Source: Psococerastis gibbosa (Eukaryota > Arthropoda > Insecta > Psocodea > Psocidae). From it: a stretch of 64,000 bases of DNA. The notes beneath the pieces were generated by a model that did not search any database, had not been told where the DNA came from, and saw only the letters and a program-made list of their open reading frames with translations. Below are positions 1-64,000 of the stretch, one piece after another. Each line of letters begins with the position of its first letter. Positions within the stretch are counted from its first letter, which is position 1. The stretch spans positions 1,184,910 through 1,248,909 of the forward strand of contig OZ020491.1 in assembly GCA_963971405.1 (NCBI GenBank), read 5' to 3'. Position numbers and translations under genes: made by a program.

Positions 1-824
1 TATGCTCCCCAGATAAAAATGTATCGCTAAGTTCATAAACTTCCATTGCTGGTACTGTGCACTTGCGATACACAGCCTAGTATCTTAAAAATTGATTATT
101 TTACGCAACAGCTTCTTCATTCGACACATATCAGTCAGCTATCAGGAAGCTGCATACAGTATCAGGTTCCGTGGAAAACGATCCTTTTTCCTACGGTGAA
201 TGGCTTTCTTGCCATTCGCCTAATCGAAAATATAGACAATTTTCTTACTTTCTGCACTAACCCCTCGGTACTATGGAAGTTTACGAATTAGTCTGTCCCG
301 GTACTTGTGAGCTGCAGAGGCTTTTCAATTTTATCTGGCCTATAGTATCGAAACACTAATATAGTTATCTTAAGATGGTTGTTGTTACTAATACGTCAAT
401 GAAGTTTCTACTCAGGAGTTAAGATAATTTCAATATATTCTTCATATACATAAACGTCGTAGTGCCCCATGCATTGACTAGGATCCTTCGATTTGCAACG
501 GGTTACATTATATAGGTGGCGTAAATGTCTTACCCCATTTTTAATAGTCTAATATAATGGGAATAGAATCGATGCTCTTACTTTCTTCCACGAATCATGT
601 TAAAATTCCTAAATGCTATAGACTCGAGGAAAGCACTTCCAACCAGACACCAACATTTCATTCACTTAAGTTCACAACCAGCAAAGTGCAAAGTGTGCCA
701 AATAACGTTTTCACTTCAAAATTCCAATGACTGAGCGCACAAGTACCTGGACTGAAAATAGCTGCACTTAAATTACTCCCAAATTTACATCTACCAACTC
801 ATGAGCTCGCCCAAATCAACGAAA
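1..824. other. 3' flank of the PDZ/coiled-coil gene, no recognised feature
   Basis: AT-rich sequence downstream of the stop codon at 825-827 of the minus-strand gene. The open frames here have no recognisable domain, and I see no repeat shared with the rest of the window. It probably contains that gene's 3' UTR. Confidence 0.4.
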
Positions 825-1143
825 TCAGCACCATTTTTCACCGACATGCAGAGTCCTCGCTTTGCTGTGGTGAAAATTGCTGGGCCACCGGAACCCGTGG
901 GGCCCATCACTGTCTCCGGGTCCGTTTGGGGGCTGGGGCGCCGCTCCCTTGTGTCGCAGCCGTCGCGATGTCGCTCCAGGCGCCGCGAGCTGCATGCTCT
1001 GCAGACTGGTCGCTCTCTGTATGGACAGCCTCAGCGGCTTCTTTGGCGGTTCTGGCTTGGGATGCCTCGTCAGGGTGTCTTGTCCTGAGGTGTCGGCGTC
1101 CAGGTCTAAGGATTTTACACTCCTGTCTCGATGAGATCGGTAC
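825..1143 (-). CDS. PDZ gene terminal exon 9 (residues 413-518 and stop)
   Basis: The acceptor TTGCAG at 1144-1149 joins in phase to exon 8. It encodes a basic Ser/Pro-rich tail containing RHPKPEPPKKPLRLSIQR and ends HVGEKWC before TGA at 825-827. Three frames are open here because the region is GC-rich; the spliced phase picks this one. Confidence 0.8.
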
Positions 1144-4100
1144 CTGCAATGATGAATATGATCCATATTCCATTTCCAGTGGCAATCATCAGACTATAAA
1201 TATTGACTTTTTGTTTTATTAATAAGCCAACCTAGCGGAGTTAGGGCTATAAAGCCCTCTTACACTCAACTAGGAAGACCCGGGACCGCCTAGCGCCTAC
1301 TTTACATGCCCTCCGAAGCATGGCCAGAAAATGTAGCATGTGTGGGACTCGAACCAACTTTGCGGGTGAAAGTCAGATTCCTTACCACTAATTAACATGT
1401 CCTATCAGACTACATGTCATGATCATACTATACTCAGAGACAATCTTGCACTGCAACGGACGATCGCAATATGACAGGCGTACGGAAATTAGTCATTGGA
1501 GGAAATGGGTTGGGGTTGGTAGTTGCAAAATAACAGTATATTTCTGAACGCACTTCAGAAGATGTTAGGTCGCTAACGTGTCAAGGAGAAAACCATACAC
1601 CTGCGTGAGGTCAGCGACAGAAATCTGCTGAAGTAATCTCTTGGGCTTTGCAGCAGCCCATTTGCTCCCACGACAAATTTGTCAGAAGTCTACCGTACCT
1701 AGGACACGTCGTTTCCGAACTATAGTCTATGGTCGGCTGCTTTCTCCTCGAACTTCGCTCCATATCCGACAGCGAGTGCATGCTCTGAGCAGTTTTGGTG
1801 CTGTGTATGTACACTGTACTGACGCCAGCATCGCCTGGGCGTTTGCTACGCGGCAACGACGCCGACGTCTCTTCCTTCTCGCTCCGCCTGTTGAGCACGC
1901 GGATTTTATCGCCATGTTGGCTGGGCTTGTAGCTGTCCACGTCGTGGTATTGCTGCGAGGGACCCACTGATGGCTCCGAGTGGTGGCCCTTCCTGGAAAA
2001 TTAACTATGTGTCAATACTTGCAGGAAAGAAAAACACGATTGAAGCTGCCAGATGAGATAGCTAACTAAACACCAAATGACTTTCTGTTCTATTACTAAG
2101 GCAACCTAGCGGAGTTAGGGCTCTAAAGCCTTCTCTTATACTCAACAAGAAAGACCAGGGACCGCCTGCTTTACATGCCCTCCGAAGCTAACCGAAAATA
2201 TAGCAAGTTTGGGACTGGGTTTATGATAACCCTTATAGTGCAGCCTTCGGCTTATTGCTTCGCCTCCTAGTATAACCTAGCCGAAGTTTTCTTAAGCAAT
2301 GATTTGTTTAAAAATGGCGTCATCCACAAATCACAAAATTCCTTATTTTCGTTTGACTACACAATTGATCGCCGTTCCTCATTACATACAGTAAGCCATT
2401 TATACAGAACATTTTGTTTATAATTGATTGATTGATTGATAAGCTAGTGAGAGGTGAAATATCTTCATCAAAGAAGAAAATAATCCTGAGTCCTGATTAA
2501 AAAACGTGTTTTGGCAAGAGCACGACTTCCCGCTTTAGGGCAGCAGTCTCCATGGTACAAATTGCCATGATGATCGCCAATCTTCGCTAGAAGAGGCATA
2601 TAAAGAAGGATAGAAGATAAGCTAGCAAAATGGTTGGGTCTGCTTACCTCCACATGGGGCCATCGCTGTCACTGGGCACGTCACTGCTGCGGGACTTGTT
2701 GGTTCTGGTCGCCTCCGGACTCGACAGCACAGTCAGTTGCGACCCCTTTTGGAACACTTCAACCTGCGCAACAAAAAATGACCAATACAAAGAATGATTA
2801 ATAACTTTATATATAAAAAGACAAAAATTCCATTATTGATTTAGGTAATAGGTAGGCTACTTGTTGGAGCCAGTCTCAAGATGGTGTTACACCGAAACAG
2901 CTGTCATTAAAAATTTATGTAGTGGAATTAAGTGCAATTTTTGTCTTTTTATATGTAAAGTTATTAATCATGTTTCACCTCCACGAAGTCACAGAAGAAA
3001 CTTTCTCATGGACAAAGAATGATACATGAAAACTACTTGAAACTGACATGTTCGATTAAAAATGTAACAGCGTCTGAAAGCGTAGGACAAACTAAAAAGA
3101 ATAACTTATAAGAATATAATATTAAAGGCACGTTTATGTAAAGCAGAAGACTTTCAATTGTTTTGTCAAGTTAGGGAGTTATGCCTACGCCTGACTCGTA
3201 TCTGTACTTGGTTATGTTATGCTTACGTCTGCAACAATGGTAAGCTTGTCCGAGCTTGTCCATTATCACTTTTAGCAGGTGTAGGCAGACAGACAGACGG
3301 GGAGACCTTGCAAGGCCAGCGCCACGCACAGCCAAGTGTGAGCGACTGGATCCTATACTACAAGGTTTCGCATACCTTAGAAAACTCCCGATTGAACTGA
3401 GAGCGGCGAGAAATGCTTCTAACTTCCCTAAATTGCTTAGAAACCATCTCTTAGAGAAAGCTTTCTACACGGTCACTGAGGCACTAGCACAATGACAGAA
3501 CTACCTGATTTTGACGATACTCTGACGATTTTATCTTATACTTCACATGTATTGTATAATTTAAAGGAAATATTTATTGTATTGTATTGTACATCGAGGA
3601 CGTGTACGGGTATAACAGTTTCCCAACGGCCAAAAATGTATACGAAAACAATACAAATAATTTCAGAAATCCATGGTGTCGTTGACATTGGACAAGGGAC
3701 CAATGGGCCACTATAATAGGCCTAGGTCCATAAAAGTCCATCAGTACCTGATATATACGCCTGCGTCTAGTATATGCAACAATGAACAGCAATCATTGCT
3801 CTTTGATGACAATGTCTGATTTTAATTTTTATTTGCTCTTATTAACGCCAGTCAATTCACATTTATTGTGGTTTATTTAGGATTAGTTATCCTTACCTGC
3901 GGTGTGAGCGTCTTCTCCTTGAAGGTCAGCAGTTCGGCCACCTGGTCCTCCAAGTATGATATCCGGTGGGTCAGTCTTAGGTTCTCTCTGCGCAGGCTGT
4001 CGTCTGCGGTGGTCGGCGGCGCCCATATCCGACAGACGACCAGCTCCGCTTTGACCGGGCAGACCGCCAGCAGCCGGGAGAGCTCGTCTCTTGAGGTGGA

Positions 4101-7100
4101 CAGTGTCAGTTTGCCGTTTACTTCGACTATTCTGTAAGATTAATCAATTGAGTGGATGAGTAACTTCAACAGTTCTACAGATCAATTAAGGCGCAATTCG
4201 GAGAGGCTCCGGCTGCCATTCCGTCGATTGCTAGCTACGAGCACAACAAGGACTTTGATACAATGTAGGAAAATCATGAGCGATCTCACCCGCTCTGGCT
4301 GCCACTACAATGGACCCCTGGACATGCTCGTGAAATGAGGAAGCGGATGGACTCGCCAGAGAAGGAGCTGGTATTGGTATGGAACAACCTGACAAACCCA
4401 TGACTTTAAGTGACTGTAAGAGGATTAATAATAGGGTATAATCTCTTCCCGCTTGGTTGTGTATAAAGGCGTGTTTCATTAGTATTTAGTTCTCTATGGT
4501 ACCTTGCCGAACCGGTCACATAATTATTATATTTTATTGTGGATCAGCAGCCAGATCGAGGCGATTATAATACCGGTATTTATTTAATCCCCTGGAATTA
4601 AAAATGTAACCAAGATAATTTTATAATGGAAAGTGCTATTCAAAATTTGTTTGTTTACAGTTATAATCCCAGGGTATTTATTTAACCCCGGTATTATAAT
4701 CGCCATGATCAGCCTGCAGTTGTGTCTTATTCAGTCACTTAAAAATACGAGTACGTATAAGCTCCACGAAGTCACTTTGACACCTACTATGATGCCCATA
4801 GATCATAAACCGTGGCATAGAGGGTGGTTTGTGCCCGGTTAATCCCATGGAGGTGGGCTTGGAGATACAGAAACTCGAAAATTGACAGTAAGCTTACGCC
4901 TCACCTCAATGTTTATGGGGCTCCTTTGCTGGGATCATTAGACGTTGAAATCGTTAAATTATAGTAAAAGACGAGTTAACACACCTGTCGCCCTTCTTGA
5001 GGCCCGACTCCTCCGTGGCCCACTGCACCACCAGTCCGGGGCGGTCGTCCGAGCTGCCAGCACCGAACTGGGGCGACTTGGGATCGCATTCCACGGTAAC
5101 GGCCTGCAGGACCAGCCTGCCCGGCGGTTGTAGACACGAGAACAGCGTGGGTGACGGTTTTGCTTCTAAGCTGGCTTGAAGAGCTCGCTTCTCTTCTCGC
5201 ACTCCTAAAATAAACAACAATTATTAGACAGCGCAATATATAGAGGCAAGGTAAGCGGGGTAAACCTTGAGCCTATTTACATCAACCGACGTATTTTGGT
5301 CATGAATCCATCAAGCCGTTAGTGGTAAAATCCAATGCCTTAGACACTACTGGGTGTACCTCAACCCATTATTAGGTTTTTGCAAGAAAAAAACTTTTTT
5401 CACAGAAAATTGTGAGTTTTATTTAAGGATATTATTATTATTAAAGGCTTTTTATGGACATAGGCCTACAGGTAGTGTGGCTCATTGAAACTTGCGCAGC
5501 CAACGACCCCATCAGTTTTCAGACCATTTTTATTCTTCCTCGATGTACCTTTTGAGGCACTTGACCAAAGATTCTTGTATTATTGAGCGTGTGCCCTTTC
5601 TATAGCTTCTCTAATCTCCGAGAGCGCAACTGGTAGAGCTAGCTCGGCCCAGATAACCCCATTTGGAGCCTTCTTCCGCAAGTTTAGCGGCTTGCTCATT
5701 TCTAGGGATGCCTTCAGGCTTCGTGAGTTGACACCCAAACTAATTTCAATCAATCAAATCAATATAATCATAGTATGTACATTTGAGAGACAAAAATACT
5801 GTGGACCTGGTAGGCCGTGGCCCGTGATGGGTCCAAAACAACTGTTAATCTTAATATATAATAATAATAGTTAATAGAAAATCCAAACAAGGAGTAGGGA
5901 GCATATTTAATAGTAGTTAGGAACTATTTGAAATAAATATTCTGAATTGTAGGAATTTAGGAATTGGCTAATTTGAGTCTGGAAATATTTAACATTTGAT
6001 ACCGGTAGTTGTTTTATTTCATCTAGTAGCCGGTTGTAAGCTAAGATAGATAAATATTCATGTTGAAAATTGGATGTTTGATATTTGGGTATTTGTAGAT
6101 TGTTATTCACACCTAAGCGAGTGGCCCTGCCATGATGAATAAAATCGACTTGCCCTTCTGGTGTTGAGTTTGTGATGAAGCGATACAGGAGCAATTTTTA
6201 ATATAAAGTGATTGTAAAGTCGGGACGCTTAACTCTGTAAATAGACCCTCTGAAGGGTACCTATACGTTTTATTTAGACTGACCCTAAGAATGCGTTTCA
6301 GCGCTATTTTGATAGGGTATAGATGTAACTGGTGAGCACCACCCCAAGCCAATATGCTGTAGGCTGCAATAGATTGTGCAAAAGAAAAGTATATTTGTCT
6401 TAATACGTTTCTGTCTAAGATGTGGTGAAGTCTTTTGAATTTATATATAGTTTTCCTTAACCTTCTGGCCGTAACAAGGATAACTTGGCAGTTTCGATCT
6501 TGGAATATTTTTACAGTGCATTATTGTTACAGCTGCGGCAGCGCAAGGGCCAAGTCCTCTAACATACAACCTCTTACCTAGCAGTGCCAACTCTTCTCTG
6601 CCCAGCTCGTACTCCATCTCGGCTTGTCGTATTCGCACATCTATATTACTCTCATTGGCATCTATCTTGTGGAGAGCGTCAGTCACGCGCGCGATGTTCC
6701 CCTTGCGCATGTCCTCTTCGAGTCGGAGGTTCTGTAGACGCAGCTCGGCCGCACGCCGTTCTGACGCGTCCAGCGGTCTGGGCGGACATATCACCTGGCC
6801 TGAGGACGAACAAACAAATAAAAATAAATAATGAATTTTTGTTGAATTACTAAGCCTGAAATTAAAAAAAATAACTTTCATCTACTAAATGGCCACTCAA
6901 GTGAAGTACTCCAGCCCTACTATACCGTTTACAGATTAACTTACACCGAGGATAGGATTAAATTATTCTCAATAAACGCCAAGGTGTCACGTGACAAGAA
7001 TAAAAGCATTTAACTTATCAGGCATTAATGAGCAATCCGATTCTATTAATTCATTAATACTGATTGGACACAGTTGAGAAAGGCATGGGCCGTGCGAATT

Positions 7101-10100
7101 TTTTCGTAGTGTTTCACTCTAATAATAACAGTCACCAATTCATAGTGGAAGCCAGATTCTGCATATAAAAAAGTAGAGGACCTTTCTATCAGTCCCATGA
7201 GTTCTCAATGATCTACAATCAACATTTCAAAATAGGGAGTGACGTTTAGGGCTGTCGCTGTCGTATTAAAGTGACATATCGTACCTTGAAGGGTTTGTAT
7301 AGTGTTCTCCTTGTCCCGGAGAGCTCTTCTAAGCATTTCGAGTTCCTTGCAGGAGCCGACGAGCGTGGCAGTTTTAGGTGTGGAGGGCTTGCCAGTCACG
7401 GACCCATTGGCACTCTTCTTTCCGTTCTTCCGGCGGGGCGTTGTAGATAGCGAGACCTCAATACTGGCCATCTGCAAAAGATAACAAAGCTTAAAGGTAC
7501 AGTTGCCATACTTTATCAACAGTTAAAGATTCGTGATGAATTAGTAGAATCCGGGATGATATGCCGTGGTCGTTCTGAAATGTACTTCCCAACGTTTCGT
7601 CAACTTCTGCGGTCAACATCTTCAGTGGAACTGCGTAGACTTATAAGATTGCATCTCGGAGGCTCAGCAGCAACTGTCGGATTCTACTGATTCATCACGT
7701 AACTCCGGCCATGAAAGCCTTTGTAATTATATAGTTAAAAATTCATCGCTTTTGCGGCACAGTGGAACTGCTACAAAGAGCAGGAACAGACATGTAGAAT
7801 TTAGAAAGTAGGATTACCTTCTTTATCTATAAATAATGACTTTTTATCTATTACTAAGACAAGTTTACACTCGACTAGGATAGGCCGGGACCGCCTAATT
7901 TACATGCCATCCGAATCATAAAGCATGAACAGAAAATATAGCCAGTGCGGACTAGCAACAACAATCTTTCGGTTGAAAGTTCGCACTACTACTCTGCATG
8001 TCCTCCTACATGCCCAACTTCTTAGCATTCCCCCCTCCCCCCCCCCCCCCCACAGGAGCATAAGATTGAGAATATAAGGATTTCGATGACATAGTGGTAC
8101 CTAGTTCGTACATTACATGTGCGAGGCTCTACACATCATGCGATCGGCGACCTCTCGCAACTCAACACAGGTACTACCTACAGAGGCGGCTGAAGACTGA
8201 AGAGGTTATGTTAGGTTAGGTGATGAGAAGAGAACGGACGTTTTCAAAATAGCTACTTCGGCCCTCGGGGTTCAAACCCAGGCAGGATGCGAAATATCAA
8301 CTAAGACATAATATCACCTCAAGCAATTTTAAATTATTATGCACTGTAAGTGTGATAATTAGATGTAGGCAATGTTAGATGAGGATTTACACTCAGAGCA
8401 GTAGTTTCTCTAAGCTCCAAACATTTGGAGAGCCCTTAGTCACTGCGCGAGGTAAGTTACCACAAAATACCACAGGTACCATTTAAACACTACTGTACAT
8501 AACAAATATCACATTAATACAGGTATTGCGAAAGAACAGTTAATAAAAAGTCTTTATATAAAGACTGACAACATACCTACAGGCACAACCATGTTAGGGA
8601 ACTAACAGCTAACTGCCGAGAGGTAGGCCTACTAGAGCGGACAGATGTGGGCCCCACCACAACACGGAATGCCATTGTTCTGGTACCTACATCACTAATT
8701 CACAGGTCCTCCCATACATCAAGGCAACCAAAACCTACTGTACCGCGACCTCGACCTATTCTGCACAAAAATTATGCATATTCAAAAATTTGGAATGGGT
8801 GGTCATTGAGGTGTTTGGGGATTCAATGATCAGCAGTACCCAAGCAAGTCAACTACTTCAATCAGTACCTACTGTATGTTGATGTTCTACATAGGAGAGA
8901 TGGGGCATTCGTTTCCCGCCAAAATAATTTTGAAGTTATACTTCTTTACGATCGAGAGTGAATTTTGAGGATGCGCGCGCATTTCACAGATTCACAGAAA
9001 AACTTCACAGAATGAAGCTGCCATTTTGTACCAGTGTTTTAGTTCTATCCGTACGTATTATTTCTTGATATAAATCAAAATATTTGTATTTAATTATTAA
9101 CACTAAATATTATTAAATTACAAGCCCTCTTTAGGGGTATGAAAAATAGATGTTGTCCGATTCTCAGACCTACGCAATAAAATTTCATGAGCCCCCCTTG
9201 CACCTGCCGCGGGCAGCAGCTCGGCCTTCGGCCTCGCTCATGTAAATGCGGCAAAATTTCATGAGAATCAGTAAAGCCGTTTCGGAGGTAAAGGCGGAAG
9301 ATAAAAAAAAAAGAAATAGGGGTTGATTGTTGAAAATTTAGGGTTATATGTATTTACTAATGCTGTATCATAAAAAAATTAAAAAAAAAATATCTAAAAT
9401 TGGAAAAAAAAATTTAGGGGTGGAAGATAAAAATAGGGGTTGATTGTAAAGGGTTGAAAATTTAGGGCTACATGTATTTACTAATGCTGTATCATAAAAA
9501 AATTAAAATTAAAATTTTTTTTTATCCAAAATTGAAAAAGAAAAATTAGGGGTGGATTACCCTTAATATTTAGGGGTATGAAAAATAGACGTTGTCCGAT
9601 TCTCAGACCTACCCGATATGCACACAAAATTTCATGAGAATCGGTAAAGCCGTTTCGGAGGAGTTCAACTACTAACACCGGGACATGAGAATTTTATATA
9701 TAAGATTACTGTTAAATATTTATTAATACCTAACCTAACATGGTTATTTAATATTTACAAAATAAATAAATAAATGTAATAAAAAGTTTAATAAAATTAG
9801 AATTGAACGTGAAATGTGTTTTAGTTCTATCCGTACGTATTATTTTTAATTTTAATGATGGCAAAGAAGTATAACTTCTCACGCGTGTACATGAGTATAC
9901 ACACCCACTTTTTTTTATTTCTGGGGCTACTTGCCACGTCTCCTATGACAAGCCATTGAAAAAAGTAATAGCTGGCCCCAGGATTAAAAAAAAAAAAAAT
10001 TGACGCGCTCTCCTTTATAGAACTCTAGTTGGACTGAACCGAGGACTGAAGAAAGATGGACTAGATATAAACACACTAAAACTTGGTGGGACAGAACCAG

Positions 10101-13100
10101 ACCGGATCCTTTGGGTCCTCGGCGCGTGGTTTTCAGTCCCTGGCTGTCCAGTTCTAATCAATTTATAGGAAATAGGAAAGCATGCACAAGGCTCACTCGT
10201 ACCCGGCAACATATAAATAAAGAACCGGTCCGAGTTTACTCGAACATGCTTTCCAATTTATCAAGTAGTAGTTAGAGAAAATGAGTAATCTCATGGTAAA
10301 TAATTTCCCTATAGTTTAATTTCCGATATCTCGGGGGGGGGGGGGGGTTGCCCTGCCCACCTGACGTCACTGGAGGTGAGGTAAATTCTAGATAGGTCTG
10401 ACCAAAAAAATTACCACACAGCAATAATGGCAGGGCACGCAATGCATTTGACCGTGAATTTTCAATCATTTTTTCAAAAACATTTTTTTTTGGACAAAAC
10501 CAAATAGTTTTTTGGGAAAGCAATCTGTCCGGTTTCGTTACTCAATTTAACACCTAAAACATGCCTGAAGGTAGAAATCATTGATGGAAAGGTTTCACAG
10601 AAAAATTATTTTTTTAGTCATTTTTTATTAAAATTTAGTTATATTTATTTTTTTTACCCCCAGAAGCAAACTATCAAGGGGCAAGCGACCCCCCGCATTT
10701 TGTCAACATTAATAACGACTACAATACATGTGAATTTAAAAGAAATCGTTGGAGCCGTTTTCGAGAAATAATTTCTTTATACGTTTTTTCGGAGTATTTT
10801 GAAAATAAAACCCCCCCCCCCCCAAATTGAGTTAACCCAAAATAAAAAAAATTGTTTTGAGGTATGATATTAATGAACCAACATGCCGCATTTCATCAAA
10901 ATCGACTGAGTAGTTTGCCCGGAACTCGACGAACAGACAGACAGAGCGACAGAGCGACAGACAGACATTTCGTAAAAACCACTTTTTTGGGTTCCTAGGA
11001 CCTCAAAACGTGTAAATCCTTTGAAATCTCGGAATCGAAAATTTCGACCATCACAAAGCTTTCCTTATACTACGTATAAAGCAATAATAAATAAATAAAT
11101 AAATACTGATTTTTTTTGTTTTATTACTACTCCAACCTAGCGGAGTTAGGGCTATAAAGCCCTCTCTTACACTCAACTAGGAAGACCCGGGACCGCCTGC
11201 TTTACATGCCCTCCGAAGCATGGCCAGAAAATGTAGGTAATGTGGGACTCGAACCAACAACCTTTCGGGTGAAAGTCAGAGTCCGTAGCACTACTCTACA
11301 TGTCATGACACATCAAGCTCTAGACTACGTTGCCCTCTCCTCCCTTTACCAAAAGTACCAACAAATGACCTTCGATGACCTTCGATAGCATAGTGGCAGC
11401 TTGTTCGTACTTGTGCGGGTCTACACTTCATGCGATCGGTGACCTGTATTACCTACAGAGGCGACTGAAGAGGTTATTCGGATACATTCATTGAATTGTT
11501 TGTATGCGAATAATATATATATTTTTTTAAATCATAATAATAATAATAAAAAGTTAGATACAAAAACAAGGGGAGGGGGGACTGGGAGGCTACAGCCCCC
11601 AATATTTATTGACTTTACACTAGATAGAATTGAACTTTCCCGACGTGTGACCTTTCATTAGGTACTATAATCTAATCCTAGTTAACGGGCCTGCACAGAA
11701 GCATTCAACATATTTATGAAATTTGCTTACGTGCATGGTTGCCTAAACATCATCTTGCAGGCGTTTCCAATTTCAAATAATACAATATTTCCATTATTTG
11801 CCGCCTTCAAAACTATCAATCCAAATCAATATCAATCAGCACAACCTACACTAGTTCACCATTATAACTACGCGCAGTACTGCTCAATCTACTGAACAAT
11901 ACAGCCGACAGGAAACATCACAACAGCTAAAAACACAGCTGACGTCACGGGAAGCAACAGGTGAAAGTTGGAAAGTAGCGTGAAAGTCGCAGGAAAGGGG
12001 TCTGTGTTCATATAGCACCCACAGCATTCCCGGGCGGACAAGCTGGGTTGGCCGAGCGGTCTAAGGCGCCAGACTTAAGTTCTGGTTCCCGAGAGGGAGC
12101 GTGGGTTCGAACCCCACACTCAGCAAATTTTTCCGCCGCAAATTTGCTCTGATATTAGTGATGGAGTGAATTTTACTCTTTAATTGATGGGCTTAAGACG
12201 TCCGGGTAACTTATTTCCTACGCCAACAAAATGTCATTAACATACTGTAGTTTAAAATGTTATTAAAACGTGATGATATTACAAGCATTCTTAAGCTTTT
12301 TTTTTATGCATAAGCTAAAATGCTAGGACGTCGACGGAAACACAAGTGTATATGTTTATATAGACACACGTATTTATTAATTTATTATTTATATTTTTTG
12401 CCGGGCTATATAGAGGCTACAATATTGGCGCTAGGAAATACGGGACTAGTGGTTAACAATTAAATTATATAACTATTGATGAATGAAATTGTATAGGTAC
12501 TCTCCAATATGTAATGTACAATAAGGTAATAATTTCAGTTTAAATTAAAAGTACATGTCAACACATCGCCCCGGTAAGGCAAGGGACATGGGTGATACCA
12601 ATGTTATTGTCAACCATTTGTCCAGGTTTTCTATAATATAATATTTGAAATGAGCTACTCCAAAGTCCAGCAAGCTTCAAGCACCCAAAACGCAACCAAT
12701 AACAGGTGACATTGATTCATTAGAGGTTTCTGGCATGGAAAGACCAGTGATACAGAGATTAGAGACCCCCCTCCCCCAAGTCAAATGTCAAAGGAAATGT
12801 CCTTTTACATGCTCATTTAAGTATGTGGGCGCCACTTGCAGCGTTTGGCCACAGTTTAGGAAACTTTCAAAACTAAGTGGCTGCTACAAACTGCATATCA
12901 ACATGTAAAGGAATGTTTTTTTTAACTTTATGAGATCGGTAATTACCGAGAAATTTTAGTTTGTCCAAAAAAGGATTCGATTTGCTCATTAACATTGGAG
13001 AAAATCGTAGTAGGTGCTGTAAGCATAGAGCCTATACATTAACTTAATAGGGGAAAATATTCCCAGACGTATTTAAATTTTGAAAAACATGTTAGAACGG

Positions 13101-16100
13101 CATTTAATGTATGTGAAATTTCTGAAATTGATATCCTTAGGGCTAGCCAGTCTACTTTTCAAATAATTGCTTCATTTTTTTACGTGAGCCAGGTAAACGG
13201 TCTAGTAGGAAATGAGTTGCAGGTTGAGTGCACTCCATCCCAACCCATTACCCCATTATATTAATTACTGATCACCGTGACGCCCCAGTTTTTCGGCGCC
13301 TTTCTTCAACAAAAACGCATCCTCAGGCTGTGTTTCAGGTATAGGAGCCAAGTGTAACTTTCATTTAAGTTTAATATTTAATGTATAACTTCAAACCTAC
13401 CTATTCAGGCATGTAGGTTTTTCCTATGAATACTCCTAATTGGATGCATCTATAATTATTACAGTTCGTTCGAATTAAGCTCGATAAACCGTCATGTAGA
13501 GGAAGATTCGCAGTAACAACCCCCATTAGTATGGGGATGTGCTGCGTTGGCGTAGGCGATTGGCATATCAAAATATGCCATTCAACGCAACTCTAGGCAG
13601 TGTTAAAAACCGCCTGATAAGAAACAAGCGGATTCTGAACTAACATTAATTGTAGCATGTTGGAAGCGGAAACTACCTGTTAGCCTACTTGGCGGTTTAT
13701 CTCTTAAATTGATATTCGCCATGGATTGTACTCGTATGTTGCTGTAGCTGGGTATGCCAATGATAGCCTGCGGATTGCGATGTACTACATGTTGGGACTC
13801 TAGGGATAATTTATGAGTGTTTCTATAACGGCCATTTTGAAGCCAGTGGAAAATTTTCCAATAAAAAAGACATACCTTAGCTTCAAGGGTCTCTAGCTGG
13901 GCCATTCTTGGTTCCAAAGGGGAGTTCGGAGTCCCCGGTGATTGCAAAGCGGTCTGTAAAAAAGGAAAAACTAAATTATTATCTATACTTATATATTTCA
14001 AGCAATTTTTTACAATACTTACTTTGGGGAGTGCGGTATACTGTTACATACAAGTAGTACGGTTGATCTGGACCTACTGTTCAGTGTTGCTACAGGTATG
14101 ATATATATAATACATTGTGAGAGGAAACTTGGATATGGAAAGAGGTGAGATAGGTTGCGAACCTTTCGCCTTCTAAACCATGTCCACGACAGGACTTGCC
14201 ACTGCATTTCCCAATCCATGTACAGCGTATTCGCAAATCAACACGCGGCAAATCATTATTAACGTTGTATATTAAGATCTATTTGGAAGAAGTAACAAAA
14301 AAAATGCAAGGCATTTTTAATTTCCCAGCTATAGCCAATCAAATTCCAGCGCACTCCCTGCTAGCCCTATGCTGTCTAGCCGGCTGTGATGAGTCATAAA
14401 AAAACATATCAGAAATCCCATTATGGACTCGCACCGTAGAACTTGCTATATCACCGTAATAACAATTGCAAATGCGTAAAATATAGCCTGAATCATGAAA
14501 TCATATAATGATGTCCCTAATTATGGTCAGGGGACCGTGAAGTTTGCAAGTCAGGGCATATACTCGTAGGACTACCGCCGCAGTAGACCTACCCATGGAG
14601 GGGAGACATCTACAGAGTTCTGGTTAGGTCACCAGGTGTCTAATGTTAGCAGGACGGTTGCTGGTACGGCAGCCCATAGAGCGTCTAAGCCTGTGGGCTC
14701 GTTCTTCAACACCCTGCTCTATTTGGAAGTGGTGTGCAACATGGGTTTCCCCTACCAATGTAGGCCATCCACTACAGATGTGTGAGCGCAAGCCCGGCGA
14801 AAATATTGGATGCAAGTAGGGTTGCCAGTGCAAGATGGTCGGAATTCGCCGGGATCGTCCCGACATTTCATTGGCGTCCCGATATCCCGACAAAACTGAA
14901 AATGTCCCGACATACGGCTTCAAAAATCATCGGCGGGCAAAGTTCAAACATACTAGGACAGGCCTATACGTCCTCCTTCGACAATCCTACATCCATCGAT
15001 GGCTGGCTCGCGAAGTTCCGATCCTGACCAGATCGCCGGCCCATCTTGAGGGAGTCCCACCTCCCTCTTCGTAGTTTCTTAGTTGTCCCGACAAAATTCA
15101 CAAAATCCCGATCTTTGTAACTTTTCCAGATTGTAGTGTACAGATATGGGAACCCTAGATGCTAGCCAAATCGAGATAGGCCTCTTTAAAAGTTTGGCTT
15201 GGCTTGGTAAAACATTGATGAGCTTGGATTGGAGCTTGGTTTGTTTTCAAGCCAAACTCCGAGCCAACCCAGGCTAGGGTCCTCGAAGCTCGGCCCACTG
15301 TTCAGTGCACTGCCAAGTGGACTCTTCCGGACATTGTAGAAGGATGCAGGGCTCAACAAAACATGATTGGCGAAAAAACCTCCTGATAAGCTTATTGGCG
15401 AATCTAACAATCGGCGGTCCCGAACTCTGGTCTGAATTCATAACTGAAGTAAAATCCTCCGAGGACGTGCAGCCTAATCAGCAAGAGAATACTGACAGCA
15501 ATGAAACCCATTTAAATAGCCAATTTCATGCAATGATATAGACTTCTGGGAAGTGAGAACTGTAGGCTCATACAATTTCGTAGATAAGAAAGCACGGTTC
15601 CACAGAATTTCATCTCATAAACAATGTCAGTTCTTAGAAGAAGAAAAAACGGCGCCAGACGGTCAATACCTTTGTCGTATCTTTTAATTGTATCAAAATT
15701 TGAAATTGAAAAGTAAGCTTAACCGATTGATGCACCCTGATGGCTCCTGCAGATCTAGTTTTTTTCCTGGGGGGGGGGGGGCTAACAGCCTGGAGGGTGA
15801 TGAATATTATGTGGTATAGAAAAGCAATCAAGACAAGTTATTGCAGAATTAAGTAGTAGTTTATTATAGCATTTTATAGTTCGAAATTGAGCCTCCTGGG
15901 CTGAGGAAAGCGTGTACTGCAGGTTCACTAGTACCGTTAGTGACGTCACACAGGAAAACTCGCTGCCCGGTCATCAGGGACGGATCTAGCCTATTTGGGA
16001 GGGGGGGGGGCGGGAGTTGTTTGTCAAAATAGGGAAAACATAACATGTAGTATCGATTAAATAAGAGCTTAATAAATTAACTTACAATTGATTTACCAAA

Positions 16101-19100
16101 TTTTGGGGGCATTTACCCCCCTCCCCCCTGTATCCGTCCATGCCGGTCCCAAACCCTATTTGCAGGGTTGGGCACAGGACATACCCATACCCCTCCTTCA
16201 ACACACTGTTAACATTATCTTGATCCACAGGGCACTTTTATTTTACCATTTTATTCACCATGATAAATTTTACAATGTTAATGAGGATATACGGTATATT
16301 TAATGACAATAACGCGCCAAAAAGTAAAAAATACCCCATGATATTGTGTATGAAGGAGTCTACTTAAACTCAGATAGACCCAATTGTTATAGATTAAGCA
16401 GTTTACTAATACGAGGTGTGCCAATTACATAGCCGGACTGGAGCCATAAAAGCTATTTATTTAAAATTACTTGCTTTTACTAATTGTCACCTTCAACATA
16501 CACCCCTTCCCTATTTACACTTCACTGCTTGCGGATCTTCCACTGTTTAAAACAATGCTGCAGGTCATTGGGTGTGGGCAGCTCCTCAGCTTCCACCGTC
16601 ACCTCATCCATCGACTCCAAACGTGTTCCTTTCGAGGCAGATTTGATTTTAGGGAACAGGAAGATGTCACAGGGGGCTAGATCTGGGGAATAATGGGCAT
16701 GTTCAAACCCAGTGACCTGTCTGTCCTGTCCTGGCGGGCATCAATCGCAATCTAACTGGCTGAAAGGAATGAAATTGCAAGAGATTGAAGTTCAAAGTGA
16801 GCAGGTCATTGACCTATAAGTACCATTTCTCTCCGATAACAGCCATGACAGTTATAGGTCCAGTCCGGGTATTTAATTGGCGCACCTTGTAAATAAAAAA
16901 TTAAACCTGAATGATATTTGCGTGAGCCAGGTCAATATCTTTTTTTGCTTTCCAATTTATACGTAGTATAAGGAAAGCTTCGTGATGGTCGAAATTTTCG
17001 ATTCTGAGATTTCAACGGATTTACACGTTTTGAGGTCCCAGGAACCCAAAAAAGTGGTTTTTACGAAATGTCTGTCTGTCTGTGCGTCGATTTCCGGGCA
17101 AACTACTCGGTAGATTTTGATGAAATTCGGCATGTAGGTTCATAAAAATCATACCTCGGGACCATTTTTTATATTTTGGGCTAACTCAATTGGGGGGGGG
17201 GGTTTATTCTCAAAAAACTCCAAAAAAAAGTCTAAAAAAATTATTTCTCCAAAACGTCTCCAACGATTTCTTTTAAATTCACACATCTTGTAGTCGTTAT
17301 TAATGTTGACAAAATGCGGGGGGTCGCTTGCCCCTTGATAGTTTGCTTCTGGGGGTAAAAAAATAAAAATAACTAAATTTTAATGAAAAATGACTAAAAA
17401 ATAATTTTTCTGTGAAACCTTTCCATCGATGATTTCTACCTTCAGGCATGTTTTAGGTGTTAAATTAAGTAACGAAACCGGACAGGTTGCTTTCCCAAAA
17501 ATTATTTTATTATTATATATAATATATTATTATTTTGTGCAAAAAAAATGTTTTTGAAAAAATGATAGAAAATTCACGGTCAAATGCATTGCGTGCCCTG
17601 CCATTATTGCTGTATGGTAAATTGTTGGTCTGACCTATCTAGAATTTACCTCACCTCAAGTGACATCAGGTGGACAACCCCCCCCCCCCCTGAGATGCCC
17701 GAAATTTAACTATAGAAAAATTATTTACCATGAAATTACTCATTTTCTCTAGCTACTACTCGATAAATTTGAAAGAATGTTGCAGTAAACTTGGACCGGT
17801 TCTTTTCTTTTTATGAAAAAGGTTAATCGCATACAAACAATTTTTAATGAATGCATTCAATTGACCCTTTTCAGTAGCCTCTGGGTTGAGTTACAACACG
17901 TCTCCGATCGCATGGCGTATAGAGACTCCTCGCACAAGTTCAAGCACACTACAACCTTGCCATCGAAGTTAATTTTTTACGTTGCATATTCTCGAAATGG
18001 TGTGAATCCCAAAATCAGGTAACTTTCTCCATCCTCTGACATTGTAAGTAGCCTATAAATAGCGCAGGTAGACGTGCTGCATGTAAATAAATGAAGGTCA
18101 CGTGACCACGGCGCGTTCACGATATAATAATCTCCACAGGCATTAGAAAACAGCTGGGGGCGAATACCAGGCCGCATCTCTCAACCTGACTCCTTGTACC
18201 TGGATTTTTAATACCACTCCACTCAATAATAAGACCCCGATTTTACCTTTATTTTGTACTTCCTTGAGTCTCAACTCAACGGTATTTTATTGCTTTATAA
18301 GTCTATATTGTACAGTGCTGTTGATTAAGTCACAATAACAATTATACAATATTTATAATAACCTTTTCATTCGTATGAGTAAGTACACTAATGCATTTTA
18401 GGGAGATCCATCTACCTATTGAGACGGCCTTTTTCAGGCCAATTCCTTCACAACCTTCGTGACCCCCTGAGTCTAACCCCCCTCCCCATTCAAAATGTTA
18501 TATATAAAATGTATGTAGTAGTAGTAGTAGAATGGTTGGACACAGTCCCAGGCCACGGTGTGGGCCCATAGAACAGTGGACCTCCTGATTATAATGGATT
18601 CCGAACCACTTGGGAAACACAGTGAAGTCACACGATTAGTTCGGAGGTGACCAGGACAAGTCCTACCATGTTTCCCTACCGGCACTGTGCACACGACCAA
18701 GTTATATGCATCTTTGAACCTGCTCTGGTCCGCTGGATTCAACATGGTATGGCGGTCGGCCCTAAAATGTATGTAAATATGTATGTATATTTATCGATTT
18801 TAGGAAACACTGCAACTTCCGTAAATATTATCCGATCTTGATGAAACTTGGCAAAAAAATTGATCATACAAATGTCTTGATCGAGTTCGTTAACCAGCTA
18901 GATCCACTATTTAGTTACAAGATGGCGGCCGATTGAAACCTTACATAATTCATATCTCAGTTAATATTGGTCGCAGAGGAATGCAATAAAATCTGACCCA
19001 AAGCCCAGATTATTATATACGGTAATGGGAATCAACCCTTGTTACAAAAAATCAACGATTTCAAGATGGCTTCCAGTCAAAGTGAAAATAATGTGATACT

Positions 19101-22100
19101 TAAGGCGGCTATTCCACCGACCATCTGCCTCACTTGTGAAAGTGCTTGTGAAGCAGTGAATTTTGTCATTATGTAGATACTTAACTTACCTAAGTTATAA
19201 TATTATTAATGATGTCTGCTACCATATTATAACTTAATTTATAATAGGTAAGTTATGTATCTACATAATAGTCTCCTTAAAACAAAACAAACGTCAATGA
19301 CAAAATTCACTGCTTCACAAGCACTTTCACAAGTGAGGCAAATGGTCGGTGGAATAGCAGCCTTAGTAAAGGTTCATTGTCGTGACTGAGGTTCGAAATA
19401 TGGAACATAAGAGTGTTTTGTGTGTTGATGTGGTCGGCAAAAGAATAAAGTATTTTTTTATTTTTATTTACATACATAACTGAGAGTCTTAGAGAACTAA
19501 AGGAAAAGCGGAGTCTGAGCTTGCATATATTGTAGAATCCCTCTACACCGGATTGGCCAGAGCCGAAAGGGATTTGTATAATCTGTTAATAATTCCTGGG
19601 CTACTACTCAGGGAGCCAATCTAACAGTGTACGTCCCGTAGGAAATTGGCAGTCCGAAATGTAATACCTTTCATTTTTTTATTTAACTAACTAAGCAAGT
19701 TAATAAAGATTTGACTCATTTAAGTTGGAGAAGACTACGTACTTCATGCATCATACATTCATACAGTAGAGAATAAAATTATTAATTTTTGTTTTGTAGT
19801 CTTTCCATGATAACTTATTTATTTTACGTGAAATTTTAGCCCACCATTGCTTAAGGTCATAACAAATTCTATATGAGTTACTGTACCTAGTCCTGCCATA
19901 AGTTCTGTCCCTGCGGCATTTTGGCTACCCCTGACTGTATCTCAAGGGTTGATGCTTGTCAACCCTGGCATTGTTTACATAGTTCTTTCTGCTAGTGGAA
20001 TAACGCTAGTTACGGTTAAAACTTCGCCCTGATGAGATGGAATGGGGTACTGATGAAAACCGTATTACCGTGATATGCCTCCACAAGTATGGTATGGCTC
20101 CTAATGACGTTTTTAAAACTTTGAAGCCTTTAAAAATAACTCAAAAATTTGTGTACCGTGCAATTAATCGTTACAACGTGACTTCTAGTTTTGAAGACAG
20201 GCCGCGATCTGGGCGTCCGAGGACTGTGAGGACTGCTAAAGCAGTTAAAGTGGTGAGGGAGCGAATTCGGAGAAATCCACCCCGAAAGCAGAAAATCATG
20301 CCAGGGAACTCGACATGTCCACGAGGTCGATGTCATGACTTGCCAGGGACGATCTACAGATGAAGGCCTATCGGAGATCCACAGGAAACCTGCTCACTCC
20401 AGCACTACGTGCTATCAGGAGGACCAGAGCGCAGGCGTTACTTACGTGGCAGGCAGCTCAAGGTCATGAGTGGATCCTTTTCGCCGACGAAAACATTTTT
20501 GGGGTAGAAGAGGTTTACAACCGCCAAAATGACAAGGTCTATGCTCATTCATCTCGGGAAGTCAGGGAAGTTGTTCCCAGGGTGCAAAGAGGTCATCACC
20601 CGTCTTCAGTGATGGTGTAGTGGGGGGTGTCGTACCAGGGGGTGACAACCCAGCATTTTGCGAAAAAGGCGTAAAAACTGGAGCTAAAGTGTACCAGAAA
20701 GACGTTTTGGAAGGAGTAGTGAAGCCCCTCAATACCACTTTGTTCATCGGGCACGATTGGTGCTTCCAGCAAGATTCAGCGCCTGCGCACTAAGCCGAAA
20801 CCACTCTGAAGTGGCTCAGAACCAAAATCCCGGATTTATTGCTACAGCAGACTGGCCCTCTGGTAGGCCAGACTTGAACCCCCTGGACTATTCATTGTGG
20901 TCAGTTTTGGAGGCCAAGGCCTGCTCAAAGCGTCATCCAAATTTGGATAGCCTGAAGCATTCCCTCATCATGGCAGCCCAAGATCTAACTGTGGAAACCG
21001 TCCGTGCCGCAATAGATGAGTGGCCACAACGTCTTCAGGGTAGTGTTCAAAATGATGGTGGACGTTTTGAAATCTAGTATGTTTTATTACTTAAGTATGA
21101 ATAATTCAATATAAAAAAAAATACTCGAACCATATTAAACTTTTTGATTCCTTGCACCATGTCATAACCTTAGGGACAGAACTTATGGCAGGACTAGGTA
21201 TTTTAGCACCGTAGTAGTTCGTCTTCGCACAGTTGTTTACTATTTTGCCCAATTTTGAAATTTGTTATTGGCTTGTAAGTTGAACAGTAAAATTTCTAAT
21301 TGTTACATTTATAATTTTTTTTCTTTTACATAAGGGAAACATTGTTGCGGGCAATTTTACTTTACATTTATAGTGGAATTATTTGTTTATATTCAATACA
21401 ATACGTACTTAATTACCGCATCAGTCCTCCTCTATACCACCTTTCAATTTATCTCAATGCATCGCCGAACAATGCAGTATCCGTAGAATTCCACTTTCGG
21501 CAAGTTTGCCGATACATAGTGGGAGTCGCTGGACCTATGCCAGCAAAAGAGTCATTCAAGAAAATGCATAAGTAATGCACGTTCCCGAAGCGTTTGTTGT
21601 GCCATTGAAATGCAATTAGGTATGGTGCACCAGGCAGGTAATTTGCAGCTAATAACCCGGATAACTCGAGTTATGTGGGAGCGTTGGCAGCCCTGGACCA
21701 TGTGAACACACGCCAACACTCACAACAGACAACCAGTAAATACTTAACGAACCTTAGCGCAATCAACACATCGGGTTTAAGTGGTTTTGGAGAGTAGATA
21801 TTGGCCACCCCTGGATTATTCAGTTGCTATTTTTGCTTTCCAATTTATACGTAGTATAAGGAAAGCTTTGTGATGGTCGAAATTTTCGATTTCGAGATTT
21901 CAACGGATTTACACGTTTTGAGGTTCCAGGAACCCAAAAAAGGGATTTTTACGAAATGTCTGTCTGTCGCTCTGTCTGTCTGTGCGTCGATTTCCGGGCA
22001 AACTACTCGATCGATTTTGATGAAATCCGGCATGTAGGTTCATAAAAATCATACCTCGGAACAATTTTTTTTATTTGGGGCTAACTTAATTTGGGGGTTT

Positions 22101-25100
22101 TTATTCTCAAAAAACTCCCAAAAAACGTCTAAAAACATTATTTCTCAAAAACGGCTGCAACGATTTCTTTTAAATTCACATATCTTGTAGTCGTTATTAA
22201 TGTAAACGAAATGCGGGGGGTCGCTTGTTCCTTGGTAGGTAGCTTCCGGGGGTAAAAAAATAAAAATAACTAAATTTTAATGAAAAATGACTAAAAAATA
22301 ATTTTTCTGCGAAACCTTTCTATCGATGACTTCTACCTTCAGGTATGTTTTAGGTGTTAAATTGAGTAACGAAACCGGACAGGTTACTTGCCCAAAAAAA
22401 CTATTTTGTTTTGTGCAAAAAATGTTTTTTTGAAAAAATTATAGAAAATTCACGCTCAAATGCATGGCGTGCGTGCTCTGCCATTATTGCTGTGTAGTAA
22501 TGTTTTGGTCTGACCTATATCCTATATAGAAGTTTACTTCACCTCCAGTGACGTTGGATGGACAACCTCCCCCCCCCCCCCCCCCCCCGTCCCGAGACAT
22601 CGGAGATTTAACCATAGGAAAATTATTTACCATGAAATTACTCATTTTCTCTGTCTACTAATTTTGATAAATTGGAAAGCATGTTCGAGTAAACTCGGAC
22701 CGGTTCTTGATATAATATATTATGATTTGGTCTATGCCCTATGGTCATGTAAGTTTTAGAGGACTGCTTCACACCCATAGGGTATTATTAATTTTTGTTC
22801 TCCTATTTAAGGAAAGCTTTGTAGTGTGCACAGCGTTGGCAGGGGAACATGGTGGGACATGATAACGGGCTGAGACTATACTAGTCAGTCTGAGTGCGTG
22901 TCGAGTCCTGCTCACCTCCGATTTAATCGTGTCACTTTACCATGTTCCCCAAGTGGTTCGGAATCCACTATAATCAGGAGGTCCTCCCTGTCAGTCAACT
23001 CCCCTTCCCCTCGAGGTGAAAGAGTCTGCCCGTGGGGTGCCTCAAATTAACAAACAGACTCACTCCCCCCGCCAGGCTGACAGGGTTGCTTAAAGCAGAA
23101 ATGCTGAAAGCAGGCGTTGGAAAACAAACAGAAAAGCTTTGTGTTGACATGCACCCATGGCTCTATTTATCGATATTTCCAGTGAAAACTTTTACATAGA
23201 CGCATAGTAAATTACATACGTACTGGTGTCTGGTAGACGCCTGTACTGCAGGAATTGTCCAGTACCTATAGCATATAGAGACTATAAAGGAGCCCTTAAA
23301 TAGCAGGAAATATGGGAGCGGTAGCATATTGCAGTATAGCAATTAAAAAAGGCGATAACAGCACAACCCACAACATACATATACATGGAGAAGAAGAAAA
23401 CAGAGGCAGCAGGGTCTATAAAAATCTAATGATTAACACCATATAAGCCATAAAAACTTTATGAACCTGAACGATAAACAGAACAGATCTAAAGATAATG
23501 CATCTCTGCAGAAAAGTGGACATAAAAACAAGCTGTAAACATGTCTGGGTCGTTTTATGCATTTGTAGACCTAGGCTATATGACTCGTCAGCAAATACGA
23601 TAATCAACTGCTTTGTGTAGGAGTCGAGAAAGATAGCGATGCCGTTTATGAGTTTTAACCAAAGGTGTAGAATGAATAGACTTAGAACCTTGGCAAAGAT
23701 GGGCAATCGGCCGGGCACTAGGTTGAATGATCGCCTACTTGGCATACTGTACCTCAGATAAAGTCAATGAAAATTGAAATCCCAATAAATTAGTAAATAA
23801 GTAAACAAAATTGTTGTTGTTTATTTATTGACCCTAACTGACGAGAAAATCATTAAAACCTTATTTTAAATGTACATTTTTTTTTTTTAAATAAAAGGTT
23901 AAATCGCGTGGCGTGCAAACAATTAGCCTCTTCAAACGCCTCACTAAGTCACCTGATTGGTACTTGCGTCGAGACTCGCACAAGTACAAGCACCTTGCCA
24001 CCGAAGTCACTTTTGCCATCCTGCCCCCTGAAATATATTCAAATGATTCCCTTACAGAGTCATACTGACTTTGAAAACGATATTCTATTATTATTTATTC
24101 ACCCATTAGCTAGTACTTTCCCAGTATAATTTGGAAAGACTTACCCGCCACCTTCCACCCTGTTCGTGTCCCGTAGACGGGGTGGTAGAGAGCTGAGTAG
24201 TATGAACCGGAAGGTTGATATTTGAGACGCAACAAAGAAGGAACTTTTTTTAGCGCAACCTGAATGGGTATGTGCCTTACTTAAATCGATTGGCTGGCTG
24301 AGGATCAGAACCTTCTGAATAGAGCTGTGATCACCAAAGAGGATCCTCTTCCGGTTCCAAGGCCTCTACCTAATCCCCCCCCCCCCCGTTTGCTGTAAAC
24401 TCCCATTTGCACCATTTGCTTACATAACACCCTTACATCACAATAGTACTGTGCAGTGTACATCCCATAGCCACGGAGGACTTTTCCGACGATCATGGGA
24501 AGAAGTATCAGAATCAGGAGAAACCAGGATTTAAGGCACAGGTAAACAAAGAGCAGTGAAACTGCGCGAGTAGGCACTTTTCCTGCAATGACGTTCTTAA
24601 TTGGAAGCCTGGCATAATACCAAATTGAACGTTATTAAACACTGAAAACATGCCCTCTACCATGTCATGTTATGTGAACACTTTTGATTTGTATAAACCC
24701 TAACATTAATAAAATCATGTGAGATGAGGTTCGGTGAGACATTACAGTCGTAAATGGTGCTAGCAAACTGTAGTGGTCCAGCGACTAAGACGACGCCCCG
24801 GTTAGGCGTATATCGTGGGTTCGAATCCTACCAAGTCCAGCTTTTCCATATCCTCTCATTTTGGAACATAATAGGATATATTCATTCAATTGTTTGTACG
24901 CGATTTAGCCTTTAAAAAAAGGGCAAATTTCCACATTGGACCTTCTCTGGGTTGAGTACAGAACAGATAATTAGCTCTGTACCTTGGACCTGGACGGGCG
25001 TAGAAAAGCTGTCGGTTCTATGGGTTGATGCTAAACACGAGGACCCAAGGTACCACCGAAGGCTGGGTATTTTATATGTGGACCAGGCACTCAAAAATGG

Positions 25101-28100
25101 GCCCACTCGTAGATACCAGAATGAATGACAACAATATTGGCCACTGCTCTAGGGCACTACCAGAAAAGCTCATAAGAGCAAACAGGGGGGAAATCAATAT
25201 AGATAGTAGCGCCATAAATGAGATATCATGAAGTAGTAGAAATGTTCCTATACATTTATTTGTGCTTTGTGTAATATGTGGCCGTTACTAACACCGATCG
25301 GCTACAGTTATTGATCCTGCATTGAAAAAAAAACCGGACACTGATAAATTTCCAAAACTGTTGCTGTTTTGTTAGTTAAACTGATGGTTAAGAAATGGAA
25401 ACTGACATACTTCGGCCATGTGATGAGGAACGAAGGGTATCGCCTTCTGCATGTAATAATCCAAGGGAAATAAGGACTGAGGGCTCCCAGCAGAAGAAGA
25501 ACATCCTGGTTGAAAAACCTGAGGTAGTGGTTTGGCAAGAGCGCGATACTCTTCTCAGAGCAGAAGTCTCCAAAGTCCAAATTGCCATGATGATGGCCAA
25601 TATTCGATAGATGAGGCATTTAACGAAGCAGAAGGCGTTAGTGACGGCCCCATGCGCAATGTAACAAAACCTAAAGGAACATGTCTTCTACCGCTACATC
25701 TGATTTATGCCTCAAAAATGGATAGTTTCTGTTATTTTATTCAAAATTAACTGGGGGGACTGGGGGTGACTGATTGCCTAAATAAAACACACACAAAAAT
25801 TCATGTTTTAATAAAACAATAATTGTTTGGGTTTTACTAACTTTACTTTATTTTTTATTTTTTTAACTACAGCCACTTGGCTAAGCCAATGGCAGGCCAA
25901 GATACACCACAAAACTTTGTGACTACATCGTCCAACGCCTTTTTAAGGCATTGCAGGACCAATGACACCCCTAATTTAAGGGCCATCGCCTTAACTCAAG
26001 TTATTATAACACGTTTTAATTAGACACTAATTTAGAGTATGCTTACTAAAATGAAATACCACGAAGTCACGAGTACTCAAATTTTTTCTATTTTACGATT
26101 GTGTCTTAACCCTTTTGCTGACCCCCGCATTGCAGGTCACGATACAAGAGGACACCGTTGCAACCAGAACTAGCCACGGCAAATCTAGGTTTCCGTGGTT
26201 TCGTGTGAACCTAGTGAAATTTGGTACGAGATGATGACCACTGCTCCAGATATACCTTGATTGCCCGTCGTCGGTTATTATGTCCAGCGGTGGTATCCGG
26301 TAGGTCTGCCATTACAGGCCCACTTAAATGGCGGTATCCTTGCGACCTTGACTATGGGTTTAAGCACATGAAAAAACTGAAACTCATGTATACGCAAGTA
26401 TGGAATCGTGAGACCACCGTAATATTATCTTTTTTTTTTGCAGTTTTGGCAGACAGGTAGGCATCTGACAATAGGTAATTAGGTACGATACTGGCTCTCA
26501 GCCCCGGCTGGGTGGGCGTGATTTCGTTGGCAATCTATAGAAGAATATAAAAGAACCGGTCCGAGTTTACTCGAACATGCTTTCCAATTTATCAAAATTA
26601 GTAGACAGAGAAAATGAGTAATTTATGGTAAATAATTTTCCTATGGTTAAATTTTCGATATCTGGGGGGGGGGTTCCCACCTGACGTCACTAGAGGTGAG
26701 GTAAATTCTAGATAGGTCAGAACTACACATTACCACACATCAATACTGGCAGGGTACGCAATGCATTTGAGCGTGAATTTTCTATAATTTTTTCAAAAAA
26801 ACATTTTTTGTACAAAACCAAATACTTTTCTGGGAAAGCAACATGTTCGGTTTCGTTACTCAATTTAACACCTAAAACATATCTGAAGGTAGAAATCATC
26901 GATAGAAAGGTTTAGCAGAAAAATTACTTTTTTAGTAATTTTTCATTAAAATTTAGTTATTTTTTTTTTACCCCCAGAAGCAAACTATCAAGGGGCAAGC
27001 GACCCCCCACATTTTATCAACATTAATTTCAGCTACAATATATGTGAATTTAAAAGAAATCGTTGGAGCCGTTTTTGGGAAACAATTTTTTTAGACGTTT
27101 TTTTGGAGTTTTTTGAAAATAAAACCCCCCCAAATTGAGTAAACCCCAAAATAAAAAAAAATCGTCCCGAGGTATGATTTTTGTAAACCTACTTGCCGAA
27201 TTTCTTCAAAATCGACCGAGTAGTTTGCCCGGAAATCGACGCACAGACAGACAGACAGACAGACATACAGACATACAGACATACAGACAGACAGAGCGAC
27301 AGACAGACATTTCGTAAAAACCACTTTTTTGGGTTCCTGGGACCTCAAAACGTGTAAGTCCGTTGAAATCTCGGAATCGAAAATTTCGACCATAACAAAG
27401 CTTTCCTTATACTACGCATAAATTGGAAAGCAATAAATTTAAAATACACACAGACTTGACTTCGGCTTCGGTTGGCACGTCCAGCCCCGGGGGGGGGGGG
27501 GGGGGACTTTTGGCCGCTGCCACAACACCACGCCACCTCGGACCAGGGACGGATCCTTGGGGGGGGCGATTTCTTACTCAAGTAAGGGAAACGCGATATT
27601 TTTCAGGTCACCGCCCCCCCCCCCCCGAAAACTTTTTCTGAAACCGTCCCTGCCTCGGACGATCTTCCACCGCTAACTTCCAGTCTCGGGTGCCGGTGGC
27701 GTGCACATCATGGAGCACTCCATCTTAGTCTTGGCCTACCGGGACGACAGTCCATAACTTATCAGACATCTGGGGACTGGGGATTTTAAATGGATCGTCT
27801 TTCTTGCTGACCAAAGCGTTATTGGGGCGTAGGAAGTTATGGCAGCCGCGTTTTTTTTATACTGTGAAGTTAGTTGAATGAATAACGACTTCATTGCGAC
27901 AATACGATTGGCAAACAATAAGACTATAATTTTTTTTTCATGTTAACCATAGGTAATAGCAGTATACATAGTAATATAACTTAAATTAAATGCTATATAA
28001 AACGAAAGGGGGAAAAAATAATAAAGAAGGAGGGTATAGGAGGGGAAAGGGGGGGGGGTCCATTGTTTGTACCGCTACGAGGCCAGTTTATGCATACATA

Positions 28101-31100
28101 TACATATATGATATATTTAGTGTGGAAATGGAGCGAAAAATGAAATAGGTAGAACTCAAAATTACCTGTGGCCTCTTCGGCGTTATGAAATAACATTTAA
28201 AAATACAACATAGCCAGCAACCAAAACAGTTAAGAGTCAAGACTGTGCACAATGTCTCAAATCTGGGTAACAAACTATTTAAAATTAACAGTACAATACA
28301 ATATTGTGTGAGAATATCATACTGGTCGTAAACTCATTAATATAGACGTCCATATGCATTCCTCACAAATACCCCAATGGTATGAAACTTCAAAATAAGG
28401 TGGGAAAAAAAATGATTCCGGCCAGGATCGAACTGGCGACCTTCTGCGTGTAAAGCAGATGTGATAACCACTACACCACGGAACCAATGTGCCAAGAGCT
28501 TGTCTTATAGCCGCACTTGAGCTGAGGGCCTGCGCAGTCCCGTCTCGGGCACTTACATAGCGCCCAGTTCAATGCAGCGGCACAGTTGACAGTGCTTTGG
28601 CGGCTATACGTCGTTTTTCATTGTGCATGTGCATGACGAGGTAGCAGACATCATTAATTAATATGTCTCTGTCGAGTTTTAAGGAGACTAAAATGTAGAT
28701 ACTTAACTTATCTATTGGCTTATTAATGATGTCTGCTACCACGTCATGCACATGCACAATGAAAAACGACGTCGGTGGAATAGCCGCCTTTCCAATTTAT
28801 ACGTAGTGTAAGGAAAGCTTTGTGAAGGTCGAAATTTTCGATTACGAGATTTCAACGGATTTACATGTTTTGAGGTCCCAGGAACCCGAAAAGGTGGTTT
28901 TTACGAAATGTCTGTCTATCTGTATGTCGCTCCGTCTGTTCATAGATTTCCGGGCAAACTATACTCAGTCGATTTCACAAAAATCATACCTCGGGACTAT
29001 TTTTAATATTTTGGGCTACCTCAATTTGGGATAAGATTTCTTTCAAAATTCGCATATATTTTAGCCCTTATTAATGTTAATAACATGTCACTTGCCACTT
29101 GATAGTTTGATTCTGGGGGTAAAAAAATAAAAATAACTCAATTTTAATGAAAAATGACTAAAAAATAATTTTCCTGCGAAACCTTTCTATCGATGATTTC
29201 TACCTTCAGGCATGTTTTAGGTGTTAAATTGAGTAACGAAACCGGACAGGTTGCTTTGGTTTTGTGCAAAAAAAAACGATTTTTTGAAAAAATGATAGAA
29301 AATTCACGTTCAAATGCATTGCATTGTGTGGTAATGTGTTGGTTTGACCTATCTAGAATTTACCTCCCCTCCAGTGATGATAGATGGACAACCCCCCCCC
29401 CCCCCCCCCGAGATATCGGAAATTTAACTATAGGAAAATTTACCATGAAATTACTCATTTTCTCTGTCTACTAATTTTGATAAATAGGAAAGCATGTTCG
29501 AGTAAACTCGGACCGGTTTTTTCATCTTATGAGTGATAGTCAATTGTGGAATGGGAAGAAAAAGGTTTGTAGTACAAATAAAATAATAAATAAATCCACA
29601 AATTACTTTTTGTTCCATTACTAAGCCGACCAGACGGAGTTAGGGCTATAAAGCCCTCTCTTACACTCAACTAGGAAGGCCCGGGACCGCCTGCTCTACA
29701 TGCCCTCCGAACCATGCATGGAAAATGTAGGAAGTTTAGGACTCGAACCAACAACCTTTCGGGTGAAAGTCAGTGTCCGTACCACTACTCTACATGAATA
29801 ATGGAAAACGCACCATGCTGCATGTAATTTTCTTCAGCTTTTATTAAGACATACCTGAGTACAACAGACAGTTGATCCATTTTTGATACATCTTGAATTG
29901 TATCAAGGATAAGACTAAAATACTGGGAGGATTTAATTTCAGCTATAAGTTTTTTTTTAATAGCACAAACCTGGAACTGGGAGCCGAAGTCCGCCCCCCC
30001 CCCCCAGCATTGTTGTGCCCCCGCACCGCGGGTGTTGCGAGGGTGTTATTTACGCCACTGCATACCAGGTTCAATAACTCTTTGTGATCGGTGCTAGTGA
30101 CACAATGTACATCAAAATGTACAGTAGAGGAACATTTCTTCTACTTTATGACATCTGATTTACAGCTCTTCATATTTCCCATGCATTTTTTTTCCCCCCG
30201 CATAAGGCTTTTGCCCCATTGCCCAGGAAAGTGGCAACAAAAAGAAGTGGAATGAATAATTGAATATGTATATACTGTATATTGCCTGTTATAATCAAGA
30301 GCCTGGCTACATTGCAATTAGCATACCATAGAGATGGAGAAAACTGAGTTAGCATGCCGATCGTAATACACAACGACATTTCTATAGGACAAAGAATGCC
30401 GCTGCACCAACACCTGGCTTATCACCTGACAGATATGACAATACCTCTACTTGTTACCTCTCCACATTCCATTTGCACGTGCGATTTTTTTTAATACTCG
30501 CATAATATAGTTCATTTACGCACTGTATTTCACACATTATTTCAAAAATAATAATAATAATAATAATAATCATCGCATACAAATATGGAGAATAGAGGGG
30601 AAAACGCGTTTTCCTACTAATATAATAAGAATTATAAATAATTTGTCTAAATCTAAGGCAGAAAAAATTAAGAAACTCACCAAAAATATAGCCGAAGATC
30701 ATTCAATTGTTTAAATAGACAAAATTTAAATTTTCCTCACTTATACGAGATTATGAGATTTTTGGTTTAAGGAGACTATTATCTAGACACTTATCTATTA
30801 TAAATTAAGTTATAATATGTTAGAGACATGTCTCAACCATATTATAACTTAATTTATAATAAATAAGTTAAGTATCCCATAATTGTCTCATTAAAACATA
30901 AATCTCATCATTTTTTAATGCACAAATTAAGAAAAAATGACAAGTGGAATAACTGCCTTATACAATTTTGTATTATATTACCCCCGGTATTAAAAGCACC
31001 ATGATCGGGTGACACCATGAGAGCGGCTGCATTTATTACTAAGTGATTCCTCTTATTTTAAGTGTACAGCTTGATAGTTGTGTTATCGGATTGAGAAGGA

Positions 31101-34100
31101 AGGAATTTGTTTTCTGACAGCGTGGTGAGATATGCGAATGACAGCACTTATGACTAATTCATTCCATTTTCAGTACAGCTTGTTAAAGTTGCGTTATCAA
31201 ATAGAAAGACTCGTCCCGCGAACATAACTTAGAATTTGCTTTCCCACAAAGCGTTTGCAGACGTCCTGGCAAGATACAAGACTGGCTGCACTTAATACTA
31301 ATTGAAATTCATTCCTTTTAGTAGTTTTAAGTACGCAGCTTGTTAGTAATTGTGTTATCAAATAGAAGAAGACGGCCTCGTGAATCGTCCCACGTAGAGC
31401 GGTAACCGTGGCCAGGACAAAAGCCTGCTATAGGTGTAGTACAAGACAAAATAGCTGGCTTGATCGAATACCACATTTCTTATCTAATTTATCTTTAAAA
31501 TACGCGCACAACAATTATTTTCTTCTTCGAATGCCTCTTCTATCAAAGACTGGCGAACATCATAGCAGTTTTTTATCGCATACAAACAATTCAATGTAGT
31601 CATGGTGACTAGGGAATTGTAATGCCGTGGTTTCCTTCTACATCCTTATGCCATTGACTCTGTTGACAGAGTTCCAGTGGCGTAATTAGAACTTCTGCTG
31701 TGCCCCCTCATCTCCCGCAAGACCTTTTGTGCGCCCTATCCTGTCTCATTATTTCATCTTTTTTATGCGTGATAGATATTGTAGTCAACATGGATAATAA
31801 AATGAAATTGACTATTTTTATTAATTACGTATAGATTCATAAATTATTTTTTGAGCCCGAAGTGCGTCACCCAGCAATGCTGCGGCCACCGCACCGCGGG
31901 GGTGTTATTTACGCCACTGCTGAGTACCTTGTGAGAGTTTCCTTGGCGACATTGTGAAACTTGGGGAACATCTTAGGGAGAACTATAAGAACGTAATGAT
32001 TCAGAGTAAATTTATTATTAATATAACCGGTTTCGGAAACATGTGTTCAGACAAACTTTTCGGTTTTGAACTTTTCTAATTGTATTTTTCCCCATCGTAT
32101 AAATCCATCATCAGATAAGCAAATAGCCTACATGAAAAAACGCCAACTTCTCCCTAAGATGGTCACTGAGTTTCTCCATCTTCGCACCTTCGCAGCCAGT
32201 TTCCTAAACTTAGGACATTAAGGTTCTTTTGAAACTATGGGCGCCATGCACGGACTTCCCTTTAGCATAGAGGATCCTTCAAGCGCATTTTTAATTTGTT
32301 TGCTAGTGGGAAAGTGTATTGGAAATTAAGTCGAAGCTTGAATTTAAGAAACGGTTAAACTAATGGAGCGTCTATGCATATCGCCTTAAATAGCATTTCC
32401 ACAGAATAAGTTAGAATGAGACGTTACCAGGGAGATGGAGCGTTGAACGTTGTTTTCCTCCTTCAGCTCCACTTCATCACCAAAATCAGCATATAGAATG
32501 CTCTTCTTTGAGGCCCTGAAAAATAAGTGACGAGTTACGAAACAATTAGATTTCACTGCATGAACTCAGAAGAATACAGGGGGGGGGGAGAACCCCACCA
32601 AGAAATCAAGTATCTGAACATATTGAAAGAAACTTTTACGAGGGAGGGGCTATGGCTTACAATATTATATCGTTACCCTAAAGTCAGAAGGGCATCGAAA
32701 ACAAATAAAACAATATTTCGAGATAATGGGGGTTCTGTGGGGAATTATAGTTTCCTAAAAATAGTTAGACACCCTTTTAATCAAAAATTTCAGTCTTATT
32801 ATCCAAGATTGAATTTTTTCGGTATGCAAAGGTAAATCTCAAGGCAAGGTCACTAGCTCTGATCATAACTCAATTTCGCCAAAAGGTTGGCTACAACCTT
32901 CTGATTTTAAGGCGACGATATTGTGTAGGAAATTCAAGACATCCACACCAGCCCCCTTATACCCTGTCTCAAAGCCTGCGAAATTCAATGTTATACAGGA
33001 AAAATAAATTAGTCGTTTACATCATAGTGCCGGAAACCCTTTTACTACCATCAGATCTCAACAGAACTACGCTAGCCGAGGTGCGTGTTTCAACATGAAA
33101 TACAATACTTTCAAAAATACATAAATATTAAGCACAAAAAATTGTGATTCCGGCCAGGATCGAACTGGCGACCTTCTGCGTGTAAAGCAGATGTGATAAC
33201 CACTACACCACGGAACCGGTCAACTAGACTGCGTCCCAATGTTGATCTAAACAACATTCATCGGGGTTATTTACGATGTATGAGTTATATGCACTGGCCA
33301 CTGAATAGTTGGTAGTCCAATGAAATTGTATTACTATTTAAATTATTTATAGGGAACTGGGTAACAGGATTTTCAAGATTTCTGTGGATTTACACGTTTT
33401 CAGGTACCTGGGCCCCAAACTTTTTTTTATTTTTTTACGAAATGTTTCGTCGATTTGAATAAATAAATAAATATATATTTCTGTTTAATTGTACAATACA
33501 AGCAATCAACAAGTAATTAACAAGAAAGTATAAAGTAAAATCGTCAAAATATCGTAAATCTCAGGTAGTTCTGTCATTGTGATTGTGCTAGTGCCTCAGT
33601 GACAGTGTAGAAAGCTTTCTCTAAGCAATTTAGGGAAGTTAGTACCATTTCTCGCCGCTCTCAGTTCAATCGGGAGTTTTCTAAGGTATGCGAAACCTTG
33701 TAGTATACGATTCAGTCGCTCACACTTGGCTGTGCGTGGTGCTGGCCTTACAAGGTCTCCCCTCAGTGCCTCAGTGACAGTGTAGAAAGCTTTCTTTGTG
33801 ATTTGTGGGCGAACTACTTGGTGGAGTTTGATTAAATTTGGCAAACCTACAGCAGGTATTTTTATGAGTCTGATTTAGTTGGTTTGGTTTACATATCATG
33901 TGAACTTGCGTTGTAGTCTATAAAATCGGGTAGATAGTGTCAAACCTAAAATATTTGAAAATGTATGTCCCACCTATATCATTATCATTTTTTTAAAAAC
34001 ATTTTCAACATTTCTACAGATATTGTAGGCCCCCTTAACCTCAGGTATGCGGGGTACCTACTATTGCTATTGTCGCGTGGAAATGTTGAAACACCAATAA

Positions 34101-37100
34101 AGTATTAGGCCGTTGTGCCATAACTTTCATATAATTTGTACTGTATCTATTTAATAATATAAATATTTCTAGAGCCCATAGGAATAGAAACTTATAACTA
34201 ACCGTATAAAAACTAAACTATATTATATGTGATATGTCTGCTATTACAAAGAAAATGAAAAAAACATTACCACCATACCGTTTTTGCGAATTGACAATTT
34301 TCGGCAGTTACCTTTTATCTATTTAAACACATTATATTGCAGTATTATATGGTGCATATAACACTGGCATTAAATTAACTTTGGTTGCAGAGGTAACCTC
34401 CACACAAAAGTCGAAATTAGAGGATATATAGAAAAACTGGGCTGGTTGGCATTCGAACGCACGATCTACGCCTTAACGCCTTAATCCCGCCAAGCTCAGT
34501 TTTACTAGGCTACAAGGTCTGTCCGGAAACTAATAGGACTGATTTTTTTCCACCGCGAATGTACTTTGGAGAGCGTACGCACCGACTGGATTCGTTATTC
34601 GTTAGAGGGGGTTCTTAGCTAACAAACGAGTGGCTGGTAAGTTGTCTCCGAGCAGCACACGGAAAGTCAGGACAGGCTTTTTCGCGCGAAGTGTTTCTGT
34701 GAGTGGTGCAAGCCGAAAATGCAGCTTTCGTTTGAGCAAAGGTATGCGATTAAATTCTGTGTGAAACTCGGTAAATCTGCGACAGGGACGTTTGATATTA
34801 TCAAGCAGGCTTACCCAGATGGTGTTTTAGGAAAAAGTGGTGTGTTTCAGTGGCCCAAGGCCTTTTCGGAGGGCCGGGAAAAGGTCGCCGATGAAGACCC
34901 TGCTGGAAGACTTTCAACTTGGACAATCACCGACAATGTCATGCTCATTTCCTTTTTTGACATCAAAGGCATCGTTCACCATGAATTTGTACCTCCTGGA
35001 CAAACCGTCAACGCCAAGTTTGACGTGGAAGTACTCAAGAGACTCAAACGAAGGGTCAATCGGGTCCGACGAGACATCGCAGCCGACTGGACGTTCAGCA
35101 CGACAACGCCCCGGCTCACACCGCCTTTGACCAAGTCAGGCATCCCAATGCTTCCGCAGCCGGCTTACAGCCCAGATGCCCCCCCCCCCCCCCCGGACTT
35201 CTTTTTGTTTTCTCGCCTGAAAAGGCCGATGACAGGAAAGCATTTTTGAGACGACAGAGGGGAGCAGCTTGCACCGCGGCTCTGTAGGCTATTCCTGAGA
35301 ATGCCTTCCGTGACGCCTTAAATGCTTGGAAATCGTGCTGGCAGCGCTGCATCGACGCAGAAGCAGAGGCGGTCCCAGACCTCATAAAAGGGGGAGGCAC
35401 TTGTCAGTGCCATAACGATAGGTTTTCAAGGGGGTATAATTTGGCGCCTCTCCGCACCCACTTTCATAAAAGTTGCTCAGGAGCCAAAGGGCTGAAATAT
35501 TGGGGTTTTATGCATTTTGAGAGCAATAAGGCTTATACATTAAAAACAATCAACATAATTGTGGACAAGGGGGGCTCGGGGGTCTCCCCCGGGAGAAATT
35601 TTTTGAAAAATAAGGCTGAAATAGTGAGGTTTTACCCATTTTGAGAGCAATCTTCTTCTTCAAGTCACAGCCGGATGGCTGGTTAGCAGCAACATATGAC
35701 TTGGATGCCTCGAATTATACACGGTTGCTGGTTCTTGGGATGGCACTTGGGCCTATAGTGCGGTGGTTTCCCCTTGCCTTCCGCATCCTATGCCGTTGAC
35801 CGTCACCTGTTGCCAGGATCCAGTTCGTTCGCCTTTATTAGGGAGCTTTTCGTCTCCCATGGACAAGAGGGTGCCCATGCCCTAACTCCACGGAGTTAGG
35901 AGGGGGGTCTTTGACCGAACCCCACTCGGTAACTGAGAGCAATACGGCTTACATATTACAAAGAATCAATCTAATTGTGGACAAGGGGGGCTTGGGGAAC
36001 ATCCCAAAATCGGGTGAAGTCGTAGGCAGCACTGTTGGCCTGCCATAGGTCATCCCTCGTGCAAATAGGGCTGAAATAGTGGGGTTTTGCGAATTTTGAG
36101 TGCAGTAACACTTAGATTTTAGAGGCAAAGAATATAACTGCTGGCCAAAGGGGGGCAATTGCCCTCAGTGCCGGTCGCTGTGTCCGCCTCTGCGCAGAAG
36201 GAGTCTACTTTTAAAGTTTTTAAAGAATTGTAACGATTGGCTCAATAGATTTTTTTTAAATCGAATCAGTCCTATATTACTTTCCGGACACACCCTGTAT
36301 ATCCTCTAATTTCGGTTGTCTATTAAAAATTTTAAAGCGCATACTAGGCCGATGGTGAATGAATGAGTTTTACAAATACTGCTTATAGGTTAATAGCTTA
36401 GGTTGTATTTTCTCATTGTTCTCTTTTTTCTGCTTTTTTTTTACGTTTGCAATGGCAGAAAATAGCAGAAAATAACTGTACTTCTATTCTCATGTTTTCT
36501 ATGATATTTTGTTATATTTTTTACAGGTGTAACTGGTGTAAACTGAACCTGTACAAATGTAAATAAATAATAAATAATTTAGCTCGTATGATATTTAGGG
36601 GGGTTCAGCCCCCTTCTCTGTGAGGGAACACCTAAGCGTCATATGCAAACTAGCACCACTGAAAGTCTCTCAGACATCGTTCCCAATACCATACGTTAGT
36701 AACGCAACTTTTTCAGGTCTTCTAGCTGTTTTACATAACTCAGGTTCAAAAGGCCATCCGCTTTACCAGCCGTAAATATACAAGCTGCCATCGACCAATA
36801 CAAACCAGATCAGAGAAATTTTGGAACTGGCCCGGTTACATAACAAGCCCCCCATGAGAACTAGTTGTTTTGAAAGTAACAACCAAATAAACTTTCACAC
36901 ATACGGCCATAGTAAGTCACTGTCACGCGTAACTGCCCATGTGCAGGCCGTTCCTGCCTAAGCGCCCCAAAGTTTAGCCTTCCCCATTTGTAATATCGAA
37001 TGATATAATAGAGGGTGATCCAGATCAGTCGTACCGTCTTCTATACCTGTTCCTCATTTTAAGTATGATACTATTAAAATTGGTAATGCTTACCGAAGTC

Positions 37101-37185
37101 CTCTTGCTCGGCGGGCTCTGATGCTGGCCTCACTGTAGTTGCTGCTCATGTTCAACTCAGCAATGGATGGCACCTCAGCAATCAT
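825..37185 (-). CDS. PDZ-domain and coiled-coil scaffold-like protein, 9 coding exons, 518 aa
   Basis: This is a complete minus-strand coding sequence assembled from exons 37094-37185, 32428-32515, 13876-13953, 7285-7471, 6578-6799, 4985-5204, 3897-4131, 2648-2763 and 825-1143. All junctions are GT-AG and all phases agree (1557 nt, no internal stop). The start ATG at 37183-37185 was chosen because the frame is closed by TAA 15 bases upstream. Residues ~112-238 are rich in heptad-like charged/Leu sequence, consistent with coiled coil. Residues ~250-331 form a PDZ-like domain with the diagnostic GDRIVEVNG strand at 294-302. Residues ~343-372 form a second coiled coil, and the tail is Ser/Pro/Arg-rich with a KKPLRLS segment. 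No signal peptide or membrane segment is visible. Proteins of this type usually act as cytoplasmic or cortical scaffolds binding partner C-termini, but the substrate here is unknown. I do not recognise the orthologue. Introns are very large (up to 18.5 kb) and filled with transposons. Confidence 0.85.
1207..1412 (-). mobile_element. tRNA-derived SINE (family 1), copy 1
   Basis: This copy shares the CGGAGTTAGGGCTATAAAGC block, the GACCGCC...CATGCCCTCCGAAGCATGG block and a polymerase III box-B-like GGTTCGAGTCCC (minus strand) with copies at 11105, 29600 and elsewhere. The tRNA-like head is at the right end and the tail (ATT-rich, rich in T on plus) at the left, so it reads on the minus strand. 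Confidence 0.7.
2080..2216 (-). mobile_element. SINE family 1, truncated copy 2
   Basis: Matches the tail and middle blocks of the family (CCTAGCGGAGTTAGGG, GCTTTACATGCCCTCCGAAG) but stops before the box-B head. Confidence 0.65.
2478..2620 (+). mobile_element. LINE ORF2 3' fragment
   Basis: Shares the segment CAAATTGCCATGATGAT.GCCAAT with 25375-25620. There the plus-strand translation shows FGHVMRNEGYRLL and later AMMMANIR, a typical LINE ORF2 C-terminus. Heavily decayed. Confidence 0.5.
2648..2763 (-). CDS. PDZ gene exon 8 (residues 375-413)
   Basis: 116-nt exon encoding VEVFQKGSQLTVLSSPEATR and then a Ser/Asp-rich acidic segment. Donor is AG/GTAAGC, phase 2. Confidence 0.8.
3156..3790 (+). 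repeat. Interspersed repeat split by a LINE 3' end
   Basis: The outer parts (3156-3290 and 3600-3790) resemble 63650-63890, including GTCGTTGACAT.GGACAA.GGACCA and a CCTAGGT(C/T)CATAAAA motif. The inner 3296-3595 is the 3' end of a LINE, also present at 33540-33775 (minus) and at 51930-52690. Its frame ends LPIELRAARNASNFPKLL...LLEKAFYTVTEALAQ and stop, followed by an ATTGTATTGTA-rich tail. Confidence 0.6.
3897..4131 (-). CDS. PDZ gene exon 7, second half of PDZ and second coiled coil (residues 296-374)
   Basis: 235-nt exon beginning RIVEVNGKLT, the conserved PDZ strand, through ELVVCRIW, followed by a Leu/Arg/Glu coiled coil (RRENLRLTHRISYLEDQ). It ends in phase 0 at CAG/GTAAGG. Confidence 0.85.
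4985..5204 (-). CDS. PDZ gene exon 6, end of coiled coil and first half of PDZ (residues 223-296)
   Basis: 220-nt exon that continues the coiled coil (REEKRALQASLEAK) and then encodes the N-terminal half of the PDZ-like fold up to GLKKGD. The donor AG/GTGTGT splits an Arg codon that completes GDR in the next exon. Confidence 0.84.
6578..6799 (-). CDS. PDZ gene exon 5, coiled coil (residues 149-223)
   Basis: 222-nt exon rich in Glu, Arg and Leu with heptad spacing (RRAAELRLQNLRLEEDMRKG and REEELALL-like segments), as expected for a coiled coil. Acceptor is TCCTCAG and donor is G/GTAAGA. GC content is clearly higher than in the flanking introns. Confidence 0.83.
7285..7471 (-). CDS. PDZ gene exon 4 (residues 87-149)
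   Basis: 187-nt exon. It starts with a Met codon directly after the acceptor and encodes a basic Ser/Thr-rich stretch (TTPRRKNGKKSANG), then the start of the first coiled coil (KELEMLRRALRDKENTIQTL). Donor is AAG/GTACGA. The in-frame Met could also serve as an internal start. Confidence 0.82.
7837..8005 (-). mobile_element. SINE family 1, copy 3
   Basis: Diverged copy: GGGACCGCC and CATGCC(A/C)TCCGAA blocks, the CTTTCGG(G/T)TGAAAG head segment and CTACTCTGCATG. It is followed by a poly-C run at 8031. Confidence 0.6.
9121..9705 (+). repeat. Interspersed repeat with two copies of a TTTCATGAGAATC cassette
   Basis: The block GGGGTATGAAAAATAGA.GTTGTCCGATTCTCAGACC...TTTCATGAGAATC.GTAAAGCCGTTTCGGAGG appears at 9135-9290 and 9570-9665. 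Between the blocks is an A/T-rich segment that is itself duplicated (9300-9420 and 9430-9540). Ends in TTTTATATATAAGATTA. I recall such cassettes as common in insect repeats, but I cannot assign a class. Confidence 0.55.
10220..11085 (-). mobile_element. Helentron/DINE-like element (family H), copy 1
   Basis: One of five copies of an ~870-bp unit. Read on the minus strand it begins with a subterminal repeat, which is truncated here. It then has a GTCT/GTCG microsatellite, a poly-C/G tract, the inverted subterminal copy ATAAATTGGAAAGC, a short hairpin (CGAGTAAACTCG) and the terminus GGACCGGTTCTT. No coding capacity is visible. The architecture suggests a non-autonomous Helentron; the class is inferred. 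Confidence 0.6.
11105..11310 (-). mobile_element. SINE family 1, best copy 4
   Basis: Nearly complete copy: tail TTTTTTTTGTTTTATTACTA, the GCGGAGTTAGGGCTATAAAG block, the CCCGGGACCGCCTGCTTTAC block, then GGGACTCGAACCAACAACC (box B complement) and CTACTCTACATGTC at the head. Confidence 0.72.
12042..12125 (+). tRNA. tRNA-Leu (UAA)
   Basis: The acceptor stem GCTGGGT pairs with ACTCAGC, discriminator A. The D-arm TTGGCCGAGCGGTCTAAGGC is of leucine type. The anticodon stem CCAGA/TCTGG encloses loop CTTAAGT, giving anticodon TAA. A long variable arm and T-arm GTGGGTTCGAACCCCAC complete a class II tRNA without introns. No CCA is encoded. It lies on the opposite strand inside intron 3 of the PDZ gene. 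Confidence 0.93.
13876..13953 (-). CDS. PDZ gene exon 3 (residues 61-86)
   Basis: 78-nt phase 0-0 exon encoding a Pro/Ser-rich segment and MAQLETLEAK. The acceptor is a T-rich tract ending in ACAG and the donor is AAG/GTATGT. Because it is exactly 26 codons in phase 0, it could be skipped without frame loss. Confidence 0.78.
14400..15970. other. Intronic stretch without a recognised gene
   Basis: Part of the 18.5-kb intron 2 of the PDZ gene. A region at 15190-15290 is rich in GCTTGG/AAGCCAA words in both orientations and may be a decayed inverted-repeat element. A poly-G run is at about 15770. Nothing else is identifiable. Confidence 0.4.
15975..16142. mobile_element. Small hAT-like element with poly-G/C tracts
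   Basis: 168 bp with ends CAGGGACGGAT and ATCCGTCCATG, nearly perfect inverted repeats. The flanking 8-mers CCGGTCAT and CCGGTCCC match at 6 of 8. The interior has a long G run and a long C run and no coding capacity. Confidence 0.65.
16410..16891 (-). mobile_element. Deletion-derivative mariner
   Basis: About 36-bp imperfect terminal inverted repeats (TACGAGGTGTGCCAATTA at the left; the right end reads TACAAGGTGCGCCAATTA on the minus strand) at TA dinucleotides. The minus-strand interior (about 16525-16690) encodes a fragment like the C-terminal part of a mariner transposase (DIFLFPK..., GTRLESMDEVTVE). Most of the gene is deleted, so it cannot encode a transposase. Confidence 0.75.
16947..17803 (+). 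mobile_element. Helentron/DINE-like element (family H), copy 2
   Basis: Starts GCTTTCCAATTTAT after a T run. Contains TGTCTGTCTGTC, then the TTTTGATGAAATTCGGCATG cassette, a G run and a C run. Ends with a diverged ATAAATTTGAAAG, a hairpin remnant and GGACCGGTTCTT. Confidence 0.65.
17815..17975 (+). repeat. Short interspersed repeat (family 2)
   Basis: Shares AAAGGTTAA.TCGCATACAAACAA, TTGAGTTACAACACGTC and the CACAAGTTCAAGCAC...CCTTGCCA.CGAAG segment with 23880-24010 and 52290-52430. Those copies follow A/T-rich or T-homopolymer stretches, which suggests retroposition. Confidence 0.5.
18541..18755 (+). repeat. Interspersed repeat (family 3), partial copy
   Basis: The blocks GACCTCCTGATTAT.ATGGATTCCGAACCACTTGG, CGGAGGTGACCAGGAC and CTGTGCACAC.ACCAAGTT are shared with 22821-23118 (minus) and 54765-55115 (plus). 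Class unknown. Confidence 0.55.
19101..19365. mobile_element. Foldback MITE with TAAGGCGGCTATTCCAC ends, copy 1
   Basis: 265-bp element whose left arm (TAAGGCGGCTATTCCACCGA onward, about 70 bp) is repeated as the inverse complement at the right end (ending GTGGAATAGCAGCCTTA). An inner inverted repeat of TTATAATATTATTA/TATTATAACTTA type lies at the centre. No coding capacity. The target duplication is unclear; TA is possible. Confidence 0.75.
19884..21200 (+). mobile_element. maT-type (Tc1/mariner superfamily) transposon, decayed
   Basis: Terminal inverted repeats of about 29 bp (starting TACCTAGTCCTGCCATAAGT) include the TA target dinucleotide at each end. The 1.3-kb interior carries one decayed transposase gene. 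The size and repeat length are typical of Tc1/mariner elements. Confidence 0.88.
20037..21077 (+). pseudogene. maT-like DD37D transposase pseudogene
   Basis: This is the former transposase of the surrounding element, which would have cut and pasted it at TA sites. The N-terminal frame holds two helix-turn-helix regions with the linker EDRPRSGRPRTVRT. Frames then shift, and the catalytic core is readable piecewise: first Asp in WILFADENIF, second in WCFQQDSAPAH, third in PDLNPLDYSLW. Counting across the break, 37 residues separate the second and third Asp, the DD37D signature of the maT clade. At least two frameshifts and several stops (for example after SAPAH) prevent expression. Confidence 0.82.
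21835..22709 (+). mobile_element. Helentron/DINE-like element (family H), copy 3
   Basis: Well preserved: GCTTTCCAATTTATACGTAG start, TGTCTGTC microsatellite, TTTTGATGAAATCCGGCATG cassette, long C run at 22568-22588, ATAAATTGGAAAGC, hairpin CGAGTAAACTCG, and end GGACCGGTTCTT. Confidence 0.68.
22821..23118 (-). repeat. Interspersed repeat (family 3), copy 2
   Basis: Inverse complement of 54765-55075: shares CCATGTTCCCCAAGTGGTTC, the GTCAACTCCCCTTCCCCTCG block and ACAGACTCACTCCCCCCG. The conservation between the two copies is high. No open frame of note. Confidence 0.62.
23119..24760. other. Intronic stretch, mostly unassigned
   Basis: Within intron 2 of the PDZ gene. It holds a family 2 short repeat copy at about 23880-24010 and a C run at 24377. 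The open frames found here match no domain I know. Confidence 0.4.
24756..24870 (+). repeat. tRNA-like SINE head (family 4)
   Basis: Contains GTGGTCCAGCGACTAAGACG (box-A-like) and GGGTTCGAATCCTACC (box B), but the stems do not form a full tRNA. Similar heads occur at 34440-34500 (minus) and 55150-55220. Confidence 0.45.
25375..25620 (+). mobile_element. LINE ORF2 C-terminal fragment
   Basis: Plus-strand frames give KWKLTYFGHVMRNEGYRLL, then an arginine-rich stretch, then VQIAMMMANIR, the usual tail of ORF2 in several non-LTR clades. Frameshifts interrupt it and the reverse transcriptase is absent. Confidence 0.65.
26040..26550. other. Intronic stretch without a recognised feature
   Basis: Within PDZ-gene intron 2, between decayed sequence and family H copy 4. 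The 79-codon open frame at 26221 has no known domain. Confidence 0.35.
26552..27432 (-). mobile_element. Helentron/DINE-like element (family H), copy 4
   Basis: Read on the minus strand: GCTTTCCAATTTATGCG start, an expanded GTCT/GTAT microsatellite (plus coordinates 27243-27310), the cassette, a C run, ATAAATTGGAAAGC, hairpin and GGACCGGTTCTT end at 26552. Confidence 0.68.
27544..27652. mobile_element. Tiny hAT-like element with perfect 8-bp duplication
   Basis: 109 bp with ends CAGGGACGG and CCGTCCCTG, flanked on both sides by CCTCGGAC (27536-27543 and 27653-27660). The interior has a G run and a C run. It shares its left end with the element at 15975. Confidence 0.8.
28413..28485 (-). tRNA. 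tRNA-Val (UAC)
   Basis: On the minus strand the acceptor stem GGTTCCG pairs with CGGAATC (one G-T), discriminator A. The D-arm TGGTGTAGTGGTTATCAC, anticodon loop TTTACAC (anticodon TAC) and T-arm GTCGCCAGTTCGATCCTGGC (with its flank) are all intact. No intron. It lies in intron 2 of the PDZ gene, same strand. Confidence 0.92.
28596..28794. mobile_element. Foldback MITE, copy 2
   Basis: The left arm GGCGGCTATACGTCGTTTTT is matched at the right by AAAAACGACGTCGGTGGAAT and AGCCGCC. The inner arm ATGCACATGCACAATG is also inverted. The right end is abutted by family H copy 5. Confidence 0.7.
28788..29519 (+). mobile_element. Helentron/DINE-like element (family H), copy 5
   Basis: Starts TTTCCAATTTATACGTAG directly at the end of a foldback MITE. 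It has an internal deletion around 29040, then a C run at 29394-29409, a subterminal repeat diverged to ATAAATAGGAAAGC, the hairpin and GGACCGGTTT at the end. Confidence 0.65.
29600..29798 (-). mobile_element. SINE family 1, copy 5
   Basis: Near-complete, with the CGGAGTTAGGGCTATAAAGC, CCCGGGACCGCCTGCTCTAC and GGACTCGAACCAACAACCTT blocks and CTACTCTACATGA at the head. Confidence 0.72.
30766..30961. mobile_element. Foldback MITE, partial copy 3
   Basis: Right end GACAAGTGGAATAACTGCCTTA, plus the central inverted repeat around TTATAAATTAAGTTATAATA. The matching left terminus is missing. Confidence 0.6.
31020..31400 (+). repeat. Decayed tandem repeat, about three ~130-bp units
   Basis: Units share AGTGTACAGCTTG...AGTTGTGTTATC..AT.GA.AAG. 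The recurring anchors are at about 31060, 31175 and 31335. Function unknown. Confidence 0.45.
31675..31919. mobile_element. hAT-like non-autonomous element
   Basis: Ends CAGTGGCGTAA and TTTACGCCACTG form an inverted repeat. The flanking 8-mers CAGAGTTC and CTGAGTAC match at 6 of 8. The right end (CCGCACCGCGGG...) recurs at 30015-30061 as a solo fragment. Confidence 0.62.
32428..32515 (-). CDS. PDZ gene exon 2 (residues 31-60)
   Basis: 88-nt exon between a TTTTTCAG acceptor and a GTAACG donor. It encodes a short acidic stretch (ADFGDEVELKEENN). The phase-2 carry from exon 1 gives an uninterrupted frame that ends in phase 0. Confidence 0.78.
33146..33217 (-). tRNA. tRNA-Val (UAC), second copy
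   Basis: Identical over its 72 bases to the copy at 28414-28485 while the flanks differ, so it is a separate gene rather than a large duplication. It is located in intron 1 of the PDZ gene, same strand. Confidence 0.92.
33540..33800 (-). mobile_element. LINE 3' end, same family as 3296-3595
   Basis: The minus-strand frame reads ILQGFAYLRKLPIELRAARN and FPKLL, followed by the LLEKAFYTV..TEALA-type end. A short duplicated piece (AGCTTTCTACACTGTCACTG on minus) follows at about 33770. Confidence 0.65.
34719..35358 (+). pseudogene. mariner transposase pseudogene
   Basis: A former DD34D transposase that excises and integrates the element. The N-terminus is a mariner DNA-binding domain (SFEQRYAIKFCVKLGKSATG, then GVFQWPKAF). 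An in-frame gap of roughly 90 residues, judged against usual mariner length, joins GRLST to the first catalytic region MLISFFDIKGIVHHEF. The second Asp motif HDNAPAHT is present but in another frame, and the third (PDFFLF after YSPD) follows an expanded C run. The C-terminal RCIDAE is cut by the insertion at 35364 and resumes at 36200 (EGVYF). Cannot be functional. Confidence 0.83.
35364..36192. mobile_element. hAT-like element inserted in mariner, perfect 8-bp duplication
   Basis: Ends CAGAGGCGG and CCGCCTCTG, flanked by CGCAGAAG at 35356-35363 and 36193-36200. The interior has direct repeats (GGGGGGCT.GGGG, GGCTGAAATAGTG.GGTTTT). A further insertion at about 35650-35930 is bounded by GAGAGCAAT on both sides. 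Confidence 0.82.
37094..37185 (-). CDS. PDZ gene coding exon 1 (residues 1-31)
   Basis: Encodes MIAEVPSIAELNMSS and a basic RARRARG stretch. It ends at a GTAAGC donor in phase 2. A polypyrimidine-CAG acceptor at 37218 shows the exon begins at about 37217 with 32 nt of 5' UTR, so at least one further non-coding exon lies upstream. Confidence 0.8.
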
Positions 37186-37219
37186 CACATCTTGAATTTA
37201 AATCCGCAGTCAGCTATCT

Positions 37220-38566
37220 GCAAAAAAATATTACACTCCAATATTATATATGTAGATTATGAGTTAATGGTGCGAATTCAACGGTGTGGAGCTACAGCCA
37301 TACTCTTGCAGAAATGATCTCATTCTCATTACGTATGTTAATCTTTACACGAGCGTACCAACAACCAATTATGAAAGCATACAGATTGGTAATTGCGACA
37401 CCACCGGCACCTACGTGAGGTACTCAATGTTTTTCTTGGCTTGTACAGATAAGATGAAAATACTGTTTGAAGAACAACATGGGCACTTCCGCAGAAAGTG
37501 CAGGCAACCATATCGCCTGCCCTGTCTTTCTACGACGGCTAGGGACAACGCATTAATTTTCGTATTCACTCACGCACCAGGTAGTCATGACCAGCTGCTC
37601 CAACTCTGTGTCAGCTCGCTTTTTAAGATCAGATGTACCATCCGACACACAGAATTTGTAGGAAATTAAATTTCACATGAACTTCACAAAGCTCTACATT
37701 TCGATTATTCCACTAGCACCGTTAGGCTACATCTATGGAATAAACTAGTAGCCTTGTAGGTAGTAAGTAGATAATGCATTACATTCTGAAACATATTTTA
37801 AATTTACAATGTCAACCCCATCACTAAGTAGTAAGTTATACTATATATAGAGATTTATATCGCTGGGGAATAGTTATTTTCACATAATTTTGTCATAATA
37901 TTGTAGATTTATAAATATTACAGTCACAAAAACACAATTTTTTTGATGACGCTGAACAAATCAAATCAAAATCGAATCAAATATATTTATTTACGTTTTT
38001 TTTTGTACAATTACTTAGTAATGTGATTCAGAGGGGCACCGGGCATTCCCATGATGGGAACAAAACGGTGATGTCTGACTGTCGGTAACTAGTCATAGTC
38101 GCATAGTTTGTTTCAGGGCGTAAAAAATAAAAGCTCAATTTCCATTAAAAATGACTAAAAAATATAAATAGGAAATATTGCACGGGTCCATTCGTATGCC
38201 GGTTCTCTTGTAAGGCATGTGACCACACATTTATATTTTATGGATCTATGATGAATGTTCCCTGTGAAATTCAATTTTTTTACGAGGTAGACGTGTTAAA
38301 TAAATAAATATATACGGTATTTCTGTTTAATTATACAAACAAGTACCTAATCAATAAGTAATCGACATGCAAGGTGACCTCTGGATTCAATAAAAAATTT
38401 TAAAAAAATTGGGGCGCTAGAATTTCCCATCTCCCTAGAGCATCCCACAAGACGTTTTTTGCATGAAGTAAAAAATTTTCTTAAAACATAATATTAATGA
38501 TCATAGACTAACACCCATTTTACATTTTTAGTGCGCTGGAATGTCCCATCTCCTCTATAATATATA
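37220..38566. other. 5' flank of the PDZ gene, no recognised gene
   Basis: Should contain the PDZ gene's upstream non-coding exon or promoter, which I cannot place. The 127-codon open frame at 37286-37669 has no recognisable domain and no splice support. Confidence 0.35.
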
Positions 38567-38574
38567 TAACTCTA

Positions 38575-38747
38575 CAAGGCCGTGCCCAGGTTTTGATTTC
38601 GGGGGGGGGGGGGGGCCAAAACATTTTTTATGTAATTCATTAATGAATTAATGGATAAATTCTTCATCATATAGGTTTACATACAAAAATTTATTTGGGG
38701 GGGGGGGGGTGCGGACCCCATAGACCACCCTCCTGGGTACGGCCATG
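38575..38747. mobile_element. hAT-like element with poly-G tracts, perfect 8-bp duplication
   Basis: Ends CAAGGCCGTGCCCAGG and CCTGGGTACGGCCATG. TAACTCTA flanks both sides. Two G runs frame a short AT-rich core. The copy at 60552-60714 is in opposite orientation. Confidence 0.83.
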
Positions 38748-39069
38748 TAACTCTAGGTAATTTCTTAACAGTTCTCGTCCAAGCACCGAAGTTGTGGGGG
38801 GGGGGGGGGGTATATGAAGGGGACTATAAAAATTCTTCATGGAACTACCGTACATTTAAATTTAGACTAGGCGTCGAGGATTGTATCTCGGTAATTCTGT
38901 GGGGCAAGGCCGTAGCCAAGGGGGGGGGGGCTTATTGGGCTGCAGCCCCCCCCCCCCGAAATGAAAAATTGAGGATTAAATAAATTTTCGTTCGGTAACA
39001 TGAATATGTCTTCCTAAGTAAATTATAAACTTTACTGCTGTTAAAACCTTAAAACCTCACTATTTCGTA

Positions 39070-39620
39070 TCTATTTTTTTTAAAATTTTCCCCCGGGGGA
39101 GACCCCCGGTCCCCCTGTTTGGAGCAATATGAATATGCATCCCTTTGCAAGCCTTCCTGCTGTAAAACAACACTGTTTCGCACTTACATTTAAAAATTTT
39201 CCCCCGGGGGAGACCACCGGTTCCCCTGTTTGGTGCAAAATGAATATACATTCCTTTGCAAGCTTTCCTGCTTTAAAACCCCACTGTTTTGCAGTTACAT
39301 TTTCAAAATTTTCTTCCAGGGGAGATCCCCGGTCCCCCTGTTTGGAGCAATATGAATGTGCATTCCTTTGCAAGCTTTCCTGCTGTAAAACCCCACTGTT
39401 TTGCAGTTACATTTGCAAAAATTTTCATCGGGGGAGACCCCCGGGCCCCCCACTTTCGGTTAAATGCAATATAATTTTTATGAATAAGCATTCTTTTGTA
39501 GACTTTTTCAAATCCATAATTTACTGCTGTTAAAATGCCTAAAACCCAACTATTTTGCGTTTATATTTTCAAATTTTTCCCAAGGGAGAGACCCCCGGGC
39601 CCCCCTCTTCGGGTTAAATG
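39070..39620. repeat. Tandem repeat, about five units of 110-150 bp
   Basis: Units share AATTTTC.CC.GGGGGAGACC, then GGTCCCCCTGTTTGGAGCAA, then CCTTTGCAAGC.TTCCTGCTGT. Starts are near 39087, 39196, 39307, 39419 and 39572. The open frames here on both strands arise from the periodicity. Confidence 0.72.
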
Positions 39621-39646
39621 TAATATTGTTTCTATACTTTCTAAAC

Positions 39647-39651
39647 CGTCG
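39647..39651. other. Left target-site duplication of Transib (CGTCG)
   Basis: Identical to 43905-43909. A 5-bp duplication is diagnostic for Transib/RAG-type integration. Confidence 0.92.
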
Positions 39652-39687
39652 CACAGTGGGGTATTTGCCCGATTTAGCTGGCCAAAA
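39652..39687 (+). repeat. Left terminal inverted repeat of Transib
   Basis: 36 bp, beginning with heptamer CACAGTG, identical to the inverse complement of 43869-43904. This is where the transposase would nick and form hairpins, by analogy with RAG1/2 and known Transib. Confidence 0.93.
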
Positions 39688-39920
39688 GTGATTTTTGCAA
39701 AATGTAACAAAGTTGAATCAATATAGGCTAATTTTATTTAAAAAACTTCAAAGTTTTTTAATTTAAAAGATTGGCGGCAAAATATAACGCGGTTTTTTTG
39801 CTATTACGTTGCCAAAGTGGCTATTTGTTTGTTTTTGTGAGCATTTTTTACGCAACACTCAGCACAGCCAAATTTGTGTTATTTTTAATTTTGTAAGCTC
39901 TGTTTGACTTTAACCCCGTT

Positions 39921-42900
39921 ATGGATTTGGACAAAGAAGGTTAGTAGAACATTTTAATATTATGTTTGTTTAGTTTCATGCTATTTAATTGGGTTTAAAT
40001 TGCTGATGAAAGTGACAACTTTTGCTAAATTGCAATTTTTTTGGCTTTTCAAACTAGGAATATGTCAAGAGCCCCACCCGATCCCGGGCTATCTCTTATT
40101 ACTGTGTATAGTTTGACTTATTGAGATGAAGGATTAGTAGAAATCTCGTCCCCGTTCGTCCCCCTTTTCCTACAATATTCACTGAAAGTCTGGTCTGCAA
40201 CCTACATTATATTAGTAGGCAGATATACTGTAATGTGTTCCTGTAAGATAATGTAGGCTCAATACTTTAGTGATGAACCCTGAAACCAAAATGAAGGTAG
40301 TATTTACTGTAGAATACTAAATTAAGCACACATTTAATTTTATAATTGAATAATAATGCATGGAAGTTAATAGCAAAACATTTCACCTACTAGGTACTGA
40401 GTATAACTTTTATGCTTACATCACAGCACATGTAGGCTAAATGTTGCAATTACGCTTCCTAAACAAATATTATTTCAATGTATCGCATAATTAATAGCCT
40501 ATTGTTTATTTATTGGAAAAAGAACGATGAGTTGGCCATCTGTGTGACTGAAGTTGAACTAATTAAAGTGGTGGAGACGCAGTGCGCCCCGGCGCGCTGT
40601 TGTCTGCTGTCAGCTATAGGTAAACCCTGCTAGAGGGCGTGGCAATGCCTCTATTGTACATAGGCCCAAATTTCCTTGGCGTTTACTAATTATTAATTTT
40701 TTTCTTGCAGAAATGCGATTTTGGTCGTCCAAAATCAGTCACAAAGACATTTATTGTAAGATAATGACCAACAGTGGGACGAATTTCGACGAAAAATGCA
40801 ACAATTTTAAAGAAAGCGTGCCACGTTCTTTATTAGGGAAATTCATTAGATTGAAATCCAAGCTGAACGAGAGAAGAAAGTGTTGTAACTATATGGATAA
40901 TCGTTTCGTAGAAAAACACCGCCAGTGGTTGGAACTGGTATGGCACGAGGGAGGTACAGAGGTAAAGCCGGGACGGCCAAATGCGGACTTCGCTTCTAGT
41001 TCGGGTCGGACAAAAAGAAGGAGGGTGAAAAAAATTGTGGAGGAAGTTGATTCCCAAGAACTGCTTCTTGCTGCTCGTTCTAAGATATATAGAAAGGGGA
41101 AGAGGCAAGCAGCTTCAGTAATGGATGGCTTGATGGGTTCTCCTTCAAAAGTGAAGAAAATTAAGATGGTAATAGAAGAGGACCGGCACAGCAGCTTGGT
41201 GAAAAACACACTTACTGCGAAAGAGGCACTCGGAATGATCGTGGACGCAGATCTAACTAGAAATCAGTATAATATCGTTAGAGGCACAGGCACAAATAAA
41301 AAATTGTACCCTTCGTACAGTATTGTCCAACGAGAAAAGAGGAAATGCTACCCGGCTCCAGAAGCTGTAACCATAACTGAAACAAAGGCGGAAGTGGACT
41401 TAAAAGAACTTCTAAAGCTGACGACGCACAGGCTATTGATAGCTTTACCGGAAATGCCAGAAGAACGCGAGCTCACATTAATTTCGAAATGGGGCTGTGA
41501 TGGGAGTCAGCAGGCAGAATACAAGCAGGTCTTCAAGGACGAAGTAAATGCTTCTGATTCAGCAGTTTTCCAAAGTTCCATGGTGCCATTGAAACTCGTC
41601 TCGACTCAGACAGGACTACCGATCTGGGTGAATCCTCTGCCTTCTTCTCCGCGATTGTGTAGGCCTATAAGAATTCATTTCAAAAAAGAAACTGCCGAAG
41701 GGACACAAGAAGAGATGCAGCATATTGAAGATTCGCTGACAGGTTTCAATAATGTAACTTTGAATGTCTTTGATAAGACATACAAAATTAAAGTAATTAT
41801 GTTACCCACAATGGTTGACGGAAAGGTGTGTAATGCTGCTACTGACACAAGATCCACTATGGCATGTTACATTTGTGGAGGTAACATGAACACTTTCAAT
41901 GATCTGACGATATCGCGAAAGGTAAATGAGGAGAGCCTGAAGTTTGGGTTATCCACTTTGCACGCTAGAATAAGACTAATGGAAAGCATTTTAAAAATTT
42001 CGTACAAGCTGCCATTGAAAAAGTGGAAGGTGCCGAAAAAAGACGTAGAAGGGAAAAGAATAATGAAAGAAAGAAAAAAGGAAATTCAACGCAGATTCAA
42101 AACGGAACTGGGCCTAATTGTGGACGTGCCAAAAGCAGGGGCAGGCAATACCAACGATGGCAATACATCACGAAGATTCTTTGAGAGTCCAGAAAAAGCG
42201 CATGATATAACAGGTGAGTCGAATGAAGAAATATTTTCCTCCTCTCTGTTCATATACTACGTAGGTACCCTACTGTTTATTTTTGAAAACACATTACATT
42301 GCTATATAGGCCTATATAAAATGCTCAATTTATCTCTAGTATATTATATTAACTTGTTATTTATTTGTTCCAGGGTTTGACTTATCCTTAATCCAACGCC
42401 TCAAAGTAATCATCGAGGTATTGTGTTCTACGAGGAAAATTGATGTTGAAAAATTTGGAATTTATACGAAGGAAACTGCCGAATTATACGTGACAAATTA
42501 TCAATGGTACCCAATGACACCGACCCTCCACAAGTTGTTGGTCCACGGGCCTGTAATAGTCGAGAGCTCTCTTCTGCCTATTGGTATTTAATTTAATTAC
42601 TAACCTATACTTTTTCAATGATGTGATTGTACTGTATTCTATATACCTATTACAATAGTTTATATAATTATATATTTTTCATTAATTATTCGATTTAATT
42701 TTAGGCCAGTTGTCAGAGGAGGCAGCGGAAGCACGGAACAAAAGCCTCCGCAAGTACCGCAAGGGGTATTCGCGAAAATGTTCTCGCATAGCCACAAATG
42801 AGGATGTGTTAAACAGACTGCTTCTAACTTCAGACCCCTTGCTGTCTCTTGAATACATCAATACACGGCTGCATAGAAGACCATCCAAAAAATTATCAGA

Positions 42901-42964
42901 AGAGAGCACTAACATGCTAATTATAGAGGAGGAATCAGCCAGCTCATCAGAATCAGATGAATAA
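39921..42964 (+). CDS. Transib transposase, RAG1-related, 663 aa, 4 exons
   Basis: Catalyses cut-and-paste transposition of the surrounding element in the nucleus; RAG1 of vertebrates descends from this family. Exons are 39921-39939, 40711-42213, 42374-42583 and 42705-42964, all GT-AG and in phase, with no stop. The start ATG at 39921 is the only one that joins by a GTTAGT donor to the CAG acceptor at 40710; a fallback start is 40713. Visible residues: first catalytic Asp D270 in KWGCDGS; second, D376 in MVDGK; zinc ligands C392 and C395 in CYICG; the conserved NTNDGNTSRRFF at 487-497; H560 and H565 in LHKLLVHG; and catalytic Glu E586 in EEAAEARNK. The D-D spacing (106) and the H565-to-E586 spacing (21) are close to those of RAG1. 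An N-terminal region with several Cys/His residues and a basic KRRRVKK (possible nuclear signal) precedes the core. Intron 2 is open in frame for 55 codons, so a retained-intron truncated form is possible. Confidence 0.93.
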
Positions 42965-43316
42965 CTGAAGGGGAAAGGGAGCCAATAGCAGAAAGTTGCC
43001 TCTGATCTCTCTACTTTTTGCAATATACAAATCGGCACTGTTTTAATGTTTAATGTTTTAAATTTCCTAAATCCAGCTTATCGGGGTATTTAGCCTGCTT
43101 GTATTGTACCACTTAATGTTTGCCTTTGGCATTTAATGAATCAATATCTAGGCCTACATAGGCTACCGAACGAAAATATTTTGACCAATTTAAAGGCTAG
43201 ATTCAGGTTATAAGCTGATCTTGACTACCCAAATATTTGATTATTTATTTATTTAATAAATAAATAATTTATTTATGGCTGTCAAAATTTGCATATCAAC
43301 TAATATGATATATTTC
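42965..43316 (+). other. Transib 3' UTR segment
   Basis: Follows the transposase stop. AT-rich, with AATAAA-type words near 43255 that could serve for polyadenylation. No other feature. Confidence 0.4.
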
Positions 43317-43825
43317 CACCTAAATATGAATTTTGGCCTCAATTAGCCCATAATAAGCTGAGATATAGACTTTTGCCGATTTTGGCCGCCATCTTGAATT
43401 TTTTTTAACAAAAATTTTTTGTAATTTTTTTTCTACCTAAGATGCACCTAAATATGAATTTTGGCTTGAATTAATTCATAATAAGCTGAGATATAGAATT
43501 TGGTCGATTTTGGCCGCCATCTTGGATTTTTTTTAACAAAAATTTTTCGTAATTTTTTTCTACCTAAGATGCACCTAAATATGAATTTTGGCTTGAATTA
43601 GTTCATAATAAGCTGAGATATAGAATTTGGTCGATTTTGACCGCCATCTTGGATTTTTTTTAACAAAATTTTTTTGTGATTTTTTTCTACCTAAGATGCA
43701 CCTAAATATGAATTTTGGCTTGAATTAGTTCATAATAAGCTGAGATATAGAATTTGGTCAATTTTGGCCGCCATCTTGAATTTTTTTTAACAAAATTTTT
43801 TTGTAATTTTTTTCTACCTAAGATC
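43317..43825 (+). repeat. Four tandem 127-bp repeats in the Transib 3' region
   Basis: Units begin CACCTAAATATGAATTTTGG at 43317, 43445, 43572 and 43699. Spacing is 128, 127 and 127 bases, and a partial fifth copy stops at 43829. Each contains TTTTG(G/A)CCGCCATCTTG, the complement of a CAAGATGGCGGC core. They end 40 bp before the right terminal repeat and have no counterpart at the left end. Confidence 0.9.
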
Positions 43826-43868
43826 CACCTTTCCACCAAGTTTCATGAAAATCGCTTGATTTTCTGAG

Positions 43869-43904
43869 TTTTGGCCAGCTAAATCGGGCAAATACCCCAC
43901 TGTG
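43869..43904 (-). repeat. Right terminal inverted repeat of Transib
   Basis: 36 bp, perfect inverse complement of the left repeat. The pairing ends at base 37, where left G faces right C. Confidence 0.93.
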
Positions 43905-43909
43905 CGTCG
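43905..43909. other. Right target-site duplication of Transib (CGTCG)
   Basis: Directly follows CACTGTG at the element end and matches the left copy exactly. Confidence 0.92.
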
Positions 43910-44165
43910 TAATGATATCATCGCATTTTAGTCCGCATATCCGCAATATGTTATAAACCTGTGTTCGCACCGAAGCTAAACCCTCCAATTTTGATGTGCA
44001 TATGCTATCATAGTATATACGAGTAACACCATAACCTCTAAGGAATACACTAGATATAAATGAATTCTCAAGAAGTAAATTTACACTAGATAGGATCTCA
44101 GTAGGCACAGCCCCCCCCCCCCCCCCCCCCCGAAAAAAAATCCTGGCTACGGGCTTGCTGTGGGG

Positions 44166-46256
44166 ATGCTTACGTATATTTTTATGTTTCTATGTATAGC
44201 TCGGAAATCAGTAGGTCTAGAGCAGTTGTTACTTGTTGATAATGATATAGTGTGTTTACATTGCAGTTGCTCAGAAAACCGGCCACGTCTTGGTGTCTTG
44301 TGGTCGTTTGGGAACATTCGTCTTGTATACAAATTAAGTAGGCATACTTTTGAGCTGACAGCGTGATCCATATGATTTACCGCCATGGATAAGCGTCCGT
44401 GGTTTAAAGTTTTAGTGTAATTAAGACACGTCTGTAAGACTTCCCCAACGATCTTTATATAACATTTTTAAAAAAAAGGGGAAAAGGAAATACTCAACCG
44501 GTTTCATGGCATGGCAATGACTATGGGGCTATAAGTTAAGAGCTACACTGGTCAACAGGTTCCCAAAGCAACAGGAAGTGAAAAAAAAATCAGATCAACG
44601 CTTTAATTTTAATTGACCCATAGCTGTTATGGCGTAGGTAGGTTTGACTCCTGCCCTCGAGACTGGTGCTGTAAGCACATAAGTCCGGCATTTCTCTGTC
44701 ATGACAGAGATGAAAGCCTTAGCAATCCTTCAATTATGGATCAACAACCTTAGGAAATATTCTAAAATAGGTTATTTTGCAACAGCTTACCGGCGGTAAT
44801 TTGAAATCGGGCTTGGAATGAAGAAAATAATTAAACCTAGGGCTTAAGACATGAATTCACGAACAACACTGACACAACCATCCATGGTAACCGCTATAAA
44901 TCAACTGAAGTTTAAATTCTTGTTTGTTTACATACTGCGTCATGGCTGCCAACATGGTTTAGCTGCCAACCTGAAACGCGCTATTTTTAAAATAGTAACA
45001 TAATTTTGGCACGTTTGTATAATTATGTTATCAAATTTCTAATTTTTTTTTCAATATTTCCTTCTCACCTAAAATGCTCTCATTGCTTTCCTTTCCATCA
45101 GTTGTTGTTGTTGACAACTTAGAAGTGAAACACTTAGGCTATTTGTTTACAACAGTTAATCACAGTTCAGTCTACTAATTGTCTTTAATCCATGATCAGC
45201 TCAGTCATTTAACCTTTCACACACAATCACTAGCTTCTTTTAGTTTTTTTCTGAACATTTCCACTGTACCTATTGCATTCTCTTATTCTTCTGCTCAGTT
45301 TGTTATATTCGGAGATTCCGTCTTGAAATATTGTCTCCCTGACTTGACTAGGCTACCACTAGTAGTTAGATTTTCTCGTCTCGTAGGAGTGCCTTTCTTG
45401 GTATCTCATATAGTTAGCGCTAGGTACTCGGTCGTCAGACCTTTATCGATTTTGAATATTAGTGTCATAGTGTCCAAGTAGAGGTTTTCTTCAATTTTAT
45501 TGTTAACCAGTCTAATTTCATCACCATCTCCTCTATAGGTGTATCCCATTCCGCTCGCAGAATGATTCTCATGGCTTGATTTGATATTTTCTGGAGTTTT
45601 GATGTGTTTTCTTTGGACGCTTGATACCAGAGTTGTCGTAAAACGAGTTAATTGCCATTATCGTGGATATAAATGCCGGCTTTCTGTCACATTTTATTCC
45701 ATCCCTCTACACATAAAATATCCTATGATATGAATTATTTAAGGTTTTGATTGGCCGACATCTTTAGATTAAATGGCAAATCAGGCTGATTTATGAGCCT
45801 GATCAAGACACTGGTATGATTATTGATTGATTGATTAATTATTGTGTCAAGTTCCGTCAAAATCGGATATCTACGGCAGTTAGTGTTTCCTAAAATCTTT
45901 ATAGATACATACAGTAATATATATACAATATATTCTATGATATGTATTGTGATGATCACATCAGAATCTCAGTGCAAATTCGCTAGTCTTCCAGGCCGAA
46001 GATCGTACAATTTCGAGGCGCTGACGGTCTGTAGTGAGCACAGAATACTATAATATGGTAGTGAGCGAGCGGTTAGGGGGAGGACCTAAGGGCAACTATA
46101 ACCTTAGTAGGCCTGGGTCCATAAAAAGTCCTTAACACTGTCGTATCAATCTAATGACAACGAAATACACAGTACTCATACCACTCGAAATGTTTTGGCA
46201 AGCATGCCTAATACATAACATTGGAAACTGCAAGCTAAATAAACACAACTCAATAC
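44166..46256. other. Intergenic stretch without a recognised gene
   Basis: The open frames are short and unrecognised. A segment at 44870-44995 (CATGGCTGCCAACATGG and ACGCGCTATTTTTAAAATAG) resembles 60060-60175, indicating a dispersed repeat. The segment 45848-45900 carries the TTCCGTCAAAATCGGATATC cassette. Confidence 0.4.
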
Positions 46257-46660
46257 AAAATTTTCTATTAAGGTACGTTTTAAGAGTACAACACTATACA
46301 GTTATCTTCGTACAACAGAGTAGCCTACGTAACACTTGATTAAAAAATAGTGGTTTGAACCCAATTTCCACACAATAGTAGGAAACATTACTAAATTAAG
46401 TTAAAAAATATTTATAGCTAACCTTAATATCATGGTACATTAGGCCTAGTGTAAAATTTCTACTAAGGTACGTTTTATGAGTACAATACTACTAATAAGT
46501 ACTAGTTATCTTCGTACAACAGAGTACGTAACACTTGGTGTAAATAATGGTTTGAACCCAATTTCCCCACAATAATAGGAAATATTACTAAATTAAGTTA
46601 ATTTTTTTAAAATTAATAGCTAATCTTAATATTATGGTAGCTACATTTAGTCCTAGTTGA
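46257..46660 (+). repeat. Tandem duplication of a ~200-bp unit
   Basis: 46257-46453 and 46454-46660 share TACGTTTTA.GAGTACAA, TTATCTTCGTACAACAGAGT, GTTTGAACCCAATTTCC and the ATTACTAAATTAAGTTAA segment. The copies are clearly diverged. Confidence 0.75.
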
Positions 46661-46805
46661 GAGGAATGTCTCTTTATAGGAACTTTTCGTTGCTAATTCA
46701 CTTAAATGCGTTTTACAGGAACTTATAGAACTAACCTATTTTAAAGGTACAACAACAATGTTACAATTCTACAAAATTCATTAAAAATTGCAGGTTTGTG
46801 ACATA

Positions 46806-47197
46806 CATTGGCGTAATATAAGCTTGCCCCGCAGCCCCCCCCCCCCCTCAGCATTTAAATAAATATTATTCAATTTTATTATTCAAAAAAGTATGCAGTC
46901 ATTTCATCAATGTTTTGTTATGACGTTGTCCCGTTAAACTACCGTCCGTAAACCGATTTTGCAGACAACCTATTTTCTTTTTTCGAAAACAGGCGCATTT
47001 TTCGTCTTACTGGTTGAATAGTATAGTCACAGTGTATAATGCATTTCATACACATTAAAAAAAAGAAAATGTAAATACCAAAACAAGCCATATAATTTGC
47101 TGGGCAGGCTTCAGCAGTCAATGAGTAATGAATATGAAAATCAAAGTCTTGGGGTCCTAAAGCCCCCTCCCAGATATTTTGGGAATTTACGCCAATG
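46806..47197. mobile_element. hAT-like element with perfect 8-bp duplication
   Basis: Ends CATTGGCGTAA and TTACGCCAATG, with GTGACATA on both flanks. A C run lies near the left end. No coding capacity. Confidence 0.8.
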
Positions 47198-47480
47198 GTG
47201 ACATAGCCTATGTATTTGACCAATTACCATACACTAGTATAGGACGTACAATAACACAACATGGAACAATGAATACAGCACAAATGTTACTCTGAGGCAA
47301 TTTCGAATAGAGAAAATATGTCTATTCCTTAAACTATGAGAACAATGAGAAAATAGGAGGGTAGCATGAAAGCACAGACAATAAAAATAGAGAAATGACC
47401 ACTGACACATCTCGTTGACAAATAAGCTAACAAATAGCCTTTTTTACATCAATTTCTAATGGTTTCACTGGAGAACTCGT

Positions 47481-47854
47481 CTATGATTTTTTACGACCTG
47501 GCCTATCGATGAGCTGAGATAAAAAATAGCATAAATTACACATCATTCCAGAGTGATCAACTGGGTTTAACCATTTATGGCATATCTCACACCGGTTTGG
47601 CTTCCCTGCAGTGTGGATTCTCCTATGCCTGTCAAGATTGCTCTTTTTAGAGAACTTTTTCGCGCAGACGTCACACTCAACCGGTTTTACTGCATGATTA
47701 ATATGCAAATGGGTCCGCATCATGGAAGGGTCTCGGAATCGTTTGCGACAGACCTCACACCGGTATGGCTTATTCCCTCGGGGGGTTTTATTTGTACAAT
47801 GGAACAATCCCTCACTAGGTTCTTCCTTCTTCTTGGGAACATGCATTTGTATGC
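47481..47854 (-). CDS. C2H2 zinc-finger protein, C-terminal exon
   Basis: The terminal exon encodes 124 residues after a split Gly codon and ends at TAG 47481-47483. A Lys/Glu-rich lead (VPKKKEEPSEG) is followed by one complete finger YRCEVCRKRFRDPSMMRTHL...H and a second VECDVCAKKFSKKSNLDRHR..H, joined by a linker. A third, degenerate finger (NRCEICHKW) lacks the final histidine pair. The tail is basic (GRKKS). Such fingers bind DNA, and the product is probably a nuclear transcription factor. Acceptor TTTCAG/GCATAC accepts the donor at 49076 in phase. The upstream exons are not resolved. An ATG just inside the exon could also act as a start. Confidence 0.78.
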
Positions 47855-48077
47855 CTGAAATGGTTAGAAAACAATTATATTAAAACTAAACGTCACATAT
47901 TGTATCGTATATAAATATCGTGATGAAATCCAGGGTGCAACATAGGTGAAATAACAAGCGTTTAATGAGAGTGGACTCCGCACATTGGCCTGTAAGTAAA
48001 GCTTAAAACAGTTCCCCCAAAATTTGGGTGGCACGTCACTGCAAAGTCCAACAAAAAATTATCAATGTAATGTTCAC

Positions 48078-48455
48078 TAAGGCGGCTATTCCACTTGTCA
48101 ATATTCCGTCATTTGTTCATCAATAATTGATAAGATTTTTGTTTTACTCTATGTCATTGTCCATTTTAACTTCCGTATGTTAAAATTGATCAATGATCAT
48201 AGAGAAAAATCACGCATTGCAAACAATAACAAACTAAAAATTAAACAATGGCGATTATAAATAATTTAAATTAATTTCTTGAGAACGAACGAATTATTTC
48301 GTAATTTAAATCACAAAATTTCTTGTAGATTATAAAATTAAAAAAAAATTCAATTATTGAAGACAAGTGGAATGAGGTGTAAAAATATAAATGCAACATT
48401 TACAGTATGAAATTATCAAAATTGAAGAAAAACTGACAAGTGGAATAGCCACCTC
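48078..48455. mobile_element. Foldback MITE, copy 4 (intron of the zinc-finger gene)
   Basis: Left TAAGGCGGCTATTCCACTTG and right CAAGTGGAATAGCCACCT. The inner arms (TGATCAATTTTAACATACGG-type around 48180) are unlike those of copy 1. Confidence 0.7.
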
Positions 48456-48756
48456 ACACTTCTATTTATTTTTAATTTTGTTCCATTTGGATGTTATTTG
48501 ACAGTATGCATGTATATTTCACCAAACGACAAACCATTCGCAATAATTATCTGAACGAATTCTGAAGAAGCCAAGAAAAGAAACAGTGGCGTCTTCCTAA
48601 TAGGCAGAAATAAAAAAAGCAATGATCCACAGTAAATAAATAAAAGGTATCTGATCATGGTTTGTATCTGAAACCGATCATAATAATTATTTATTTACTG
48701 TTGATCGTTGCGTTATTACTTCTGTACTTCTGTTCCACAAAGTCACCCAGGAAACT

Positions 48757-48850
48757 CTCACAAGGAGGCTCTTTCCTAGTTGAGTGTAAGACAGGGCTTT
48801 ATAGCACTAACTCCGCTAGGTTGGCTTGGTAACTAATCAAAAAATCATTA
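48757..48850 (+). mobile_element. SINE family 1 tail fragment, plus orientation
   Basis: CCTAGTTGAGTGTAAGACAG and CTAACTCCGCTAGGTTGGC match the complement of the other copies. The head is missing. Confidence 0.62.
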
Positions 48851-49075
48851 TTTATATTTTAGACTCAAACCAGATATGACTGTCTAGTAGCTCAACTTGA
48901 GGGGCATAGCGATACCTTGCACAATTCTTTACAGAGACACTTATAAGTGTGGTGGACACGGCCCTTAATGGCACATTACTGGGACGCGTGAACCCGACTT
49001 GTCATTTTACATTTCATTTAGATTTCCGACACATGGTCGGGGCCTTCCCAAAAAGTTTTTAAGTACTTCACCTAC

Positions 49076-49123
49076 CACTGTCATAGCCTCCATTTGAATC
49101 ATCTTCACTGCAGGCGCCCTCAT
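49076..49123 (-). CDS. Acidic linker exon of the zinc-finger gene
   Basis: 48-nt exon with TTTCAG acceptor and GTAGGT donor. In the phase that joins the zinc-finger exon it reads DEGACSEDDSNGGYDSG. It requires one base carried from an upstream donor. Confidence 0.55.
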
Positions 49124-49227
49124 CTGAAACCGAAATTTACCCCTTTTAATTTTGATTAAAAATTTCAATAAACAGTTAATGTATTTTTTAATGTATGTTT
49201 AAATGAATGACTTTACGTTATAGCTTA

Positions 49228-49660
49228 TAAGGCGCCCATTCCACATACGTACAACGTCACTGAAAATTATGAAATTGAAGGACATTTCAATTTCTCATTG
49301 ATGGGGGCCATTCCATATGTTTTTTCAAAAATTGACAATTTTCAATTGAAGCGTATGCGCCAAATTTTTGAAATTTGTTTGCATTTGTTTCTTGAAATTG
49401 TATTTGTTTTCTTCGTCGCCTTATTATTTAATCTTTTTTATAATTTTTATACAGAAATGCTTTCTTTTTAGAGACATCAATTAAAATAGTTGTACTTGTC
49501 ATATTCCATGACGCCATTTTTTAATTTTAGATTGTTTGTGATTTTACTCTATGATCAATTGATCATTGATCAATTTTAACAATGGCATAGAGTAAAATTG
49601 AAATGTCCTTCAATTTCATAATTTTCATTGACGATGTACGTATGTGGAATGGGCGCCTAA
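49228..49660. mobile_element. Foldback MITE, copy 5
   Basis: Left AAGGCGCCCATTCCACATAC and right GTATGTGGAATGGGCGCCT. Inverted arms of about 70 bp run through ATTATGAAATTGAAGGACAT. A second, inner GGGGCCATTCCATATG suggests one such element inside another. Confidence 0.72.
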
Positions 49661-50354
49661 GGAATAGGTTTCAAAATATTTTGTACACAAATGACAAACC
49701 CATCTTTTCGAAAAAATTAAATTTTCGTTCTGTATGAAAATGGTCTAATGAGAAATTCATACAAATAATACAATCTTTCTCAAGTTGAAAGTTATTAACC
49801 CGAATTACTTTTTCTAATAATTACTACTATTGTAGATAGCACATCTAACAACAGTTGGGGATGTTTCTTGCAGAATGTGTCGCATGCGCAGCGTTCTGGT
49901 GGGAATGCTGATGTGTTTTGAACAGGCGTTTCCCGATAGTGCCCCAATAAAGAACAGGCTTGTTCGCAAAGCTTAACTACAATAAATGGACCGATGTCAA
50001 TAAGCTGCTCAAGGGATCTAATGTGATCTATGTCTGTTAATTAATTATAAATAATAATAATACTGCTATTGTGAGAAATAAAGCACTTTTTAGAGTAATA
50101 ATATTTTAGGTGAGAAAATTGAAATTAAATGCGCATTTTAATATATATTATTTTTTATATTTTGCATCTGGCGTCTTTGATAGGTACCTTTAGGAACTTA
50201 AGAATGTCATCTGAAAAAAAAAACTCCGTCGGCATTTATTTACAAAATTTGTTGAAATCTCTGCCTTTAAATTTTTGGGATTTATAATTTTTAAAACTTA
50301 ACCAAGGCATAAGATTAAAAGGTGTCAGGTTCAGGAACAACTACCAAATTCTAA

Positions 50355-50640
50355 TTAAAAAATAAAATGGCGTCTCACCCGTCTTACCCTCAGAACACCA
50401 TAACATATTATTATAAGAGACATTATAAAACCAGGACTAGTACCATATAGCAAGGCTTCGGGCCTGTTAATTGGGATAAGCGGCGTCCGGTCTGCCAGAA
50501 AGTCATTGTCTTCATGAGGAGTACATTGCATAAGTGAATCCTGCGTCGCATTTTCTCCAGCTTGGAGTGCTTGCAAGGTCGGCATCGGTAACCTCTTGTA
50601 CTGGTATTTCTTGAATAGCGGGGTTATGTACTTTCTAGAC
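50355..50640 (-). CDS. RRN3: RRN3 exon 6 (residues 494-588)
   Basis: Acceptor TATTCAG/GTCTAG. The first residues, RSRKYITPLFKKY, continue the family motif exactly. Possible internal donors lie at 50443 (phase 1), 50387 and 50378 (phase 0), so the 3' end is less certain than the 5' end. Confidence 0.75.
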
Positions 50641-52279
50641 CTGAATAAACGAACATTTCAATATAAACACTAAGAATCGAATTCATACAAAGAAGGAAAA
50701 CCTCTTACCTAACAAATATACAAAAATTGCTCAGGAAAATAAAGTTTGCTTGAGGAGTAAATGGTGTTTGTGCTAGTGCTAGTGAGTGCATGCACGTTGC
50801 AAGTGGTCTTGATTTTCAATGTTTTTTTAGCAGTAATATTGTGTTCAAAGTTGTGTATTTTGGTGATATTACAGCTTAAGATAAGCAAAACACGTATGTG
50901 AAAATAATAACTTTATAAACGCTTTAATTAATTAGATATCATAATAATCAATCAATTGAGATACCCCTTTTCTTGTCTTATGCACGATAATGAGTAGGCC
51001 TTCTTTAAGGTGTGATTATGAAGCAATGTAACAAATGCAATAATACAGTGACAGACTTTGTCCATTGTACAGATTGTTTAAAATACTTCCATTTTGAGTG
51101 TGCTGGAGTGCGAGAAGCTAACTACAGAAAAACGGTCAAGGCTCTTTGGAGGTGCAGTGATTGTAAATTGACAGACAGTCAATTGGAATGGGTGAATCTG
51201 TTGATTTAAAAAATATTTGTAAGAAATTAGAGAAACTGAATGATTTGGATAAAATATCAAACAATGTTAGTGATATGAAAAAGTCAATAAAATTCATGTC
51301 TGAGCATTACGACACATTATTAAGTGAATTAAGAAATTATAAAAAATTTGTTCAGAAAATGCTAGAGAAATTCAACAGCTCAAAAATGAAAATCAACATT
51401 TAAATCGTGAAGTAAAGAAAATTGAGTGAGACAAGTCGAAAATTGGAAACTATAGAGCATTGTACTTAAATTCTTCAATTGGCAAACTAATTGAGGTTGT
51501 TGTTCAAAAAAGAATAATGCATTATTTAGCAACAGTAAATTTTTTGTCACCCAATCAGTATGCATACCGCCCAAAATCAGGTACCGATAAAGCTATTTAC
51601 AATTACTTGACTCCTGTGATTTTGGGCCTTGATAAAGGCGAAAAAGTTGCTGCTTGCCACATTGATTTAAACAAGTGTTTCGATGTTATTAGTAGAGATC
51701 TACTGATAAAAAAAATTGCGGCTGCAGGCATAAGAGGCAAACCATTAATGTGGATTAAATCCTATTTATTTTTTCCAGTTTCGATTTCTGCACGAATTTT
51801 ACAATGTGTGAAATTATAGTCCCCAGTAAAGTTTATAAAATAATTACAGGAACAATTAAAAATACCCTATGGTATCGTGCATGAAGTAGTCCACGGCACT
51901 TGGGATAGATGAAATGGTTATAACTTATAACGGGGAGACGTTGTAAGGCCAGCACCACGCACAGCCAAGTGCGAGCAACTGGACCCTATATTAAAAGTTT
52001 TCGCCTACATTAGAAAACTCCCGATTGAACTGAGAGCGGCAAGAAATGCTACTAACTTCCCTAAATTGCGTAGAGATCTAGAGATCATCTCTTAGAGCAG
52101 GGGTTCTCTTTTTTGTCCGTGGACCACTAGATTATTTTTATGATTTTCCGTGGATTACCATGGCTGTGACAGAATAATCGTAAAACTATAGGACCAAGAT
52201 TGAGTAAGTAGGCTACGTGCTAATATTTGATTAAATGTTTGGGACTGGTATCGGTTGGATTTTATAGTTCAGTGCCATA

Positions 52280-52311
<32 letters not shown>

Positions 52312-55300
52312 AAGGTTATATTGCATACAAACAATTTAATGAATGTATCCTATTAACCTCTTCAATCGCCTCACTAAGTAACCTAATAGTTACTTGTGTC
52401 GAGTTACAACACGTCTGTCTCCAACTGTACATCAAATTTCCAACTCAGCTGCTTTATTTTCTTATTTTTTAGTTTGATCCGTGGTCCACCTGATATATGC
52501 CTGTCGACCACCGGTGGTCCATGGACCTCAGTTTGGGAACCGCTGTCTTAGAGAATGCTTTCTACACTGTCACTGAGGCACTAGCGCAATGACAATGACA
52601 GAACTACCTGATTTTGACGATTTTACTTTTACTTTCTTGTCAATTACTTAATTGTATAATTTAACAGAAATATTGATTTATTTATTTTTAGCAGTAAATA
52701 ACACAAAAACTAATAACCGACTGATTTTTGCGTGATCATGAGTGACCAATGTCCACGTTAACACAATACAGGTGTGTGAGGCGTGCACTACTCTCTAATC
52801 AAGACCCGGAACACATGGGCGATTCGGTCGCCATTGAGGAAATGGGTAATGGTGTTGTGCCTGCCAAAACCGCAGTCTACTGCATCAGAGTTTTGTAGCT
52901 TACTTGTGTCTGGTTAATCGTAGCTACAATCTGCAACGGTTTTGCCATGTTCTTCTCCCATGAAAAAGGTCACTGACGACCGAATTGTTCGTGTGTACCA
53001 CGGGCCTTCAATACGTACCTTTTCAGTAAATAAGGACGAAAGGGAAAAAATGCCTCGATAGTGGCCCTATTCACGTAAGACCGATCATTTCGCTCCATAA
53101 CTAAATGACATTGGACAAGCTGGTACTCATCAGCAACCATCGCGAACTTCTTTAACACCACTAAATCACAGGCGGCCAACGGGTTAAGCGAACAATGCAC
53201 AATCTTGGCTAAATTTAGACTTTGCATGAAAATAAATTCTGAAAAAATAAATAAACACTAAATGAACCGGTACGAGTGAAGCTGTATTTTGGATAACTAA
53301 TACAAAGTATTTTATAAGTGATTTTTTTTTTTTTGCAAATAAAATATTCAACAACATGCTTTCCTATTTATAAATTAGTATAATATATCCAATGTAAATC
53401 ATTTATTTACAGCTGCCACGATTTTTCCCATCTTAAAGCATTCGATGGATAAAAAATTTCATTATCCAGATTCGAGTGCATTAACATCATACTCGGGATA
53501 CTTGAGGAGACGATTGTGCGAATTATGAGCTAGTGTACTTTAATAGTGCAATATTTCCTTTATAAGGGAAAGAGAAATCGCCGCCCCTCGAAGCGGGGTC
53601 GGTGCTTTTATGAAATCTCCCTATACTGATTGGCCAGAGCCGAAAGGACCTGGGACCTCAAAAAGTGTAAGTCCGTTGAACTCTTGAAGCCGAAAATTTC
53701 GACCATCACAAAACTATCCTTATACTAACGCATAGATAAGATAGCAATTATTATCGGACGCATCATGACCACACCTTTTGCCTAAAACAATTACAATATA
53801 CTTACTTTTATAAGAGTTAACGAGGTCATCACTCCTGAAGGCAATTAGATAAAACATAGATTGACAAACGTTGTAGAACACGGGATGCACGTCAATCAGT
53901 CTGCCCCTAGTGACTCTATTGTCATTCTGAGTTATGTATTTATGGATCCAGTTCGACATCTTCTGTAGATATAACTTAAGAAACCTACAGAAATACATGA
54001 ATACGCATTAAATAAATGAAATAATAATAGAAAGCCCTTATACAAACAGCGCCGGACGAAGGGTAAAGCGACCGTTTTAGTCCCAAAGTTGAAGGGGGCG
54101 CCAAAACGGGCGAAAATAGGCTACCGACATAAAGAATACCACAATCACAAACATTTAAAAATAAAATTTTTATTGAAGAAACTTAATTAGTTTAACAAAA
54201 TAAGAACTTTTTAAGTTCCTTGGGGGGGGGGGGGGCGCCGAAATGACATCTCGCTTTACCCTGAAAACTCGCTCCGTCCACCCCTGTATACAAATAAGTG
54301 TAAAAACTCAAATTTAACAGAAATATTGGTAGTACAGCTTTTATCAATTTTATTTGTAGTACGTATTAGGTAGCAGACATCATTAATAAGTCTCTACCAT
54401 ATTATAACTTAATTTATAATAGATAAGCTAAGTATCTACATAATTGTCTCCTTAAAACGAAACAAACGTCAATGACTAAGTCAATTTTTCAAGTAAATTC
54501 GCCGGTGGAATGGCCGCCTTATAATATGGTATGTAATACAATCATTAAATTAACTTTGGTTGAAAGGCAACCAGCCTTATTATTTGTAGGTAACCAGCAC
54601 ACCTTAGGATAAGGGGGCCTAAAATATCTGTAGAAATGTTAAAAATACACAAATTATTATTATTATCTGAAAATAGAGAATCAAGAAAAAAACAATGGAC
54701 TTGACAGAATTTGAACCCACTATATCCGCCTGGCCAGCTTGTAGTTGTGGTTGTTCTTGTTTCTAACGCCTGGTTTCAGCATTTCGGCTTTAAGCAACCC
54801 TGTCAGTCTGACGGGGGGAGTGAGTCTGTTTGTTAACTTGAGGCACCCCACGGGCAGACTCTTTCACCTCGAGGGGAAGGGGAGTTGACTGACAGGGAGG
54901 ACCTCCTGATTATGGTGGATTCCGAACCACTTGGGGAACATGGTAAAGTGACACGATCAAATCGGAGGTGACCAGGACTCGACACGCACGTAGACTGACT
55001 GGTTTAGTCTCAGCGCGATATCATGTCCCACCATGTTGCCCTGTCAACGCTGTGCACACTACCAAGTTCGCCGCAGTTTGAAACATGTTCTGCTCTCATG
55101 GAATCAACATGATAAGGCCGTTGGCAGTTGCGGTTGTTATTTAGAGGCCACCTCTACAGAGGTAACATGATGCCCCGGCCGGCAATGTATAGATCGGGAG
55201 TTCGATTCCCACCATGTCTAGATTTTTCTTGAATCTCTAAGGACAGCTATCATTGAGAAACGGGTAATGGCTAGAAGAAGAAATAAACGGAACACGAAGA

Positions 55301-58300
55301 AGAGGAAGGCCAAGGAAGAGATACAGAAGTTCTTAGGGCCCTTTTATAGCAGGCGGGTAACCACAAAAAAAAAAACGTAGGATAAGCGTCTCCTTCCGTG
55401 TTTAAATTGGCCAGTGTTTCCTTCTTATAAGCCTAGTGAAGCTTATTTTAAAAAGAGACTACGTTCTATACAAATAAACAAACTCCAAATTTTTCTTATT
55501 TTTATTTTTTGCTTGACCCGCGCGGTTACCCGCCTGCTTTAAAAATATTAGGTGAGTCGGACGGGTACCAGGGGAAGTGTGAATAATTACAAGTGAGAGA
55601 CAGGAGGGAGTGGAGGAGGAGCACCGATCACACTAAAACAACTGACGCTGATTGCTGATTATGATGAAGAAAAATATTTCAAGCACATTACATAACATAG
55701 CATTATTGTATTGTATTATTATTATATTCTTTATGTTTTTATGTTTATTTCTGTCGTCCGTTTGCAAAAGGGGACAAGTGTCTTCATTTGAAATTTACAG
55801 GAGAGCCAAAATTTAGTTGTACACGTTTCGTAGGACTAAGAGTGAAATTGTCTCTTTTTGCTACTTCTGAATAGCATAATAAGCAAGTTTTTGTCCTTTT
55901 CTGCAAAACATAGCACTTGTCCCCTTATGGAACATTTATTCAGTCTTACTTGTCCCATTTTGCATCTGTGCTTGAAATTCAAAGCGTTGATATGAAGCTA
56001 TTAGACTACCTTTTGCAACTGTGCCTTCACACGTTGTTCTTGAGCATGTCATCTACCGGAAAACATTAGAAACTCTTTTTTTTTTTACCTTTTGCACATG
56101 GACGACAGATTTCTAGTTACAAACTCACCCGTTGGGCAGGAAATTCGCGCGAGTAAGGAAGCTGGCAAGATAGCAGACGACCTTTACCCGAATGAGCGTG
56201 GATTCTGTACTAGTCTCCACCTTGCGCCACAGAGCCTTGAGAAAAGAACTGGCAACGGGCCGATGTACGCTGCAGAGGTAAAACAGCAGGAACTGCACGT
56301 GGGAGCATTGGTAAGTCTTCAGTATGCAATCATTAAAAGCCTGCAACACAAAATACGTCTAGATTATGGTCTGGACAAAAATTGAGCGGTTCACAATGTA
56401 AAGGATACCAATCAAGGATGGGATGGCTGAATTAAAACAAATCCCCCAGTTCGTTTCAGGAAGCTGTTTCTTGCGCAACTTAAAAGTAACAAGAACGACA
56501 AAGTGCCTATTAAGACATTAAAGCGTATTTGACCGCACATAAGCACAAGAGTCACTTTACTTGTCTATTAAGGCATTAAAGCGTATTTGACCGCACGTAA
56601 GCACAAGAGTCACTTTACTTGTCGATGAATTATTTTGCCGAAATATCCGCGATAGTTGGGGAAAATCGACAACTGTATGCAATGATTGCTTGGCTGTTCG
56701 CCCCTATCATGCTGCAGGAGGTTAAGCGATAATACGCAAACGAGCACCTGAAACAAGTTCCACTTAGATATCCAGCTGAGAACTAAACACAGCCCCCGTT
56801 AGCTAAGCTGATCTCAGCTGCAGGAGGCTATATATGTTTAAAATCACCTGCATGAGATCGTTATAGACGACTTTGACATTCGCCACTGCTAACTCGCCCC
56901 CTCCCGGCCGACTGACTCCGTCAATATATTGAAACATTCGCAGCATAGCGCAGTCATAGGCGTCCACCGGGGAGCCTGCTTCCACTTGTTCCATCATTTC
57001 CTCCATAGTCGTGTGAACATCCATAGTGGTCATTCGGTCTATGACCATGACGAGAATATGTCGACGGTGCTCGGAAAGGTAGTTTGCGACATGCAGCGTG
57101 TTGTACAGGTACGACAGATGTTTGGCGGGCGAAACGAGGAAGTCTGGGAAATTTGAATCCAGTTTGCTTAATATTATTTCGTCAGTCCTGAAAAAAAAAA
57201 TTTATTGGTTAATTAGGTTAGTAATCGATAAAAAGACTATTTGATGTTCTATATAATAATACATGTAGTAATAAAGTAATACTTCATAAGTGTGATATTT
57301 TTGACAAATCCTTGTGGGAGTTTTCTTGGTGACTTCGAGGAACATCTTGGGGAGAAGTAATAAAGCACTGTAAATTAATTATATATTATGAGAACAACCC
57401 AGGGCAGACAAGACGGGATAAGATATGAATAAAGTGATTAGGTGTTCACTCATTTGAAGAAGATTTTATGAAGATACCCATACTCCATACCTAGACTGGG
57501 ATTACTTGAGACCTCTGCACACAGAACTAACAGGTAGCAGTGTAAACCGGTGTACGTGGTTGCCAGTTACTTTCAAGAGTTGTACAGGAACATGAGAGAG
57601 ACGGAAGGCATGACAGAATTTAGGATAAAACCAACGTCTTCTAAAAAAAATGCTTGTATGTGGAGGACACATGATGAGGGATTAGACAAACATTTCTGAT
57701 CTTTGATGTTGCGTATCGTTTGTCCTTTGGATGTAATTTAAGAGCATTTGTAGCTGTTATTTGTAGCCATGTTATGGGTTATGGTGGTACCTCCATGTTC
57801 TTAATATAGTGACCATAATCCCAAGGATGGCATCCAGAAACGGAGGCGCTACACGCAATGGCCAATGTGACGACTAACCATATTTTCCTTTTTAATTTAA
57901 AAATGAATCTAGTATGTAATGTATGTCACAATAATACTTACATGGGAACAGTCTTCTGAATGGATTTGAGTATCATATGGACATTCTGAAATTGCGGCGT
58001 GCCAGTCCAATTAGTCTGTTTATCGGTCCAATCCACGCCGTCGGTGACAGCAAATAGCTTAATTAATTGACCAATTACAAACTCGGCGAAATACGAATGC
58101 ATCATAATTAAATCTGTGATGAATTCGTTGTAAAGTCGCACGACGCGCTTGGACCGCTGATTCCATCCTAATATCACGAGAGCTTGCACAAAATGTCGTA
58201 ACTCATAGTTCAGCAATGGCAAACATTTCACCGAGTCTTGTAGTAGTTTTACTAATGCATCGTCGACGAATGTGCTGTCTCGAAGAACGCCGATAAGCTC

Positions 58301-58471
58301 TGTATAGCGCGCCTCATTTTCTCCACTCTTGTAGTCGCTGACGATTTTTGGGATGTCTTCGGGGAGCTCAACACGTACCCGATTAAGTTCCAAATTATCT
58401 TTTTGCTTTAATATTGATATGATCGTGGAGAGGTTGGAACTGTCTTCTCCCTGCTGTACGCTATCTGGCAT
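50355..58471 (-). CDS. RRN3: RRN3 / TIF-IA, RNA polymerase I initiation factor, 6 exons, ~588 aa
   Basis: RRN3 bridges RNA polymerase I and the promoter-bound selectivity factor to start rRNA transcription in the nucleolus. Exons are 57942-58471, 56848-57187, 56129-56340, 53806-53984, 53019-53238 and 50355-50640, all GT-AG with matching phases. Family-typical segments appear in the expected order: VDDALVKLL and RHFVQALVILGWN in exon 1; SYLYNTLHVANYL in exon 2; HVQFLLFYLCS (residues 304-314); SFLTRANFLP; VHPVFYNVCQSMFYLIAFR (393-411); SLNPL (437-441); YQLV.C..VMERNDR; and FFPFRPYLLKRSRKYI (484-499). The acidic EDNDFL near the C-terminus also fits. The human protein is about 650 aa, so this one is slightly short. 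The start is the first in-frame ATG with conserved downstream sequence. The last exon is read to TAA at 50355; an alternative donor at 50443 exists, so the last ~30 residues are uncertain. A minus-strand AATAAA lies at about 50235-50240. Confidence 0.92.
51018..51403 (+). pseudogene. LINE ORF1 remnant: PHD finger and coiled coil
   Basis: The Cys/His spacing (C-x2-C, C-x2-C, H-x2-C, C-x2-C) is that of a C4HC3 PHD finger. The frame stops at 51209, and the coiled coil continues in another frame from 51188, so at least one frameshift separates them. Presumed ancestral role: RNA/chromatin binding in the LINE particle. Confidence 0.72.
51440..51819 (+). pseudogene. LINE reverse transcriptase fragment
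   Basis: 119-codon open frame covering the fingers region of a non-LTR reverse transcriptase: N-terminal YRAL.LNSSIGKLIEVV, then LSPNQYAYRPKSGTDKAI, then the first catalytic-Asp region (CHIDLNKCFDVI). The palm motif with the YADD-type pair and everything after it are deleted. Confidence 0.8.
52098..52545. mobile_element. hAT-like element inside the LINE, perfect 8-bp duplication
   Basis: Ends CAGGGGTTCTC and GGGAACCGCTG, flanked by TCTTAGAG (52090-52097 and 52546-52553). Subterminal GTCCGTGGACCAC and GTGGTCCATGGACC. The interior holds a T run (52279-52305) and a family 2 short repeat. Confidence 0.86.
53019..53238 (-). CDS. RRN3: RRN3 exon 5 (residues 421-494)
   Basis: Acceptor TTTTTTCAG, donor AAAG/GTACGT. 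Encodes QSLNLAKIVHCSLNPL and FFPFRPYLLK. Reading past the donor meets a stop after 15 codons. Confidence 0.91.
53640..53745 (-). repeat. Fragment of family H end
   Basis: GGGACCTCAAAA.GTGTAAGTC and GAAAATTTCGACCATCACAA match the first ~100 bp of the Helentron-like family, minus orientation. It overlaps the start of RRN3 intron 4. Confidence 0.55.
53806..53984 (-). CDS. RRN3: RRN3 exon 4 (residues 361-421)
   Basis: Acceptor TCTGTAG/GTTTCT, donor AAAA/GTAAGT. Encodes MSNWIHKYI and the conserved VHPVFYNVCQSMFY core. Confidence 0.91.
54047..54286. mobile_element. hAT-like element with perfect 8-bp duplication
   Basis: Ends CAGCGCCGGACG and CGTCCACCCCTG, with inner GGGTAAAGCGA/TCGCTTTACCC. TATACAAA flanks both sides. 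Contains a G run. It sits in RRN3 intron 3. Confidence 0.82.
54367..54521. mobile_element. Foldback MITE, partial copy 6
   Basis: Right end GGTGGAATGGCCGCCTTA and the GTAGCAGACATCATTAATAA and AACGAAACAAACGTCAATGA segments shared with copy 1. The left arm is missing. Confidence 0.62.
54765..55115 (+). repeat. Interspersed repeat (family 3), longest copy
   Basis: Contains CGGGGGGAGTGAGTCTGTTTG, CACCTCGAGGGGAAGGGGAG and GGATTCCGAACCACTTGGGG; matches 22821-23118 and 18541-18755. It is flanked on both sides by tRNA-like SINE pieces (54700-54745 and 55150-55220). Confidence 0.62.
55220..56128. other. RRN3 intron 3, otherwise unassigned
   Basis: No recognisable element. Short runs of ATT/TAT repeat at about 55705-55735. 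Confidence 0.4.
56129..56340 (-). CDS. RRN3: RRN3 exon 3 (residues 291-361)
   Basis: Acceptor TTGCAG/GCTTTT, donor GG/GTGAGT. Holds the most conserved block, CSHVQFLLFYLCS, through FLKALWRKVE and YLASFLTRANFLP. Confidence 0.92.
56506..56630 (+). repeat. Tandem duplication of a ~62-bp unit in RRN3 intron 2
   Basis: CATTAAAGCGTATTTGACCG and AAGCACAAGAGTCACTTTAC occur twice, with two or three substitutions between the units. Confidence 0.8.
56848..57187 (-). CDS. RRN3: RRN3 exon 2 (residues 177-290)
   Basis: The acceptor is a poly-T tract with CAG. It encodes SKLDSNFPDFLVSPAKHLSY and the Met-rich VMVIDRMTTMDVHTTMEEMM segment, and ends DLMQ/GTGATT in phase 0. Confidence 0.88.
57942..58471 (-). 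CDS. RRN3: RRN3 exon 1 (residues 1-177)
   Basis: Starts MPDSVQQGEDSS. It contains the N-terminal HEAT-like helices of the family and ends CCCAT/GTAAGT in phase 2. Confidence 0.9.
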
Positions 58472-59460
58472 TTTCAACTGAAATTAAGAATTTAACTGTT
58501 ACAATTACGACCAGCATCTAAACTATGGAGGTCCAATCAGCCAGCTTCCAAGCTTAGACACGCTTACCCTAGACATTGCAACTGGTGTTAGCTCGACTTA
58601 TCCAAGCATGGGAACGAGTTCACCCTATCTTCTTCTTTAATTGCCTCGTCTATCGAAGATTGGCGATCATCATCTCTCCATGATATTCTTATGTGCATAT
58701 CCACATTTCAAATACACGGATTTTGTTCGTTATAGCTTGTATCAAAGTGCATCCCTCCATACCACTTAGAACGATTGGGAACAAATATAACTTGACGATT
58801 CTCGATGTGTTCAATGCGGCTGCGAATTTTCTCAGTCACCTTCCACTGACTGTTTACTAAGTATCCGAGGTACAGGTATTGTTTACATTATACTAAGGTG
58901 TTGTGTTCAAATTAGACCAATATTAAGATTCTATATCTTTGCCCTCTTACTCACAGCCATCACAGGGGTGGCATGGGTCTTTCGTGGCTCGGTATTCATT
59001 GAACAGCAACTGGCCATCCAGAGGATTTTATAAACTCGCTAAGACTCCCCTGCATTCTATCGTTCTCAGGCATTCTGTGTTATCGTTGGTGTATGCCACT
59101 GTGACCGCTGCCTGTGAGTCAACAAGGAATGCGACAGGTTTTAGGTATCACGTTTATTTCATCGCTTAACGTTGGGACGTTGTTTGGAGGGTTGTCCTTA
59201 CACAGCAGCGGCGTTTGTTCTTCTAGACATCAGTTTCAAGCTTGTTTCTAGAAGACATCTCGAGAATGTTTATGATTTTAGATATCAAATGAGATCTTAT
59301 ATATATACGATGATTCCTGAGGCGACTTGCTGTTTACGAGTCAATGTATGTAAAAGCATACCCAGGGATTTGGTATGAATCGTATGCTTCTGCAGTTCTG
59401 CACCCGATGCAGCTCGAGCTTCTTCGACACTGAAGCATATGTTGGCGTCAAATCGAAAGA
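58472..59460. other. Upstream region of RRN3
   Basis: Should contain the RRN3 5' UTR and promoter, but no clear core element is visible. A LINE scrap at 58630-58680 (CTCGTCTATCGAAGATTGGC) is the complement of the LINE tail seen at 25600. Confidence 0.4.
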
Positions 59461-59700
59461 TAAGTTTCAAGTTCGGTGAACTTCGTTCAGACCTCTAACA
59501 TTCCAGAAGAGCGCACGGAGATCTCCGTCAAAGTCCCAACAAGAACTCTTGGTCACTGTCTCTGACATGGCGTCGGTGTGGTAGAAAAGCGACTGCGATA
59601 GCTCGGTCAGTCGCAGCGCAACTGAGTTGCGTCCAAGTGCACGAGTGTATCCCCCCCCCCCCGTACTATCACACCATAGCGTGGCTAGGGATGGCATGCC
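59330..59700 (-). mobile_element. Possible LINE endonuclease start, decayed
   Basis: The minus-strand frame contains LRALFWNVRGLNE, typical of the first motif of LINE endonucleases, after an unrelated lead that includes a G/C run. Downstream frames are broken. Confidence 0.45.
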
Positions 59701-60551
59701 GTGTGCCTTCGCGCCCGCTATATGCTATGCTGCCTCCAATACGTGTTTTATGAGACAGACCTAAAAAAATTGGGAAGGACCTTAACTGACACTAGGTATT
59801 TCGAATTTCCATCCTGTTACACTTTCATTAGGCCTACTTTGAGATTGGATTCTGTGCATTTCAAGCAAGACACATGTTAACTTACGCGATGAACAAAAAG
59901 ATTCAATTTTGAGAAATACAGTAAGTATCCTGCCTGAACGTAACCTTACTTACACCTCACAACACTTACCAATTGCAATTATTCTAAATAACTTATTAGT
60001 ACTTTGGCGCCGACACGTGCTTAAACAAATGTTACTCGTGGTGAATGTTGCTCGTTGCTGTTGTTTTAATTTAAATCTTTATTTTAATTCTTGCTTGTTT
60101 GTTTATTTGATACTGTATCATGGCTGCCAGGCGCCAAAATTTGTTTCCAACCGGAAACGCGCTTTTTTTCAAAGTTTTAGTTTGACATATAGTATTCTGT
60201 GAGTCAGATACTAGAAGTACCGATGGTAAACATATTAATATTTATTAATAGTTGGTTACCTATTTTATTGGCCATGCAGATAATTCGACCTGATCGGTAC
60301 TGTATTAAACGATTTTGCATAGAAATTCCAAATAACTACGACACGCCTACCATAACTTTGCATTTACAGTGCAAAATGTTAGATCGTGTCTTATTTACTT
60401 TTTCGTGTCCGAGAATCATTAAGTTTTTTGACCCAGTTTTCTGCCACCTTGAGAACTATCTTACTAAAATGGCGTGGGCAAATTATTCAAGCAGACCAAT
60501 GATTAATTATTGTGAGACTGTCGGATAAAATAAATGCCGTTAGGTAAGCAT

Positions 60552-60714
60552 AATGGCGGTGCCCAGGGGGGGGGGGGGGTCCCGACCCCATGGACCCCCC
60601 CCCCCCTATGTAAACCTGTATGGTTTGAAGAATTTATCCATTAATTCATTAATAAATTGCATTAAAAAAAAAATCCCCCCCCCCCCCCGAAATCAAAACC
60701 TGGGCACGGTCTTG
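60552..60714. mobile_element. hAT-like element, second copy of the 38575 family
   Basis: Ends AATGGCGGTGCCCAGG and CCTGGGCACGGTCTTG. GTAAGCAT flanks both sides. Three G/C runs of over 10 bases. Orientation is opposite to 38575-38747. Confidence 0.82.
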
Positions 60715-60879
60715 GTAAGCATAGTTACTTCTCCTGTTTCACTTGGCAAATTTACAGGTGAGACATGCGAGAAATGCTAGCCTTACAAAAATTGGTAGAA
60801 ATTCGTAAAATCGTGTGTATTTCGTGTCATTTTGCCTGCAACCATGCACTCCACGGTTGCAGCTCGACGTCGTCATAAA

Positions 60880-61060
60880 ACAGAATGGCGTAGAGGTAAC
60901 GACTCGGACTATCATCCAGAAGGTGACTGGTTCGAGTCCCACCCGAATGCCAAAATTTTCTAGTGGTACAATTATTTATCTTCTGACTACCATGCTTCGG
61001 AGGGCATGTAAAGCCGGCGGTCCCGGCAGTCTTCCCTGGCTGTCGATAGGTTAAACAGGA
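60880..61060 (+). mobile_element. SINE family 1, copy 7, plus orientation
   Basis: Head GTAACGACTCGGACTATCATCC with box B GGTTCGAGTCCCACC, then ATGCTTCGGAGGGCATGTAA and GGCGGTCCCGG. It ends next to a LINE remnant that lies on the other strand. Confidence 0.7.
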
Positions 61061-61094
61061 GGCTGTTGATGCAACCTGAAAACTCCTGTACCAC

Positions 61095-61690
61095 GGGTAG
61101 TACCACCCCGACACGAATTTACTTTTACTTTTTATAAAACAAATTGCAAGTACATATACGTAATAAATTAATAATGAACTGTTCACGTTGTCATCATAAG
61201 GGCACCAGCTATAACTGCACATTTTGTGCCCTAATTGTCAAAAAATAAAATACAAATACCTAACAAAACAAACAACTTAATTCCTAACAGCCCTGAAGAG
61301 TGGTTTAGGAAGTAAGACTATACCTAGGTCACTCCATGAACTATTTAAAGGAATAGGGACAGACTGAGACTAAAAGATTTTTTGAGCCTAGATTTTAATG
61401 CCTTATTAGACAGGCTCACCATCTCCAAGGGGAGCTTGTTCAGTATTTTGGAGCCAAGATGTGCTGGTCCACGTGTTGTGGCCACTATCCTCTTTCTTTC
61501 GACAACCAGTCTGCCCCTGTTCCTCGTATCGTGTTCATGAATGTCACAATTGCGACGGAACGGCAACTGGTGTGCGTGTACAGCTAGTCCCAGGATATGT
61601 AAGGCTGGAAGTGTCAAAATTCCCAGTAATGGAAAAAGGGGACGGCATGACACCCCTTGGTCCCAGGTCCCATACAACCATACAACGCCC
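61095..61690 (-). mobile_element. LINE ORF2 C-terminal fragment (Jockey-like)
   Basis: Minus-strand frame: YGTWDQGVSCRPLFPLLGIL, then DIHEHDTRNRGRLVV, GPAHLGSKILNKLP and LKSRLKK. This order is characteristic of the C-terminus of Jockey/R1-type ORF2. The catalytic reverse-transcriptase domain is absent. Confidence 0.75.
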
Positions 61691-61699
61691 TAATGGCCC

Positions 61700-62600
61700 T
61701 TTTCAGCATCTTAAAGATGCAAGTATTACAGTACAAAATCAGTGTAAGTTGTTAAATTAAAATAAAATTATTGTTTTTATCATTTTTATTAATTATTCTA
61801 CACCATCAAGTGCTTATATAAAGAATAAGCTAGGCCCTACGGTCATTTACAGGTATGATGATCTGTCCTAAGTTTAATTGATTTGACGATATTAGTAATT
61901 TAGATTTGGTCAGCGAGTTGAATTAGAGTGGAGTAAGCTTTCAAGCTAAAACACTGTTATTTAAATAACTTAGCCTGTCAATTGGCTGTAGATTAACACG
62001 TGCCTTAATCTCGTATTAGACCTACAGTAATGTTTACAATGAATAGGGAAAAGGCAAAAATAAACAATTGCTTATTGTAAAAATGATTCTTATATTCAAT
62101 GTTACACCTCCGCATATAAAAAAAAAAACACTGAATATCACAGGACACATCAACCGATTAAACAATATGCAGCACAACATTACATAAAACTATTTAAATT
62201 AGATTAAATCAACAAAATTTAACAGTAAAACAAATTAACACATTAGCGTTTACGGCCCGTAAGGATTAAGTCCGATATAGCCTACTTTTTAGTTAAGCGG
62301 AAGCTGACCACTGACATTGGTCATCCCCGGATTAACCCAGAATAGATAGGTTTATAATTTTTTACTTAATTTGACACTTTTAAGTTATACCGATTTCGTC
62401 AATTTGTTGAGGACAAACACCAAATTATAAGGTGCTTTTCATGTTTGTCCTTATAGCCTAATTTTTCCATGAACTTGTAATTCGATAAATTTCTGTTGCC
62501 CATGTTTCACAAAAAAAAACCCTGCGCCAAGTCTAAAAAATTCCTCGTACTATTATGTTATGAAATACAATTGACGAAATCAAATCTGTATTAAGTATTA
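61700..62600. other. Intergenic stretch without a recognised feature
   Basis: AT-rich, no repeat match within the window. Confidence 0.35.
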
Positions 62601-62639
62601 AATTAAATAAAATATATATGTACTGTAGGCCTATATCTA

Positions 62640-62858
62640 CATATTTTGGGGTGATCCAGGGGTGGCAAATGCCAATGTCCATCTCCCTCTTAAGCAAACT
62701 GATAATTTCTGAATTGAGGTACCCATAGAAGTTGGATAACATGAAACTTTTGTTACGAAAGACTATCGGACTGTATTCGAATTGACTCTTAATAATTAAT
62801 CCACTAAAAAATAGCAAAGTTGTCGGCAAAATAAAAATAAAATATTGCATTTCGGTTC
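62640..62858 (-). CDS. Candidate exon of an ionotropic receptor-like protein
   Basis: The minus-strand open frame has a hydrophobic start (MQYFIFILPTTLLFF), then EYSPIVFRNKSFMLSN, then LLKREMDIGICHPWITP. The last part resembles the insect ionotropic receptor/iGluR ligand-binding lobe pattern (L.R.E.DI......T). A good acceptor (TTTAACAG) lies just before the frame at 62859. The donor is unclear, with a GTAGAT at about 62640. No neighbouring exon was found, so this may be chance or a pseudogene. Confidence 0.3.
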
Positions 62859-62859
62859 C

Positions 62860-63540
62860 TGTTAAATAAACCCTGCCGTCAGGACCTTGTTTGGTAGACA
62901 GGTATACTACAAAACTATGGCCCGACTGTCTGCCAAGTTAGGTTTAAACGAATCTTCATTAAAGCGACGGCAATGCCCATTAAGCCTAATTTCAGTACAT
63001 TATCAAGACACATTGAAATATCTAATCAGTAGGAATCTATCCCTAACAAAATTTCAGCAAGTTATGTAACAGATTAATATGACACCAAACAAAAAAATAA
63101 ATTACTCGTGAATTCATGGTATATAATTTTCATGATCAAAACAGAAATTAGTGTTTTAATAAAAACCCAAGTTATTTTTGTTCTAGAGAACAGTGAGTCA
63201 CCGTAGCGATTGAATCATAGTGTGTGCCAGCCACTCCTTATCTGTCAAATAGCTTACTACAACGTTATTTCGGAAGGACACCAAGTTGTCCATAATTGGT
63301 AGAAAGGTGCATTACGTGCGTAATTATTCCTATGTTAAATTTTAAATCAAGCAGTTCAGTTCTTTTCAGTTTGGCAAAACAATAGGCATTGGCTAATAAT
63401 AATATTATTATTAATAATGAATGATTGACTTGAGTGATTAATGAAGATTAGTTTTGTTATGAGGCCATTGTGGCCTGAAGATTGATGACTGACCCTTGAC
63501 CAGCAGCCCTAACATTAACATTCACCAGGTAAGTTAAACA
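62860..63540. other. Intergenic stretch without a recognised feature
   Basis: AT-rich, with a small ATTATTA palindrome near 63400. Confidence 0.35.
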
Positions 63541-63890
63541 GGCCGTGCCCACCATCCCTAGCAATAACTCGGTAAAGGATTCTGGACGGCATCCCCATGT
63601 TCCGATGCAGACGTATTTACTGAGTCATTACTAATTACGATGGTGGGCACTGCTTAGACTTGTATCTGTAATTGGTTAAGTCATGCTTTCGCCTGTTACA
63701 TTGAGACAAGGGTGAGCCCTTGTAGCCGGTGTAGATTGACCGAGAGAGGCCGTACAACAATTAGCCAAATTGCCAAAAATTACTACGGAAACATAAATAA
63801 TGTCTGAAATACATAGGGTCGTTGACATGGGACAATGGACCACTATAAGGACGCCTAGGTTCATAAAAAGTCCTTCAGGACATTTTTTAT
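63541..63890 (+). repeat. Interspersed repeat related to 3156-3790
   Basis: The left part holds an inverted pair (GGCCGTGCCCACCAT at 63541 and ATGGTGGGCACTGC at about 63640). The right part matches the outer segments of 3156-3790. Confidence 0.55.
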
Positions 63891-64000
63891 ATTATTTTAT
63901 TGGTTTCGATACGGCTGCATAAATATATTTTTACAGAGGAAACTAATTACTTTACAGCAAAGTGTTGTGAGCAAGATTAAATGTGACCATAAAAGTATTA

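Follow-up and report, generated by a model that had tools for sequence, protein, structure and literature searches.

Psococerastis gibbosa, a barkfly, carries what we regard with high confidence, from its sequence, as a complete, autonomous cut-and-paste transposon of the Transib family. It would derive from a single recent founder, most likely one that crossed from another species, which has since reached at least 23 sites. The copy described first lies in the window, the 64,000 bp stretch of contig OZ020491.1 that was analysed, and all positions below refer to it.

Structure of the Element

The features of the element and its flanks are as follows.

39647..39651, no strand: left target-site duplication CGTCG, 5 bp
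39652..43904, plus strand: full-length Transib transposon of 4253 bp, one of the 23 that the assembly holds
39652..39687, plus strand: 5' terminal inverted repeat, 36 bp, starting CACAGTG
39921..39939, plus strand: transposase coding exon 1 (MDLDKE...), GT-AG model, identical in 23 of 23 copies
40711..42213, plus strand: transposase exon 2, with the GRP (NBD-like) motif at aa 94, D270, D376, C392 and C395
41499-41501, plus strand: catalytic D270 in exon 2, aligned with HzTransib
41817-41819, plus strand: catalytic D376 in exon 2, aligned with HzTransib
42374..42583, plus strand: transposase exon 3, with H560 and H565 from the putative zinc-binding part
42705..42964, plus strand: transposase exon 4, with catalytic E586, the C-terminus and the stop codon; alternative acceptors at 42717 or 42726
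42728-42730, plus strand: catalytic E586 in exon 4, aligned with HzTransib
43317..43830, plus strand: tandem array of a 127-bp unit inside the element, four units in the window copy
43869..43904, minus strand: 3' terminal inverted repeat, 36 bp, its minus-strand start being CACAGTG
43905..43909, no strand: right target-site duplication CGTCG, 5 bp

As the original prediction held, the terminal inverted repeats are perfect over 36 bp (39652-39687 and 43869-43904), both start with CACAGTG, and they are flanked by a perfect 5-bp duplication, CGTCG (39647-39651 and 43905-43909). When the duplication is counted in, the repeat extends to 41 bp at 98%, because the duplication's middle base is unable to pair. 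The heptamer was rejected as stand-alone evidence, as CACAGTG occurs in the window at chance frequency (seven times against 5.0 expected; 27 of 100 shuffles reach seven). What identifies a Transib here is the combination of paired ends, duplication and gene. The first reading of the window had passed over both the four-unit array at 43317-43830 and the 22 additional near-identical copies.

The Transposase and Its Relatives

Splice sites were enumerated around their expected places, giving three open GT-AG models of 663, 659 and 656 aa. The choice of exon 4 acceptor is all that separates the models, none of which loses the catalytic E. We adopted the 663-aa model since it is the only one that keeps the whole GQLSEEA stretch aligned with HzTransib. 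The gene model has four exons and encodes a predicted DDE transposase; the earlier claim of an unbroken spliced gene is borne out at the sequence level.

The only Pfam match is RAG1, at E 3e-4 and 19.3 bits, which is below Pfam's threshold (cut-off 25). Both C-x2-C (C392, C395) and H-x4-H (H560, H565) are present in the predicted protein, in line with the pattern of RAG1, and would form the zinc-binding part of the RAG1/Transib core. Against HzTransib (6pqn) the transposase is 43% identical over 470 aligned residues (390.9 bits, E 8e-116). D270, D376 and E586 align with D126, D225 and E436 of HzTransib (residue names per PMC6941560), whose numbering has a constant offset of 17 from the chain numbering, hand-counted on the alignment. 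A single gene for a RAG1-core-like DDE transposase, a GC-rich 5-bp duplication and ends that start with CAC and resemble the RSS heptamer place the barkfly element as a new member of the known Transib kind.

HzTransib of Helicoverpa zea is likewise a single-gene Transib with symmetric ends (PMC8289069) and the same three catalytic acids in the alignment. The two differ in that approximately 170 residues precede the part of the barkfly protein aligned with the 497-residue solved chain of HzTransib, and in that HzTransib activity was shown in vitro (PMC6941560), whereas the barkfly element is known from sequence. Cut-and-paste movement with hairpins on the flanking DNA is reported for HzTransib (PMC6941560). 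Subgroup II Transibs are described as having CTT2 in place of the CTT1 tail and as lying further from RAG1 than Subgroup I (PMC9435367), and from the same source we infer that HzTransib itself is in Subgroup II. The closeness to HzTransib and the Cys-free C-terminal tail (0 Cys and 1 His in the last 60 residues) suggest Subgroup II membership for the barkfly element as well.

Copies in the Genome

A search for further copies of more than 98% identity, the check put forward with the original prediction, found 22 others, so that the assembly holds 23 copies spread over seven autosomes. Fourteen of the 23 are letter-identical over 4252 bp, and the window copy differs from these by one additional T within the 127-bp array. 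The coding exons are identical in every copy. Four substitutions were found among the 23 copies in 97,796 bases, a difference approximately 78-fold below the host heterozygosity of 0.64% reported in the genome note, which also gives a QV of 60.4. Three of the four are located in a single copy (L018), and the copies are therefore not strictly of the same age. Most of the variation between copies sits in the array, where the number of units ranges from 2 to 6.

All 23 copies have perfect 5-bp duplications, of the form CGNCG in 20 and one base off in three. Every one of the 46 copy ends starts with CACAGTG; the copies were found via sequence and ends, so wholly lost ends escape this count. Unoccupied target paralogues are present as well, those of one copy being letter-identical at 15 places, and one unoccupied paralogue (L059) has a single CGTCG. 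These answer the proposed check for empty sites as paralogues, not as the other allele.

The chromosomal distribution is not significantly different from one proportional to length (Monte Carlo p 0.24). None of the copies is on chromosome 1, X or Y, and this absence was rejected as a signal: the probability that these three carry no copy is 0.003 if they are chosen post hoc, yet the whole distribution gives the p above.

Near-identical repeats are difficult to assemble, and the near-identity could be an artefact in which one element was copied to many places or repeats were over-corrected. We regard this as extremely improbable, as the flanking sequence and its matching duplication are particular to each of the 23 copies, the mean read of approximately 9.4 kb (22.19 Gb in 2.36 million reads, according to the genome note) is longer than the element, and array-length variants and substitutions were kept in the assembly. 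Some over-correction by the assembler may still have occurred. The 23 almost letter-identical copies point to a spread that is very recent and to a burst that is probably still ongoing.

Search for Decayed Relatives and Probable Origin of the Burst

A scan with a 30-bp end pattern gave 46 matches, all from the 23 elements. A 20-bp scan gave one additional match, which is chance-like; it was rejected as a miniature or diverged relative, as just 16 bp are shared and there is no partner end within 2.9 kb inward. With 46 ends and one chance-like match, these scans of the assembly therefore found no deletion derivatives. Neither the DNA and protein searches nor the end patterns turned up a copy of intermediate divergence within the range that they cover. 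The sole other Transib found in the assembly is a broken relic on the X, 38-39% identical and with two stops.

The burst may instead have been recent but finished, with copies that are intact yet silenced, e.g., by piRNA, and with nothing moving now. Invading elements are often quickly silenced, and with four substitutions across the 23 copies the spread could date back some thousands of generations. We consider this alternative possible but doubtful, given that the end scans found no deletion derivatives and that the coding exons are unchanged throughout.

With no diverged or deleted relatives found in the genome, the pattern points to one recently arrived founder, most likely from another species, and the origin of the burst is best explained by horizontal arrival. 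An old vertical resident that persisted in a few intact copies, or just one, before a recent reactivation would need no such arrival. A single founder of this kind yields the same star-like pattern, and the X relic indicates that the lineage met Transibs earlier. The relic is too distant, however, to be a recent ancestor of the transposase, and the searches reached no copy of intermediate divergence by any of the three routes; we think a reactivated resident unlikely. For a horizontal arrival, viral and bacterial carriers were rejected as candidates: 7 pattern stretches in viral contigs and 37 in prokaryote contigs yielded no confirmed relative, and the exact 27-bp end was not found in viral contigs, all of these scans reaching close relatives only. 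A bolder reading, which we regard as moderately probable, is the first phase of an invasion in a wild non-model insect, in which one horizontal founder gave rise to at least 23 copies with an unchanged transposase and no deletion derivatives, probably still transposing and segregating.

A close comparison is Transib1, which invaded Drosophila melanogaster in 2013-2016 and is described as a very recent, near-identical spread with 5-bp duplications (PMC12230796, PMC12974806). Its origin is horizontal, as ours would be. For Transib1 it is known that D. simulans was the donor, when the invasion took place and that the insertions segregate (PMC12230796, PMC12974806). Older degraded fragments and some large internal deletions are reported there, whereas the end scans found no deleted copies here, and Transib1 is 3.03 kb long vs. 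4.25 kb for the barkfly element. Transib1 in D. melanogaster is a precedent for the fresh spread of a Transib.

Relation to RAG1 and V(D)J Signals

The Transib family gave rise to the human antibody-gene recombinase. The original prediction combined recent, possibly current, activity with a special usefulness as a relative of the V(D)J ancestor. The first part is strongly supported by the 22 further copies of more than 98% identity and by the unoccupied target paralogues. The second part is weaker, given the heptamers reported elsewhere, the symmetric ends, the lack of a RAG2-like frame among those found and the suggested place in Subgroup II.

Some other Transibs are also reported to carry the exact heptamer CACAGTG (PMC6941560, PMC8355894). 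The two ends of the barkfly element are symmetric, being identical over 36 bp. The best nonamer matches at 12 or 23 ± 1 bp are 5 and 6 of 9, with the 23 spacer the same on both ends; of 5000 shuffles, 1175 and 237 score at least as high. An RSS-like 12/23 signal was rejected, as there is no spacer asymmetry and the nonamer match is near chance. There is no long frame inside the element besides the transposase exon, and the three longest minus-strand frames (131, 124, and 93 aa) had no Pfam match at E 0.01, so no RAG2-like frame was found. Membership in RAGL/ProtoRAG was also rejected for want of a RAG2-like partner (a gene in small exons would escape this search). ProtoRAG and other RAG-like transposons share 5-bp duplications, ends starting with CAC and a RAG1-related transposase (PMC7204232), but they carry a RAG2-like partner gene; matches of the barkfly transposase to amphioxus RAG1L (E 3e-5) and to vertebrate RAG1 are weak.

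The region after the GRP motif has a weak likeness to the RAG1 nonamer-binding domain (NBD), its local score being reached by 21 of 2000 shuffles and its end-free score by 1 of 1000. A PDB search with this NBD-like N-terminus matches just the start of the HzTransib core. An NBD-equivalent with GRP is reported in both Transib subgroups (PMC9435367), and the N-terminus was rejected as a novelty.

The exact consensus heptamer (PMC8289069) and a recognizable catalytic C-terminal part are shared with the vertebrate RSS and RAG1, but the barkfly element differs from them in lacking the 12/23 asymmetry, a convincing nonamer and any RAG2-like frame that we found. It could be argued from CACAGTG at both ends, and from the NBD-like region, that the element is unusually close to the RAG ancestor. 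We consider this very unlikely: the same heptamers and the GRP NBD-equivalent are reported in other Transibs (PMC9435367 for the NBD), the ends are symmetric with a near-chance nonamer and no RAG2-like frame found, and HzTransib is far nearer than RAG1. The link to RAG is thus an ordinary one.

Proposed Mechanism of Spread

Judging by published work on Transib and RAG, the transposase would bind both 36-bp ends and cut where the duplication meets CACAGTG, so that the flanking DNA is left with hairpins. The freed element would then insert at staggered CGNCG sites, producing the 5-bp duplications. Copy number could rise when cutting follows replication, or when a sister copy refills the gap. Such refilling, or replication slippage, may also change the number of 127-bp units. 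To reach its 23 or more sites, the founder would have needed far less time than the host's own haplotypes take to coalesce.

Significance

In the literature surveyed, few natural Transibs show clear signs of being active today; the examples are HzTransib, in vitro, and Drosophila Transib1. The 23 intact near-identical copies of P. gibbosa provide naturally occurring transposase and paired ends with which to compare Transib and RAG. The array, which is variable while the rest of the element barely varies, may be a genealogical marker, and the barkfly family offers a chance to observe an invasion ahead of decay.

Structure of the Transib element and its transposase

The original prediction placed perfect 36-bp inverted repeats beginning with CACAGTG, a CGTCG duplication and an unbroken spliced transposase gene in this window, and each of these was confirmed. 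There is no mismatch between the two repeats, both of which start with CACAGTG, and CGTCG lies directly on either side of the element. The transposase is its only gene. The annotated features of the window are:

39652-43904, + strand: complete Transib, with perfect 36-bp inverted repeats at its boundaries
39921-39939, 40711-42213, 42374-42583, 42705-42964, + strand: transposase coding exons (longest GT-AG model)
43317-43830: tandem array of four 127-bp units, near the 3′ end of the Transib
34641-35249, + strand: part of a mariner-type transposase (Pfam Transposase_1; 25.0 bits, cut-off 24)
47481-47879, − strand: C2H2 zinc-finger coding piece (Pfam)
56803-57201 and 57938-58483, − strand: two coding pieces of the gene for RRN3, an RNA polymerase I factor (Pfam)

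The window also holds five copies of a repeat of ~0.7-1 kb (10210-11080, 16939-17816, 21827-22718, 26549-27277, 28788-29796), mostly 80-89% alike and in both orientations within 20 kb.

Enumeration of splice sites near the expected places gave three possible GT-AG models, all open, of 663, 659 and 656 aa. The acceptor of exon 4 is the sole difference between them, and the three catalytic acids are present in each. We used the longest because it retains a stretch, GQLSEEA, that can be aligned to the Helicoverpa zea Transib (HzTransib). Residues 175-656 match the solved HzTransib (E 8e-116, 390.9 bits), with identity at 202/470 aligned residues (43%). The next matches are amphioxus RAG1L (E 3e-5) and then vertebrate RAG1 (E 0.0018-0.0057); RAG1 is also the sole Pfam match, under the Pfam cut-off. 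C392, C395, H560 and H565 agree with the pattern of zinc-binding residues in the RAG1/Transib core. D270, D376 and E586 align with the catalytic acids of HzTransib, D126, D225 and E436 (PMC6941560).

Relationship to RAG

The original proposal of a useful living relative of the ancestor of adaptive-immunity recombination is the weaker part of the prediction. Exact heptamers are described in other Transibs too (PMC6941560, PMC8355894). The ends of the window copy are symmetric, a nonamer fits them at no more than 5 and 6 of 9 positions (at 22-23 bp), and no RAG2-like frame was found among the frames examined, with Pfam, inside the element. A GRP region at residue 94 of the transposase weakly resembles the RAG1 nonamer-binding domain, a resemblance reported for Transibs generally (PMC9435367). 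The P. gibbosa Transib is related to RAG1 as other Transibs are, with no sign of closer kinship.

Copies across the genome

The genome note gives 409.21 Mb in 69 scaffolds, with ten chromosomes and a mitochondrial genome of 17.08 kb (PMC12559846). The 68 contigs of the assembly searched sum to 409,210,807 bases and include one of 17,084 bases. Six contig ends were fetched; two carry the TTAGG telomere repeat, two N and two another repeat. The assembly corresponds to that genome with high confidence, which puts the window on chromosome 8.

The search for further copies above 98% identity, suggested in the original prediction, returned 23 near full-length copies in the assembly, the window copy included (DNA search; 23/23 first-look candidates scored), 14 of them letter-identical across 4252 bp. 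Each is flanked by a perfect 5-bp duplication: in element orientation, CGTCG (7), CGCCG (5), CGACG (5), CGGCG (3), CGCTG, CAGCG and CGTCT (1 each). The coding sequence (1992 nt including the stop) and introns 2 and 3 are the same in 23/23 copies, and intron 1 in 22/23. Only four substitutions were found, three in copy L018 and one in L016; one-base T changes set apart L001, L017 and L018. The main variation is in the length of the array, which is longer by one or two units in L019, L020 and L021 and shorter by two in L022 and L023; L021 has a single extra base besides. Slippage in gap repair or replication may be the source of these changes. Chromosomes 1, X and Y, 88.5 Mb together, hold no copy; this absence is suggestive if these chromosomes are picked afterwards (0.003) but not in the test of the overall distribution (p 0.24).

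A genome-wide scan with the outer 30 bp (≤3 mismatches) yielded 46 matches, which are both ends of the 23 elements; 45 of the 46 are exact, and a reversed-pattern control gave none. With 20 bp and ≤2 mismatches there was one additional, chance-like match (control 0), with only 16 bp in common and no partner end seen within the 2.9 kb fetched. The 3′ part of the element found no places outside the 23 copies among the best 40 of 46 candidates. The 500-residue exon-2 protein (25/25 candidates scored) recovered the 23 copies, stop-free at 100%. Its other matches were two fragments of a single X-linked relic, each 39% identical with one stop. Within the reach of the DNA, end-pattern and protein searches, no internally deleted copies, solo ends or moderately diverged copies were found. 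The relic (X chromosome, 17067266-17068019; 38-39% protein identity, two stops) belongs to a different Transib and is the only other Transib trace found.

Empty target sites

The flanks of the window copy, target site included, are a very abundant genomic repeat. Their join, the two flanks put together, had 2194 first-look candidates, of which the best 40 were scored; 40 of the 66 matches listed cross the join and the other 26 are shorter left-side pieces. Six matches were fetched. All are gapless over 60 columns at the site and carry the 5-bp stretch once, as CGTCG (one, L059), CATCG (four) or AATCG (one). A 112-bp GC-rich tandem array lies immediately left of the insertion (39077-39450).

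Ten joins of the other 22 copies were searched together, scoring the best 40 of 3019 candidates. Among the matches listed are 15 letter-identical places and two at 99% for the 145-bp join of L022, 22 places (91-93%) for the L019 join and a single one (95%) for the L008 join. The remaining seven joins had no match among those scored, which says little at that depth. The right flank of another copy, L014, holds a stretch matching the L019 join at 93%. The empty sites found in this proposed search are paralogous unoccupied targets, not the other allele.

Unjoined flank pieces searched with Pfam place L022 beside a Pao-type peptidase piece of a retrotransposon. This host element looks young too, because its joined target is letter-identical at the 15 other places. 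L006 lies inside the coding part of a retroelement (reverse transcriptase and RNase H; Pfam, unjoined pieces), probably of LTR type.

Age and origin of the spread

The four substitutions in 97,796 bases correspond to 4.1e-5 per base (95% interval 1.1e-5 to 1.05e-4). At 1e-9 to 5e-9 mutations per generation, rates that do not come from P. gibbosa, the point estimates are ~8,000-41,000 generations and the intervals ~2,000-105,000. Excluding L018 leaves one change in 22 copies, or ~4,000 generations at 2.8e-9 by hand arithmetic. The pairwise difference by substitution, ~8e-5, is 78x below the 0.64% heterozygosity estimated for the same animal (PMC12559846), so the host's own chromosomes typically coalesce further back in time than the spread. 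The recent, possibly current, activity of the original prediction has strong support.

The steps of transposition would follow those of HzTransib and RAG (PMC6941560, PMC7204232, PMC8289069). The outcome seen here is exact ends, insertion at CGNCG, a precise 5-bp duplication relative to unoccupied targets, and an unchanged transposase.

We found no published description of this Transib, most subscription papers and repeat databases being outside the search, and no mention of Transib among the psocid papers listed (Psocodea, barklice, booklice, Liposcelis). The main text of the genome note (PMC12559846) has no word beginning "transpos". Scans of viral and prokaryote contigs for close relatives confirmed none. 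Horizontal arrival is the likelier origin and agrees with a founder that has no vertical relatives in its genome; reactivation of a resident copy is a less probable one. Horizontal arrival has parallels in the reported wide movement of Transibs between hosts (PMC9435367), and the closest precedent for the spread in P. gibbosa is Transib1 in D. melanogaster, which came from D. simulans in 2013-2016 (PMC12230796, PMC12974806).
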